DNA of 32,020 nt from the NCBI GenBank assembly GCA_016178075.1, contig JACOUA010000282.1:1-32020 (forward strand), in the 5' to 3' direction. The first letter of the stretch is position 1; the number at the start of each line of letters is the position of its first letter. The translations under genes were made by a program, and so were the position numbers. The stretch comes from Acidobacteriota bacterium. Lineage in GTDB: Bacteria; Acidobacteriota; Vicinamibacteria; Vicinamibacterales; JACQTH01. Below are positions 1 to 32,020 of the stretch, piece by piece. A model generated the notes under the pieces. That model was not told the origin of the DNA. It made no database searches and saw only the letters and a program-made list of their open reading frames with translations.

Positions 1-384
1 CACCTCGACACCTCCGTGCTCGTCGACGCCTTGACGGGCCCGAGACGCTCGCTGCCCCGGATTCGAGAGGCGATCGAGCAGGGAGAACGAATCGGTCTGT
101 CGGCGCTGGCGCTCTACGAATGGCTCCGAGGCGCGCGAGCCGAACCAGAACTGGCCGACCAGGAAGCGCTGTTCCCGCGACAGGAGAGTGTGCCGTTCGG
201 CGCACTTGAGGCGGCCCTCGCCGCGGACCTCTATCGCGAAGTCTCTCGGCCGCGCGGCCGGGAGATCGATCTTGCCGTGGCCGCTTGTGCCATTTTGCAC
301 GGCGCCTCCCTGTGGACGCTCAATCCCCGGGATTTCCGCGACATTCCGGGCCTGCGCCTGTTCGAGCCGCCGACCGGCCCGTGA
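1..384 (+). CDS. PIN-domain ribonuclease, VapC-like toxin (5' partial)
   Basis: The reading frame is open from the first base, so the start codon and any antitoxin gene lie upstream of the window. The first residues, HLDTSVLVDAL, are a typical PIN strand 1 with the first catalytic Asp. A mid-protein Glu (ALYEWLRG), an Asp in REIDLAVAACAILHG and the closing block WTLNPRDFRDIPGL complete the acidic metal-binding site. VapC-type PIN proteins are Mg-dependent RNases that cut RNA and are held inactive by a small antitoxin. The visible part is 127 residues, close to the family's usual 120-140, so only a few residues are missing. A VapC role is inferred from the fold; the partner cannot be seen here. 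Confidence 0.8.
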   Translation, partial: HLDTSVLVDALTGPRRSLPRIREAIEQGERIGLSALALYEWLRGARAEPELADQEALFPRQESVPFGALEAALAADLYREVSRPRGREIDLAVAACAILHGASLWTLNPRDFRDIPGLRLFEPPTGP

Positions 385-571
385 CGGAAGTCGACGCCCA
401 GCACACCACCAAAGCTCGCACGCGAGAGAACACCTCGCGGGAGGCCCGCTGGAAGTAGCGGAGCGTCGACAGTCTGTGAACGAGCTCTGTACCTCGGCCC
501 AGATGTGGGGGGAAACAGGACTTCTACAGTTGGCTCGGCCTCACGCGCTCGTTCCAGACCTTCGTGACGGG

Positions 572-599
572 AGCCGCGGCCGTTCGCGTGGCCGCGGCT
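572..599. terminator. GC-rich hairpin behind the tetrahaem cytochrome gene
   Basis: A perfect 10-bp stem (AGCCGCGGCC at 572-581 with GGCCGCGGCT at 590-599) encloses an 8-base loop. On the minus strand it begins 10 bases after the stop codon of the cytochrome gene ending at 610, so it marks the end of the long cytochrome operon. No T tract follows, so it may be a Rho-assisted terminator or a 3' end protector. The stem is nearly the same as that of the hairpin at 10047-10070. The rest of 385-609 shows nothing recognisable. Confidence 0.5.
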
Positions 600-609
600 G
601 GACGAACGC

Positions 610-1869
610 TCAGCGGCTCGCTCCGGTCGTTGGCCGAGCGGCCGATGTGTCACGCCGCGAGAGCAGAAAGGCCGTCAGGTCCGCCGCTTCGCCGCTTTCC
701 AGGCGCGGCCACGGCAGGCCGCGCTTGCGGAGCTCTTCTTCCATCTTCGCGGAGTGGTTCCACATCGCCGCGATGATCGCGATCGGATCGTCGAGCCGCG
801 GCACACCGCCAAGGTCGGGGCCGATGCCCTTGCCGGACCCGATGGAATGGCACGTGGAGCACTTGTCGACGAAGATCTGCGCGCCGCGCGCCGGCGTACC
901 GCGGACGTTCGCGTAGTTGACGAAATACAAGTAGCCGATGATGTCCGCCATCTCCTGTCCGGAGAACGTCACGCGCGGGATGCCCCGGCGCCGGAACTCG
1001 GCGGTCATGCCCTGGCTGTGGTTCCACATCAGGCCGGCGATCGACGCGACCGATCCGACCAGTTCACGGGGCCGGGTGCCCAGATCAGGTCCCCCGCGTC
1101 CGCCTTTGCCGGCGATCGCGTGACACGCGAGGCACCGCTTGTCGCTGAACAACTGACGCCCGCGCCGCGGGCTGCCCGGCTCGAAGTAGACGCGCTCCTC
1201 GCTCGACCCGCCGTTGCCCGCCTGCAAGTACGCGACGAGGTCGCCCATCTCGCGGCCGGTGAACTTCGGCCACTTCAGCCCGAGGCCTTGCATGGCGCTC
1301 GCCATTTCCGGCCCGTGGTTCCACATCGCCTGCGCCAGGAAGATCGCCGAGAAGCGGCCCCGATAGCGCCGGAGATTCGGCCCGGGCTGTTCCCAGGCGT
1401 TCCCGTTGACGCTGTGACAGTGCACGCATCCCTTGCTCGCGAACACCGCGCGGCCGGCGGATGGACTGCCCGGGCCCCCCAGCTCGGTGATGTAGTAGCG
1501 ATAGGCGGTCAGGAGCGCGATGATGTCCGCCATCTCCCCACTTGTCATCGTCGGCGGCTGGATCCGAAGGTCCTGCATCTTCTCGCGCATGGCCGGCGCG
1601 TGGTTCCAGAACGCGCCCGCCAGGTCGAGCACCGTCCCTGAAAAGAGGATCCGGCCGAGGTCCGGACCGACGCGCGGCTCACCGCCTCCGAGCGAGTGAC
1701 AGCGGACGCAGCTTTTCTGGGCGAAGAGCCGCGCGCCGGCCGTGGGGCTGTCAGGGAGCTCCACCGAGAGCAGTACCGACTTCGTCTGCGCGTGGGTCGA
1801 CGAGCCGACTGCCCCCGCGAGGATCGCCGTGAGGACGACGCCGCTCACAATTCCTGGCATCCGTTTCAT
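610..1869 (-). CDS. Tetrahaem c-type cytochrome with four tandem cytochrome c domains
   Basis: The 419-residue protein has an N-terminal export signal (hydrophobic residues about 7-22, then STHAQ) and four haem-binding CxxCH motifs at residues 54, 148, 246 and 337. Each heads a domain of about 95 residues that also has an aromatic-WNH-x3-M motif and an E-[MA]-[AG]-D-[LI] helix, so the gene looks like a fourfold duplication of a monohaem domain. It should be a periplasmic electron carrier. The ATG at 1869 is preferred over an upstream in-frame start because TAGGAGAA stands just before it and the longer version would place an Arg run ahead of the signal. It follows the NrfD gene by 10 bases and is the last gene of the operon, suggesting that it takes electrons from the NrfD complex. 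Confidence 0.88.
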   Translation of the reverse strand: MKRMPGIVSGVVLTAILAGAVGSSTHAQTKSVLLSVELPDSPTAGARLFAQKSCVRCHSLGGGEPRVGPDLGRILFSGTVLDLAGAFWNHAPAMREKMQDLRIQPPTMTSGEMADIIALLTAYRYYITELGGPGSPSAGRAVFASKGCVHCHSVNGNAWEQPGPNLRRYRGRFSAIFLAQAMWNHGPEMASAMQGLGLKWPKFTGREMGDLVAYLQAGNGGSSEERVYFEPGSPRRGRQLFSDKRCLACHAIAGKGGRGGPDLGTRPRELVGSVASIAGLMWNHSQGMTAEFRRRGIPRVTFSGQEMADIIGYLYFVNYANVRGTPARGAQIFVDKCSTCHSIGSGKGIGPDLGGVPRLDDPIAIIAAMWNHSAKMEEELRKRGLPWPRLESGEAADLTAFLLSRRDTSAARPTTGASR

Positions 1870-1879
1870 CGCTGTTCTC

Positions 1880-3154
1880 CTACGCCGCCGCCGCCGGCAC
1901 GGCATCGGTCCCCTCCTGTTCCCAGATCGACACGATCGGGAACAGCTTCGTGAACCCCATGTAAAGCAGCGCGAACGCCGCGAAGCATCCTGCCATCAGC
2001 GACCATTCGACCCAGCTCGGGATGTAGACGAAGGTGTGAATGGGCGCGCGCGGATGCGAGAGCGACGGCACCACAATCGTGAACCGCTCGAGCCACATGC
2101 CGATGTTCACAGAGATCGAGGCGACGAGTGTGCCGGTGACGGTTCGTGTTCGGGGGTTCGCGAGGATCGTGAACGGCACGATGAAACAGGCGACGACCAT
2201 CGCCCAGAAATACGGCGCGAACGGGCCGGTCATCTTCGACGTGAAGACAGCCAGCTCGGTCGGTTCCTGTCCGTACCAGGTGGTGAGGTACTCGGCAAAG
2301 GTGAAGTAGAACCAGAGGCAGCACATGACGAGCAGCAGGATGCCCAGATTGTTGAAGTGGATCGGCCGGAGGTACGCCTCGAGCCCGTAGACCCTCCTGA
2401 TGATCACCATGGCGGTGATGATGGCGGCAATCCCCGAGAAGATGGCGCCGACGACGAAGTAGGGGCCGAAGATTGTCGAATGCCACATCGGCTGGATGGT
2501 CATGCCGAAGACCCAGGACACGACGGTGTGGACCGAGACCGCCACCGGGATCACGAGAATCGCCATCACTGAAATGGCCCGCTCGAGCCGCGCCCATTGC
2601 CGCGGCGCGCCGGTCCATCCGACGGCCAGGCGTGTGTAGAGACGCCGGCGCCATCCGGTGGTCCGCTCGCGAAGTATGGCGATGTCGGGAATGAGCGGCA
2701 GGTAGAGATAGATCGAGCTCGCCGTCAGATAGACGCTGATGCTCGCCACGTCCCAAAGCAGCGGCGAGCGAAAATGCGGATGCTTGATCACGTTGAGCGC
2801 CCTGTCAGGCCGTCCGAGATCAAACAGCACATTGCCCACGCCGAAGAACAACACCAGGACCGTGATGACTTCGGCCATCCGCGTGATCGGCCGGCGCCAC
2901 TCGGCATGCACGATCCGGAGGATGGCCGAGATGAGCGTGCCGGCATGCGACACGCCGATGAAGAACACGAAGTTGGTGATGTACAGCCCCCAGTAGATCG
3001 GCCGCCCGAGGCCCGTGACGCCCAGGCCGTGCGTGAGCTGCCACACCCAGGCGAACACGGCCCAGACGACGATCGCCCCGAGGGCGGCGGCCCATCGCCT
3101 GAAGCTCGGGCCGGCCTGCAGGATCGGCGCGACGATCGCCTCGTGCTCGGACAT
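1880..3154 (-). CDS. NrfD/PsrC-family integral membrane quinone-binding subunit (ActC/QrcD-like)
   Basis: This is a 424-residue, strongly hydrophobic protein with about nine or ten membrane helices. Segments such as RPIYWGLYITNFVFFIGVSH and the FNNLGILLLVMCCLWFYFTFAEYLTTWYGQEP region are typical of NrfD/PsrC proteins and of ActC in alternative complex III. These subunits oxidise or reduce quinol at the membrane and exchange electrons with an iron-sulfur partner. The gene starts 3 bases after the ferredoxin stop, and its ribosome site (AAGGAGAG) lies inside the ferredoxin 3' end, so the two are translationally coupled. The neighbours (ferredoxin, Mo-oxidoreductase-like protein, pentahaem cytochrome) match the Act and Qrc complexes. 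The direction of electron flow cannot be read from the sequence. Confidence 0.9.
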   Translation of the reverse strand: MSEHEAIVAPILQAGPSFRRWAAALGAIVVWAVFAWVWQLTHGLGVTGLGRPIYWGLYITNFVFFIGVSHAGTLISAILRIVHAEWRRPITRMAEVITVLVLFFGVGNVLFDLGRPDRALNVIKHPHFRSPLLWDVASISVYLTASSIYLYLPLIPDIAILRERTTGWRRRLYTRLAVGWTGAPRQWARLERAISVMAILVIPVAVSVHTVVSWVFGMTIQPMWHSTIFGPYFVVGAIFSGIAAIITAMVIIRRVYGLEAYLRPIHFNNLGILLLVMCCLWFYFTFAEYLTTWYGQEPTELAVFTSKMTGPFAPYFWAMVVACFIVPFTILANPRTRTVTGTLVASISVNIGMWLERFTIVVPSLSHPRAPIHTFVYIPSWVEWSLMAGCFAAFALLYMGFTKLFPIVSIWEQEGTDAVPAAAA

Positions 3155-3157
3155 CGA

Positions 3158-3835
3158 TCACTCTCCTTCGCGAAGGTAGATCACCTTCGGCTTCGTCCCG
3201 AGCTCTTCCATCAGGCGGAACGCCCGCGGGTTGTTCGCAAGCGCGGCCACGGCGCCGTGCGGATCGTCGAGGTCGCCGAACGTCATCGCTTCGGCGGGGC
3301 AGGTCTGGACGCAGGCCGGCACGTAATCGTCGGGCGCGAGGTCGCGCCCTTCGTCTCGCGCGCGCTCGCGCGCGAGCATCAGCCGATGGTGGCAGAAGGT
3401 GCACTTCTCGACGATGCCCTTGGGACGGAGCGATACGTCCGGGTTCCGCATCTCGGCCATCGCGCCGGGCCACTCGGGCGAGGACCAGTTGAAGACCTTC
3501 ACGCTGTACGGGCACGCGTTCGTGCAGTAACGACAGCCAATGCACCGTGGATACACTTGCGCCACGATGCCCTCGGGGCTCAGATACGTCGCGCTGGTCG
3601 GACACACATCCGTACACGGCGGACGGTCGCAGTGCTGGCACATCAACGGCAACGCGGACGGCCCGACACGTCCCGGCGTTTCCGCGGGCACCAGGTGGAT
3701 CCACGTCAGCAGCCGCCCGTGCGTGGCTTCCGCGGGCGTCGAAAACGGCACGTTGTTCTCGTGCTTACAGGCGACCACGCAGGCCTGGCAGCCGGTGCAG
3801 CGATCGAGGTCGATGACGAGTCCCCAGCGTGGCAT
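3158..3835 (-). CDS. Ferredoxin-like subunit with four [4Fe-4S] clusters (PsrB/QrcC/ActB2 type)
   Basis: The 225-residue protein has the Cys pattern of the DmsB/PsrB/NrfC family: CTGCQACVVAC near residue 16, CQHC-x3-PC-x3-CP, CIGCRYCTNACP, and CTFC paired with a later CVQTCP. That is enough ligands for four [4Fe-4S] clusters. It should wire the Mo-oxidoreductase-like subunit to the NrfD subunit. In alternative complex III the equivalent module is fused to the ActB subunit; here it is a separate gene as in Qrc or polysulfide reductase. It has no signal peptide of its own; such subunits usually ride out with the Tat-exported partner, which is encoded just upstream. A 144-base gap with two hairpins separates it from that partner. 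Confidence 0.9.
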   Translation of the reverse strand: MPRWGLVIDLDRCTGCQACVVACKHENNVPFSTPAEATHGRLLTWIHLVPAETPGRVGPSALPLMCQHCDRPPCTDVCPTSATYLSPEGIVAQVYPRCIGCRYCTNACPYSVKVFNWSSPEWPGAMAEMRNPDVSLRPKGIVEKCTFCHHRLMLARERARDEGRDLAPDDYVPACVQTCPAEAMTFGDLDDPHGAVAALANNPRAFRLMEELGTKPKVIYLREGE

Positions 3836-3913
3836 GACGGTTCTCTCTTCTAATGCGCGTGGGGCTCCTCACGCGTTCTACGCGCTGCGCGCGACGGCGC
3901 GACGGTCTACCAC

Positions 3914-3976
3914 CCCAACGCGGCTGCCCGTTGGGACCCCGGCCCTTGGCCTTGCTGCGGCGCGTCGCGCCGCAGC
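3914..3976. terminator. Two hairpins between the Mo-oxidoreductase-like and ferredoxin genes
   Basis: The nearly perfect palindrome GCTGCGGCGCG/CGCGCCGCAGC (arms 3954-3964 and 3966-3976) begins 3 bases after the stop of the gene ending at 3980. A second, weaker hairpin has 7-bp arms at 3914-3920 and 3929-3935. The remaining genes of the operon follow in the same direction, so full termination is unlikely. An attenuating or RNA-stabilising role is inferred. Confidence 0.45.
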
Positions 3977-3979
3977 CGC

Positions 3980-6193
3980 CTACGCACGCGCTACGACGAC
4001 CAGACAGGGTCCGGCCGGATCGGCAAGCGCCACTAGACTCCGGGCGTCGCCTTCGATGACCCGCGCCCATCGTCCCGCACCAGGGACCGACGGCACGGAC
4101 GCGACCGCGACGACGTCGGACAACATCCCCTCGACCAGCACGGCCATGGCTTCGATGGTCGCTACACGCGAGGTGATTCGAATGCGATGTCCGGACTCGA
4201 TGCCGAGACGGGCGGCGGTCTCGGGGTGCAGCTCCGCCCATGGTTGCCACGGCGCAGCATCGGGCTGGCCCAGAAGCTCGTAGATCACTGGCTGATTCGG
4301 GTTGCCCGCGAGGCTGACCACCGCGGGCGTGAACGTGACGAGCCGAAGGGTGGCGCCCTTGCCGAAGCCATCGCGGCCGGCGCCATCCACCGGCTTGATC
4401 TCAATCTTCGCGGGGGGGACGGCTGGAATCGCGACCGGCAGCGCGAAGCGCAGGCCACGACGTTCCCGCAGGCTCTGCTCGATCTGACCGGCCTGGAAGT
4501 ACGGGTCGATCCAGCCGCCGGCCTGCAGGATCCGGTTCGTGAAATCCTCGCGCGACTCGGCGGCGGGGGCCCACCAGCCGCCTCTCTCCAGTTGCTCGAG
4601 CCACTCGGTCTCGTACACCACGCTGTACGGTCCGCCTCGGCGAAGGCGCCACAGTCGATCGATCTCGCCGCGTGCGATGCGTTCGGTCGAGATCGGCTCG
4701 TCGGTGGCCTGCTCAGGCGCGCCGATTCTCCGCGCGATCGATGCAACGAGTGACAGGCGATCGGCGGTGTCGAGCCGGGGCTTTACGGCCGGCATCGCGA
4801 TGCTGCGCGTTTCCGCGGCAACCGCCGGCGCCGGCACGGCGCAGTGCCAACTTTCGAGCGGCGTGTGGGTCGGCAGCAGCAGATCCGCGAACGCGGCGGT
4901 TTCATCCAGATAGGGGGAGAGGCTCACGACGAAGCGCGCGCCCTCGAGCAGGCGCCCGAGATCCGGCGAGGCCGACAGGGTGCGGAACGGGGAAGGATCC
5001 GCGAGCGCCACCACCCGGGGCTTCAGATCGCCGAGCGCCTCCAAAGGTTCGTCCTCGACGCCGCGCCGGTCGATCGACGCCGGTGCGACGAAGACTCCGC
5101 CCGGCCGATCGAAAGCGCCGATCAACGCGTTGAGCGTGAAGACGGCATCGATCAGGCTGTTGTTCGCATCGGCAGCGACGACCACGACGGGACGCGGGCT
5201 GTCCGCGAGGTCGCGCCCCAAGCGCAGGATGGTGACGACGGGAATGCCGGTCGCCGCCGCGACTTGGTCTGGGGTGTAGTGCGGGATCACGTCGCGCTGG
5301 AATTCGCGGAGGTTGCCGCCAAACTCGTCGAGGAGTCCCCGCTGCACGCGGTCTTCGCGCAGCAGCACCGAGGCGATCCCGTACGCCAGGAGCGCCTGAT
5401 GTTCGGGCAGCACGGACAGCCACTCGTCGGCCTTCCTCGCCGTGGCCGATCGCCTCGCATCGATCTGCACGAGCCGGCCGCGTTGTCGCGATGGTCCGCG
5501 ACGGAATCGGCCAAACGCGCGCTGCGCCCACACCGGCGACAGCCACGTTTCGACAATCGGGGCGCCGAACGACAGGACGTGGCTTGCGCGCTCGAGATCG
5601 AACATCGGATCGCCGTTCACGCCGGTGAGCGCCTCGAAGCGCGGGCGGAGGCGAGTGGCCGTGTCGATCGGCGTGCGGAATGTCCGGGCGCCGATCGCGC
5701 GCCAGGCGTCCGACCATGCGTCGGCGGGCGGACCGTCTTCGTCGACGGCCAGCGCGACGAGGCCCGGGCGGCCCGCGGAGACCGATTCGCGGATCTGAGC
5801 CGTCACGAGGTCGAGGGCCTTGGGCCACGGGATCGGTTCCCAGCGTCCTGCACCGCGTTCGCCGACTCGTCTCGCCGGGCCGATCAGGCGATCGGGATCG
5901 AAGTAGGACTCGAGTGACGCCTGACCCTTCGCGCACAGACGGCCGCGGCCAATCGGGCAGAGCGGGCTGCCCTCGAGCTTGACGGGGACACCGCCGATCA
6001 TTCGGGCGCGCAACCCGCAGCTGGCCGGACATTCACGGCAAACGCTCGTCGCCCACACCTCTGATCCGGACGCGTGCACAACAGCCGGTGTGGTGGAGGC
6101 GAGCCACTGTCGTCCGAGCTGTCCCAGTGTCACGCCGGTCAGGGCGGCGCCGCTGTACGACAAGAACTCACGCCTGGTGACGGGTTCAGGCAT
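3980..6193 (-). CDS. Tat-exported molybdopterin-oxidoreductase-like subunit without visible Mo ligand (ActB1/QrcB-like)
   Basis: The 737-residue protein opens with a twin-arginine signal (TRREFL at residues 6-11). A [4Fe-4S] site follows: Cys52, Cys55, Cys59 and Cys87, the last in GRGRLCAKGQ. The body has the domain order of the DMSO-reductase superfamily, with FDLERASHVLSFGAPIVETW around 198-217 and a C-terminal molydopterin-dinucleotide-binding-like domain. The catalytic Cys/SeCys expected upstream of the FGA block is absent: there is no Cys from residue 88 to beyond 220. ActB1 of alternative complex III and QrcB likewise lack the cofactor and act as structural or electron-relay subunits, and the neighbours support that assignment. 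The ATG at 6193 overlaps the previous stop as TGATG, so it is chosen over a GTG 12 bases upstream. An active enzyme with an unusual ligand is not excluded. Confidence 0.85.
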   Translation of the reverse strand: MPEPVTRREFLSYSGAALTGVTLGQLGRQWLASTTPAVVHASGSEVWATSVCRECPASCGLRARMIGGVPVKLEGSPLCPIGRGRLCAKGQASLESYFDPDRLIGPARRVGERGAGRWEPIPWPKALDLVTAQIRESVSAGRPGLVALAVDEDGPPADAWSDAWRAIGARTFRTPIDTATRLRPRFEALTGVNGDPMFDLERASHVLSFGAPIVETWLSPVWAQRAFGRFRRGPSRQRGRLVQIDARRSATARKADEWLSVLPEHQALLAYGIASVLLREDRVQRGLLDEFGGNLREFQRDVIPHYTPDQVAAATGIPVVTILRLGRDLADSPRPVVVVAADANNSLIDAVFTLNALIGAFDRPGGVFVAPASIDRRGVEDEPLEALGDLKPRVVALADPSPFRTLSASPDLGRLLEGARFVVSLSPYLDETAAFADLLLPTHTPLESWHCAVPAPAVAAETRSIAMPAVKPRLDTADRLSLVASIARRIGAPEQATDEPISTERIARGEIDRLWRLRRGGPYSVVYETEWLEQLERGGWWAPAAESREDFTNRILQAGGWIDPYFQAGQIEQSLRERRGLRFALPVAIPAVPPAKIEIKPVDGAGRDGFGKGATLRLVTFTPAVVSLAGNPNQPVIYELLGQPDAAPWQPWAELHPETAARLGIESGHRIRITSRVATIEAMAVLVEGMLSDVVAVASVPSVPGAGRWARVIEGDARSLVALADPAGPCLVVVARA

Positions 6194-6720
6194 CAGCGAT
6201 GACACGCCACGCAGTCTTCCGTGGCGCCCTCAGTCTTGTGGCACGAGAGGCAGGCGTTCATGTCGAGACGCACCGGCGCGGAAGTGAGCGCGTCCCGCCG
6301 TGCGCGCATGTCGCCGTGACACGACGCGCAATCGAGCTTCGCGGACGTGACGTGCCGGCGGTGGGAGAACATCACGTGGTCCGGCAGCCGTGTGACCCGG
6401 ACCCACGCCGGGCGCGCTCTGCGCGCCAGCTCGTCCCATGTCGGTTTTTGGCCGTCCGACCCGGGGAGCGCCGGCCCCGCGCTCAGCACGACCTCCACTG
6501 GGCGAGGCGGCGTTGCGTGACAGTTCAGGCACGCGGCCACTTCCGGAATCCCAGCGCGGGCCGAGCGCTCGGCGCCGCGATGGCACGCGACGCAGGTCAC
6601 TTCGGTGTGCTTCGCGTGATCGAACGGGATCGGTTGATCGACTGCGGCCGGCGGGAGCAGGACCACCCAAATCGCCGCTGAGATCGCCGCGACCGCCGTC
6701 AGAAGAAGCGCGCGCGCCAT
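6193..6720 (-). CDS. Pentahaem class III-like cytochrome c (ActA/QrcA-like)
   Basis: The 175-residue protein has an N-terminal hydrophobic segment (about residues 4-22) serving as anchor or signal and five CxxCH motifs at 43, 64, 131, 157 and 170. Extra His residues in FDHAKH and MFSHRRH are likely second axial ligands, as in cytochrome c7/c3. ActA of alternative complex III is also pentahaem, whereas QrcA, as I recall it, carries six haems, which favours the Act comparison. It should take electrons from the iron-sulfur arm of the complex on the periplasmic side. GGAG stands about 5 bases before the ATG. Its stop overlaps the start of the Mo-oxidoreductase-like gene, indicating coupled translation and a shared complex. 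Confidence 0.87.
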   Translation of the reverse strand: MARALLLTAVAAISAAIWVVLLPPAAVDQPIPFDHAKHTEVTCVACHRGAERSARAGIPEVAACLNCHATPPRPVEVVLSAGPALPGSDGQKPTWDELARRARPAWVRVTRLPDHVMFSHRRHVTSAKLDCASCHGDMRARRDALTSAPVRLDMNACLSCHKTEGATEDCVACHR

Positions 6721-6734
6721 AGGGCTCCAGACAT

Positions 6735-6756
6735 GGGCCGACCCGAAGGTCGGCCC
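6735..6756 (-). other. Perfect hairpin with a UUCG tetraloop just behind a cytochrome stop codon
   Basis: On the transcribed (minus) strand the sequence reads GGGCCGACC, TTCG, GGTCGGCCC: a 9-bp perfect stem closed by a C(UUCG)G tetraloop, one of the most stable RNA caps known. It abuts the stop codon of the upstream monohaem cytochrome (6756-6758) and lies 15 bases before the pentahaem start. With no T tract and five further co-directional genes, it is more likely an RNA-processing or stability element than a terminator. Confidence 0.65.
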
Positions 6757-7151
6757 TACTTAGCATTGGTCTCGGCCAGTTTCTTGTCGTAGAGCGCCCT
6801 CTTGCGAATCTTCGAGTCATAGGTCACGAACTCGAAGATCTGCTTGCCCTCGTCCGGCGTGATGAAGGATCCGGCTTTCCGCATCATCCGCTTGACGTAG
6901 CGCTCCCACTCGTCGTCGACCGCGAACTCGCAGTTGATGGCGCGCGCCAGCGTGTGGCACTTCGCGCATTTCGTCGCAAACTGCTTGTAGGCTTTCTGCA
7001 TCTCGGCCGGATACTTCGAGACATTGATCTTGTCGGGCCCCTTGTCGTAGGTAAGGATACGGGGATCGATCGGCTCATCCTGTGCGACCACGATCACGGT
7101 GCCGGCGAGGGCTGCGACCGCAAGTGCGAGTATCACGATCTGTTTGTTCAT
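6756..7151 (-). CDS. Small monohaem c-type cytochrome
   Basis: The 131-residue protein has a clear signal peptide (MNKQIVILALAVAALAG, cleaved near VVAQ) and one haem site, CAKCH, at about residues 62-66. The conserved-looking tail WERYVKRMMRKAGSFITPDEGKQIFEF resembles small cytochromes in other multihaem clusters and contains two candidate Met ligands. It should be a soluble periplasmic shuttle between the NrfD complex and the outer-membrane conduit. The start is firm: AGGAGG lies 5 bases before the ATG. It is the second gene of the operon beginning at 7680. The substrate redox partner cannot be named from sequence. Confidence 0.82.
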   Translation of the reverse strand: MNKQIVILALAVAALAGTVIVVAQDEPIDPRILTYDKGPDKINVSKYPAEMQKAYKQFATKCAKCHTLARAINCEFAVDDEWERYVKRMMRKAGSFITPDEGKQIFEFVTYDSKIRKRALYDKKLAETNAK

Positions 7152-7230
7152 ACGATCCTCCTGGTCGTGCCGTCGCGAGCGCTCACCAGATCTCGAGCCG
7201 TCCGTCGACGTGTGGTTTCCTCACAGTGGC

Positions 7231-7680
7231 TCAGCGCCATTTCTCACCCGCTGACTTTGGATACAGGCTTTTCAGGTACTGCACGAGGTCATCGACCTCG
7301 CGATCCGTCATCTGGGCCCGCCAGCCGGGCATTCGGTAGGGAGGACGAGGTCCCTTCGCGTCCGCCTTCCCGACCGTTGGCGTGCCGTCGAGCAGGCGCT
7401 GGCGAAGCTCCCGGTCCGTGTATCCCTCGGCCACATAGATAACAGCCGGCACCTTGCCGTCCGTTTCAGCGTTTTGGTTTGGAAATCCCCCCTTGCCGTC
7501 GACGCCGTGACATGTGGCGCAGCCGTAGCGTCGGTACACCAGCCGGCCGCGCTCGACGGCGTTCGACGGGGCGTCGCCGGCGGTGAGACGCACGCCGTTC
7601 GGCAGGGGCGGCGTTTGGATCCGGGCGACCACGACCCCGACCCCTGCAACGAGCAGTACGACTACGAGCGCACGCTTCAT
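7231..7680 (-). CDS. Monohaem cytochrome c, first gene of the redox operon
   Basis: The 149-residue protein begins with a signal/anchor (MKRALVVVLLVAGVGVVVA) and has one CxxCH site (CATCHGVDGKGG) in a class I cytochrome c domain. A likely distal Met lies in PYRMPGWRAQM, and the domain ends in the usual DLVQYLKSLYP helix. It may remain membrane-anchored, as no strong cleavage site is evident. Longer in-frame versions would put a charged stretch ahead of the signal, so the ATG at 7680 is chosen although it has no Shine-Dalgarno sequence. The predicted promoter at 7687-7740 places transcription start at or next to this ATG, which would make the mRNA leaderless. Confidence 0.8.
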   Translation of the reverse strand: MKRALVVVLLVAGVGVVVARIQTPPLPNGVRLTAGDAPSNAVERGRLVYRRYGCATCHGVDGKGGFPNQNAETDGKVPAVIYVAEGYTDRELRQRLLDGTPTVGKADAKGPRPPYRMPGWRAQMTDREVDDLVQYLKSLYPKSAGEKWR

Positions 7681-7686
7681 AACCGC

Positions 7687-7740
7687 ATGATGCAAGTCGT
7701 GGATGACGGGCGGATGAACTTCCGGTGAAAACCCGTTCAT
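7687..7740 (-). promoter_or_regulatory. Predicted regulated promoter: three 11-bp direct repeats plus -10
   Basis: On the plus strand ATGAC (7703), ATGAA (7714) and GTGAA (7725) recur at exactly 11 bp, followed by TTCAT at 7736. Ten bases from the nearest repeat, on the minus strand, is CATCAT (7692-7687), a 4/6 match to the -10 consensus. The layout is identical, base for base in spacing, to 11179-11232. One-turn direct repeats overlapping the -35 region are characteristic of OmpR/PhoB-family activators, and such a regulator is encoded at 12656-13342. Confidence 0.6.
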
Positions 7741-7815
7741 TTTCCGGCCGCCGGGCAGCCGGCCCCACTGCCGTCAGGCCACGCCGACGTGCCGGCAGGC
7801 TGAGATGAATGAGGC

Positions 7816-7839
7816 GGGAAGGGCGCCAGCGCCCTTCCC
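7816..7839 (-). terminator. Hairpin behind the outer-membrane porin gene
   Basis: Perfect 11-bp arms, GGGAAGGGCGC (7816-7826) and GCGCCCTTCCC (7829-7839), lie 9 bases beyond the porin stop codon on the minus strand and before the next operon's promoter. That position fits a transcription terminator, but the following bases are only weakly T-rich, so Rho help or an RNA-stabilising role is possible. Confidence 0.6.
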
Positions 7840-7848
7840 GTGGCGATG

Positions 7849-10005
7849 TCAGAAGAAGTACAGGATGCGGAAGAACCCTGTGTTGCCTTTGTAGGGCCGG
7901 TTTCCGTAGCCAGTGCTGATCTCACCGAGGTAGTCGATCCGCGGCGTGCCCGGCTGGCCGGGGACATCGACTGTCGCGTAGTCGCTGATGTCGAACTTCT
8001 CGTACCAGTAGCCGAGGCCGACGCCGACCTTGGCCGCAAACATGTACTTGAGATCCACCATGAAGCGCTGCCACTTGTTCGTGATGGCCGGCAGCGGCTC
8101 GAAGCAGGACGTGAGCCCCGCTGCGCACGGGGAAGGAATCGTGAACCCGGGGTACAGGATGGCCGAGGGGCCGGACAGCGCCTTGTTCGTGGACAGCTCC
8201 TGAATTCGCGGACCACTATGGATGTACGCGTTGTTCGAGTCGCTGTAGTCATAGCTCACGCTGATGTCGGTCTTCTCGATCGCCTTGATCAAGTCGAGGT
8301 AGATGGTCGCGATGTTGACCTTCTCGTCGTTGTTCAGGAACCAGTTTCGGTTCGGGTCGAACCAGGTGCCATAGTCGGTGCCGGCGGGACTCGCGTTTCG
8401 CGACGCCTGGTTGCTGACGTACTGGTCGCGGCCGTAGTTCGCCCCCACCCGCACGCTCGGCATCGGGCTCGCGTTGATCCCGAAGTTGTAGACAGTGTTC
8501 TTGTTGTCCATCAGACCGAACTCGCGGCCCGGCCCCCCAAACGTGTCCCTGCCGGCGGCCACCGCGAAGCTGAGATCGAGAAGCGACACCGGGGTCACGG
8601 TGAACGCCATCCAGCCTCGGTCCCGAACGCGATCCGCAATGTCGTACGTCCGCAGGCCCGGTTGAAATCCGGCTTCCTCGAGAAGCTCCACGGACAAGCC
8701 CGTGCCGACTCGCTCCGAGTGCTCATAGATCAGCCGCACCATGAGGTACTGGTTCCCTACGGTGTCGACCGTCGTGCGGAAGGTGTAGTCCGTCGAACCA
8801 CTGAGTTCCCGGCTCGTCCGCTTGAAGTCATCGAGGGTGTAGCCGAGCCTGATGGATGTTCTCGACGTCACGTTGAACAATCCGTTCACGTCGAGCGTGT
8901 TCTGTCTAATGTTGAACGGTTCGGTCTCGCCACCGGTCTCCTCGGGTACCGCGTCCAACCGGACGTACTCCCTCGCGTCGAACGTCGGCGTCCGGTTCTG
9001 GCGATCGTTGTAGCGGTACCTCATGGTCAGCCCAAAGAAGCGAGTGGGCCGCGTGGTGTAGTTGACGAGCGCGTTGACACCCCGCACCTCCGCTTCGGCG
9101 GTGTTGCGCGGAAGGCTCGCAAGGCCGGGAAAATTCTTGTACACGGCCGGGCTGGCGATCACCGCATTGCTCGTCCACGGGATGAGCGTGTCGTTCTGTC
9201 TCATCGTCGTGAAGGAGAGCTGGGCATTCACGGCACTGTGCGCCGGCATCTTGTACAGACCGATGGCGCTCACGGTGTTGAGGTTGTTGCTTGGCGGCAC
9301 CGACATGCGGCTCCGCGCGGCGCCGCGGCCGTTGCTGTACCCGCTGAAGTCGATCGGGCTCGTATCGGTCGCCCTGACGGGGTTGTCGAACAGCAGCTCG
9401 TGGATGTTGTTGTGAAACCAGGACCCGTCCCACGCGACGCGGACCATCCCCTCAGGCTTGGTCCATTCCGCGGCCGCCGAAAAGTCGTTCGTCCGGTTGT
9501 CGAGCGGGACCGGCAACTGGTCGGCGACGCTGAACCCAAACGACGCGCCTTTGGGCTCGTGCCCGTTTCTGGCCGTCGAGTTGAACGAAAAGTTGAACGT
9601 CAGGTCCTTGCTGGAGGCAAACGACGCGGTGAGGCCGGCCACATCACGGCGCGCCTGGATGTCGAACGGTTTCGCCAGGCTTCGGTAGATTGATCCGGTC
9701 GCGAGCTGCGCCACGTTGCCCGGCACACCGACGACACCGGGGGTGTTGTTCTGGACGAGGAGCCGGGTGGCGGACTCGGGAGTCTCCTTGCCGAACACGA
9801 TTCGGGAAAGAGCGCCGTCCCGCAGGTCGCGGAAGCGCTCGAATCGTGCCTTGTCGCCATCGACCGTAGACACCCGCCCGCCGAATTCCATGGACCCAAT
9901 AGTGACGGTCGGCGCGTGGGGCGCCGCGGGGGGCTGCTGTCCCATGGCGACGCCCGCGGAGGCCACCACGAGCACGGCCGTCGCAATCGTCAGTCTGTTG
10001 CACAT
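7849..10005 (-). CDS. MtrB/PioB-family outer-membrane beta-barrel of a porin-cytochrome conduit
   Basis: The 718-residue protein has a signal peptide (MCNRLTIATAVLVVASAGVAMGQ) and then alternating beta-strand segments through to a C-terminal Phe (RILYFF), the usual signal for outer-membrane insertion. The N-terminal block FGGRVSTVDGDKARFERFRDLRDG is characteristic of MtrB/PioB/DmsF proteins, which sheath a decahaem cytochrome and let electrons cross the outer membrane. The decahaem gene lies directly upstream (10141-11103). The ATG at 10005 is chosen since AAGGAG is 7 bases before it; an ATG at 10011 is too close to that site. The CxxC near the N terminus of Shewanella MtrB is not seen; the mature chain's visible Cys pair is in SPCAAGLTSC. 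No outer-surface MtrC/OmcA-type cytochrome gene is present. Confidence 0.87.
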   Translation of the reverse strand: MCNRLTIATAVLVVASAGVAMGQQPPAAPHAPTVTIGSMEFGGRVSTVDGDKARFERFRDLRDGALSRIVFGKETPESATRLLVQNNTPGVVGVPGNVAQLATGSIYRSLAKPFDIQARRDVAGLTASFASSKDLTFNFSFNSTARNGHEPKGASFGFSVADQLPVPLDNRTNDFSAAAEWTKPEGMVRVAWDGSWFHNNIHELLFDNPVRATDTSPIDFSGYSNGRGAARSRMSVPPSNNLNTVSAIGLYKMPAHSAVNAQLSFTTMRQNDTLIPWTSNAVIASPAVYKNFPGLASLPRNTAEAEVRGVNALVNYTTRPTRFFGLTMRYRYNDRQNRTPTFDAREYVRLDAVPEETGGETEPFNIRQNTLDVNGLFNVTSRTSIRLGYTLDDFKRTSRELSGSTDYTFRTTVDTVGNQYLMVRLIYEHSERVGTGLSVELLEEAGFQPGLRTYDIADRVRDRGWMAFTVTPVSLLDLSFAVAAGRDTFGGPGREFGLMDNKNTVYNFGINASPMPSVRVGANYGRDQYVSNQASRNASPAGTDYGTWFDPNRNWFLNNDEKVNIATIYLDLIKAIEKTDISVSYDYSDSNNAYIHSGPRIQELSTNKALSGPSAILYPGFTIPSPCAAGLTSCFEPLPAITNKWQRFMVDLKYMFAAKVGVGLGYWYEKFDISDYATVDVPGQPGTPRIDYLGEISTGYGNRPYKGNTGFFRILYFF

Positions 10006-10019
10006 CGCCATTCTCCTTG

Positions 10020-10141
10020 TAACGAAGCTCCGCTTCGTTACTAGATCCGCGGCCGCTCGCGCGGCCGCGGCTAAGCCGTGGTTGCACGGCGACATTTGAC
10101 AGGTTTGTGCCACATTCATCTCCACGCCGTGCAAGCACGGC
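10020..10141. other. Cluster of four hairpins between decahaem and porin genes
   Basis: Four inverted repeats fill this gap: TAACGAAGC/GCTTCGTTA (10020-10040), CCGCGGCCGC/GCGGCCGCGG (10047-10056 and 10061-10070), GCCGTG/CACGGC at 10075-10090, and the same 6-bp arms at 10126-10141. The last overlaps the decahaem stop codon. The final two are near-identical copies in opposite orientation (15 of 16 bases), so they can also pair with each other. The two flanking genes probably form one transcript, with this cluster setting their relative expression; that role is inferred. Confidence 0.5.
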
Positions 10142-11103
10142 TAGCGGTGGAAGTACTTGCCAGACGGCGCGTTGGAGCCATGGATCTGCACGTGGCACAC
10201 CACGCAGCCGGATCCAATCAGCCTGTTGGCGCTGGCGGAGGTCCTCAGCGTGAAGCCCTCGTACACGGTTGGAGGATGTCGCGACGTCACATGGCACCGC
10301 TGACAGAGGAACGGCACCTTAGCGACGAGTAGCCGCTCGTTGTTCGATCCGTGCGGCTCGTGGCATGTCACGCAGGCATTCGCGACCGGCGCGTGCTCCC
10401 AGAGGTACGGCCCGCGCTTCTCGGCGTGGCAGCTCGTGCAGGCTTCGTTGACCGTCGTTCCCGCCTTGAGCAGCTTGACGTTGGGGGATCCGTGCGGGTT
10501 GTGACATGACGAGCACACCAGGCTGCCCTCGCGGACCGGCATGTGGTTGAAGCGGGAAATCTTGTTCACGACATTGCGATGGCAAGTGGAGCACAGCTCC
10601 GGCTGCGTTGTCGCCTTGATCTGCTTCTCGCCCTTGGGGCTGTGCACGCTGTGACACGTCGGGCAGCCGACATTTCGCTGGTCGTGCTGGCTCCCCGTCC
10701 AGAGTGCGTGTGTGCCGCGGTCGTGGCAAGTCGCGCAGATCTCACTTGCCTCACGCGGAGCCATGCCAGTCGTGCTGAACCGCCTGATCTTCGTCTTGTC
10801 GCCGACGTCGTCGAGATGCCCCTTGCCCGGTCCGTGGCACGTTTCGCAACCCTGCGCCGCGGCCGGACTACGTTCGAGAGAGGAGCGGCCATGCGGTGTG
10901 GCTTTGTACGCGTTGGTCTGCGCTTCGTGGCAGCTCGTGCACTTTTCCTGGCCAACGTACTCCCCGGCGGCTTGCTGGGACGACGCCTTTGCTGCGGACC
11001 CGGCCGGGGCGGAGTTGCTCGACGCCGACCCCGTCTGGACGAGCCACACCAGGGCAATCCCGGCGACGAGAACCCGGAGGACGGTCTTGCCGAATGACTG
11101 CAT
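10141..11103 (-). CDS. Decahaem c-type cytochrome, MtrA/DmsE/PioA family
   Basis: The 320-residue protein has a signal peptide (hydrophobic residues about 8-22) and exactly ten CxxCH motifs: CTSCH, CETCH, CATCH, CPTCH, CSTCH, CSSCH, CTSCH, CVTCH, CQRCH and CVVCH. Length and haem number match MtrA and DmsE. These proteins sit inside an MtrB-type barrel as a haem wire, and the barrel is the next gene. Typical second ligands are seen in NPHGS and EPHGS. GGAGAA stands 5 bases before the ATG at 11103. The gene heads a two-gene operon with its own promoter (11179-11232) and a structured leader. PioA works in Fe(II) oxidation and MtrA in mineral reduction, so the direction of flow is undecided. Confidence 0.92.
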   Translation of the reverse strand: MQSFGKTVLRVLVAGIALVWLVQTGSASSNSAPAGSAAKASSQQAAGEYVGQEKCTSCHEAQTNAYKATPHGRSSLERSPAAAQGCETCHGPGKGHLDDVGDKTKIRRFSTTGMAPREASEICATCHDRGTHALWTGSQHDQRNVGCPTCHSVHSPKGEKQIKATTQPELCSTCHRNVVNKISRFNHMPVREGSLVCSSCHNPHGSPNVKLLKAGTTVNEACTSCHAEKRGPYLWEHAPVANACVTCHEPHGSNNERLLVAKVPFLCQRCHVTSRHPPTVYEGFTLRTSASANRLIGSGCVVCHVQIHGSNAPSGKYFHR

Positions 11104-11126
11104 GGCGTTCTCCGTGCTTTTATGGA

Positions 11127-11166
11127 GGATGGCTTGGCGACCGCACGCGTCCGGTCGCGGCCATCC
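11127..11166 (-). promoter_or_regulatory. Leader hairpin of the decahaem cytochrome mRNA
   Basis: Arms GGATGGC (11127-11133)/GCCATCC (11160-11166) and GCGACCG (11137-11143)/CGGTCGC (11152-11158) stack into a 14-bp stem with a small internal loop and an 8-base apical loop. It occupies the predicted 5' leader of about 70 bases and ends 15 bases before the Shine-Dalgarno sequence. It may protect the mRNA or act as a regulatory element; no known riboswitch class is recognised. Confidence 0.5.
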
Positions 11167-11178
11167 CGCTTCGAGGCG

Positions 11179-11232
11179 ATACTAGGTATTCAGTATGAAA
11201 ATTTGATGAAAGTCCGCTGAACGAACGTTCAT
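11179..11232 (-). promoter_or_regulatory. Predicted promoter of the decahaem-porin operon with three 11-bp direct repeats
   Basis: On the plus strand ATGAA (11195), ATGAA (11206) and CTGAA (11217) are spaced exactly 11 bp, and TTCAT follows at 11228. On the minus strand TAGTAT (11184-11179) is a -10-like hexamer 10 bases from the first repeat, which puts transcription start near 11172. Repeats, TTCAT and hexamer align without a gap with 7687-7740. Binding by the regulator encoded at 12656-13342 is an inference from its family and adjacency. Confidence 0.62.
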
Positions 11233-11250
11233 CGAGCGGTAGGATGCGGA

Positions 11251-12690
11251 TCAGGCGTTCCCGGGTGTGTTGCCCGACTTCGAGACGAGGGGAAGCGAGA
11301 GCGTGAAGGTCGAACCCTGGTCGAGGGCGCTCGTGACAGTGATGGAACCGCCGTGCACGCGGGCGATCTGGTCGGCGATCGTCAGACCCAGGCCGGTGCC
11401 GCCGGTGTCCCGGGCCCGTGCCGGGTCGGCCCGGTAGAACGGCTCGAAGATGTGGGGAAGGTCGTCGGCCCCGATACCGCAGCCATGATCCTGAATGCCG
11501 AGGACGGCGCGGCCGTCGAGCGTCCGGATCGAGACGCAGACGGACGAGTCAGGTCTCGAGTAGCGGATGGCGTTCTGCGCCAGGTTGAGCACGAGACGGC
11601 GAAGGTGCAGCGCGCTGCCCGAAACGACCGGACGATCGCGGACATCGACGGTCACGGCGACCTGCTTCTCTTCAGCGATCGCCTGCGCGATCTCGCAGCA
11701 CTCGCCCGCGAGCGCCGCCAGATCGATCGGGACCGGGGGCTCGAGAAGGTGGCCCGCTTCGGCGAGCGCGAGCAGCCGGAGATCACGCACGAGATCGGAC
11801 AATCGTTCGATCTCTATCAGAAGATCAGCGGCAACGCGCGGGTAGTCGGCCCCTCGCCCCCCGTTTCGAAGGCCAGCCTCGATGACCCCTCGCATCGCCG
11901 CAATCGGCGTCTGCAGCTCGTGCGAGGCGTCGGCCGCGAATCGGCGGGCGCTCCGCATCGAGACTTCGATGCGGTCGAGCATCTGGTTGAGCATCGACAC
12001 GAGCCGATCGAGCTCGTCGCTGCCGGCTTGGATGTCGAGCCGATCGCCGAGGCGGCTGGCCTGGATCCGCCGCACGCGATCGACGATGGCGTCGACCGGC
12101 GCGAGCGCACGACGAGCCGTCACGCCGCTGCCATAGCTCGCCATGATGAGGACGATGCTGATGGAGGCCAGCATCGCGAGCGCGAGCTGCCACAGCGTCT
12201 GCCGCGCCGGCAGTGTCGAGGCGGCCACTTGGAGGACGATCCCTTCGGTTCCAGGGCGGCCGATCGCCACGCTGGCCATCCTCAAGGGAACGCCTCCCCG
12301 GCCGACGACGCCGACGATCGATCGATGATCCCGAATGGCGGTGGTCAACGTGCGTTCGCCGGCCCAGTCGAGCGTGGGGAAGGCGGGCGATCGAAACAGC
12401 AGGGTGTCCGGAGATTCCCAGACCGTCAGCGGGGCTTCAACCGCGCGCGGCTCGGCGGCGAGACGCTCACCGACATCCAGCGCGAGCAGCGACGTGCGCA
12501 GGTCGCCCGCGAGCTGATGGGCCCGCACCTCGAGGTCGGCGTCGAGCTCTCGATACAACGTGCGCGCGCGAATCAGAAGGACGAAGGAGCCGAACAGGAC
12601 CAGCGTCGTCCCCAGCGTGAGGAGGTACCAGAATGTGAGGCGGGCCCGAACGCTGCTAAGTCGCAGCCGTCGCTGGATCGCGGAGAACAT
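11251..12690 (-). CDS. Membrane sensor histidine kinase (CusS/QseC-like)
   Basis: The 479-residue protein has two membrane helices (about 20-41 and 167-187) bracketing a periplasmic sensor region of about 125 residues. A HAMP segment follows, then a HisKA domain with phospho-acceptor His257 in ASHELQTP, and a HATPase domain with N (NLAQNAIRYS), G1 (DHGCGIG), F (FEPFYR) and G2 (GTGLGL) boxes. The sensor region has no recognisable fold by eye and no CxxCH. Its 5' end overlaps the response-regulator gene by 35 bases, so the two form an operon. Homologues of this class often sense metals or envelope redox stress; the location beside the conduit genes suggests it controls them. Confidence 0.93.
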   Translation of the reverse strand: MFSAIQRRLRLSSVRARLTFWYLLTLGTTLVLFGSFVLLIRARTLYRELDADLEVRAHQLAGDLRTSLLALDVGERLAAEPRAVEAPLTVWESPDTLLFRSPAFPTLDWAGERTLTTAIRDHRSIVGVVGRGGVPLRMASVAIGRPGTEGIVLQVAASTLPARQTLWQLALAMLASISIVLIMASYGSGVTARRALAPVDAIVDRVRRIQASRLGDRLDIQAGSDELDRLVSMLNQMLDRIEVSMRSARRFAADASHELQTPIAAMRGVIEAGLRNGGRGADYPRVAADLLIEIERLSDLVRDLRLLALAEAGHLLEPPVPIDLAALAGECCEIAQAIAEEKQVAVTVDVRDRPVVSGSALHLRRLVLNLAQNAIRYSRPDSSVCVSIRTLDGRAVLGIQDHGCGIGADDLPHIFEPFYRADPARARDTGGTGLGLTIADQIARVHGGSITVTSALDQGSTFTLSLPLVSKSGNTPGNA

Positions 12691-13342
12691 AGCCCACCCC
12701 GCGCACCGCCTGGATGAAGCTCTGGCGGCCAGGCTCGTCGATCTTACCGCGCAGATGCTTCACGTAGACGTCGACGACGTTGCTGGCGTGATCGAAGGTA
12801 AAGTCCCAGACGTGCTCGGCAATCATGCTGCGGGTCAGCACATAGCCGGACCGTCGCATCAGGTATTCGAGCAGCGCGTACTCCTTTTGCGTCAGACTCA
12901 CCGCACGACCGGCCTGCCGCACCACTCGGGTCGCGGGATCGAGCTCGAGGGCGCCGACCGTCAGGGTCGGTATCTCAGTACGCTGATGGCGCCGCTGCAG
13001 CGCGCGGAGACGGGCCGTCAGCTCCGCAACCGCAAACGGTTTGATCAGGTAGTCGTCCGCGCCCGCGTCGAGGCCGCGCACGCGATCCTCGACCATGTCA
13101 CGGGCGGAGAGGATCAAAACGGGCACTTGCCGGCCCGCTTCCCGCAACCGGCGACAGAGCGCGAGGCCGTCCAGACGCGGGAGCATCAGGTCGAGCACCA
13201 CACCGTCGTAATCGTACGTTTGCGCGAGCTCCAGCCCCCGGGCTCCGTCGTGCGCGAGATCGACGGCAAACCCCTCCTCGATCAGCGCCTGGCTGATGTA
13301 GAGCGCCATCCGATGCTCGTCTTCGACGACCAGGATGCGCAT
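12656..13342 (-). CDS. OmpR/PhoB-family response regulator
   Basis: The 228-residue protein has a receiver domain with acidic pocket (VVEDE at 5-9), phospho-acceptor Asp51 (VVLDLMLP) and the conserved Lys in LIKPF. A C-terminal winged helix follows (LTQKEYALLEYLMRRSGYVLTR, then VDVYVKHLRGKID and VRGVGYVL), typical of OmpR-type activators that bind direct repeats as head-to-tail dimers. It is co-transcribed with the sensor kinase downstream. The 11-bp direct repeats at 7703 and 11195 are well-suited targets and lie before the only two cytochrome operons here. The stretch upstream of its own start shows no copy of that repeat, so autoregulation through it is not supported. Confidence 0.95.
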   Translation of the reverse strand: MRILVVEDEHRMALYISQALIEEGFAVDLAHDGARGLELAQTYDYDGVVLDLMLPRLDGLALCRRLREAGRQVPVLILSARDMVEDRVRGLDAGADDYLIKPFAVAELTARLRALQRRHQRTEIPTLTVGALELDPATRVVRQAGRAVSLTQKEYALLEYLMRRSGYVLTRSMIAEHVWDFTFDHASNVVDVYVKHLRGKIDEPGRQSFIQAVRGVGYVLRDPATAAT

Positions 13343-13477
13343 CGAAAGAGTGAGCCTTGCAACGACGGTTCCGGCCCGCCGGCTCAGGGTCTTCGGCCGC
13401 TGGAGGGCCAGGACGCCGGAAACCCGTTAGCGCGCCGGCCCGTGGCCAACACCGCACCCGTCGTCCGGACCGAAGGC

Positions 13478-13530
13478 GTCCGTTGTCCACGCAACCCTGA
13501 TGCCGAACGGCTGGGCCCCTGACAACGGAC
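13478..13530. repeat. Perfect 10-bp inverted repeat in a divergent intergenic region
   Basis: GTCCGTTGTC (13478-13487) and GACAACGGAC (13521-13530) are exact reverse complements 33 bases apart. They lie in the 255-base gap between the divergent regulator (13342, minus) and small membrane protein gene (13598, plus). The site could be an operator bound by a dimer with looping, or a stem in an upstream leader. No function is established. Confidence 0.5.
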
Positions 13531-13597
13531 ACTCTCGATTTCGCTCGAAAACTTGCGCCTGACGAGCTGGCACCCGGCTTGCGAAGGCTCACCCGAC

Positions 13598-13819
13598 ATG
13601 CTCGATCTGAAAACGTCCGCAAGGATGTCGCTCGCCTTGGGCGTGCTTTCACTTCTTGCGGTCCTCCTTAGTCACCTGGCGCTGACGGACATCTACCACG
13701 GCGAAGCGGATCCCGGCCTCGAGTGGCGAATTCTCCGGGCGTGCTTCGTCGTGATTTTCATGTTTCAGGTGTTCGCGCTCGTGACCCTTGCGAGGGTCGT
13801 GCGGGCCGCCGTGGGGTGA
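13598..13819 (+). CDS. Small two-helix membrane protein of unknown function
   Basis: The 73-residue protein has two hydrophobic segments: SLALGVLSLLAVLLSHLAL (about residues 10-28) and ACFVVIFMFQVFALVTLARVV (about 48-68). A short polar stretch (TDIYHGEADPGLEW) lies between them. The ATG at 13598 is chosen because it begins just before the first helix; GAAGG lies upstream at loose spacing. It precedes a second small gene by 6 bases, so the two are probably co-transcribed, perhaps together with the GNAT-like and haem genes further on. I do not recognise the family. The pattern is common in small membrane proteins near respiratory genes, but no role can be assigned. Confidence 0.65.
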   Translation: MLDLKTSARMSLALGVLSLLAVLLSHLALTDIYHGEADPGLEWRILRACFVVIFMFQVFALVTLARVVRAAVG

Positions 13820-13825
13820 GCCACG

Positions 13826-14089
13826 ATGACGACCGCCACGGTTGATCCATGTTGTGTTGCCGTCGATGTCGCCGGCCAGCTTGCGCGTATCAAAGGGGAG
13901 TTTCTCGAGATGCCGGGCCTGCGGCTGACGCTCGCGCAGGCGCGACGGCTCTGGGGCCTCGATGACGACGTATGCCGATGCCTGCTGGATATGCTCGTCG
14001 AGGTGAAATTTCTGCACCGGAAGCCCGACGGGACCTACGGCCTCGCATCGAGCGACTGGTCCCAGTTCGCGCGTCGCAGCCCGTACTGA
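13826..14089 (+). CDS. Small protein with possible winged-helix fold
   Basis: The 87-residue protein has no membrane segment. The order LTLAQARRLWGLDDDVCRCLLDMLVEVKFLHRKPDGTYGL reads like helix-turn-helix-wing: a helix after a leucine-rich approach, a recognition-type helix, then a strand pair with a basic turn (HRKPDGTYGL). Such small winged-helix proteins often bind DNA, but this assignment rests on pattern alone. Four Cys (CC at 9-10, CRC in the putative helix) are notable in so small a protein and could bind metal or respond to redox state. It follows the small membrane protein by 6 bases and is followed by a hairpin at 14114-14131. Confidence 0.6.
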   Translation: MTTATVDPCCVAVDVAGQLARIKGEFLEMPGLRLTLAQARRLWGLDDDVCRCLLDMLVEVKFLHRKPDGTYGLASSDWSQFARRSPY

Positions 14090-14113
14090 GGACAACACGG
14101 GCGTCCCCGGATT

Positions 14114-14131
14114 CCCGGCGTCCTCGCCGGG
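14114..14131. terminator. Hairpin after the small winged-helix-like gene
   Basis: CCCGGCG (14114-14120) and CGCCGGG (14125-14131) form a perfect 7-bp stem with a TCCT loop, 25 bases after the stop at 14089. The T content downstream is moderate (TTCTCGTTGT), so partial termination is possible. Confidence 0.4.
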
Positions 14132-14167
14132 TTCTCGTTGTCACGGAGAGCGTCCAATCCTGAAAGG

Positions 14168-14674
14168 ATGACAGATCCCGCGCATCCCGACGTTGGCCCT
14201 CTCGTTGCTTCAGCAGCCAACATGCAATCGCCCAGTCCCGCCGTCGTCGACTCGAAAGAGACGTATCAGATTCGCGTCCTCGGTCCGGACAAGCATGCCG
14301 TAGCCGTGGCCGATCTCACCCGCCTGTTTCGCGACGCCGCCCTCTCGCCGGGCCGGGGCGTCCGGGTCATGGAAGGCCCCTGTCTGGTCGCCGTGTGCGG
14401 GGAACGAGTCGTCGGCGCCGCTGCGTATCACCGCACGGACATGGAGCTCCGCGTCACCGATCTCGGGGTTTCCCCCGACTGCGACTGCCGCCGAGAGAAC
14501 ATCGTCTGCGCGCTCCTCGACGCGCTCGAGCTCGCGTGCCTCGCGGGCGGATCCGATCGGCTCGTGCTGAGGGTGCCGGACGATCTGCCCGGGTCGTTGC
14601 TGCAGCGCCGTGGCTACCTGATGACGAACGGCTGCGAAGGACGCTGGGCGGACAAGAGTTATCCGAAGGCCTGA
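14168..14674 (+). CDS. GNAT-like acetyltransferase domain protein
   Basis: From about residue 30 the protein has the strand-helix order of the N-acetyltransferase fold: YQIRVLGPDKHAVAVADLTRLFRDA, a central strand pair (CLVAVCGERVVGAAAYHRT, MELRVTDLGVSPD) that ends at the usual beta4 position, then a helix (NIVCALLDALELACLAGG) and LLQRRGYLM, which matches the GNAT closing motif 'F..GF'. The acetyl-CoA pyrophosphate loop (Q/RxxGxG/A) is poorly kept: DCDCRRENI stands in its place, so activity is uncertain. The start is unsure; the ATG at 14168 has AAGG directly in front, and an ATG at 14222 would also keep the whole domain. It precedes the haem operon, but no link in function is visible. Confidence 0.62.
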   Translation: MTDPAHPDVGPLVASAANMQSPSPAVVDSKETYQIRVLGPDKHAVAVADLTRLFRDAALSPGRGVRVMEGPCLVAVCGERVVGAAAYHRTDMELRVTDLGVSPDCDCRRENIVCALLDALELACLAGGSDRLVLRVPDDLPGSLLQRRGYLMTNGCEGRWADKSYPKA

Positions 14675-14800
14675 GCGGCCTCGCTGCCGGAATTCCGGCA
14701 CCGGGCCGGCCGTTCTCAATCCGGATTCCTGAAAGTCGCCCAAAACCAAACGTTTGTGAAGATCGCCGGCAGTGGCACCGCGGTTGCGACCTGCCGGGCC

Positions 14801-16195
14801 ATGCGGGCCACCGCTGTCGCCTCGATCACGGCCGACCTGCTTCGGATGTACGACAAGGCAGGTCCTCGGTACACGTCGTATCCGACAGCTGTTGAATTCA
14901 GCGACTCGTTTACGGCGGACGCCTATGGTGCGAAGCTCGATGAGGCGGCGACGCTCGACTCCGAGCCGCTCTCGCTCTACCTGCACCTGCCGTTCTGCGA
15001 AGAGCGCTGCACGTTTTGCGGCTGCGCGGTGATTGCCACGCGCCGCCGCGAGGTGGTCTCGCGGTACCTGGATTATCTCCTGCGCGAGATCGGGATGCTC
15101 GCCGATCGCTTGGGTCACCGCCGGCGAGTCATCCAGTATCACTGGGGTGGCGGCACGCCGACCTACCTCACCTCGGCCGAGTTGACGGCGCTCCACGCCG
15201 GCGTGCAGCGTCATTTTGGAATCGATCCGCAGGCCGAGGGCGGCGTCGAGGTCGATCCGCGCGTCACGACACGCGAGCAGATCGACACGCTGCGCGCGCT
15301 GGGATTCAATCGCCTCTCGATGGGCGTCCAGGACTTCACGCCGGAGGTGCAGGAGGCCATCGGTCGCCGCCAGAGCGCGGCCGCGACCCGGTCGCTCTTC
15401 TACGACGCCCGCGGCGCCGGGTTCCACTCGATCAACGTCGACCTCGTGTACGGATTGCCGCGTCAGCGACTGGAAACATTCAGCCGCACGATTGAATCGG
15501 TGGTCGAGATGCGCCCGGAGCGGGTCGCGGTCTACTCGTACGCGCACGTGCCGTGGCTGCGAGCGAACCAGAAGAAGATCGAGCCTCGCGATCTGCCCTC
15601 GCCGGAGCTGAAGCTCGACCTGTTCGGCGCCGCGGTCGACGTGTTCCTGGACGCGGGCTACCGCCAGATTGGGATGGACCATTTCGCGCGCCCGGATGAC
15701 GAGTTGGCCCGCGCGGCCGAGCGGGGCGCTCTCCACCGGAACTTCATGGGGTACACGACCAGGCTGGCGACCGACATGGTGGCGGCGGGCCTCACCGCGA
15801 TCGGCGACATCCGCGGCGCGTATGCGCAGAATGTGAAGAAGCTGTCGTCCTATTACGCGGCCCTCGATGCCGGACGGTTTCCGATCGAGCGCGGCTTGCC
15901 GCTGACGCGGGACGATCTGCTCAGGCGCTTCGTCATCACGCAGCTCATGTGCAATTTCACGGTTGACCTTGCCGAGGTCGAGCGCCGCTTCGGGGTGTCG
16001 GTCGAGGATTACTTTGCGCGGGAGCTGATCGCGCTGGCCTCAGGTCCCGCGGCGCACGGGTTCGTGACGATGAGACCGGATCGCTTGCAGGTGACGGTGC
16101 GAGGCCGGTTGTTCGTCAGGAACATCTGCATGGTGTTCGACCACTATCTGCGGCAGAAGCCAGTGGAGCAGCGGATGTTTTCCCGAACGATTTGA
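14801..16195 (+). CDS. hemN: Oxygen-independent coproporphyrinogen III dehydrogenase (radical SAM)
   Basis: HemN converts coproporphyrinogen III to protoporphyrinogen IX with S-adenosylmethionine and a [4Fe-4S] cluster, without oxygen, in the cytosol. The cluster motif CEERCTFCGC gives Cys66, Cys70 and Cys73 plus the extra Cys75 that marks true HemN. Also present are the N-terminal GPRYTSYPTAVEF block, YHWGGGTPTYL, EVDPR, NRLSMGVQDF, GFHSINVDLVYGLP and, at the C terminus, GRLFVRNICMVFD. The 464-residue length fits the family. The ATG at 14801 gives the usual spacing of about 20 residues to GPRYTSYPT; a GTG at 14756 would add 15 residues and neither has a good ribosome site. It is the first gene of a haem operon. 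Confidence 0.95.
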   Translation: MRATAVASITADLLRMYDKAGPRYTSYPTAVEFSDSFTADAYGAKLDEAATLDSEPLSLYLHLPFCEERCTFCGCAVIATRRREVVSRYLDYLLREIGMLADRLGHRRRVIQYHWGGGTPTYLTSAELTALHAGVQRHFGIDPQAEGGVEVDPRVTTREQIDTLRALGFNRLSMGVQDFTPEVQEAIGRRQSAAATRSLFYDARGAGFHSINVDLVYGLPRQRLETFSRTIESVVEMRPERVAVYSYAHVPWLRANQKKIEPRDLPSPELKLDLFGAAVDVFLDAGYRQIGMDHFARPDDELARAAERGALHRNFMGYTTRLATDMVAAGLTAIGDIRGAYAQNVKKLSSYYAALDAGRFPIERGLPLTRDDLLRRFVITQLMCNFTVDLAEVERRFGVSVEDYFARELIALASGPAAHGFVTMRPDRLQVTVRGRLFVRNICMVFDHYLRQKPVEQRMFSRTI

Positions 16196-16218
16196 CGAGG
16201 CCCAAGCCCAAAGCCAAC

Positions 16219-17244
16219 ATGAATCCAATGACCGCCGTCCTGCTGTACAACCTCGGCGGCCCCACGACGCTCGACGAGGTCGAGCCGTTTCTGACGGAGC
16301 TGTTCTCCGATCGCGACATCATCGCGCTGCCCGCCGGCGCGATGATTCAGCCCGCGTTCGGCCGGGCGCTCGCGAAGTGGCGGGCGCCGTCGGTGCGCGA
16401 GAACTACCGGCGCATCGGCGGTGGGTCGCCGATTCGAGCGTCGACGGCCGGCCAGGCCAGGCTGCTGGAGACCCGGCTGAACGCAGGCCGCGGGACCCGC
16501 GCGGGATCATTCAGGGTGTTCGTGTCGATGCGCTACCTGAAGCCGAGCATCGGCGATGCGCTCCGCAAGATCCGAGCCGAAGGCATCACCCGTATCGTCA
16601 CCCTGTCCCTGTTTCCGCACTGGTCACACGCCACGACGGGCTCGTGGAGGCACGAGCTGGAGCGGGTGCTCCAATCGTCCGAGTGGCGGGATGCAGGCTT
16701 CGACGTCACCGACATCGATCGATATCCTGCAGAGCCTTTCTATCTCGATGCCCTCGCCGATACGGTACGGCACGCGCTCGATCGGTTCTCGCCGGCCGTT
16801 CGATCGGATGCGGTGATTCTCTTCAGCGCGCACGGCTTGCCCCAGGCGCTCGTGGATCGTGGCGATCCCTACGTGACGGACATCGAAGCCACGCGGTCCG
16901 GCGTGTGGGAGCGCCTGCGGGTTTCCAACCGGCAGCTCCTCGGCTACCAGTCGCGGGTGGGTCCGGTGCGGTGGATCGGCCCCGGCACCGACGAGTTGAT
17001 CGACCGGCTGGGCCAGGAGGGCGTGAAACACCTCCTCATCGTGCCCCTCTCCTTCGTGTCCGATCACATCGAGACGCTGTACGAGATCGATCTCCTGTTC
17101 GCGGAACGGGCCAAGCGCGCCGGCATTCGTGAATGCCTTCGGAGCGAGGCGCTGAACGGTCATCCTGGGTTCATCGAGGCGCTGGGGCAGCTCGTCGAGC
17201 GGCACCTGGCGGCTGCGGGCGAGCCCGTGCGAGTGTTTGCATGA
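16219..17244 (+). CDS. hemH: Ferrochelatase
   Basis: HemH inserts Fe2+ into protoporphyrin IX to make haem b. Family signatures are all visible: VLLYNLGGPTTLDEVEPFL at the N terminus, YRRIGGGSPI, RYLKPSIGDAL, the active-site loop LSLFPHWSHATTGS with its conserved His, ILFSAHGLPQALVDRGDPY, and FVSDHIETLYEIDLLFAERA with the catalytic His-Glu pair. At 341 residues it has normal length. The ATG at 16219 is used, although a TTG overlapping the hemN stop would also be in frame; a GAGG is 19 bases upstream of the ATG. It overlaps the next gene by 4 bases (ATGA), showing tight coupling in haem synthesis. Confidence 0.95.
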   Translation: MNPMTAVLLYNLGGPTTLDEVEPFLTELFSDRDIIALPAGAMIQPAFGRALAKWRAPSVRENYRRIGGGSPIRASTAGQARLLETRLNAGRGTRAGSFRVFVSMRYLKPSIGDALRKIRAEGITRIVTLSLFPHWSHATTGSWRHELERVLQSSEWRDAGFDVTDIDRYPAEPFYLDALADTVRHALDRFSPAVRSDAVILFSAHGLPQALVDRGDPYVTDIEATRSGVWERLRVSNRQLLGYQSRVGPVRWIGPGTDELIDRLGQEGVKHLLIVPLSFVSDHIETLYEIDLLFAERAKRAGIRECLRSEALNGHPGFIEALGQLVERHLAAAGEPVRVFA

Positions 17245-18767
17245 CGCGCGTCGCCATCGTCGGCGGCGGCATCGGGGGCCTCGCGCTGGCTGAAGCGCTG
17301 GACAGGTTGTCGGACGCCGCGGATCCGGTCGATGTCATCGTGTTCGAACGGAGCGACCGCGCCGGTGGGAACATCCGAACCGAGCGATTCGACGGCTATC
17401 TCTGCGAGCGGGGGCCGAACGGGTTTCTCGACAACGCGCCAGCCACCCTGGCGCTCGTCGGTCGCCTCGGACTGGCGCCGCTCGTGCTCTCCAGCAACGA
17501 TGCTGCGCGCCGGCGGTTCGTGTTCGCGCGCGGCCGGCTCCACGAGATTCCCACCTCGGTGACCGCCTTCGCGCGCAGCGATTTGTTGTCGTTCAGGGGC
17601 AAGCTGCGGTTGCTGGCGGAGCCGTTCGCGCGGGGACGAGTGGACCCGGATGAGAGCATCCATGACTTTGCGGCACGGCGCATCGGTCGAGAGGCTGCGG
17701 CGCTGCTCGTCGACCCGATGGTCTCCGGCATCTTCGCCGGGGACTCGCGCACGCTGTCCTTGCGCGCGTGCTTCCCGAAGATGTGGGAGATGGAGACGCG
17801 GTACGGCAGCCTGGTGCGCGCAATGTTCGCGAGGCGACGCGCGCGTCGCCGCGTCGCGGCCGCAGAGAGCGCCCTCGGCGCGCCAGCCGGTCGGCTGACC
17901 TCGTTTCGCGGCGGGATGCAGGATCTGGTCGACGCGCTGGTCCGCGCCCTCGGGCACAGGGTCCGGCTCGGCACCTCTGTCGTCGGCATCCACGAACGCG
18001 CCGAACTCGATGCGCATCACGGGATCCGAACCGACACGCGCTCGACGCGCTTCGTCCTCACGTTGGAGGATGCACCTCCCGTGGACGCCGACGCGGTCAT
18101 CCTCGCAGGCTCGGCCGCCCAATCATCGCGACTGCTCCAGCCAGTCGATGCGAGGCTGGCCCGTGCGATTGGCGGGATCGCGACCGCGCCGCTGGCGGTG
18201 GTCTGCCTCGGCTTCGACGCGGCGTCGCGGTCTCAGTCCGGGCCAGTGAACGCCGGCGGGCACAATCTGATCGCCGACGGCTTCGGCTTCCTCGTGCCGC
18301 GCGGGGAAGGTCCACGTGCGCTCGGCGTGCTCTGGGACTCGAGCATCTATTCGGGCCGCGCGCCACACGGTCGCGTGCTGATGCGCGCGATGTTCGGAGG
18401 CGCGCACGATCCCGAAGCGGTAACGTTGTCGGACGCGGAGTTGCTTCTCCAGGCCCGTGCCGATCTCCAGCACACCATGGGTCTGACGGATGCCCCACTC
18501 TTCAGTCTGGTCGTTCGACACCGCGTCGGCATCCCGCAGTACACAATCGGCCACCAGTCGAGGCTCGACCTGATCGCGTCGCTGCTTCACCTTCACCCCG
18601 GACTCTTCGTCGCCGGCCACTCCTATCGCGGCGTGTCGATGAACGCCTGCATTGCGGACGCGGATCCGCTCGCGCGCCGTGTGCTGGACGCTCTGGCCGC
18701 AAGGCGGTATCCAGCGGTGGAGTCCATCGGTGCCGCCGGCGGGCACCGCGTCTGCAGCGTGGCCTAG
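17241..18767 (+). CDS. hemG: Protoporphyrinogen oxidase (HemY-type flavoprotein)
   Basis: The 508-residue protein begins with the FAD-binding motif VAIVGGGIGGLALAEAL and continues with VIVFERSDRAGGNIRTE and the CERGPNGFLDNAPATLALVGRLGL block typical of HemY-type enzymes (also named hemY). LVDPMVSGIFAGDSRTLSLRACFPKMWEME is a second strong family block, and GLFVAGHSYRGVSMNACI is the C-terminal FAD site. It oxidises protoporphyrinogen IX to protoporphyrin IX, the step between HemN and HemH. Most characterised HemY enzymes use oxygen, yet the upstream HemN is oxygen-independent, so the organism may make haem under both conditions or this enzyme may use another acceptor. The ATG overlaps the hemH stop as ATGA. 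Confidence 0.93.
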   Translation: MTRVAIVGGGIGGLALAEALDRLSDAADPVDVIVFERSDRAGGNIRTERFDGYLCERGPNGFLDNAPATLALVGRLGLAPLVLSSNDAARRRFVFARGRLHEIPTSVTAFARSDLLSFRGKLRLLAEPFARGRVDPDESIHDFAARRIGREAAALLVDPMVSGIFAGDSRTLSLRACFPKMWEMETRYGSLVRAMFARRRARRRVAAAESALGAPAGRLTSFRGGMQDLVDALVRALGHRVRLGTSVVGIHERAELDAHHGIRTDTRSTRFVLTLEDAPPVDADAVILAGSAAQSSRLLQPVDARLARAIGGIATAPLAVVCLGFDAASRSQSGPVNAGGHNLIADGFGFLVPRGEGPRALGVLWDSSIYSGRAPHGRVLMRAMFGGAHDPEAVTLSDAELLLQARADLQHTMGLTDAPLFSLVVRHRVGIPQYTIGHQSRLDLIASLLHLHPGLFVAGHSYRGVSMNACIADADPLARRVLDALAARRYPAVESIGAAGGHRVCSVA

Positions 18768-18879
18768 TCATCGGCCTTCCGTGGGATCTCACCGCTCGCG
18801 ACATGTTCGTCCCGACGTGCGACGCCGACACTCCACCCGGCGAACACGATGCCCTGAAGGGCGCGGTCGCGCATCACGA

Positions 18880-18984
18880 ACGCCGATGCCGGCGGCCGCC
18901 GTCCCGGAGCGGACGCGAGAGTTCGGGATTCGGATGGCGCTGGGTGCGCGGTACAGGGCCGCACCAGGCGGTCTGTCGACGTGA
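18880..18984 (+). pseudogene. Remnant of a MacB/FtsX-type ABC permease
   Basis: In one frame this stretch encodes PERTREFGIRMALGARYRA and then a stop at 18984. R-T-R-E-[FI]-G-[IV]-R-M-A-L-G-A is the signature of the cytoplasmic region of MacB-like permeases, abundant in Acidobacteriota as long ADOP proteins. No membrane helices or further permease sequence surround it, so it is a fossil fragment of about 20-30 codons. The remainder of the 18768-18998 gap shows nothing else recognisable. Confidence 0.55.
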
Positions 18985-18998
18985 GGTCGGAGTGCACC

Positions 18999-19454
18999 TT
19001 ACGCGGAGTCCACCGGCGCGATGACGGCCAGGTGGCTGGGTTTCGCGCCCACCACCGCCTTCAACGGAATGCCGCGATCGAACGTGGCGAGCCGGCCGCC
19101 GCGTGACATCGCCAGACCCAGCAGGTAGACATCAGTCACGTGCCGATGGCTGCCGACGAACGATGGATCGAAGACCGCACCATCTCTTAGGGACAGGGCG
19201 TCTGGCCAGAACTGATGTGTATTGATCCGACAAAACCTGCGCATGCGCGCGACAAGTTCTGCGGGACGGAATACCTCGCCGCCGCGGGCCGGATTGGACA
19301 ACACGCGCACGAAACCATTCTCGGTCAGCGGGCAGGTCGCCCATCCCTCGGCCTGATTGTCAGAGAACCAGTCGTGGGCCGTCTCGTGATGCACGTGTTC
19401 AGGGTCGAAGAGGGCCACGAGCACGTTGACGTCGAGCAGCGCCGCCCGACTCAC
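18999..19454 (-). CDS. vapC: VapC toxin, PIN-domain ribonuclease
   Basis: The 151-residue protein starts with AALLDVNVLVALFDPEH, the PIN strand with the first Asp, followed by a conserved Glu (LTENGFVRVLSNP), an Asp in HRHVTDVYLLGLA and a final acidic residue in ATFDRGIP. The TENGFVRV and VTDVYLLGLA blocks place it in the VapC subfamily with a longer central helix pair. VapC toxins cleave RNA (often tRNA) when released from VapB. The start is a GTG overlapping the vapB stop by 4 bases (GTGA), a typical toxin-antitoxin coupling. Confidence 0.92.
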   Translation of the reverse strand: MSRAALLDVNVLVALFDPEHVHHETAHDWFSDNQAEGWATCPLTENGFVRVLSNPARGGEVFRPAELVARMRRFCRINTHQFWPDALSLRDGAVFDPSFVGSHRHVTDVYLLGLAMSRGGRLATFDRGIPLKAVVGAKPSHLAVIAPVDSA

Positions 19455-19675
19455 GGGTCATCTCGCAGCTCGTTCACCATCTTCATGGTCATCCGCGGGG
19501 CCCCGGGTCGGCGGGGAAGGACCGGTACCCCGTTCCGCAGGCGCATCGTCTGCACCGGTTCGAGTGCTTTGCGAGCAAGCTGGGACAACACCTGACCCGC
19601 CGTCAGCCGGCGGCTGGCCGCGATCTCCTTCGCCGCCTGGAGCACATCGTCGTCGATATCCAGCGTGGTCCGCAT
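19451..19675 (-). CDS. vapB: VapB-like antitoxin
   Basis: The 74-residue protein begins MRTTLDIDDDVLQAAKEIAASRRLTAGQVLSQLARKAL, a ribbon-helix-helix DNA-binding domain of the VapB class. A basic, disordered tail (MRLRNGVPVLPRRPGAPRM) follows that should wrap VapC and block its active site. The ATG at 19675 is chosen as it begins the beta-strand exactly; seven further in-frame codons upstream would read through the operator. VapB normally represses its own operon by binding palindromes or repeats at the promoter, such as those at 19675-19702. Confidence 0.9.
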   Translation of the reverse strand: MRTTLDIDDDVLQAAKEIAASRRLTAGQVLSQLARKALEPVQTMRLRNGVPVLPRRPGAPRMTMKMVNELRDDP

Positions 19676-19702
19676 GATGTGATCATCAGGCATCACGCAT
19701 CA
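19675..19702 (-). promoter_or_regulatory. Probable vapBC operator
   Basis: The palindrome TGATG-TGAT-CATCA (19675-19688) overlaps the vapB start codon, and CATCA recurs every 7 bp on the plus strand at 19684, 19691 and 19698. Ribbon-helix-helix antitoxins bind such repeated short boxes cooperatively. A clear Shine-Dalgarno sequence is missing, so initiation may also depend on this region. Confidence 0.5.
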
Positions 19703-19724
19703 GATGTCAACCGCGGAAACGCCT

Positions 19725-19754
19725 AAAAACAAAGGCCGCGCTTGCGCGCGGCCT
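19725..19754 (-). terminator. Rho-independent terminator of the gamma-glutamyltransferase gene
   Basis: On the minus strand a 9-bp perfect stem (AGGCCGCGC / GCGCGGCCT, 19754-19733) with a 4-base loop is followed at once by TTGTTTTT. It lies 85 bases after the stop at 19839 and is the clearest intrinsic terminator in the window. It also insulates the vapBC promoter. Confidence 0.85.
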
Positions 19755-19838
19755 CGTCAGAACGCTACCCGGGCGGATCTCCCACCCCAACGGGCTGGTG
19801 GGCGCGTTGAAGACCCCGGTTTGAAGGTCACCACATGT

Positions 19839-21662
19839 TTACCGGGCCCAGGCGTACGCCTCGACGCGCGGATCGGCGCCCGCGCTCAGCACGCCGTGCT
19901 TCATATCCACCACGATCCCCGCGAGCGAGCCCATCGACCACGGCGCGCCCGCGCGCAGCTTGTGTCCCTTGGCCAGGAGCTCCTTCTGCACCGACTCGGG
20001 AACCCGCGATTCGACGGACAAGTCACCCGGATACATCGTGTGCGGGAACGGCGACGCCGGGAAGCTGCGGGTCGCCCACCGCGGCGCCTCGATGGCCTGC
20101 TGCACGTTCATGCCGAAGTCGACCATGTTGATGAGCGTCTGCATCGTCCGCATGATCTGATCGTCGCCGCCCGGGCTGCCCAGCACCATGAACGGCTGGC
20201 CGTCTTTCATCACCAGCGTGCTCTGGAGCGTGCTGCGCGGCCGCTTGCCCGGTTCGAGCGCGTTCGTCTCGCCCGGCACGAGCGAGTAGTAGTCGCCGCG
20301 GCAGGTGAAGATGAGACCGGTGTCGCCCATGACGACCCCGGTACCGAACCCGCTGTGCAGGCTCGGCTCGAAGCTCACCATGTTCCGATCCTTGTCCACG
20401 ACCGAGATGTAGCTGGTATCGCCGGTGTGGTCGGATTCGCCTTCGTAGTTGATGACGGGATCACGGCCGCCCTGCGGTTCGGTCGTTTTCATGTACTTCG
20501 AGGGGTTGCCCCAACGAAGCTCGAGCGACGCTTTGTTCGGGTCGATCATCGCGCGGCGGTCGGCCGCGTACGGCTTCGATAAGAGGCCCTCGTACGGGAT
20601 CTTCACGAAGTCCATGTCGCCGAGGTACTTCTCACGATCGCCGAAGGCGAGCTTCAGCGCCTCGGCGCTCGCGTGGATGAACGCGGCGCTGTTGTGCCCC
20701 ATCTTCTTCAGGTCGTAGCCCTCCAGGATATTCAGCGTGAAAAGCTCGGCCGGACCCTGGTTGGCCGACGGGTTCTTGTAGACCTCGTAGCCCCGATAGT
20801 TCGTCGAGACCGGCGTTTCGACCTTCGCGCTGAAACCGGCGAAGTCCTCGTAACGATAGAGCCCGCCGTTCTTCTCGGAGAAGTCGGCCATCGTCCGCGC
20901 AATGTCTCCTTTATAGAAGCGATCGCGCGCGGCTTTGAGCGCCTCGTGGCGGCCCTTGCCGGCAGCGGTCTTCTCCGACTCGACGAGCTTGCGCAGCGTG
21001 CGCCCGGCGTCCGGGTTGCGGAAGATCTCGCCGGCCTCCGGCGCCTTTCCGTTCGGGAAGTACACCTTCATCGTCGACGGGTACTTCCGGATCTTCTGCG
21101 ACCCCGAGATGGCGCGCGCGAGGCCTTCACTGGCTGGGAACCCGTTCTCCGCCACGTCGATCGCCGGCGCGAGCACCTGCGCGAAGTTCATCGTGCCCCA
21201 CTGATCGAGCATGAGGTACCACGCGTCGACCACGCCGGGAAGCGAGGCCGCGAGCAGGCCGTCACTGTTGGGCAGCTTGCCGTCGTTGTGCTGCTTGTAC
21301 CAGTCGATCGTCGCCAGCTTCGGCGCGGTTCCCTCACCGTTGATCGAGAAGACCTTCTTCGACTTCGCGTCGTACACGAGGACGACGGTGTCGCTGCCGT
21401 AGCCGTTCGAGCCCGGGTCCACCAGCGCGAGGACCGCTTGACCTGCGACGGCCGCGTCGAAGGCGTTGCCGCCGGCCTCGAGAATCCGAACCGCGGCCTC
21501 GGTGGCCTGCGACTTCATCGAGGAGACCGCGTACTGCCGGCCCCGGATGACCGGCCGCATCGTCCGGCCAGGGCCCTGGTTTTCGGAGGGCTCCTGGGCA
21601 TGGAATCCGACGGAGAGCGTCAGGAGCAACGCGCCCGCGAGAGAGAACGAGGAACGGCGCAT
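19839..21662 (-). CDS. ggt: Gamma-glutamyltransferase (Ntn hydrolase), exported
   Basis: The 607-residue proenzyme has a signal peptide (SFSLAGALLLTLSVGFHAQ). It then has the family landmarks: SSMKSQATEAAVRILEAGGNAFDAAVA, the GYGSDTVVLVYD strand, and NPSANQGPAELFTLNILEGYD. The autocleavage site lies in SDHTGDTSYISVVD, with nucleophile Thr416 opening the small subunit. SLHSGFGTGVVMGDTGLIF and GSPGGDDQIMRTMQTLINMVDFGM complete the active site. It removes the gamma-glutamyl group from glutathione and similar peptides in the periplasm. GGAGGT precedes both a GTG at 21665 and the ATG at 21662; either may be used. It is a single-gene unit ending in a strong terminator. Confidence 0.93.
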   Translation of the reverse strand: MRRSSFSLAGALLLTLSVGFHAQEPSENQGPGRTMRPVIRGRQYAVSSMKSQATEAAVRILEAGGNAFDAAVAGQAVLALVDPGSNGYGSDTVVLVYDAKSKKVFSINGEGTAPKLATIDWYKQHNDGKLPNSDGLLAASLPGVVDAWYLMLDQWGTMNFAQVLAPAIDVAENGFPASEGLARAISGSQKIRKYPSTMKVYFPNGKAPEAGEIFRNPDAGRTLRKLVESEKTAAGKGRHEALKAARDRFYKGDIARTMADFSEKNGGLYRYEDFAGFSAKVETPVSTNYRGYEVYKNPSANQGPAELFTLNILEGYDLKKMGHNSAAFIHASAEALKLAFGDREKYLGDMDFVKIPYEGLLSKPYAADRRAMIDPNKASLELRWGNPSKYMKTTEPQGGRDPVINYEGESDHTGDTSYISVVDKDRNMVSFEPSLHSGFGTGVVMGDTGLIFTCRGDYYSLVPGETNALEPGKRPRSTLQSTLVMKDGQPFMVLGSPGGDDQIMRTMQTLINMVDFGMNVQQAIEAPRWATRSFPASPFPHTMYPGDLSVESRVPESVQKELLAKGHKLRAGAPWSMGSLAGIVVDMKHGVLSAGADPRVEAYAWAR

Positions 21663-21765
21663 CACGTGTTCACCTCCCGGAAGATCGCTGGATCAGGCCA
21701 AAAACAGGCCGTCTCGAAAGATAGCGCTGCTGCGGGACCCATCGTGCACAGCCCTGACGCGATTG

Positions 21766-22167
21766 TCAACGCACCCGGATGTCGATGGCGAGATCCTTTT
21801 CGAGTCGAAACCGTGCTTCCGCGAAGCGGGGCGCCCGCATCCGCGGCCGCACGTTGCCCGACACGCCCCAGGCTTCCCGCGGGATCCCGAGCGGATTCTT
21901 GTCGAATTTCCGGTTGTCGTTCTGATCGTGAAGCACCGTGACGGCGTAGATGCCCGGCGCGACGCCCTCGAACGTCGTGGTCGCCGTGTGGTTGTGGATC
22001 GATACGTAGATCGTCCGGATGGCGTGCTCGATGTCTTCCGGGAATCCTCGCGGAGCCTTCCAGAGCGCAATGCCGGCGGACCCGCGATCGTTCGGAAACC
22101 CGGCGATTCTAACGATGAGCTTGACGCCGGTCTTATCAGGCTCTGCTTGAATGTGCGCGTGCGCCAT
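21766..22167 (-). CDS. DUF2141-like secreted or periplasmic protein
   Basis: The 133-residue protein shows the DUF2141 pattern: VKLIVRIAGFPNDRGSAGIALWK, then PGIYAVTVLHDQNDNRKFDKNPLGIPREAWGVSGN, and a closing PRFAEARFRLEKD. The HDQNDNRKFD block resembles calcium-binding loops in beta-sandwich domains. Family function is unknown. Members usually carry a signal peptide; the ATG at 22167 gives none, while an in-frame ATG at 22212 would add a short hydrophobic lead (CASLLIVSGG) but would overlap the divergent gene's start codon. Which start is used therefore decides whether it is exported. Confidence 0.78.
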   Translation of the reverse strand: MAHAHIQAEPDKTGVKLIVRIAGFPNDRGSAGIALWKAPRGFPEDIEHAIRTIYVSIHNHTATTTFEGVAPGIYAVTVLHDQNDNRKFDKNPLGIPREAWGVSGNVRPRMRAPRFAEARFRLEKDLAIDIRVR

Positions 22168-22210
22168 AGTACTGTGCCCGCCACTCACGATGAGCAAGGA
22201 GGCACATGTC

Positions 22211-22510
22211 ATGCGCACGCTTCTGAAGATCTCGATCCCCGTTGAGGCCGGCAACGACTCCATCAAGAGCGGCATCCTGCCGAGGACCCTGGAGGCGACG
22301 GTGAGCCAGCTCAAACCCGAAGCCGCGTACTTCTTCACGGAAAACGGCAAGCGAACGGCGTTCATTTTTTTCGATCTCAAGGATCCGTCGGACATTCCGG
22401 TCATCGCCGAGCCGCTGTTCATGGGATTCAACGCGGAGATCGAATTCAAGCCGGTCATGAACCAGGCTGACCTCCAAGCGGGGCTCGGGCGCGCGATGGC
22501 GAATGTCTGA
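22211..22510 (+). CDS. Small conserved-type protein of unknown function
   Basis: The 99-residue soluble protein reads MRTLLKISIPVEAGN at the start. It then alternates strands and helices: GILPRTLEATVSQLKPEAAYFF, RTAFIFFDLKDPSDIPVIAEPLF, and NAEIEFKPVMNQADLQAGLGRA. The two-fold beta-alpha-beta order and length suggest a ferredoxin-like dimeric barrel of the DUF3303 sort, but that is a fold guess. The start is firm: AAGGAGG lies 8 bases upstream of the ATG. It is divergent from the DUF2141-like gene and ends exactly where the convergent gene at 22511 ends, with no base between the stop codons. Confidence 0.78.
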   Translation: MRTLLKISIPVEAGNDSIKSGILPRTLEATVSQLKPEAAYFFTENGKRTAFIFFDLKDPSDIPVIAEPLFMGFNAEIEFKPVMNQADLQAGLGRAMANV

Positions 22511-23236
22511 CTACTTGCCGAGGCGCGGCTGGAAGCGGAACGAGTTGAAAAATGATCCGAAGTACCACTCGTACATCGTGCCGAACTTGCTGTTCGCGCT
22601 GAGTTCGTATACGAAGCCGTCCTTGAGGCACTTCACGATCCATTGCCCCTCGCTCTGCGCGTACCAGGCCTCGGCGCCGTCGAGCGTGATCCAGCGGACC
22701 GTGACGCCGGTGATCGGCTTGGTGGGGTCGACCTCGGGAACAGGCGAGCCGGGCGGGCCGCCCACCGCGATACTGGGAGTCGGCTTCCCCTGCTCAGTTC
22801 CGGGCGCCGGACTCTTCGCACCGAGAAGCGCCGCCGCCCCCGGCTGTCCGGCCTCGGCGGCGACCGTGCCTGCGGCACCGGTCGCCGCGCCGGGTTGGCC
22901 GGCTGTCGCGGGTTTCGGCAGGCCCGTTTCGTTCGTGAGGCCCGCGGGTGTGCCGCTCAACGTCTTGAGGAGCACGACCAGCAGATCGTCGAGGCTCTGA
23001 CCCTCAGGGTTCTCGGCGACGCGGATCTGCATCCAGATGGCGTCGGACCCCGGCATCACGAAGCGCACGCCGTCGGAGAGCGTCTTGGCATCGATTGTCC
23101 ACCACGCGGGATAGTCGACCGAATAGCCAAAGAGCGTGTTGTTGTATTTCGCAGCGTCGGCGGCGGAACCGTGCGCGAGGGTGAAGATCAGCGCGAGCGG
23201 CACGAGAAGCCGCGGGCGCCAAGCAGAAGCTCGCAT
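22511..23236 (-). CDS. Secreted protein with PsbP-like N-terminal motif and Ala/Gly/Pro linker
   Basis: The 241-residue protein has a signal peptide (RLLVPLALIFTLAHGSAADA). A first domain opens KYNNTLFGYSVDYPAWWTID, resembling the 'GYS-x-YP-x-W' opening of PsbP/MOG1-like domains. A low-complexity linker of about 60 residues rich in Ala, Gly and Pro (about 110-165) follows, then a second segment (GVTVRWITLDGAEAWYAQSEGQWIVKCLKDGFVYELSANS) that looks like the rest of the same fold. The linker thus seems to be a large loop inserted into one domain. The function is unknown; a periplasmic or surface location is inferred from the signal. A 66-base gap with a heptamer array separates its start from the divergent gene at 23303. 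Confidence 0.75.
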   Translation of the reverse strand: MRASAWRPRLLVPLALIFTLAHGSAADAAKYNNTLFGYSVDYPAWWTIDAKTLSDGVRFVMPGSDAIWMQIRVAENPEGQSLDDLLVVLLKTLSGTPAGLTNETGLPKPATAGQPGAATGAAGTVAAEAGQPGAAALLGAKSPAPGTEQGKPTPSIAVGGPPGSPVPEVDPTKPITGVTVRWITLDGAEAWYAQSEGQWIVKCLKDGFVYELSANSKFGTMYEWYFGSFFNSFRFQPRLGK

Positions 23237-23255
23237 CAGGTCTCAAGGCTAACAT

Positions 23256-23295
23256 GAAGAATTGACGGTTGACGATTGGCGATTGACGATTGAGG
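23256..23295 (+). repeat. Heptamer tandem array (ATTGACG type)
   Basis: Five consecutive 7-bp units run from 23261: ATTGACG, GTTGACG, ATTGGCG, ATTGACG, ATTGAGG, preceded by GAAGA. The last unit supplies part of the Shine-Dalgarno sequence (GAGGAGG) of the gene starting at 23303. Read one base earlier, the units fit RRYTGAN, the consensus also seen at 28915-29024 and 29293-29394. The GAAGAATTGA start recurs in both arms of the inverted repeat at 24009-24063. Confidence 0.75.
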
Positions 23296-23302
23296 AGGAC
23301 AT

Positions 23303-24018
23303 ATGTGGCGAGTGTTGAGCGTTGCGTCGCTGATGATCGCAACAGCGTGCTCAGGTCCGTCTCCGAGCGAGGCTCCACCGGCCGCCGCAGCTCAGCCGGC
23401 GGCGCAGGCATCACCAGCGCCGGCAGCCGCGCCTGCACCAGCCGCGGCACCTGCACCAACCACGGCTGCCGCGCCGCCCGCGACGCCTGAGCCAGCGGCG
23501 CCGCCCGCGGCGACGGCCAAACCCGCGCCGACCGCGCCCCCGCGACCGACGTTTCGTGAGGTCACGATCCCGGCCGGCACTCAGATCGCGGTGATGCTCA
23601 GGACGGCGGTCGCGTCGGATCAGAGCAAGGTCGAAGATCCCGTCGAAGGACAGGTCGCGAAGCCGGTCGTGGCGGACGGCGTCGCGTGAAAGGCCGCGCG
23701 CGGCTCGCGATCCGGTTCGACCGGCTCACGGCCGGTGGCGAACGGTACGACATCACGACGTTACCAATTGCCCGCGAGGCTGAAGCCACGAAGGGAGAAG
23801 ACGCCAAGAAGATCGGCATCGGCGCCGGCGCGGGTGCCGCCGTGGGGGCCATCATCGGCGGCAAGAAGGGTGCGCTCGTCGGCGGGGCCGTTGGGGCTGG
23901 CGCCGGCACCGGCGTGGTGGCGGCCACGCGCGGCGAGGAAGTGCGCTTGGCCCGGGGCGCGCGCGTCACCATCCGACTGCGCGAGCCGCTTACCCTCAGG
24001 GTCAACGTGAAGAATTGA
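23303..24018 (+). pseudogene. Frame-broken glycine-zipper lipoprotein gene
   Basis: The first frame (23303-23689) has an export signal with a lipobox-like IATAC, a long Ala/Pro-rich stretch, and a domain beginning REVTIPAGTQIAVMLRTAVASDQSKVEDPVEGQV; it stops soon after. The second frame (GTG at 23686 to 24018) continues the same kind of protein: KGRARLAIRFDRLTAGGERYDITT, then a glycine zipper (GAGAGAAVGAIIGGKKGALVGGAVGAGAGTG) and a C-terminal strand domain. Related proteins, as I recall them, have both parts in one chain with about 25-30 residues between, so a deletion and frameshift near 23685 is likely. The GTGA overlap leaves open that two coupled proteins are made. Intact members are thought to sit in the outer membrane. 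Confidence 0.6.
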
Positions 24019-24063
24019 GGATCGGCGATTGGCGATTGCGAGATTGCCAATCGTCAATTCTTC
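24009..24063. repeat. Inverted repeat with heptamer units spanning two convergent stop codons
   Basis: GAAGAATTGA (24009-24018) and TCAATTCTTC (24054-24063) are perfect inverted arms; between them are heptamer-like units (ATCGGCG, ATTGGCG) and GCCAATCG. Each arm encodes the last two residues and stop (Lys-Asn-stop) of the gene it ends: the zipper gene on plus and the cupin on minus. It can act as a bidirectional terminator. Its arm also matches the beginning of the array at 23256. Confidence 0.7.
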
Positions 24064-24407
24064 TGCCTCAGGTATCCATCCTCCTTCCGTATCCAGTCCT
24101 CCCGGCGCGGTGCGAAGAAATCGAACACGATGGTATCTTCGATCGCTTCCGCCGCGTGCGGGACGTTCGGCGGGATCGTCAGAATCTCGCCCGCCCCGAC
24201 GATGACTTCCCGATCGTCGAACCGGAATCGCAGCTTGCCCTGTACGACGTGTGAGAACTGTTCGGCGGGATGCGAGTGCCGGATGACGAGGGCGTGGCGG
24301 GCGAGATGGAAGCGGGCGACCGTGCCCATCCGGCCGTGGGTGACCTGCCGGGTGATCTTGTCGGTCATCGGTTCGGATTCGATGACGTCCCAGGCGCGCG
24401 GGTCCAT
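24054..24407 (-). CDS. Single-domain cupin protein
   Basis: The 117-residue protein is one cupin barrel. Metal ligands are visible in motif 1, RHSHPAEQFSHVVQGKL (His44, His46, and Glu49 or Gln50), and motif 2, GEILTIPPNVPHAAEA (His84). Such small cupins bind a divalent metal and serve as dioxygenases, isomerases or sensors; the substrate cannot be deduced. AAGGAG lies 6 bases before the ATG, so the start is firm. The gene is monocistronic and convergent with the broken zipper gene. Its last codons come from the inverted repeat at 24009-24063. Confidence 0.85.
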   Translation of the reverse strand: MDPRAWDVIESEPMTDKITRQVTHGRMGTVARFHLARHALVIRHSHPAEQFSHVVQGKLRFRFDDREVIVGAGEILTIPPNVPHAAEAIEDTIVFDFFAPRREDWIRKEDGYLRQKN

Positions 24408-24572
24408 GATGTCTCCTTATTCAGTTTGCGGTGGGGCGGCCGCTCCGCCCAACCCAAGAGCAACGAGTGGGCTTCGCGGCGGCTCATTGTTGAATCCGGG
24501 GACCCCTGGATCCCCGTTGGCCCCACCGCCTTCCACGGCTCGCTCTCGCTCGCCGCGCTGAGTCGTGGCGAC

Positions 24573-24600
24573 CGGCCACGATTGCGCTGGCCGTTTTCTT
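24573..24600 (+). terminator. Terminator-like hairpin with T tract
   Basis: CGGCCA (24573-24578) pairs with TGGCCG (24588-24593) across a 9-base loop, followed by TTTTCTT. The stem is short but the T tract is good. It could end transcription from the plus strand ahead of the flavin-monooxygenase operon. Confidence 0.45.
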
Positions 24601-24725
24601 GCTGACCATCTGAGCGTGACTGCTGGGAAGCCGATTGCACGGTTTTGCGCGTGCGACCCGCTTCTGTTGATGTTTCACGAGTTAGCGGTCGCCGTCATCT
24701 CCGTCATGCGGTTGTCGAGCATAGC

Positions 24726-24743
24726 GCGCCCCACGTGGGGCGC
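24726..24743. promoter_or_regulatory. Perfect 18-bp palindrome upstream of the carrier-protein operon
   Basis: GCGCCCCACGTGGGGCGC is a perfect palindrome with a CACGTG centre, 65 bases before the start of the first gene of the operon at 24809. Symmetric sites of this length are typical of dimeric repressors. No regulator gene is adjacent. Confidence 0.45.
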
Positions 24744-24808
24744 AGCAGCCCAACTCGATCGAGGGGTTGCCCCAACGATTTGTGTTGCGTGCGAAATGTG
24801 AGGCTGGA

Positions 24809-25816
24809 ATGAGCATCGATCGGTCGCGGCTCCGGATCTTCTCGACCTGTCCCCAGTCCAAGGACGTCCCCCGCGAAGACTACTTCGCCCGCGTGGTCGA
24901 CGTGGCCCGGTGGAGCGAGCGCTATGGCTGTACCGGGATCCTGGTCTACACGGACAACGGCCTGGTCGATCCGTGGCTCGTCTCGCAAATCATCGTTCAG
25001 CATACCCGAACGCTGGCGCCGCTGGTTGCCGTTCAGCCGATCTACATGCATCCGTACTCGGTCGCGAAGATGCTGGCGACGATCGGGCACCTCTACGATC
25101 GCCCGCTCTATCTGAACATGGTGGCTGGTGGCTTCAAGAACGATCTGGAAGCGCTGAACGACCTGACGCCGCACGACCGTCGGTACGACCGGGTCGTCGA
25201 GTACACGACCATCATCAAGCTGCTGCTCGCGGGCGGCACCGTGTCGTTCCCCGGCGAGTTCTACCGCGTCGACCGCCTGAAGATGACGCCGCCGCTCGCC
25301 CAGCGGCTGTTTCCCGGCATCCTGATCTCGGGCTCGTCCGAGGCCGGGATGAACGCCGCACGACAGATTGAGGCGACGGCCATCCAGTATCCGAAGCCGG
25401 CCGGCGAGTACGCGAGCGGCACGGCCCTGAACGCCGGCGTCCGCGTGGGCATCATCGCGCGCGATCGCTCGGAAGAGGCGTGGGCCATCGCGGAAGCGCG
25501 GTTCCCGGTCGATCGCAAGGGCCAGATCACGCACGAGCTGGCGATGAAGACCTCGGATTCTGTCTGGCACAAGCAGCTGTCCGACCTCGGCCGCGAGGTG
25601 AAACACCAGCGGACGCCGTACTGGCTCGTGCCGTTCGAGAACTACAAGACGTTCTGTCCGTACCTGGTCGGCAGCTACGATCAAGTCGCCGCCGAGATCG
25701 CGCGCTATATCGGCGCGGGCTACGAGACCTTCATCCTGGACATCCCACCTGCCGAGGACGAGCTGTTTCACACCGGTGAGACGTTCGCCCGGGCGATGGA
25801 GGGCGTGCTCGTATGA
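24809..25816 (+). CDS. Luciferase-like (LLM-class) flavin-dependent monooxygenase
   Basis: The 335-residue protein has the TIM-barrel pattern of the bacterial luciferase/SsuD group: LRIFSTCPQSKDVPREDYFARVVDVARWSERYGCTGILVYTDNG, then APLVAVQPIYMHPYSVAKMLATIGHLYDRPLYLNMVAGGFKNDL. LFPGILISGSSEAGMNAARQI and GSYDQVAAEIARYIGAGYETFILDIPP are the family's phosphate-binding and closing regions. These enzymes use reduced FMN and O2 to hydroxylate or cleave a substrate. GAGG precedes the ATG at 24809 by 7 bases. It overlaps the adenylation gene by ATGA, so the substrate may be an amino acid held on the carrier protein encoded downstream, as for other LLM enzymes in peptide pathways; that link is inferred. 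Confidence 0.9.
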   Translation: MSIDRSRLRIFSTCPQSKDVPREDYFARVVDVARWSERYGCTGILVYTDNGLVDPWLVSQIIVQHTRTLAPLVAVQPIYMHPYSVAKMLATIGHLYDRPLYLNMVAGGFKNDLEALNDLTPHDRRYDRVVEYTTIIKLLLAGGTVSFPGEFYRVDRLKMTPPLAQRLFPGILISGSSEAGMNAARQIEATAIQYPKPAGEYASGTALNAGVRVGIIARDRSEEAWAIAEARFPVDRKGQITHELAMKTSDSVWHKQLSDLGREVKHQRTPYWLVPFENYKTFCPYLVGSYDQVAAEIARYIGAGYETFILDIPPAEDELFHTGETFARAMEGVLV

Positions 25817-27414
25817 GCCGACTGCTGCAGGAGCCGATCGCGCGGCACGCCTGCCTCGCCCCGCTCGCGACGGCAATCGTCGACGGCGGCCGGCGGGTGA
25901 CGTATCGGGAGCTCGAGGAGGCGTCGAACCGTCTGGCGCGCACGCTGCAGGACTCCGGCTGCTCGCGGGGCGACCGGATCTGCTTCGCCATTCCGAAGTC
26001 CGCCGACGCGATCATCACGATCCTCGCGATCCTGAAGGCCGATTGCGCCTACACGCCGCTGGACACGTCGAGCCCGGCGAGCCGCGTCGCGCACATCGTG
26101 CGCTCGTCGGACCCGCGTCTTGTGATCGGGACGCCGGCCACGCTGGCGTTCGTGGAACAGGTCCTGACGGAAGCCGGATCGCCCGACGTCCGGATCGGGC
26201 TCGTTGGCGATCGTCGCGCGAGCGCGGCCGGCTCGATCGCCTTCGCCGGTGTCGACCTGCGCGAGCGGCCCGCCGAGCCGATCGTCAGCCTCAATGCGCC
26301 GTCCGATCCGGCCTACATCTTCTTCACGTCCGGCTCCACCGGGACGCCGAAAGGAGTCGTGATCTCGCACAGCAACGTGTGGCACTTCGTGCGCTGGGCG
26401 AACCGGTACTTCGACCTCGGCCCGAACGATCGCGTGTCGGGGTACACACCGCTTCACTTCGATCTGTCGGTGTACGACGTCTTCGGCACGCTGACCGCCG
26501 GCGCGGAGTTCCATCTGGTGCCGCCGGAGGCCGGACTCGCGCCGGCGAAGCTGGCCGAATTCATCCGAGCCGCTCGCCTGACGCAGTGGTTCTCGGTGCC
26601 CTCGCTCCTCACCTACCTCGCCAAGGCGGACGCGATCAGGCCAAACGACTTCCCGTCCCTCAAACGCTTGCTGTGGTGCGGCGAGGTGCTCCCAACACCG
26701 GTCCTGAGGCACTGGATGACGCGGCTGCCGCACGTCACCTTCACGAACCTGTACGGCCCGACGGAAGCGACGATTGCCAGCAGCTACTACACCGTTCTGG
26801 CGTGTCCGGCCGACGAGCAGTCCCCGATTCCGATCGGCGTTTCATGCGAGGGCGAAGAGCTCCTTGTGCTGGACGAGCATCGCCGGCCGGTGCCCCCCGG
26901 AACGATTGGCGATCTCTACATCGCCGGGGTCGGGCTCAGCACGGGCTACTGGCGCGACCCTGAGAAGACGAAGGCAGCCTTCGTCGATCGCCCCGGCGGC
27001 GACGATCGCATCTACAAAACGGGCGACCTCGCCCGCGTGGGTGACGACGGGCTCGCGTATTTCCTGGGGCGAAACGACTCGCAGATCAAGAGCCGTGGCT
27101 ACCGGATCGAGCTCGGCGAGATCGAAACGGCGCTCAACGCACTCACCGCGCTCAAGGAATCGGCGGTCGTGGCGGTGCAATCGGACGGATTCGAAGGGGC
27201 GACGATCTGTTGCGCCTATGTGCCGGCGGGCGCGACCGACGTCACGCCGATCTACCTGCGGCAGGCGCTCGGCAAGACGCTGCCCTCGTACATGATGCCG
27301 ACCAAGTGGCTGGCGTACGACCTGTTACCAAAGAATGCCAATGGCAAAGTCGACCGACCCTTGCTGCGAGAGCACTTCCGGCAGCGTGACGCTCGCGCCG
27401 ATCGAACGGCCTGA
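25813..27414 (+). CDS. Stand-alone NRPS-type adenylation domain
   Basis: The 533-residue protein is one complete adenylation domain with no condensation or thiolation part. Core motifs: FTSGSTGTPKGV at 171-182, NLYGPTEATI at 312-321, YKTGD at 401-405, GRNDSQIKSRGYRIELGEIE at 419-438, and the catalytic Lys512 in NANGKVDR. By alignment to GrsA the specificity residues are Asp217, Leu218, Tyr221, Phe260, Leu287, Cys289, Leu313, Ile321 and Ala322. The code DLYFLCLIA most resembles the Cys code DLYNLSLI, but two positions differ. It should activate an amino acid as the adenylate and load the free carrier protein encoded at 27894. Asp217 indicates an alpha-amino group on the substrate. Confidence 0.93.
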   Translation: MSRLLQEPIARHACLAPLATAIVDGGRRVTYRELEEASNRLARTLQDSGCSRGDRICFAIPKSADAIITILAILKADCAYTPLDTSSPASRVAHIVRSSDPRLVIGTPATLAFVEQVLTEAGSPDVRIGLVGDRRASAAGSIAFAGVDLRERPAEPIVSLNAPSDPAYIFFTSGSTGTPKGVVISHSNVWHFVRWANRYFDLGPNDRVSGYTPLHFDLSVYDVFGTLTAGAEFHLVPPEAGLAPAKLAEFIRAARLTQWFSVPSLLTYLAKADAIRPNDFPSLKRLLWCGEVLPTPVLRHWMTRLPHVTFTNLYGPTEATIASSYYTVLACPADEQSPIPIGVSCEGEELLVLDEHRRPVPPGTIGDLYIAGVGLSTGYWRDPEKTKAAFVDRPGGDDRIYKTGDLARVGDDGLAYFLGRNDSQIKSRGYRIELGEIETALNALTALKESAVVAVQSDGFEGATICCAYVPAGATDVTPIYLRQALGKTLPSYMMPTKWLAYDLLPKNANGKVDRPLLREHFRQRDARADRTA

Positions 27415-27943
27415 GATCACGCTCGTCGCCGGGTGGCTGGCCGATCCGGAGAATGCCCGGTGGCTGGACTTCGGCGCCGGCCATCAGGTGCTCACAGCGA
27501 CCTCGCTCGCGGTGATGCTGCAGCGCGACATCCACGTCCTCAGGGCCGTGCGTGTCGCCGATGCGGAGCCGCCGGTCGGCCTCGTGGCGCTGAGCAACGT
27601 GGACCGGCGGTTCCGGACCGCGCAACTCTGGTACGTGCTCGGCGACAAGCGATACGCCGGCCGCGGCTACACGACGGTCGCGGTCGCGCGGCTGCTCGAC
27701 GTCGGGTTCGACGATATCGTGCTGGACGCGATCAACGCCTGGGCGGTCGAACCGAATCGGGCGTCGATTCGGGTGCTCGAGCGAAACCACTTCCGCCTCG
27801 TCGGCCGGCAGCGCCAGTGTCATTACATCGACGGCCGGCCGTTCGACCGTCTGCTCTTCGACCTGTTGGCGTCGGAGTTCAAGGAGAACCGGGATGCGCG
27901 ATCGGCAGAGTCTTCAGAGCTCACTGTTGAAGTTGTTCGCTGA
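27335..27943 (+). CDS. GNAT-family N-acetyltransferase (RimJ/RimL-like)
   Basis: The protein reads VTLAPIERPEITLVAGWLADPENARWLDFG at the start, as in RimJ/RimL-type acetyltransferases. The fold continues with PPVGLVALSNVDRRFRTAQLWYVLGDKRYAGRGYTTVAVARLLDVGF, which includes the acetyl-CoA loop (KRYAGRGY), and ends NRASIRVLERNHFRLVGRQRQ. It transfers an acyl group from CoA to an amine. The start is uncertain: ATGs at 27335 and 27341 would overlap the adenylation gene by 74-80 bases, while a GTG at 27386 would begin right at the domain. Its 3' end overlaps the carrier gene by 50 bases. The neighbours suggest acylation of the carrier-bound product. Confidence 0.85.
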   Translation: MPMAKSTDPCCESTSGSVTLAPIERPEITLVAGWLADPENARWLDFGAGHQVLTATSLAVMLQRDIHVLRAVRVADAEPPVGLVALSNVDRRFRTAQLWYVLGDKRYAGRGYTTVAVARLLDVGFDDIVLDAINAWAVEPNRASIRVLERNHFRLVGRQRQCHYIDGRPFDRLLFDLLASEFKENRDARSAESSELTVEVVR

Positions 27944-28151
27944 GAAGCTGCACGTGGAGGTGCCGTCACCCAACGTGGATCTCGTCGAGATCGGCGTGCT
28001 CGATTCCCTCGGCTTCGTCACCCTCCTGATGCACCTCGAAGAGGACTTCGGCGTGGCCGTGCCGATCGAGGACCTCGACGTCGAGAGGTTCCGCTCGGTC
28101 GCCCGCATCACCGGCTATCTCAGCGAGCGCCTGTTGACGCCGGCGGCGTAG
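27894..28151 (+). CDS. Free-standing acyl/peptidyl carrier protein
   Basis: The 85-residue protein is a four-helix carrier: LLKLFAEKLHVEVPSPNVDLVEIGVLDSLGFVTLLMHLEEDFGVAVPIEDLDVERFRSVARI. Ser38 in V-L-D-S-L is the site for the phosphopantetheine arm. Downstream acidic helix II (LEEDFG) is typical for recognition by partner enzymes. The adenylation domain at 25813 should load it. AAGGAG lies 7 bases before the ATG, inside the preceding GNAT gene, so the start is firm. No phosphopantetheinyl transferase or thioesterase gene lies in the window; these must be supplied from elsewhere. Confidence 0.93.
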   Translation: MRDRQSLQSSLLKLFAEKLHVEVPSPNVDLVEIGVLDSLGFVTLLMHLEEDFGVAVPIEDLDVERFRSVARITGYLSERLLTPAA

Positions 28152-28167
28152 GACCGAGGACCGGACC

Positions 28168-28884
28168 ATGACGTTGATTCACCGCACGCTGAAGACCCTG
28201 CGCGAGCGGGGCCTCCGCGAGACCCGTCGGCGGATCGCCGGCCGGTTCTCGTCGCGGCATGTGTCGTACGGCTTGACGTGCGACCTGGGCCGCATGCCGC
28301 GCGGACCCGCGTGCCGGCTCGGCCTTCGGCTCCGACCGCTCGCCGACCGGGACGTGCCGCTGCTCTTTGACCACTGGGCCCACACGCACGAGCCGGTGCT
28401 GGTGGACGAGCGCCTGGAACTGATTGCCTCGGGTGCGGGGCGTTCCCTCGTCGCCGTCGATCCCGAGGACCGTCCGTGCTTCATGATCTGGATGGCGACC
28501 TCGGGTGAGAACGAGCGGCTCCGCGCGGTGTTCGGCAGCGGCTATCCGGTGCTCCAGCCGGGTGAGGCGGTGCTCGACGGCATGTTCGTGCCCAAAGGCT
28601 TCGAGGGCATGAACGTCGTTCCCGCGGCGATCCGGGAGGTGGCGGCGCTCGCCAAGGGGGCCGGCCTCCATCGCCTGATCATCTTCTCCTACCACTCGCG
28701 CCCGGCCGCGCTGTTCGCGCTTCGTCAGGCGGGGTTCCTGCCGTATTGCGTGAAGGTCGATTCGCGGCGTTTCTTCTTCCACAGGGTTATCTTCCGGCCG
28801 TTCTCGACGGAGGACTTCGGCGGGAAATCAGGTCAGCTGGCAAAGTTCGCGCTGTTTGCCGGAACCGTCGGACAGGCAGGGTAG
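28168..28884 (+). CDS. Second GNAT-like acyltransferase of the carrier operon
   Basis: The 238-residue protein has a basic N-terminal segment of about 35 residues (TLKTLRERGLRETRRRIAGRFSSRH), followed by a GNAT-like core: LGLRLRPLADRDVPLLFDHW, LVAVDPEDRPCFMIWMA, AVLDGMFVPKGFEGMNVVPAAIREVAALAKGAGLHRLIIFSYHSRPAALFALRQAGFLPY. GFEGMN stands where the acetyl-CoA loop falls and ALRQAGFLPY is the usual closing motif. GAGG lies 8 bases before the ATG. It may act on the carrier-bound amino acid or release it by condensation with an amine; this is inference. It ends the operon, and a hairpin begins on its stop codon. Confidence 0.75.
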   Translation: MTLIHRTLKTLRERGLRETRRRIAGRFSSRHVSYGLTCDLGRMPRGPACRLGLRLRPLADRDVPLLFDHWAHTHEPVLVDERLELIASGAGRSLVAVDPEDRPCFMIWMATSGENERLRAVFGSGYPVLQPGEAVLDGMFVPKGFEGMNVVPAAIREVAALAKGAGLHRLIIFSYHSRPAALFALRQAGFLPYCVKVDSRRFFFHRVIFRPFSTEDFGGKSGQLAKFALFAGTVGQAG

Positions 28885-28918
28885 CTCTCGGGCCCGCCTG
28901 ATAGCCGGCCTGAGAGCT
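28883..28918 (+). terminator. Hairpin at the end of the carrier-protein operon
   Basis: AGCTCTC-G-GGCC (28883-28894) pairs with GGCC-T-GAGAGCT (28907-28918), an 11-bp stem with one mismatch, and the stem starts within the stop codon. No T tract follows. Its 3' arm runs into heptamers (AGCTGAC twice, 28915-28928) of the class described at 28933-29033. Confidence 0.55.
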
Positions 28919-28932
28919 GACAGCTGACGACT

Positions 28933-29033
28933 AGCGTACCTAAGGCAGTTTTCAGTTCTCAGTAGTCAGTTTTCAGTTCGGATCTCGCCCGCAAATAACT
29001 GAAAACTGATGACTGACAACTGAGAACTACGCT
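28933..29033. repeat. Long hairpin made of inverted heptamer arrays (CAGTTTT type)
   Basis: The left arm is five 7-bp units from 28946: CAGTTTT, CAGTTCT, CAGTAGT, CAGTTTT, CAGTTCG. The right arm is the reverse: AACTGAA, AACTGAT, GACTGAC, AACTGAG, AACT (28997-29028). AGCGTA (28933-28938) and TACGCT (29028-29033) close the base. The loop is 16 bases. It lies just behind infA (minus strand, ends 29059) and after the carrier operon, so it can stop transcription from both sides. Confidence 0.8.
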
Positions 29034-29058
29034 ACAGCGAAGTGAAAAACGCTGTAAA

Positions 29059-29277
29059 CTAGCGCGCGCGGAAGGTGATGATGCCCCGAACGGGATCGTA
29101 GGGGGAAACCCCCACCGTCACGCGATCGCCGGGCACCACCTTGATGCGGAAACGGCGCATCCGGCCGCTGAGCTGCGCGAGCACATCGTGGCCGGCATCG
29201 GTCTGCACGCGGTAAATGCCGCCGCTGTGGACGGCCACTACGGTGCCTTGCACATCAATCAAATCGTCCTTGCTCAA
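29059..29277 (-). CDS. infA: Translation initiation factor IF-1
   Basis: The 72-residue protein is the OB-fold IF-1: LSKDDLIDVQGTVVAVHSGGIYRVQTDAGHDVLAQLSGRMRRFRIKVVPGDRVTVGVSPYDPVRGIITFRAR (quoted in parts by position: the SGRMRRFRI core at about 41-49 and SPYDPVRGIITFR near the end). It binds the A site of the 30S subunit during initiation. The start is a TTG at 29277, supported by GGGAGG 4 bases upstream and by the family's usual length of 72. It is not in the usual ribosomal-protein operon here: the neighbours are a biosynthetic operon and a coat-protein gene. Hairpins of heptamer repeats stand on both sides. Confidence 0.93.
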   Translation of the reverse strand: MSKDDLIDVQGTVVAVHSGGIYRVQTDAGHDVLAQLSGRMRRFRIKVVPGDRVTVGVSPYDPVRGIITFRAR

Positions 29278-29292
29278 AACGCCTCCCAAACA

Positions 29293-29398
29293 AGCTGTCA
29301 GCTCTCAGGTATCAGCTCTCAGCCCAGAGCTTTGGCTGGGTCCTCCGCCGGTTGCCGCTCACAGCTGATGGCTGACAGCTGAAAGCTGAGAGCTTTTT
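29293..29398. repeat. Hairpin of inverted heptamer arrays (AGCTGTC type) ending in a T tract
   Basis: The left arm from 29293 is AGCTGTC, AGCTCTC, AGGTATC, AGCTCTC; the right arm from 29363 is AGCTGAT, GGCTGAC, AGCTGAA, AGCTGAG, AGCT, followed by TTTTT (29394-29398). Right-arm units fit RRYTGAN, as do those at 28997-29024. It lies 5 bases upstream of the infA Shine-Dalgarno sequence, so infA must be read through it or started within it. Confidence 0.8.
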
Positions 29399-29581
29399 AC
29401 TATTTTGACGCGCCACGCGCAACCGACGCAGCCCCGGACGGCCTCAGGCTTTTCGATACCTCACCAGCTGTTGCGCGATCGCGGGCGCCGAACACGGCGG
29501 TGTAGCGGCCGTTCCCGAGAGTTCCCTTCGTTGCCTGGATTCAGCCTGGCAACCGCGTTGCAGACCGTACGGGTGAACGGC

Positions 29582-30094
29582 ATGAACCGGATCTCGACCA
29601 GAACGCTCGTCGCAGCGACCGTCGCGACCTTCCTCATCCTGCTCGCGACACGTACCGCTCACTCCGGCACCACAACCGCCTCGCTCCAGGTCGGCATCGT
29701 CGTCAGTAACAACTGCAGCATCACGACGAGCGCGGTGCAATTCAGCGCGTACGATCCGTCGGTGTCGAACGCCTCAACCCCGGCGACGGCGGCCGGCAGC
29801 GTGACGCTGGCCTGCACACAGGGCAGCGCGCCGGTCATCGGCCTGGGCTCTGGCGCCCACCAGAGCGGCGCCACCCGGCGCGCGAGCGACGGTGCGAACT
29901 TCATCGCCTATCAGCTCTACAAGGACGGCGGCCTCACGCAGCCATGGGGCGATTCCGGCACCGACGTCTTGAACGCCGGCCTTTCGCCCTCCAAGCGGCC
30001 GCGGAGCTTCACGGTCCACGGCCAGATCCCCGCGGGACAGAACGTCCCGAGCGGCACCTATTCCGACACCATCACCGTCAGCGTGAATTTTTAG
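29582..30094 (+). CDS. Secreted spore-coat-U/Csu-type beta-sandwich protein
   Basis: The 170-residue protein has a signal peptide (RTLVAATVATFLILLATRTAHS). A domain follows with the SCPU pattern: TTTASLQVGIVVSNNCSITTSAVQFSAYDPSV, then GSVTLACTQGSAPVIGLGSG (Cys pair forming the usual disulfide), ANFIAYQLYKDGGLTQPWG, and the closing donor-type strand VPSGTYSDTITVSVNF. In Csu systems such proteins are pilus subunits polymerised by a chaperone and usher. Neither is in the window, so it is an orphan or part of a locus elsewhere. The ATG at 29582 directly precedes the signal but has only a weak ribosome site (GGGTGA). It is convergent with the kinase gene, 2 bases apart. Confidence 0.83.
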   Translation: MNRISTRTLVAATVATFLILLATRTAHSGTTTASLQVGIVVSNNCSITTSAVQFSAYDPSVSNASTPATAAGSVTLACTQGSAPVIGLGSGAHQSGATRRASDGANFIAYQLYKDGGLTQPWGDSGTDVLNAGLSPSKRPRSFTVHGQIPAGQNVPSGTYSDTITVSVNF

Positions 30095-30096
30095 AC

Positions 30097-31740
30097 TTAT
30101 CGTGTCGCAGGCGTCTGCCAGGTGTTGAGGACTTCCCGCACCTTGCGGTTCAGCATCTGCGGCGTGAAAGGCTTCTGCAGGAAGGCCGTGCCCGGCTCGA
30201 GAATCTGGTGGTGCACGACGGCGTTGTCCGTGTAGCCCGACATGTACAACACCGCCAGATTCGGGCGCGCGTCGCGCGCGCGCTTCACGACGGCGGGACC
30301 GCTCATGCCCGGCAGGACGACGTCGGTCAGGAGAAGGTGCAGCTCGCCCTTGTACTGATCGAGGAGCTGAACCGCCTCTTCACCCGTCCGGGCCACGAAG
30401 ACGTTGTAGCCGCTCCGTCGCAGCCCTTCGCCGGCCACGTCGCGGACCGTTTCCTCGTCTTCGACGATCAGGATAGTCTCGGTTCCGGCTGCGGTCAGCG
30501 TGCTCGCGAAATCCGGGCTGATGATCTCGATGGCGTCATCGACGGCGGGCAGGTACACCTTGAACGTCGTGCCGATGTCCGGCTCGCTGTACGCCCAGAT
30601 GTAGCCGCTGCTCTGCTTCACGATGCCGTACACGGTCGAGAGGCCGAGCCCGGTGCCTTTGCCCGCCTCTTTGGTGGTGAAGAACGGCTCGAACACCCGC
30701 GCGAGCGTCGACTTGTCCATGCCGCATCCGGTATCGCTCACCGCCACCATCGCGTAGCGGCCCTGGGGGAGCTCGACGTGCGCCCGCACGTAGCCCTCGT
30801 CCAGCTCCACGTTCTGCGTCTCGATCGTGAGACGCCCGCCGCGCGGCATCGCATCGCGCGCGTTCACCGCGAGGTTGATGATGACCTGCTCGAGCAGGGC
30901 CGGATCCGCCTTCGCCAGCGCGAGGTTCTCGTCGAGCACGGTCACGAGCTCGACGTCCTCGCCAATCAACCGGCGCAACAGCTTGTCCATGTGCGCCACG
31001 GCCTCGTTCAGGCTCAGCGTGATCGGCTGCATCACCTGCTTGCGGCTGAAAGCCAGGAGCTGGCGCGTGAGCGCCGCGGCGCTTCGCCCCGCCCGGACGA
31101 TTTCCTCGATGTCCGACTTGAGCTCCTGACGGTCCGTCAGCTCGTCGAGCACGAGCTCGCTGTAACCGAGGATGGCCGTCAGCAGGTTGTTGAAGTCATG
31201 TGCGACGCCGCCCGCCAGCCGGCCGACAGCTTCCATCTTCTGAGCCTGGCGCAGCTGCTCTTCGAGCGCGCGCCGGATCTCTTCGGCGTCCTTCACCGAG
31301 GTGATGTCGACGATCGTGCCGCGGACGATCGGTTCGCCGGTGGACTCACTCGTGGCCAGGCGAATCGTTTCACGCACCCAGAGAACCCGTCCGTCCGGCC
31401 GGACGAAGCGGTACGTGCGATCGGTCGGAAGGCGCAGCTCCGAGAGCGGAGCGTCGACGTCTTGCCGATCATCCGGATGGATCAGGTCCGCGAGAGCCGT
31501 GGGGGAGTTGAGAACGTGATCGGCGGGGAGACCCAGCAAGCTCGCGATCTGCGAGCTGACGTAGGTCAGACGTCCCGTCGGCTGGTCGGCTTCCCAGACC
31601 ACCGCGCCCAGATCGTCGAGCAGCTCTTCGAGCTGCGGACTGCCGGCCGCCCGCACGCCGGCGACACGAGTGGCTGTCGAGCTCGCACGAGCTTTCCGGG
31701 TCTTTCGTGACGCGTGGAGCTTCGAGAAAACGACGTCCAT
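30097..31740 (-). CDS. Soluble hybrid histidine kinase: PAS, HisKA, HATPase, receiver
   Basis: The 547-residue protein has no membrane helix. Domains in order: PAS (about 36-150, with LIHPDDRQD and FVRPDGRVLWVRET), HisKA with phospho-acceptor His181 in GGVAHDFNNLL, HATPase with NLAVNARDAM, DTGCGM and GTGLGLSTV boxes, and a C-terminal receiver (422-540) with VEDEE, phospho-acceptor Asp473 and the Lys in LQKPF. The HDFNN type of H box marks the NtrB-like HPK4 class. The attached receiver would pass phosphate on or regulate the kinase; no DNA-binding partner gene is adjacent. No good ribosome site precedes the ATG at 31740. The PAS ligand cannot be told from sequence. Confidence 0.93.
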   Translation of the reverse strand: MDVVFSKLHASRKTRKARASSTATRVAGVRAAGSPQLEELLDDLGAVVWEADQPTGRLTYVSSQIASLLGLPADHVLNSPTALADLIHPDDRQDVDAPLSELRLPTDRTYRFVRPDGRVLWVRETIRLATSESTGEPIVRGTIVDITSVKDAEEIRRALEEQLRQAQKMEAVGRLAGGVAHDFNNLLTAILGYSELVLDELTDRQELKSDIEEIVRAGRSAAALTRQLLAFSRKQVMQPITLSLNEAVAHMDKLLRRLIGEDVELVTVLDENLALAKADPALLEQVIINLAVNARDAMPRGGRLTIETQNVELDEGYVRAHVELPQGRYAMVAVSDTGCGMDKSTLARVFEPFFTTKEAGKGTGLGLSTVYGIVKQSSGYIWAYSEPDIGTTFKVYLPAVDDAIEIISPDFASTLTAAGTETILIVEDEETVRDVAGEGLRRSGYNVFVARTGEEAVQLLDQYKGELHLLLTDVVLPGMSGPAVVKRARDARPNLAVLYMSGYTDNAVVHHQILEPGTAFLQKPFTPQMLNRKVREVLNTWQTPATR

Positions 31741-32020
31741 CTATGCGGACCGCCGGGTGGAATGGCCAGGTTCGGACATCGGCCCGATTCGAGTATCGGC
31801 TCGATCGGGCAGCGGCCCTAGCTCGGCTACAAAAAACGTGCCTCGCCGTAACCCGTACAGCCTGAACGATCTCTGGCGCCCCGTTCACGACTGCGCGTTC
31901 TTTCGCCCAACAAAACTGTCGGCGGTTTTTCAGAATTGTCGCGGGTATGCCCAGATCGACACTCAGCAGATCGCTGCAGCCGAGCCTGGTTTCAAATTCG
32001 GGCGGCGAGTTTCTTGCTCG
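31741..32020. other. Intergenic end of window, nothing recognised
   Basis: The 280 bases upstream of the hybrid kinase have lower GC than the coding regions and no convincing frame on either strand. They presumably hold the kinase promoter, but no clear -35/-10 pair, operator or RNA gene was seen. Confidence 0.4.

Follow-up and report, generated by a model that had tools for sequence, protein, structure and literature searches.

The window is a 32,020-nt stretch of an Acidobacteriota genome and carries cytochrome genes and a two-component system on its minus strand. A monohaem c-type cytochrome (7231..7680; Pfam Cytochrom_C, 1.3e-11) has its start codon at 7680-7678. Probable members of the same operon, all on the minus strand, are a small conserved cytochrome-like protein with one CXXCH (6756..7151), a pentahaem cytochrome c7/QrcA-like protein (6193..6720), a molybdopterin-oxidoreductase-like subunit of QrcB-like type (3980..6205), a QrcC-like iron-sulfur subunit (3158..3835; QrcC model 3.5e-81, below the equivalog cut-off), and an NrfD-type membrane subunit (1880..3154). 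A four-haem cytochrome c is encoded at 610..1869 (minus). The 6756..7151 protein is without a Pfam or NCBIfam family match and has an orthologue in 12 of 162 genomes of the order.

The outer-membrane conduit is composed of a DmsE-family decahaem cytochrome (10141..11103, minus; TIGR03508, 255.6 bits, above the cut-off) and an MtrB/PioB-family outer-membrane barrel (7849..10134, minus; PF11854, 3.4e-69), the true start of which is uncertain. Known conduits of the Mtr/DmsE type likewise pair a decahaem cytochrome (DmsE/MtrA-like) with a barrel of the MtrB/PioB family; in the window, a Qrc-like quinone-linked complex accompanies the pair.

Upstream of the conduit genes are a sensor histidine kinase of the heavy-metal-sensor type (11251..12690, minus; best model TIGR01386, below the cut-off) and a response regulator (12656..13342, minus), the proposed binder of both operators described below. 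The regulator possesses a Response_reg receiver domain (PF00072, 1.3e-29) and a Trans_reg_C winged helix (PF00486, 1.7e-25) and belongs to the OmpR/PhoB family, as the first-pass annotation of this DNA had stated for the adjacent system. Its best NCBIfam model is that of the CusR/CzcR/CopR heavy-metal regulators (TIGR01387), at 256.5 bits against a cut-off of 279.2. Placement within the family is therefore loose, with the heavy-metal subfamily best-scoring yet below its cut-off. No link to metal efflux or resistance was found among the neighbours of the regulator and the genes behind its sites, which are cytochrome operons and TonB-receptor-like genes, and no conserved Cys/His/Met metal-ligand cluster was seen in the sensor domain of the kinase. 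Near the cytochrome cluster, on the opposite strand, are haem biosynthesis genes for an oxygen-independent HemN, a ferrochelatase, and a protoporphyrinogen oxidase (14756-18767, plus); no operator was detected ahead of them.

Two similar sites had been reported in front of the cytochrome operons, and their positions, -10 hexamers, and common shift are all exact on direct reading. On the plus strand, site 1 contains ATGAC (7703-7707), ATGAA (7714-7718), GTGAA (7725-7729), and TTCAT (7736-7740). Site 2 contains ATGAA (11195-11199), ATGAA (11206-11210), CTGAA (11217-11221), and TTCAT (11228-11232). The offset is 3492 bp for each element. The minus-strand -10-like hexamers are CATCAT (7692-7687) and TAGTAT (11184-11179), each 10 nt downstream of its operator; taken alone, CATCAT makes a weak -10. 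In the direction of the genes, both sites read ATGAA-N6-TTCAS-N6-TTCAT-N6-KTCAT-N10-(-10). The earlier description as three direct repeats and a following TTCAT is right about the 11-bp phase, but the plus-strand TTCAT is an inverted half-site. Each array thus consists of four half-sites in a common 11-bp phase, of which one (ATGAA) is inverted and three are direct. Members of the OmpR/PhoB family characteristically bind half-sites that are roughly one helical turn apart.

Operator 1 (7703..7740, minus; ATGAAC-GGGT-TTTCAC-CGGAAG-TTCATC-CGCCC-GTCAT) is located in the gap between the barrel gene and the monohaem cytochrome gene. Operator 2 (11195..11232, minus; ATGAAC-GTTC-GTTCAG-CGGACT-TTCATC-AAATT-TTCAT) is located in the gap between the kinase gene and the DmsE gene. 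All four flanking genes are on the minus strand, and the operators do stand, as claimed, before minus-strand cytochrome operons: the monohaem-cytochrome operon for operator 1 and the DmsE/MtrB conduit for operator 2.

By themselves, the two window sites are mildly improbable, at about 1% by shuffling, and the decisive evidence is comparative. A pattern fitted to them finds 2 matches in the window with up to 3 mismatches, versus 0.01 per window shuffle, a figure that is circular because the pattern was fitted to these same sites. An unfitted test, which compares the best 38-bp match between both regions with Markov shuffles, gives 25 of 38 identical positions and p ~0.011. The flanks of the sites are only 24-26% identical, i.e., at the random level.

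Specificity in the full genome of the window (4.96 Mb, 457 contigs, 87% complete) was assessed by pattern searches. The exact pattern occurs only at the two window places, and 3 mismatches add one further poor match. A pattern of the three direct half-sites and the -10 with 1 mismatch allowed returns only the two sites, and its reversed control returns 0. The motif is not frequent genome-wide; had it been frequent, this would have counted against the regulon first suggested. Matches in G521, in G382, and in C188 of the window's genome either depart from the consensus or fall short of the threshold set for a position weight matrix (PWM), and are treated as chance. No site above 14 bits is present in the window besides the two operators, including any that would point to autoregulation of the regulator gene.

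The array is conserved in related genomes, in orthologous promoters. A relaxed pattern finds 13 matches in 7 of 149 relatives and 0 control matches. Nearly all of these carry CGGA between two half-sites, though CGGA was absent from the query. Across 162 genomes of the order, one scan gives 18 matches versus 0 for the reversed-pattern control; a second, with the inverted half-site dropped and the -10 added, gives 22 versus 0. The sites counted are the order-wide matches minus those in G027, where the contig carries a paralogous regulator (56% identical), and in G161, where a single off-consensus match is treated as chance. The array consensus, TTMAC-CGGA-YT-TTCAT-N7-TCAT-N10-cATAGT, is then found at 21 places, spread over several families of the order and 7 of the 162 genomes; an inverted half-site, ATGAA, usually lies 6 bp upstream of it.

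In an alignment of 13 sites, TT.A, CGGA, TTCA, and TCAT are invariant, as are the second A and the sixth T of the -10. These two -10 letters are kept in 13 of 13 sites at a fixed N10 spacing, though the search patterns behind those sites did not include them. Columns at the expected place of a -35 hold almost no information. A leave-one-genome-out PWM scores the sites at 46-72 bits (operator 1, 47 bits; operator 2, 50 bits), against at most 6.6 bits in 30 shuffled windows; the most diverged of the 21, G125 C50, scores 34.7 bits. Of all parts of the array, the distal inverted half-site varies most: G053, one of the G093 sites, and G125 C72 and C50 either lack it or have a degenerate form, and in G038 it is altered.

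Seventeen of the 21 sites stand before cytochrome operons, six of them headed by monohaem cytochromes, and 4 stand before TonB-receptor-like proteins. The DmsE/MtrB conduits behind sites are of two unlike types, and the second MtrB is only ~21% identical to that of the window. Homologues of the window's four-haem cytochrome have their own operator copy in G038, G093, and G125. A site also precedes the 6756-type small gene in G125 and a monohaem porin-like gene in G093. The TonB-receptor-like outer-membrane proteins, which have carboxypeptidase-regulatory domains, are found at G093 C77 and at G125 C28, C72, and C50, where the C72 assignment was made by eye only. Several sites are distant from the regulator: on other contigs in G038 (four-haem cytochrome), G093, and G125, and ~22 kb away in G053. 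In G125 (L016:13832-13891), two divergent cytochrome operons have a common palindromic middle, GGTGAAGAATCCTTCACC, and each has its own direct half-sites and -10; one inverted repeat thus serves two arrays. The first-pass annotation had spoken of a small regulon for the electron conduit. This fits the window's genome, where only two sites occur and both precede cytochrome operons, but the regulon of relatives is wider, with other conduits, the four-haem cytochrome, and TonB-receptor-like proteins among its targets.

Just upstream of the 6756-type gene, some relatives encode a protein of 400-520 aa with one CXXCH, e.g., L015:13948-15414 in G093; it is similarly placed in L019, L187, and L189. 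In other clusters, this place is empty or taken by a DmsE/MtrB pair. The copies tested are without a Pfam family match. The protein could be a fused monohaem porin.

The assignment of the sites to the regulator draws on proximity and co-occurrence. An orthologue of the regulator (67-78% identity, with the next tier no higher than 60%) is present in only 9 of the 162 genomes, and all 7 site-bearing genomes are among these carriers. The remaining two carriers, G013 and G149, yielded no site; their relevant promoters fall at the end of a contig or within an N gap. The array therefore tracks the adjacent OmpR-type regulator as proposed (Fisher p = 6e-10 with the chance match in G161 counted against, a value that overstates independence because the genomes are related). 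Possession of a conduit is not enough: of the 67 genomes that encode an MtrB relative, 60 are without the regulator, and an on-consensus site occurs in none of the 60. Even close DmsE and MtrB orthologues, at up to 77% and 66% identity (the values in G034), show no site when the regulator is not nearby. The recognition-helix stretch NVVDVYxKHLR is kept in 8 of 8 aligned orthologues; most paralogues have N in place of K.

From the sequence comparisons, the two sites are very probably operators of one small regulon of the adjacent kinase and OmpR/PhoB-type regulator (11251-13342), with class II activation as the proposed mode. The activated regulator would bind head-to-tail along the three direct half-sites, at about -47, -36, and -25 from the predicted transcription start, and a further subunit would often occupy the inverted half-site at about -58 (positions computed with the -10 hexamer set at -12 to -7). 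The proximal subunits would stand in for the missing -35 and bring sigma-70 RNA polymerase to the -10. The geometry expected of class II promoters is seen in the fixed N10, the invariant A2 and T6, and the near absence of information at -35. Operator 2 would drive the outer-membrane conduit of DmsE cytochrome and MtrB barrel, and operator 1 the monohaem cytochrome and the Qrc-like complex. The "wire" of the outer membrane and the electron machinery that matches it in the inner membrane thus appear to be switched on together, presumably in response to a redox- or metal-related signal.

At each of the six monohaem-cytochrome promoters, 6-7 nt separate the -10 from the start codon (6 nt in the window). 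Leaderless genes have been recognized by a -10 box about 6-9 nt ahead of the start codon (PMC3160421), and the monohaem-cytochrome mRNA is accordingly predicted to be leaderless, beginning at the start codon. Leaders are present at the four-haem cytochrome genes and at the window's DmsE gene, the start codon of which is 75 nt after the -10. The leaderless geometry at operator 1 favors a gene start at 7680; an ORF caller that chooses 7740 would hide the operator inside the gene.

An alternative reading takes the conserved DNA as coding, with SPDFH and its neighbours forming the N-terminal peptide of an extended cytochrome gene that starts at 7740. In the window, G032, and G125, this frame is indeed uninterrupted from the site's first ATG/GTG onward into the gene. 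Many sites have TTAACC, however, which is a stop in that frame and refutes the SPDFH peptide; the site also stands before several unrelated proteins and non-coding leaders, and a signal-peptide-like start is present at 7680. There is next to no chance that the coding explanation holds. The same can be said of a duplicated promoter segment or coincidence as the source of the likeness between the two window sites. The p of about 0.01 from two sites alone would leave room for either. Identity in the flanks is at the random level, which speaks against a duplicated segment, and the retention of the array in relatives refutes both.

Arrays of similar layout occur beside other regulators. In the close relative G516 (C91:1301-1343; L222:1501-1543), TTCAC-N6-TTCAT-N6-TTCAT follows the gene of another OmpR-type regulator (39.7% identical). 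This 3 x 11-bp TTCAY array, which starts at about base 1301 of the locus, stands before a multicopper-oxidase-like gene and has a different spacer. TTCA-N7 repeats alone do not, then, identify a regulator. Specificity would be given by CGGA together with the full array, and the half-site letters are common to other regulators. A phylum-wide scan of 396 genomes returns a few weak matches beside other OmpR-type regulators (control, 1 match), taken as no more than hints that related arrays serve related regulators. These are at L067:8039-10586 (G242) and L068:2535-7084 (G226), where the regulators are 51-53% identical and weak arrays of the same layout are nearby. Their presence in distant members of the phylum suggests that the layout is older than the conduit regulon.

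The G516 array lends some weight to the idea that the operators are real and are bound by another regulator, either a paralogous OmpR-type or a PhoB-like phosphate regulator, with the adjacent pair as a bystander. The PHO boxes of PhoB/PhoP are also built of 11-nt direct repeat units, with a TTCAC-like core in Streptomyces (GTTCACC in S. coelicolor; PMC4415409). This idea is improbable, given that the site tracks the orthologue of the adjacent regulator over 162 genomes and that the only two sites of the window's genome adjoin that regulator. A Pho regulon was rejected: one half-site is inverted here, no site was found before an identified phosphate gene, and the regulator scores 178.4 bits against the NCBIfam PhoB equivalog cut-off of 296.2. 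It is just as doubtful that the adjacent regulator represses these promoters, or activates some and represses others. OmpR-family regulators are capable of both, e.g., CzcR and MtrA (cited in PMC7380067), and the operator overlaps the -35 region, a place that repressors use too. The lack of a conserved -35 and the rigid -10 spacing are instead what is expected of an activator that touches the polymerase.

For activation by the adjacent regulator, the best-matched precedent is AgrR of Cupriavidus metallidurans. AgrR is a type II activator that contacts G-58, G-47, and G-35 in a box made up of an inverted repeat and an in-phase direct repeat (PMC7380067). Like the regulators of the AgrR and CopR/PcoR boxes, the one here is an OmpR-family member of the metal-responsive type, and the operator shares with the AgrR box a 6-4-6 inverted repeat (here ATGAAC-N4-KTTMAC) plus an in-phase direct half-site. 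The hexamer there is ATTACA/TGTAAT, whereas the half-site here is TTCAT. Here, moreover, the distal inverted half-site is variable, the core consists of three direct half-sites with CGGA conserved between two of them, and the targets are electron-conduit cytochromes rather than metal-resistance genes.

An OmpR-family regulon is of a known kind; as an electron-conduit regulon in Acidobacteriota, no earlier description was found in the literature searched, nor was any of a dedicated OmpR-type pair for an Mtr/DmsE-type conduit in this phylum. The portion of an mtrCAB cluster survey considered here covers a different Acidobacteriia group and names no dedicated regulator (PMC8805035). Little is known of how bacteria beyond the Shewanella and Geobacter models decide on conduit building. 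It is conceivable, though this is a tentative proposal, that one unchanged regulon takes on different wires. One operator type would be placed on interchangeable conduits (two unlike DmsE/MtrB pairs and the monohaem porin-like protein) and on TonB-receptor-like proteins, and the kinase would sense an acceptor or donor of electrons outside the cell, which might be a metal. If true, a dedicated two-component system governs extracellular electron transfer in an uncultured group of Acidobacteriota.

The genomes compared are metagenome-assembled and come from uncultured organisms. The operator offers a sequence tag for finding the regulon in metagenomes, and it ties anonymous genes, i.e., those for the 6756-7151 protein and the monohaem porin-like and TonB-receptor-like proteins, to the conduit. 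With a candidate regulator and promoters named, tests are feasible in a laboratory host and do not require the organism itself in culture.

Other genes of the window include PIN-domain genes at 16-384 (plus) and 18999-19696 (minus). The latter has a small antitoxin-like ORF ahead of it and is probably part of a VapBC-type pair. Genes for a luciferase-like monooxygenase, an amino-acid adenylation enzyme, a carrier protein, and an acetyltransferase-like protein (24767-28884, plus) make up a small uncharacterised biosynthetic cluster. A spore coat protein U (SCPU) domain protein is encoded at 29405-30094 (plus).

Follow-up and report, generated by a model that had tools for sequence, protein, structure and literature searches.

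Five open reading frames lie tightly packed on one strand (+) at positions 24809-28884 of the window (the whole 32,020-nucleotide stretch that was analysed), with unrelated genes on either side. They are as follows:

24809-25816, + strand, LLM monooxygenase (PF00296)
25813-27414, + strand, lone A domain (AA-adenyl-dom, PF00501, PF13193)
27386-27943, + strand, GNAT1 (PF13302), from a GTG as the preferred start (ORF open from ATG 27335)
27894-28151, + strand, free carrier protein (PF00550)
28168-28884, + strand, GNAT2 (predicted GNAT fold, with an N-terminal extension)

The LLM and A-domain genes overlap by 4 bases, A domain and GNAT1 by 29 or 80 bases depending on the GNAT1 start (relatives fit the GTG at 27386 better than the ATG at 27335, as judged by eye), and GNAT1 and carrier by 50 bases; a gap of 16 bases lies between the end of the carrier gene and the start of GNAT2. 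The gene identities proposed in the initial annotation (LLM, A, GNAT, carrier, GNAT) are borne out by the reading frames and domain matches, and for GNAT2 by the predicted fold. Also as claimed there, a Pfam search of the five proteins revealed neither a condensation domain nor a thioesterase or transporter; for lack of the first two, a fragment of a modular NRPS was rejected as a reading.

The LLM protein matches PF00296 with 115 bits and SsuD with an E-value of 1.2e-24 in phmmer and 4.9e-32 in a profile search. MsuD is the best Foldseek match of its predicted structure (E 5.2e-21; model pLDDT 86), and alkanesulfonate monooxygenases are the solved structures nearest to it. By homology and fold, it is an FMNH2-type luciferase-like monooxygenase of the SsuD/MsuD branch. 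It does not reach the cut-off of the NCBIfam equivalog TIGR03565 (116.8 bits against 518.2), and TIGR04020 (MupA/Atu3671) is not among its 13 NCBIfam matches at E<=0.001. The sulfonate site of SsuD is presumably formed by C54, W196, R226, H228, R297 and Y331; in an alignment read by eye, C54, W196, H228, R297 and Y331 correspond to L52, A191, G214, Y279 and P313, and R226 (R212 in LLM) is the sole one kept among these six residues. Because the other five are changed, a sulfonatase was rejected as the main reading of LLM. No other PF00296 protein and no PF01613 flavin reductase were found in the source genome (87% complete). Elsewhere, a flavin reductase is encoded close to LLM in loci L028, L029, L031 and L033 and, among the best 80 loci described below, near LLM in L094 (judging by its length, the L028 contig again), L110 and L115 and farther away in L095. 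Phage records gave distant SsuD-like matches only (24-29% identity, 5 records).

The second gene encodes a stand-alone NRPS-type amino acid adenylation domain, which passes the AA-adenyl-dom model (TIGR01733; 400.3 bits, cut-off 317.4), also matches PF00501 and PF13193, and keeps the D and K at Asp235/Lys517 (positions set by motifs). Its pocket was read as DLYSLCLIAK, a pattern retained in 64 of 67 complete A-domain sequences, the window's own counted; since the pocket is almost invariant, one small amino acid is probably used throughout the group. Judging by the pocket, this substrate would be alanine- or glycine-like. Partly similar pockets occur in A domains of unlike clusters (DLYSMSLIWK in Shinella, DLFSLALVCK in S. 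clavuligerus), so that alanine, glycine, serine and cysteine are not separable by this code. The free carrier passes PF00550 (46.6 bits, cut-off 20.8), and its phosphopantetheine serine is residue 38 (bases 28005-28007), the DSL serine of GVLDSLGF. It scores 41.6 bits on the AmcB model, which is under the cut-off.

GNAT1 passes PF13302 (51.1 bits, cut-off 25.4), with weak matches to SpeG and PseH under their cut-offs, and going by its sequence is a RimJ/SpeG-like N-acyltransferase of the GNAT superfamily. At E<=0.001, GNAT2 matches nothing in Pfam or NCBIfam, and a loosened search returned only PF00583 (E 0.066, 13.9 bits, cut-off 20.7); one of three relatives, that in L048, lies just over this cut-off (20.8 against 20.7 bits). 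The predicted model of GNAT2 (mean pLDDT 70) has a tandem GNAT as its best Foldseek match (E 1.4e-8, TM about 0.5), and VIA-align places it on VipF with Z 15.2 (rmsd 5.1, 161 aligned) and on glucosamine N-acetyltransferase with Z 13.5 (rmsd 3.1, 153 aligned). A Z of at least 8 was obtained for 857 of 999 aligned chains, with GNATs in the top rows. GNAT2 is therefore predicted, from its model, to be a divergent GNAT-fold protein. A common origin with the GNAT3 and GNATb families of related loci was considered and is unsupported, as GNAT2 matched neither in a profile comparison; GNAT3 and GNATb match each other with a probability of 94.9%.

Scanning genomes with a profile of LLM yielded 257 relatives, the best 80 of which were examined as loci. 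These were picked by LLM alone, and were testable where at least 2 kb (n=71) or at least 4.5 kb (n=56) lay downstream. Among these best 80 of 257, the gene directly 3′ of LLM encodes an A domain at 68 of 71 loci, and both an A domain and a free carrier follow LLM in 49 of 56. Chance conservation in a single genome, which the initial annotation had named as something that would count against its reading, is thus contradicted by the survey; because the set recurs, it is more than chance. Identities of LLM and A domain are correlated over 70 LLM-A sets (r 0.51, with 0 of 1000 permutations as high), a value from which shared descent is not removed. Going by record names, LLM and A domain are kept together across more than 10 phylum-level groups, and a type II form of the set is carried by Bradyrhizobium strains and a Nitrospira defluvii genome. 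On plasmids, 8 relatives of LLM were matched (38-48% identity). In all 4 that were examined, genes for AMP-binding proteins or A domains lie within 6 kb; 3 have a phosphopantetheinyl transferase, and in 3 an annotated phosphopantetheine-binding protein lies 4 to 10 kb off.

Other arrangements exist. In L035 and L037, LLM adjoins the carrier but there is no A domain; in L047, L055 and L065, LLM has neither A domain nor carrier nearby. It stands alone in L036 and L038 (LLM 55-56% identity), and no A-domain or carrier match was found in the stretch examined of L039, L040 and L041 (LLM 43%, 40% and 35% identity), the first of which has a flavin reductase adjoining LLM. The window and L037 both have heme genes close to LLM, which was taken as coincidence.

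The acyltransferases are far less constant. A GNAT1 relative is present in 13 of the 56 testable loci; GNAT2 relatives occur in 2 of 80 loci (L048 and, weakly, L059), and a search of 296 further Acidobacteriota genomes (E<=1e-6) found none. Formyltransferase genes are found in 7 of 56 loci and together with GNAT1 in none (0/56), but as this would arise by chance with P 0.14, their exclusivity is a hint of a shared slot rather than proof of one. GNAT1, formyltransferase and NodU genes are all missing, by HMM, in 16 of 56 loci; therefore, the acylation step is not general. The L048 formyltransferase is closest to the PRK06988 and ArnA models, under their cut-offs, a likeness that would suit a sugar amine rather than an amino acid as the target. 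The conserved unit is LLM-A-carrier, and the acyltransferases vary. Of the scheme first put forward for the operon, activation, tethering and oxidation on a carrier are supported by linkage, while the two GNATs do not hold up as a defining part of the core.

The larger neighbourhood was surveyed in those loci where 8 kb flank LLM on either side (long loci, n=35). Polysaccharide or glycosyltransferase markers are present in 19 of the 35, or 19 of 27 when Bradyrhizobium is left aside, and EPS markers are missing in 16, among them 8/8 from Bradyrhizobium; the other outcome that the initial annotation said would count against it, membership of a bigger cluster of established type, is thus half borne out, by a context that it could not see. 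Specifically, 13/35 long loci have a sugar-transferase gene, where about 0.012 would be expected per 21 kb, and 13/35 have an O-antigen ligase. No glycosyltransferase, Wzy, Wzc or sugar-transferase genes were found by HMM in the window. In the source genome, a GNAT2 paralogue and a NodU relative sit in an XrtA-type EPS locus on a different contig, and the polysaccharide link for the window operon itself is indirect.

The reading that we favour, and whose chances we judge to be evenly balanced, is a mobile tailoring module that adenylates and tethers a small amino acid, oxidises it while it is carrier-bound, acylates it and passes it to an amine. Oxidation on the carrier is probable, given the strong gene linkage; the substrate, oxidised atom, step order, acceptor and product of the module we infer as follows. 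The A domain would adenylate one small amino acid and load it onto the free carrier, after which LLM with FMNH2 would act on the tethered aminoacyl group and oxidise it, most likely through hydroxylation of the alpha-carbon or the amine. The FMNH2 would be supplied by a reductase, whose gene is close by in some relatives and would be located in another part of the genome for the window operon. GNAT1 (a formyltransferase in some relatives) would then acylate the nitrogen of the amino acid or the acceptor sugar amine, and GNAT2 (in relatives, the GNAT3/GNATb family) would move the product from the carrier onto an amine, which in many hosts may be that of an amino sugar in a surface polysaccharide. 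A more specific version, which we regard as doubtful, has an N-hydroxy-N-acyl (hydroxamate-like) or alpha-hydroxylated aminoacyl group built on the carrier and hung on surface polysaccharide. Such a decoration, if real, would mean metal-binding or reactive exopolysaccharide made in many soil bacteria via NRPS-style chemistry, and a carrier-protein route to glycans decorated with oxidised amino acids that extends over more than 10 phylum-level groups.

Several known systems resemble parts of this module. DltA/DltC likewise combine a lone A domain with a free carrier, one small amino acid and a similar pocket, and their product is also bound for a cell-surface polymer (teichoic acid), but they differ from the module in its LLM oxidation step and soluble GNAT transferases. 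Neither DltB (MBOAT) nor DltD was recognised among the window ORFs read. The butirosin route employs an ATP-grasp ligase, a PLP decarboxylase and a papain-like transferase, and the acyl group of its BtrI/BtrJ/BtrO/BtrH side chain ends on an amino sugar. The window operon has an A domain and GNATs instead, with no ATP-grasp ligase or PLP decarboxylase among its five genes. BtrO is described as the monooxygenase of butirosin synthesis that hydroxylates the amino acid within a carrier-protein pathway (PMC2922099). It belongs to the same broad monooxygenase superfamily as LLM, for which a carrier-protein pathway is proposed too. We know of no LLM in the tetronate pathway of V. cholerae O1. There, an acid made by dedicated wbe/rfb genes acylates polysaccharide sugar amino groups (the perosamine amines), as proposed for the module, but the acid is tetronate rather than an amino acid, and the term 'carrier protein' is absent from that account (PMC3441752). 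For LLM domains in PKS/NRPS (the TIGR04020 group, e.g. palmerolide), alpha-hydroxylation of synthase intermediates has been proposed (PMC8739492); these domains belong to a different LLM subfamily and are built into large synthases. As to XrtA/PEP-CTERM EPS systems, the source genome has the XrtA-type locus, whereas the window operon lies on another contig, with no EPS markers around it.

Every part is of a known kind, but the LLM-A-carrier core is widespread and seems undescribed: searches of an open-access library brought up no pathway like it, in agreement with the earlier statement that no named pathway with this exact set is known to its author. Should the proposed scheme be right, it would link nonribosomal activation of amino acids, and flavin chemistry, with the way in which bacteria decorate their surface glycans. 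The polysaccharides of the lineages bearing the module are, in our impression, little studied.

A different outcome, possible but rather unlikely, is a diffusible small molecule: the module would produce an oxidised, N-acylated amino acid, perhaps serving as a signal or metallophore, and GNAT2 would release it onto a small amine, the EPS linkage of other loci being a separate recruitment. An N-oxygenase with a GNAT or formyltransferase is the usual pair of hydroxamate siderophore synthesis, the window operon and its Bradyrhizobium counterparts are free-standing (8/8 long Bradyrhizobium loci without EPS markers), and the 4 examined plasmid clusters resemble secondary metabolism (P450, halogenase, condensation domain or phosphopantetheinyl transferase genes). 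Against this, EPS or glycosyltransferase markers accompany 19/27 long non-Bradyrhizobium loci, the window operon is without a transporter, and the GNAT2 paralogue sits in an EPS locus.

The two further readings place LLM off the carrier. We consider it unlikely that LLM is a sugar- or sulfonate-oxidising enzyme travelling with an independent aminoacyl-transfer set; its membership of the SsuD/MsuD branch would fit, as would L047 and L065, where LLM is paired, without A domain or carrier, with what appear from sequence to be a formyltransferase-GINT1 protein and an AAC(3)-like acetyltransferase, but the adjoining A domain in 68/71 loci, the LLM-carrier pairs of L035 and L037 and the mostly changed SsuD site residues (R226 alone kept of six) argue otherwise. 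Least probable to us, and very unlikely, is a D-alanylation-like system of the DltA/DltC type, in which unmodified alanine would pass to a glycan and LLM would act on something else. The A domain scores 306.2 bits on DltA (TIGR01734) and the carrier up to about 41 bits on DltC, and the Rhizobium and Tritonibacter plasmid clusters each contain an A domain with the pocket DVFSLCTVAK, where DltA has DLMSFCTVAK. None of these models reaches its cut-off, however (559.85 for TIGR01734; for the carrier, 40.9 against 68 on NF003464 and 36.8 against 52.35 on TIGR01688). Moreover, LLM stays with the A domain across the phylum-level groups noted above.

The five-gene set that the initial annotation had proposed is borne out, with five forward-strand open reading frames, overlapping or almost touching, running from 24809 to 28884 on a contig (G000:C125, 32,020 bases, all of it the window) of a 4.96 Mb genome in 457 contigs that is 87% complete. 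The operon and its neighbours are:

24054-24407, reverse strand: cupin-like open reading frame, named from its sequence (no model match was found) and reading away from the operon
24809-25816, forward strand: luciferase-like monooxygenase (LLM)
25813-27414, forward strand: lone adenylation (A) domain
27386 onwards, forward strand: GNAT1, probably starting at this GTG rather than at ATG 27335, judging by start codons and a comparison with relatives by eye
27894-28151, forward strand: free carrier, 85 residues, serine in DSL
28168-28884, forward strand: GNAT2
29059-29289, reverse strand: infA (model match), flanking the operon

The LLM, A domain, GNAT1 and carrier are identified by Pfam/NCBIfam models (E 0.001), which place in the A-domain protein an adenylation domain, its C-terminal subdomain and no further domain. 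GNAT2 has no Pfam or NCBIfam match at E 0.001; its own GNAT Pfam score is under the cut-off, and one of three relatives (at the related locus L048) is barely over it (20.8 vs 20.7 bits). Its predicted structure (mean pLDDT 70) has a top Foldseek match to GNATs at E 1.4e-8 and aligns with VipF at Z 15.2 (rmsd 5.1, 161 aligned) and with glucosamine N-acetyltransferase at Z 13.5 (rmsd 3.1, 153 aligned). Given the relative's score and the predicted fold, GNAT2 is most likely a GNAT, as had been claimed.

Relatives were sought with a profile of 13 LLMs in one genome per species (84,980 species), which returned 271 stretches and 257 relatives, and the best 80 of the 257 loci, picked by LLM alone, were taken further. 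These are not 80 independent events, because many are MAGs with similar sample names and two contigs (L094 and L119) appear from their lengths to repeat others (L028 and L012). An A domain follows the LLM in 68 of the 71 loci with at least 2 kb downstream (exceptions L047, L055 and L065), and among the 56 with at least 4.5 kb downstream it is present in 54, and together with a carrier in 49. No carrier match on the LLM's strand was found in L042, L043, L055, L063, L065, L082 and L083, of which L042 and L043 have one on the opposite strand. LLM and A-domain identities are correlated (r 0.51 over 70 sets, window included; reached in 0 of 1000 permutations), with shared descent still contained in r. 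Two further relatives (L035, L037) have LLM and carrier without an A domain, and two (L036, L038) the LLM by itself. Eight plasmid records matched, and the four of them that were inspected carry an LLM (38-48% identity) with AMP-binding or A-domain genes at most 6 kb away; three of the four have a phosphopantetheinyl transferase, and in three a protein annotated as phosphopantetheine-binding lies at a distance of 4 to 10 kb. The core is LLM, A domain and carrier, and the rest is variable.

The A domains fall into two types, 50 sequences (window included) being at least 42% identical to the window's and 20 below. Ten pocket positions are near-identical across both: DL[FYHS]S[LMIVF]C[LIV][IV]AK fits 64 of 67 complete sequences (73 minus six truncated), including the window's DLYSLCLIAK, with deviations in L052, L102 and L112. 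The positions were set by motifs that we presume to apply, and the code is therefore a reading and not a model. The pattern resembles the DltA pocket, DLMSFCTVAK. Among the four plasmid clusters, those of Rhizobium and Tritonibacter each contain a single A domain with the similar pocket DVFSLCTVAK; pockets of the other A domains in the four clusters differ. The substrate is likely some small amino acid, with several candidates.

The LLM belongs to the SsuD/MsuD branch by sequence and structure comparison (model pLDDT 86), and five of the six SsuD residues that we take to be the sulfonate site, their roles being presumed, are replaced in an alignment read by eye. It is the sole PF00296 protein found in its genome. 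Flavin reductase genes lie near the LLM in L028, L029, L031 and L033 and, among the best 80 of 257, in L094 (the one copy confirmed by Pfam), L110 and L115, and about 5.5 kb off in L095. No PF01613 flavin reductase was found in the window's genome, 87% complete, so that either a different reductase would supply the FMNH2 or the gene is in the portion of the genome that is missing.

The acylation part varies. Among the same 56 loci, GNAT1 relatives occur in 13, a formyltransferase in seven and both together in none (P 0.14 by chance); 16 have none of GNAT1, formyltransferase and NodU, and 30 have GNAT3 or GNATb, two mutually related families (profile comparison, 94.9%), downstream. The formyltransferase takes GNAT1's place between A domain and carrier in L048, L049, L054, L068, L070 and L087; the L048 copy is closest to PRK06988, then ArnA, each under its cut-off, which would suit a sugar amine as well as an amino acid. 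GNAT2 matches neither GNAT3 nor GNATb by profile comparison. A search of 296 other Acidobacteriota genomes did not find it, and among the best 80 of 257 loci it was seen in two, L048 (35% identity) and L059 (initially weak, 20.4 bits), each time immediately upstream of the LLM; the L059 frame appears to continue into a stretch resembling a methyltransferase. In the window's own genome, a GNAT2 paralogue (28% identical) belongs to an XrtA-type exopolysaccharide locus on contig C256, where its neighbours include a NodU relative and a gene that resembles glycosyltransferases.

Our preferred explanation is that an amino acid would be loaded on the carrier, the LLM would oxidise the bound group, and acylation and transfer to an amine would follow, the step order, oxidised atom and acceptor being inferred. 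The case for oxidation of a tethered group rests on gene linkage and on precedent, namely BtrO (PMC2922099) and the palmerolide LLM (PMC8739492). A precedent for acylation of an amino sugar is Vibrio cholerae O1, where a dedicated acid N-acylates a polysaccharide amino sugar (PMC3441752). The main rival is that the product is a free small metabolite, above all where the set stands alone, as in the window and in Bradyrhizobium.

No exopolysaccharide or glycosyltransferase marker was found beside the window operon; in the same genome, contig C256 carries the XrtA-type exopolysaccharide locus of the GNAT2 paralogue, with EpsB_2, polysaccharide deacetylase and FemAB models above cut-off and XrtA ATPase and chain-length models under theirs. 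Among the 35 loci of the best 80 of 257 with 8 kb on each side, 19 have at least one such marker and 17 at least two (19 of 27 without the eight Bradyrhizobium loci), 19 have NodU-type carbamoyltransferases (one copy checked with Pfam) and 13 a sugar-transferase gene. PF02397 has 133 matches in 231.9 Mb of 60 Acidobacteriota genomes (0.57 per Mb, 0.012 per 21 kb); the roughly 31-fold excess is only approximate, because our own HMM is set against Pfam counts and many loci are non-Acidobacteriota.

With its own genome counted, the LLM occurs in 3 of 193 genomes of the class (E<=1e-30) and 14 of 396 of the phylum (E<=1e-40), a scatter that suggests horizontal transfer. By their titles, the relatives come from Acidobacteria, Gemmatimonadetes, Latescibacterota, alpha-, beta- and deltaproteobacteria, Nitrospira, Rokuibacteriota, Planctomycetes, Verrucomicrobiota, Chloroflexi, Trueperaceae, Solirubrobacteraceae, Nannocystineae and others. 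The individual parts are known; what appears new is their combination and its spread. Searches of an open-access library, with few subscription papers covered, returned no account of an LLM-A-carrier module or of its polysaccharide-cluster setting, in line with the earlier statement that its author knew of no named pathway with exactly these genes.

Several related loci have further features. The L050 LLM frame (7505-9739) is joined to some 400 upstream residues without Pfam match, a fusion or a missed boundary. At L047:2732-4450 and L065:10997-12724, where A domain and carrier are both missing, the gene right behind the LLM encodes a protein whose start, judged from its sequence, is formyltransferase-like and in which Pfam recognises a GINT1_N domain (checked on the copy in L047). 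Second adenylate-forming enzymes with a very different pocket, D[YC]NGT[ST]MRSK, lie near the module at L059:14183-15667, L078:15704-17170 and L111:16811-18265, accompanied by a second carrier in L059 and L078; they may serve to load another acyl group within the same polysaccharide cluster, as a set of their own. On plasmid p1 of Gemmobacter fulvus (L124:450-6292), consecutive genes for an AMP-binding protein, halogenase, LLM, acyl-CoA dehydrogenase and phosphopantetheinyl transferase look like a route to a halogenated, carrier-bound product. S. clavuligerus pSCL4 (L138) has an A domain with 41% identity to that of the window; close to it, as read from sequence, are two genes resembling SbnB and one resembling SbnA, a set that would suit diaminopropionate synthesis.

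Elsewhere in the window, hemN, a hemH-like gene (from sequence, the others by model) and protoporphyrinogen oxidase are consecutive at 14756-18767 (forward), and L037 has apparent hemN-like and protoporphyrinogen-oxidase-like genes upstream of its LLM. At 7849-11103 (reverse), an MtrB/PioB-like outer-membrane protein (180.9 bits, under the 240.05 cut-off) beside a DmsE-family decaheme cytochrome (255.6 bits, above 192.2) resembles a porin-cytochrome conduit, which would serve extracellular electron transfer. The adjoining run at 610-6720 (reverse), comprising a multi-domain c-type cytochrome and a QrcB/PhsA-like molybdopterin-family protein (model matches) with an NrfD-like membrane protein, a ferredoxin-like protein and a small multiheme cytochrome (read from sequence), may be a respiratory complex beside the conduit.
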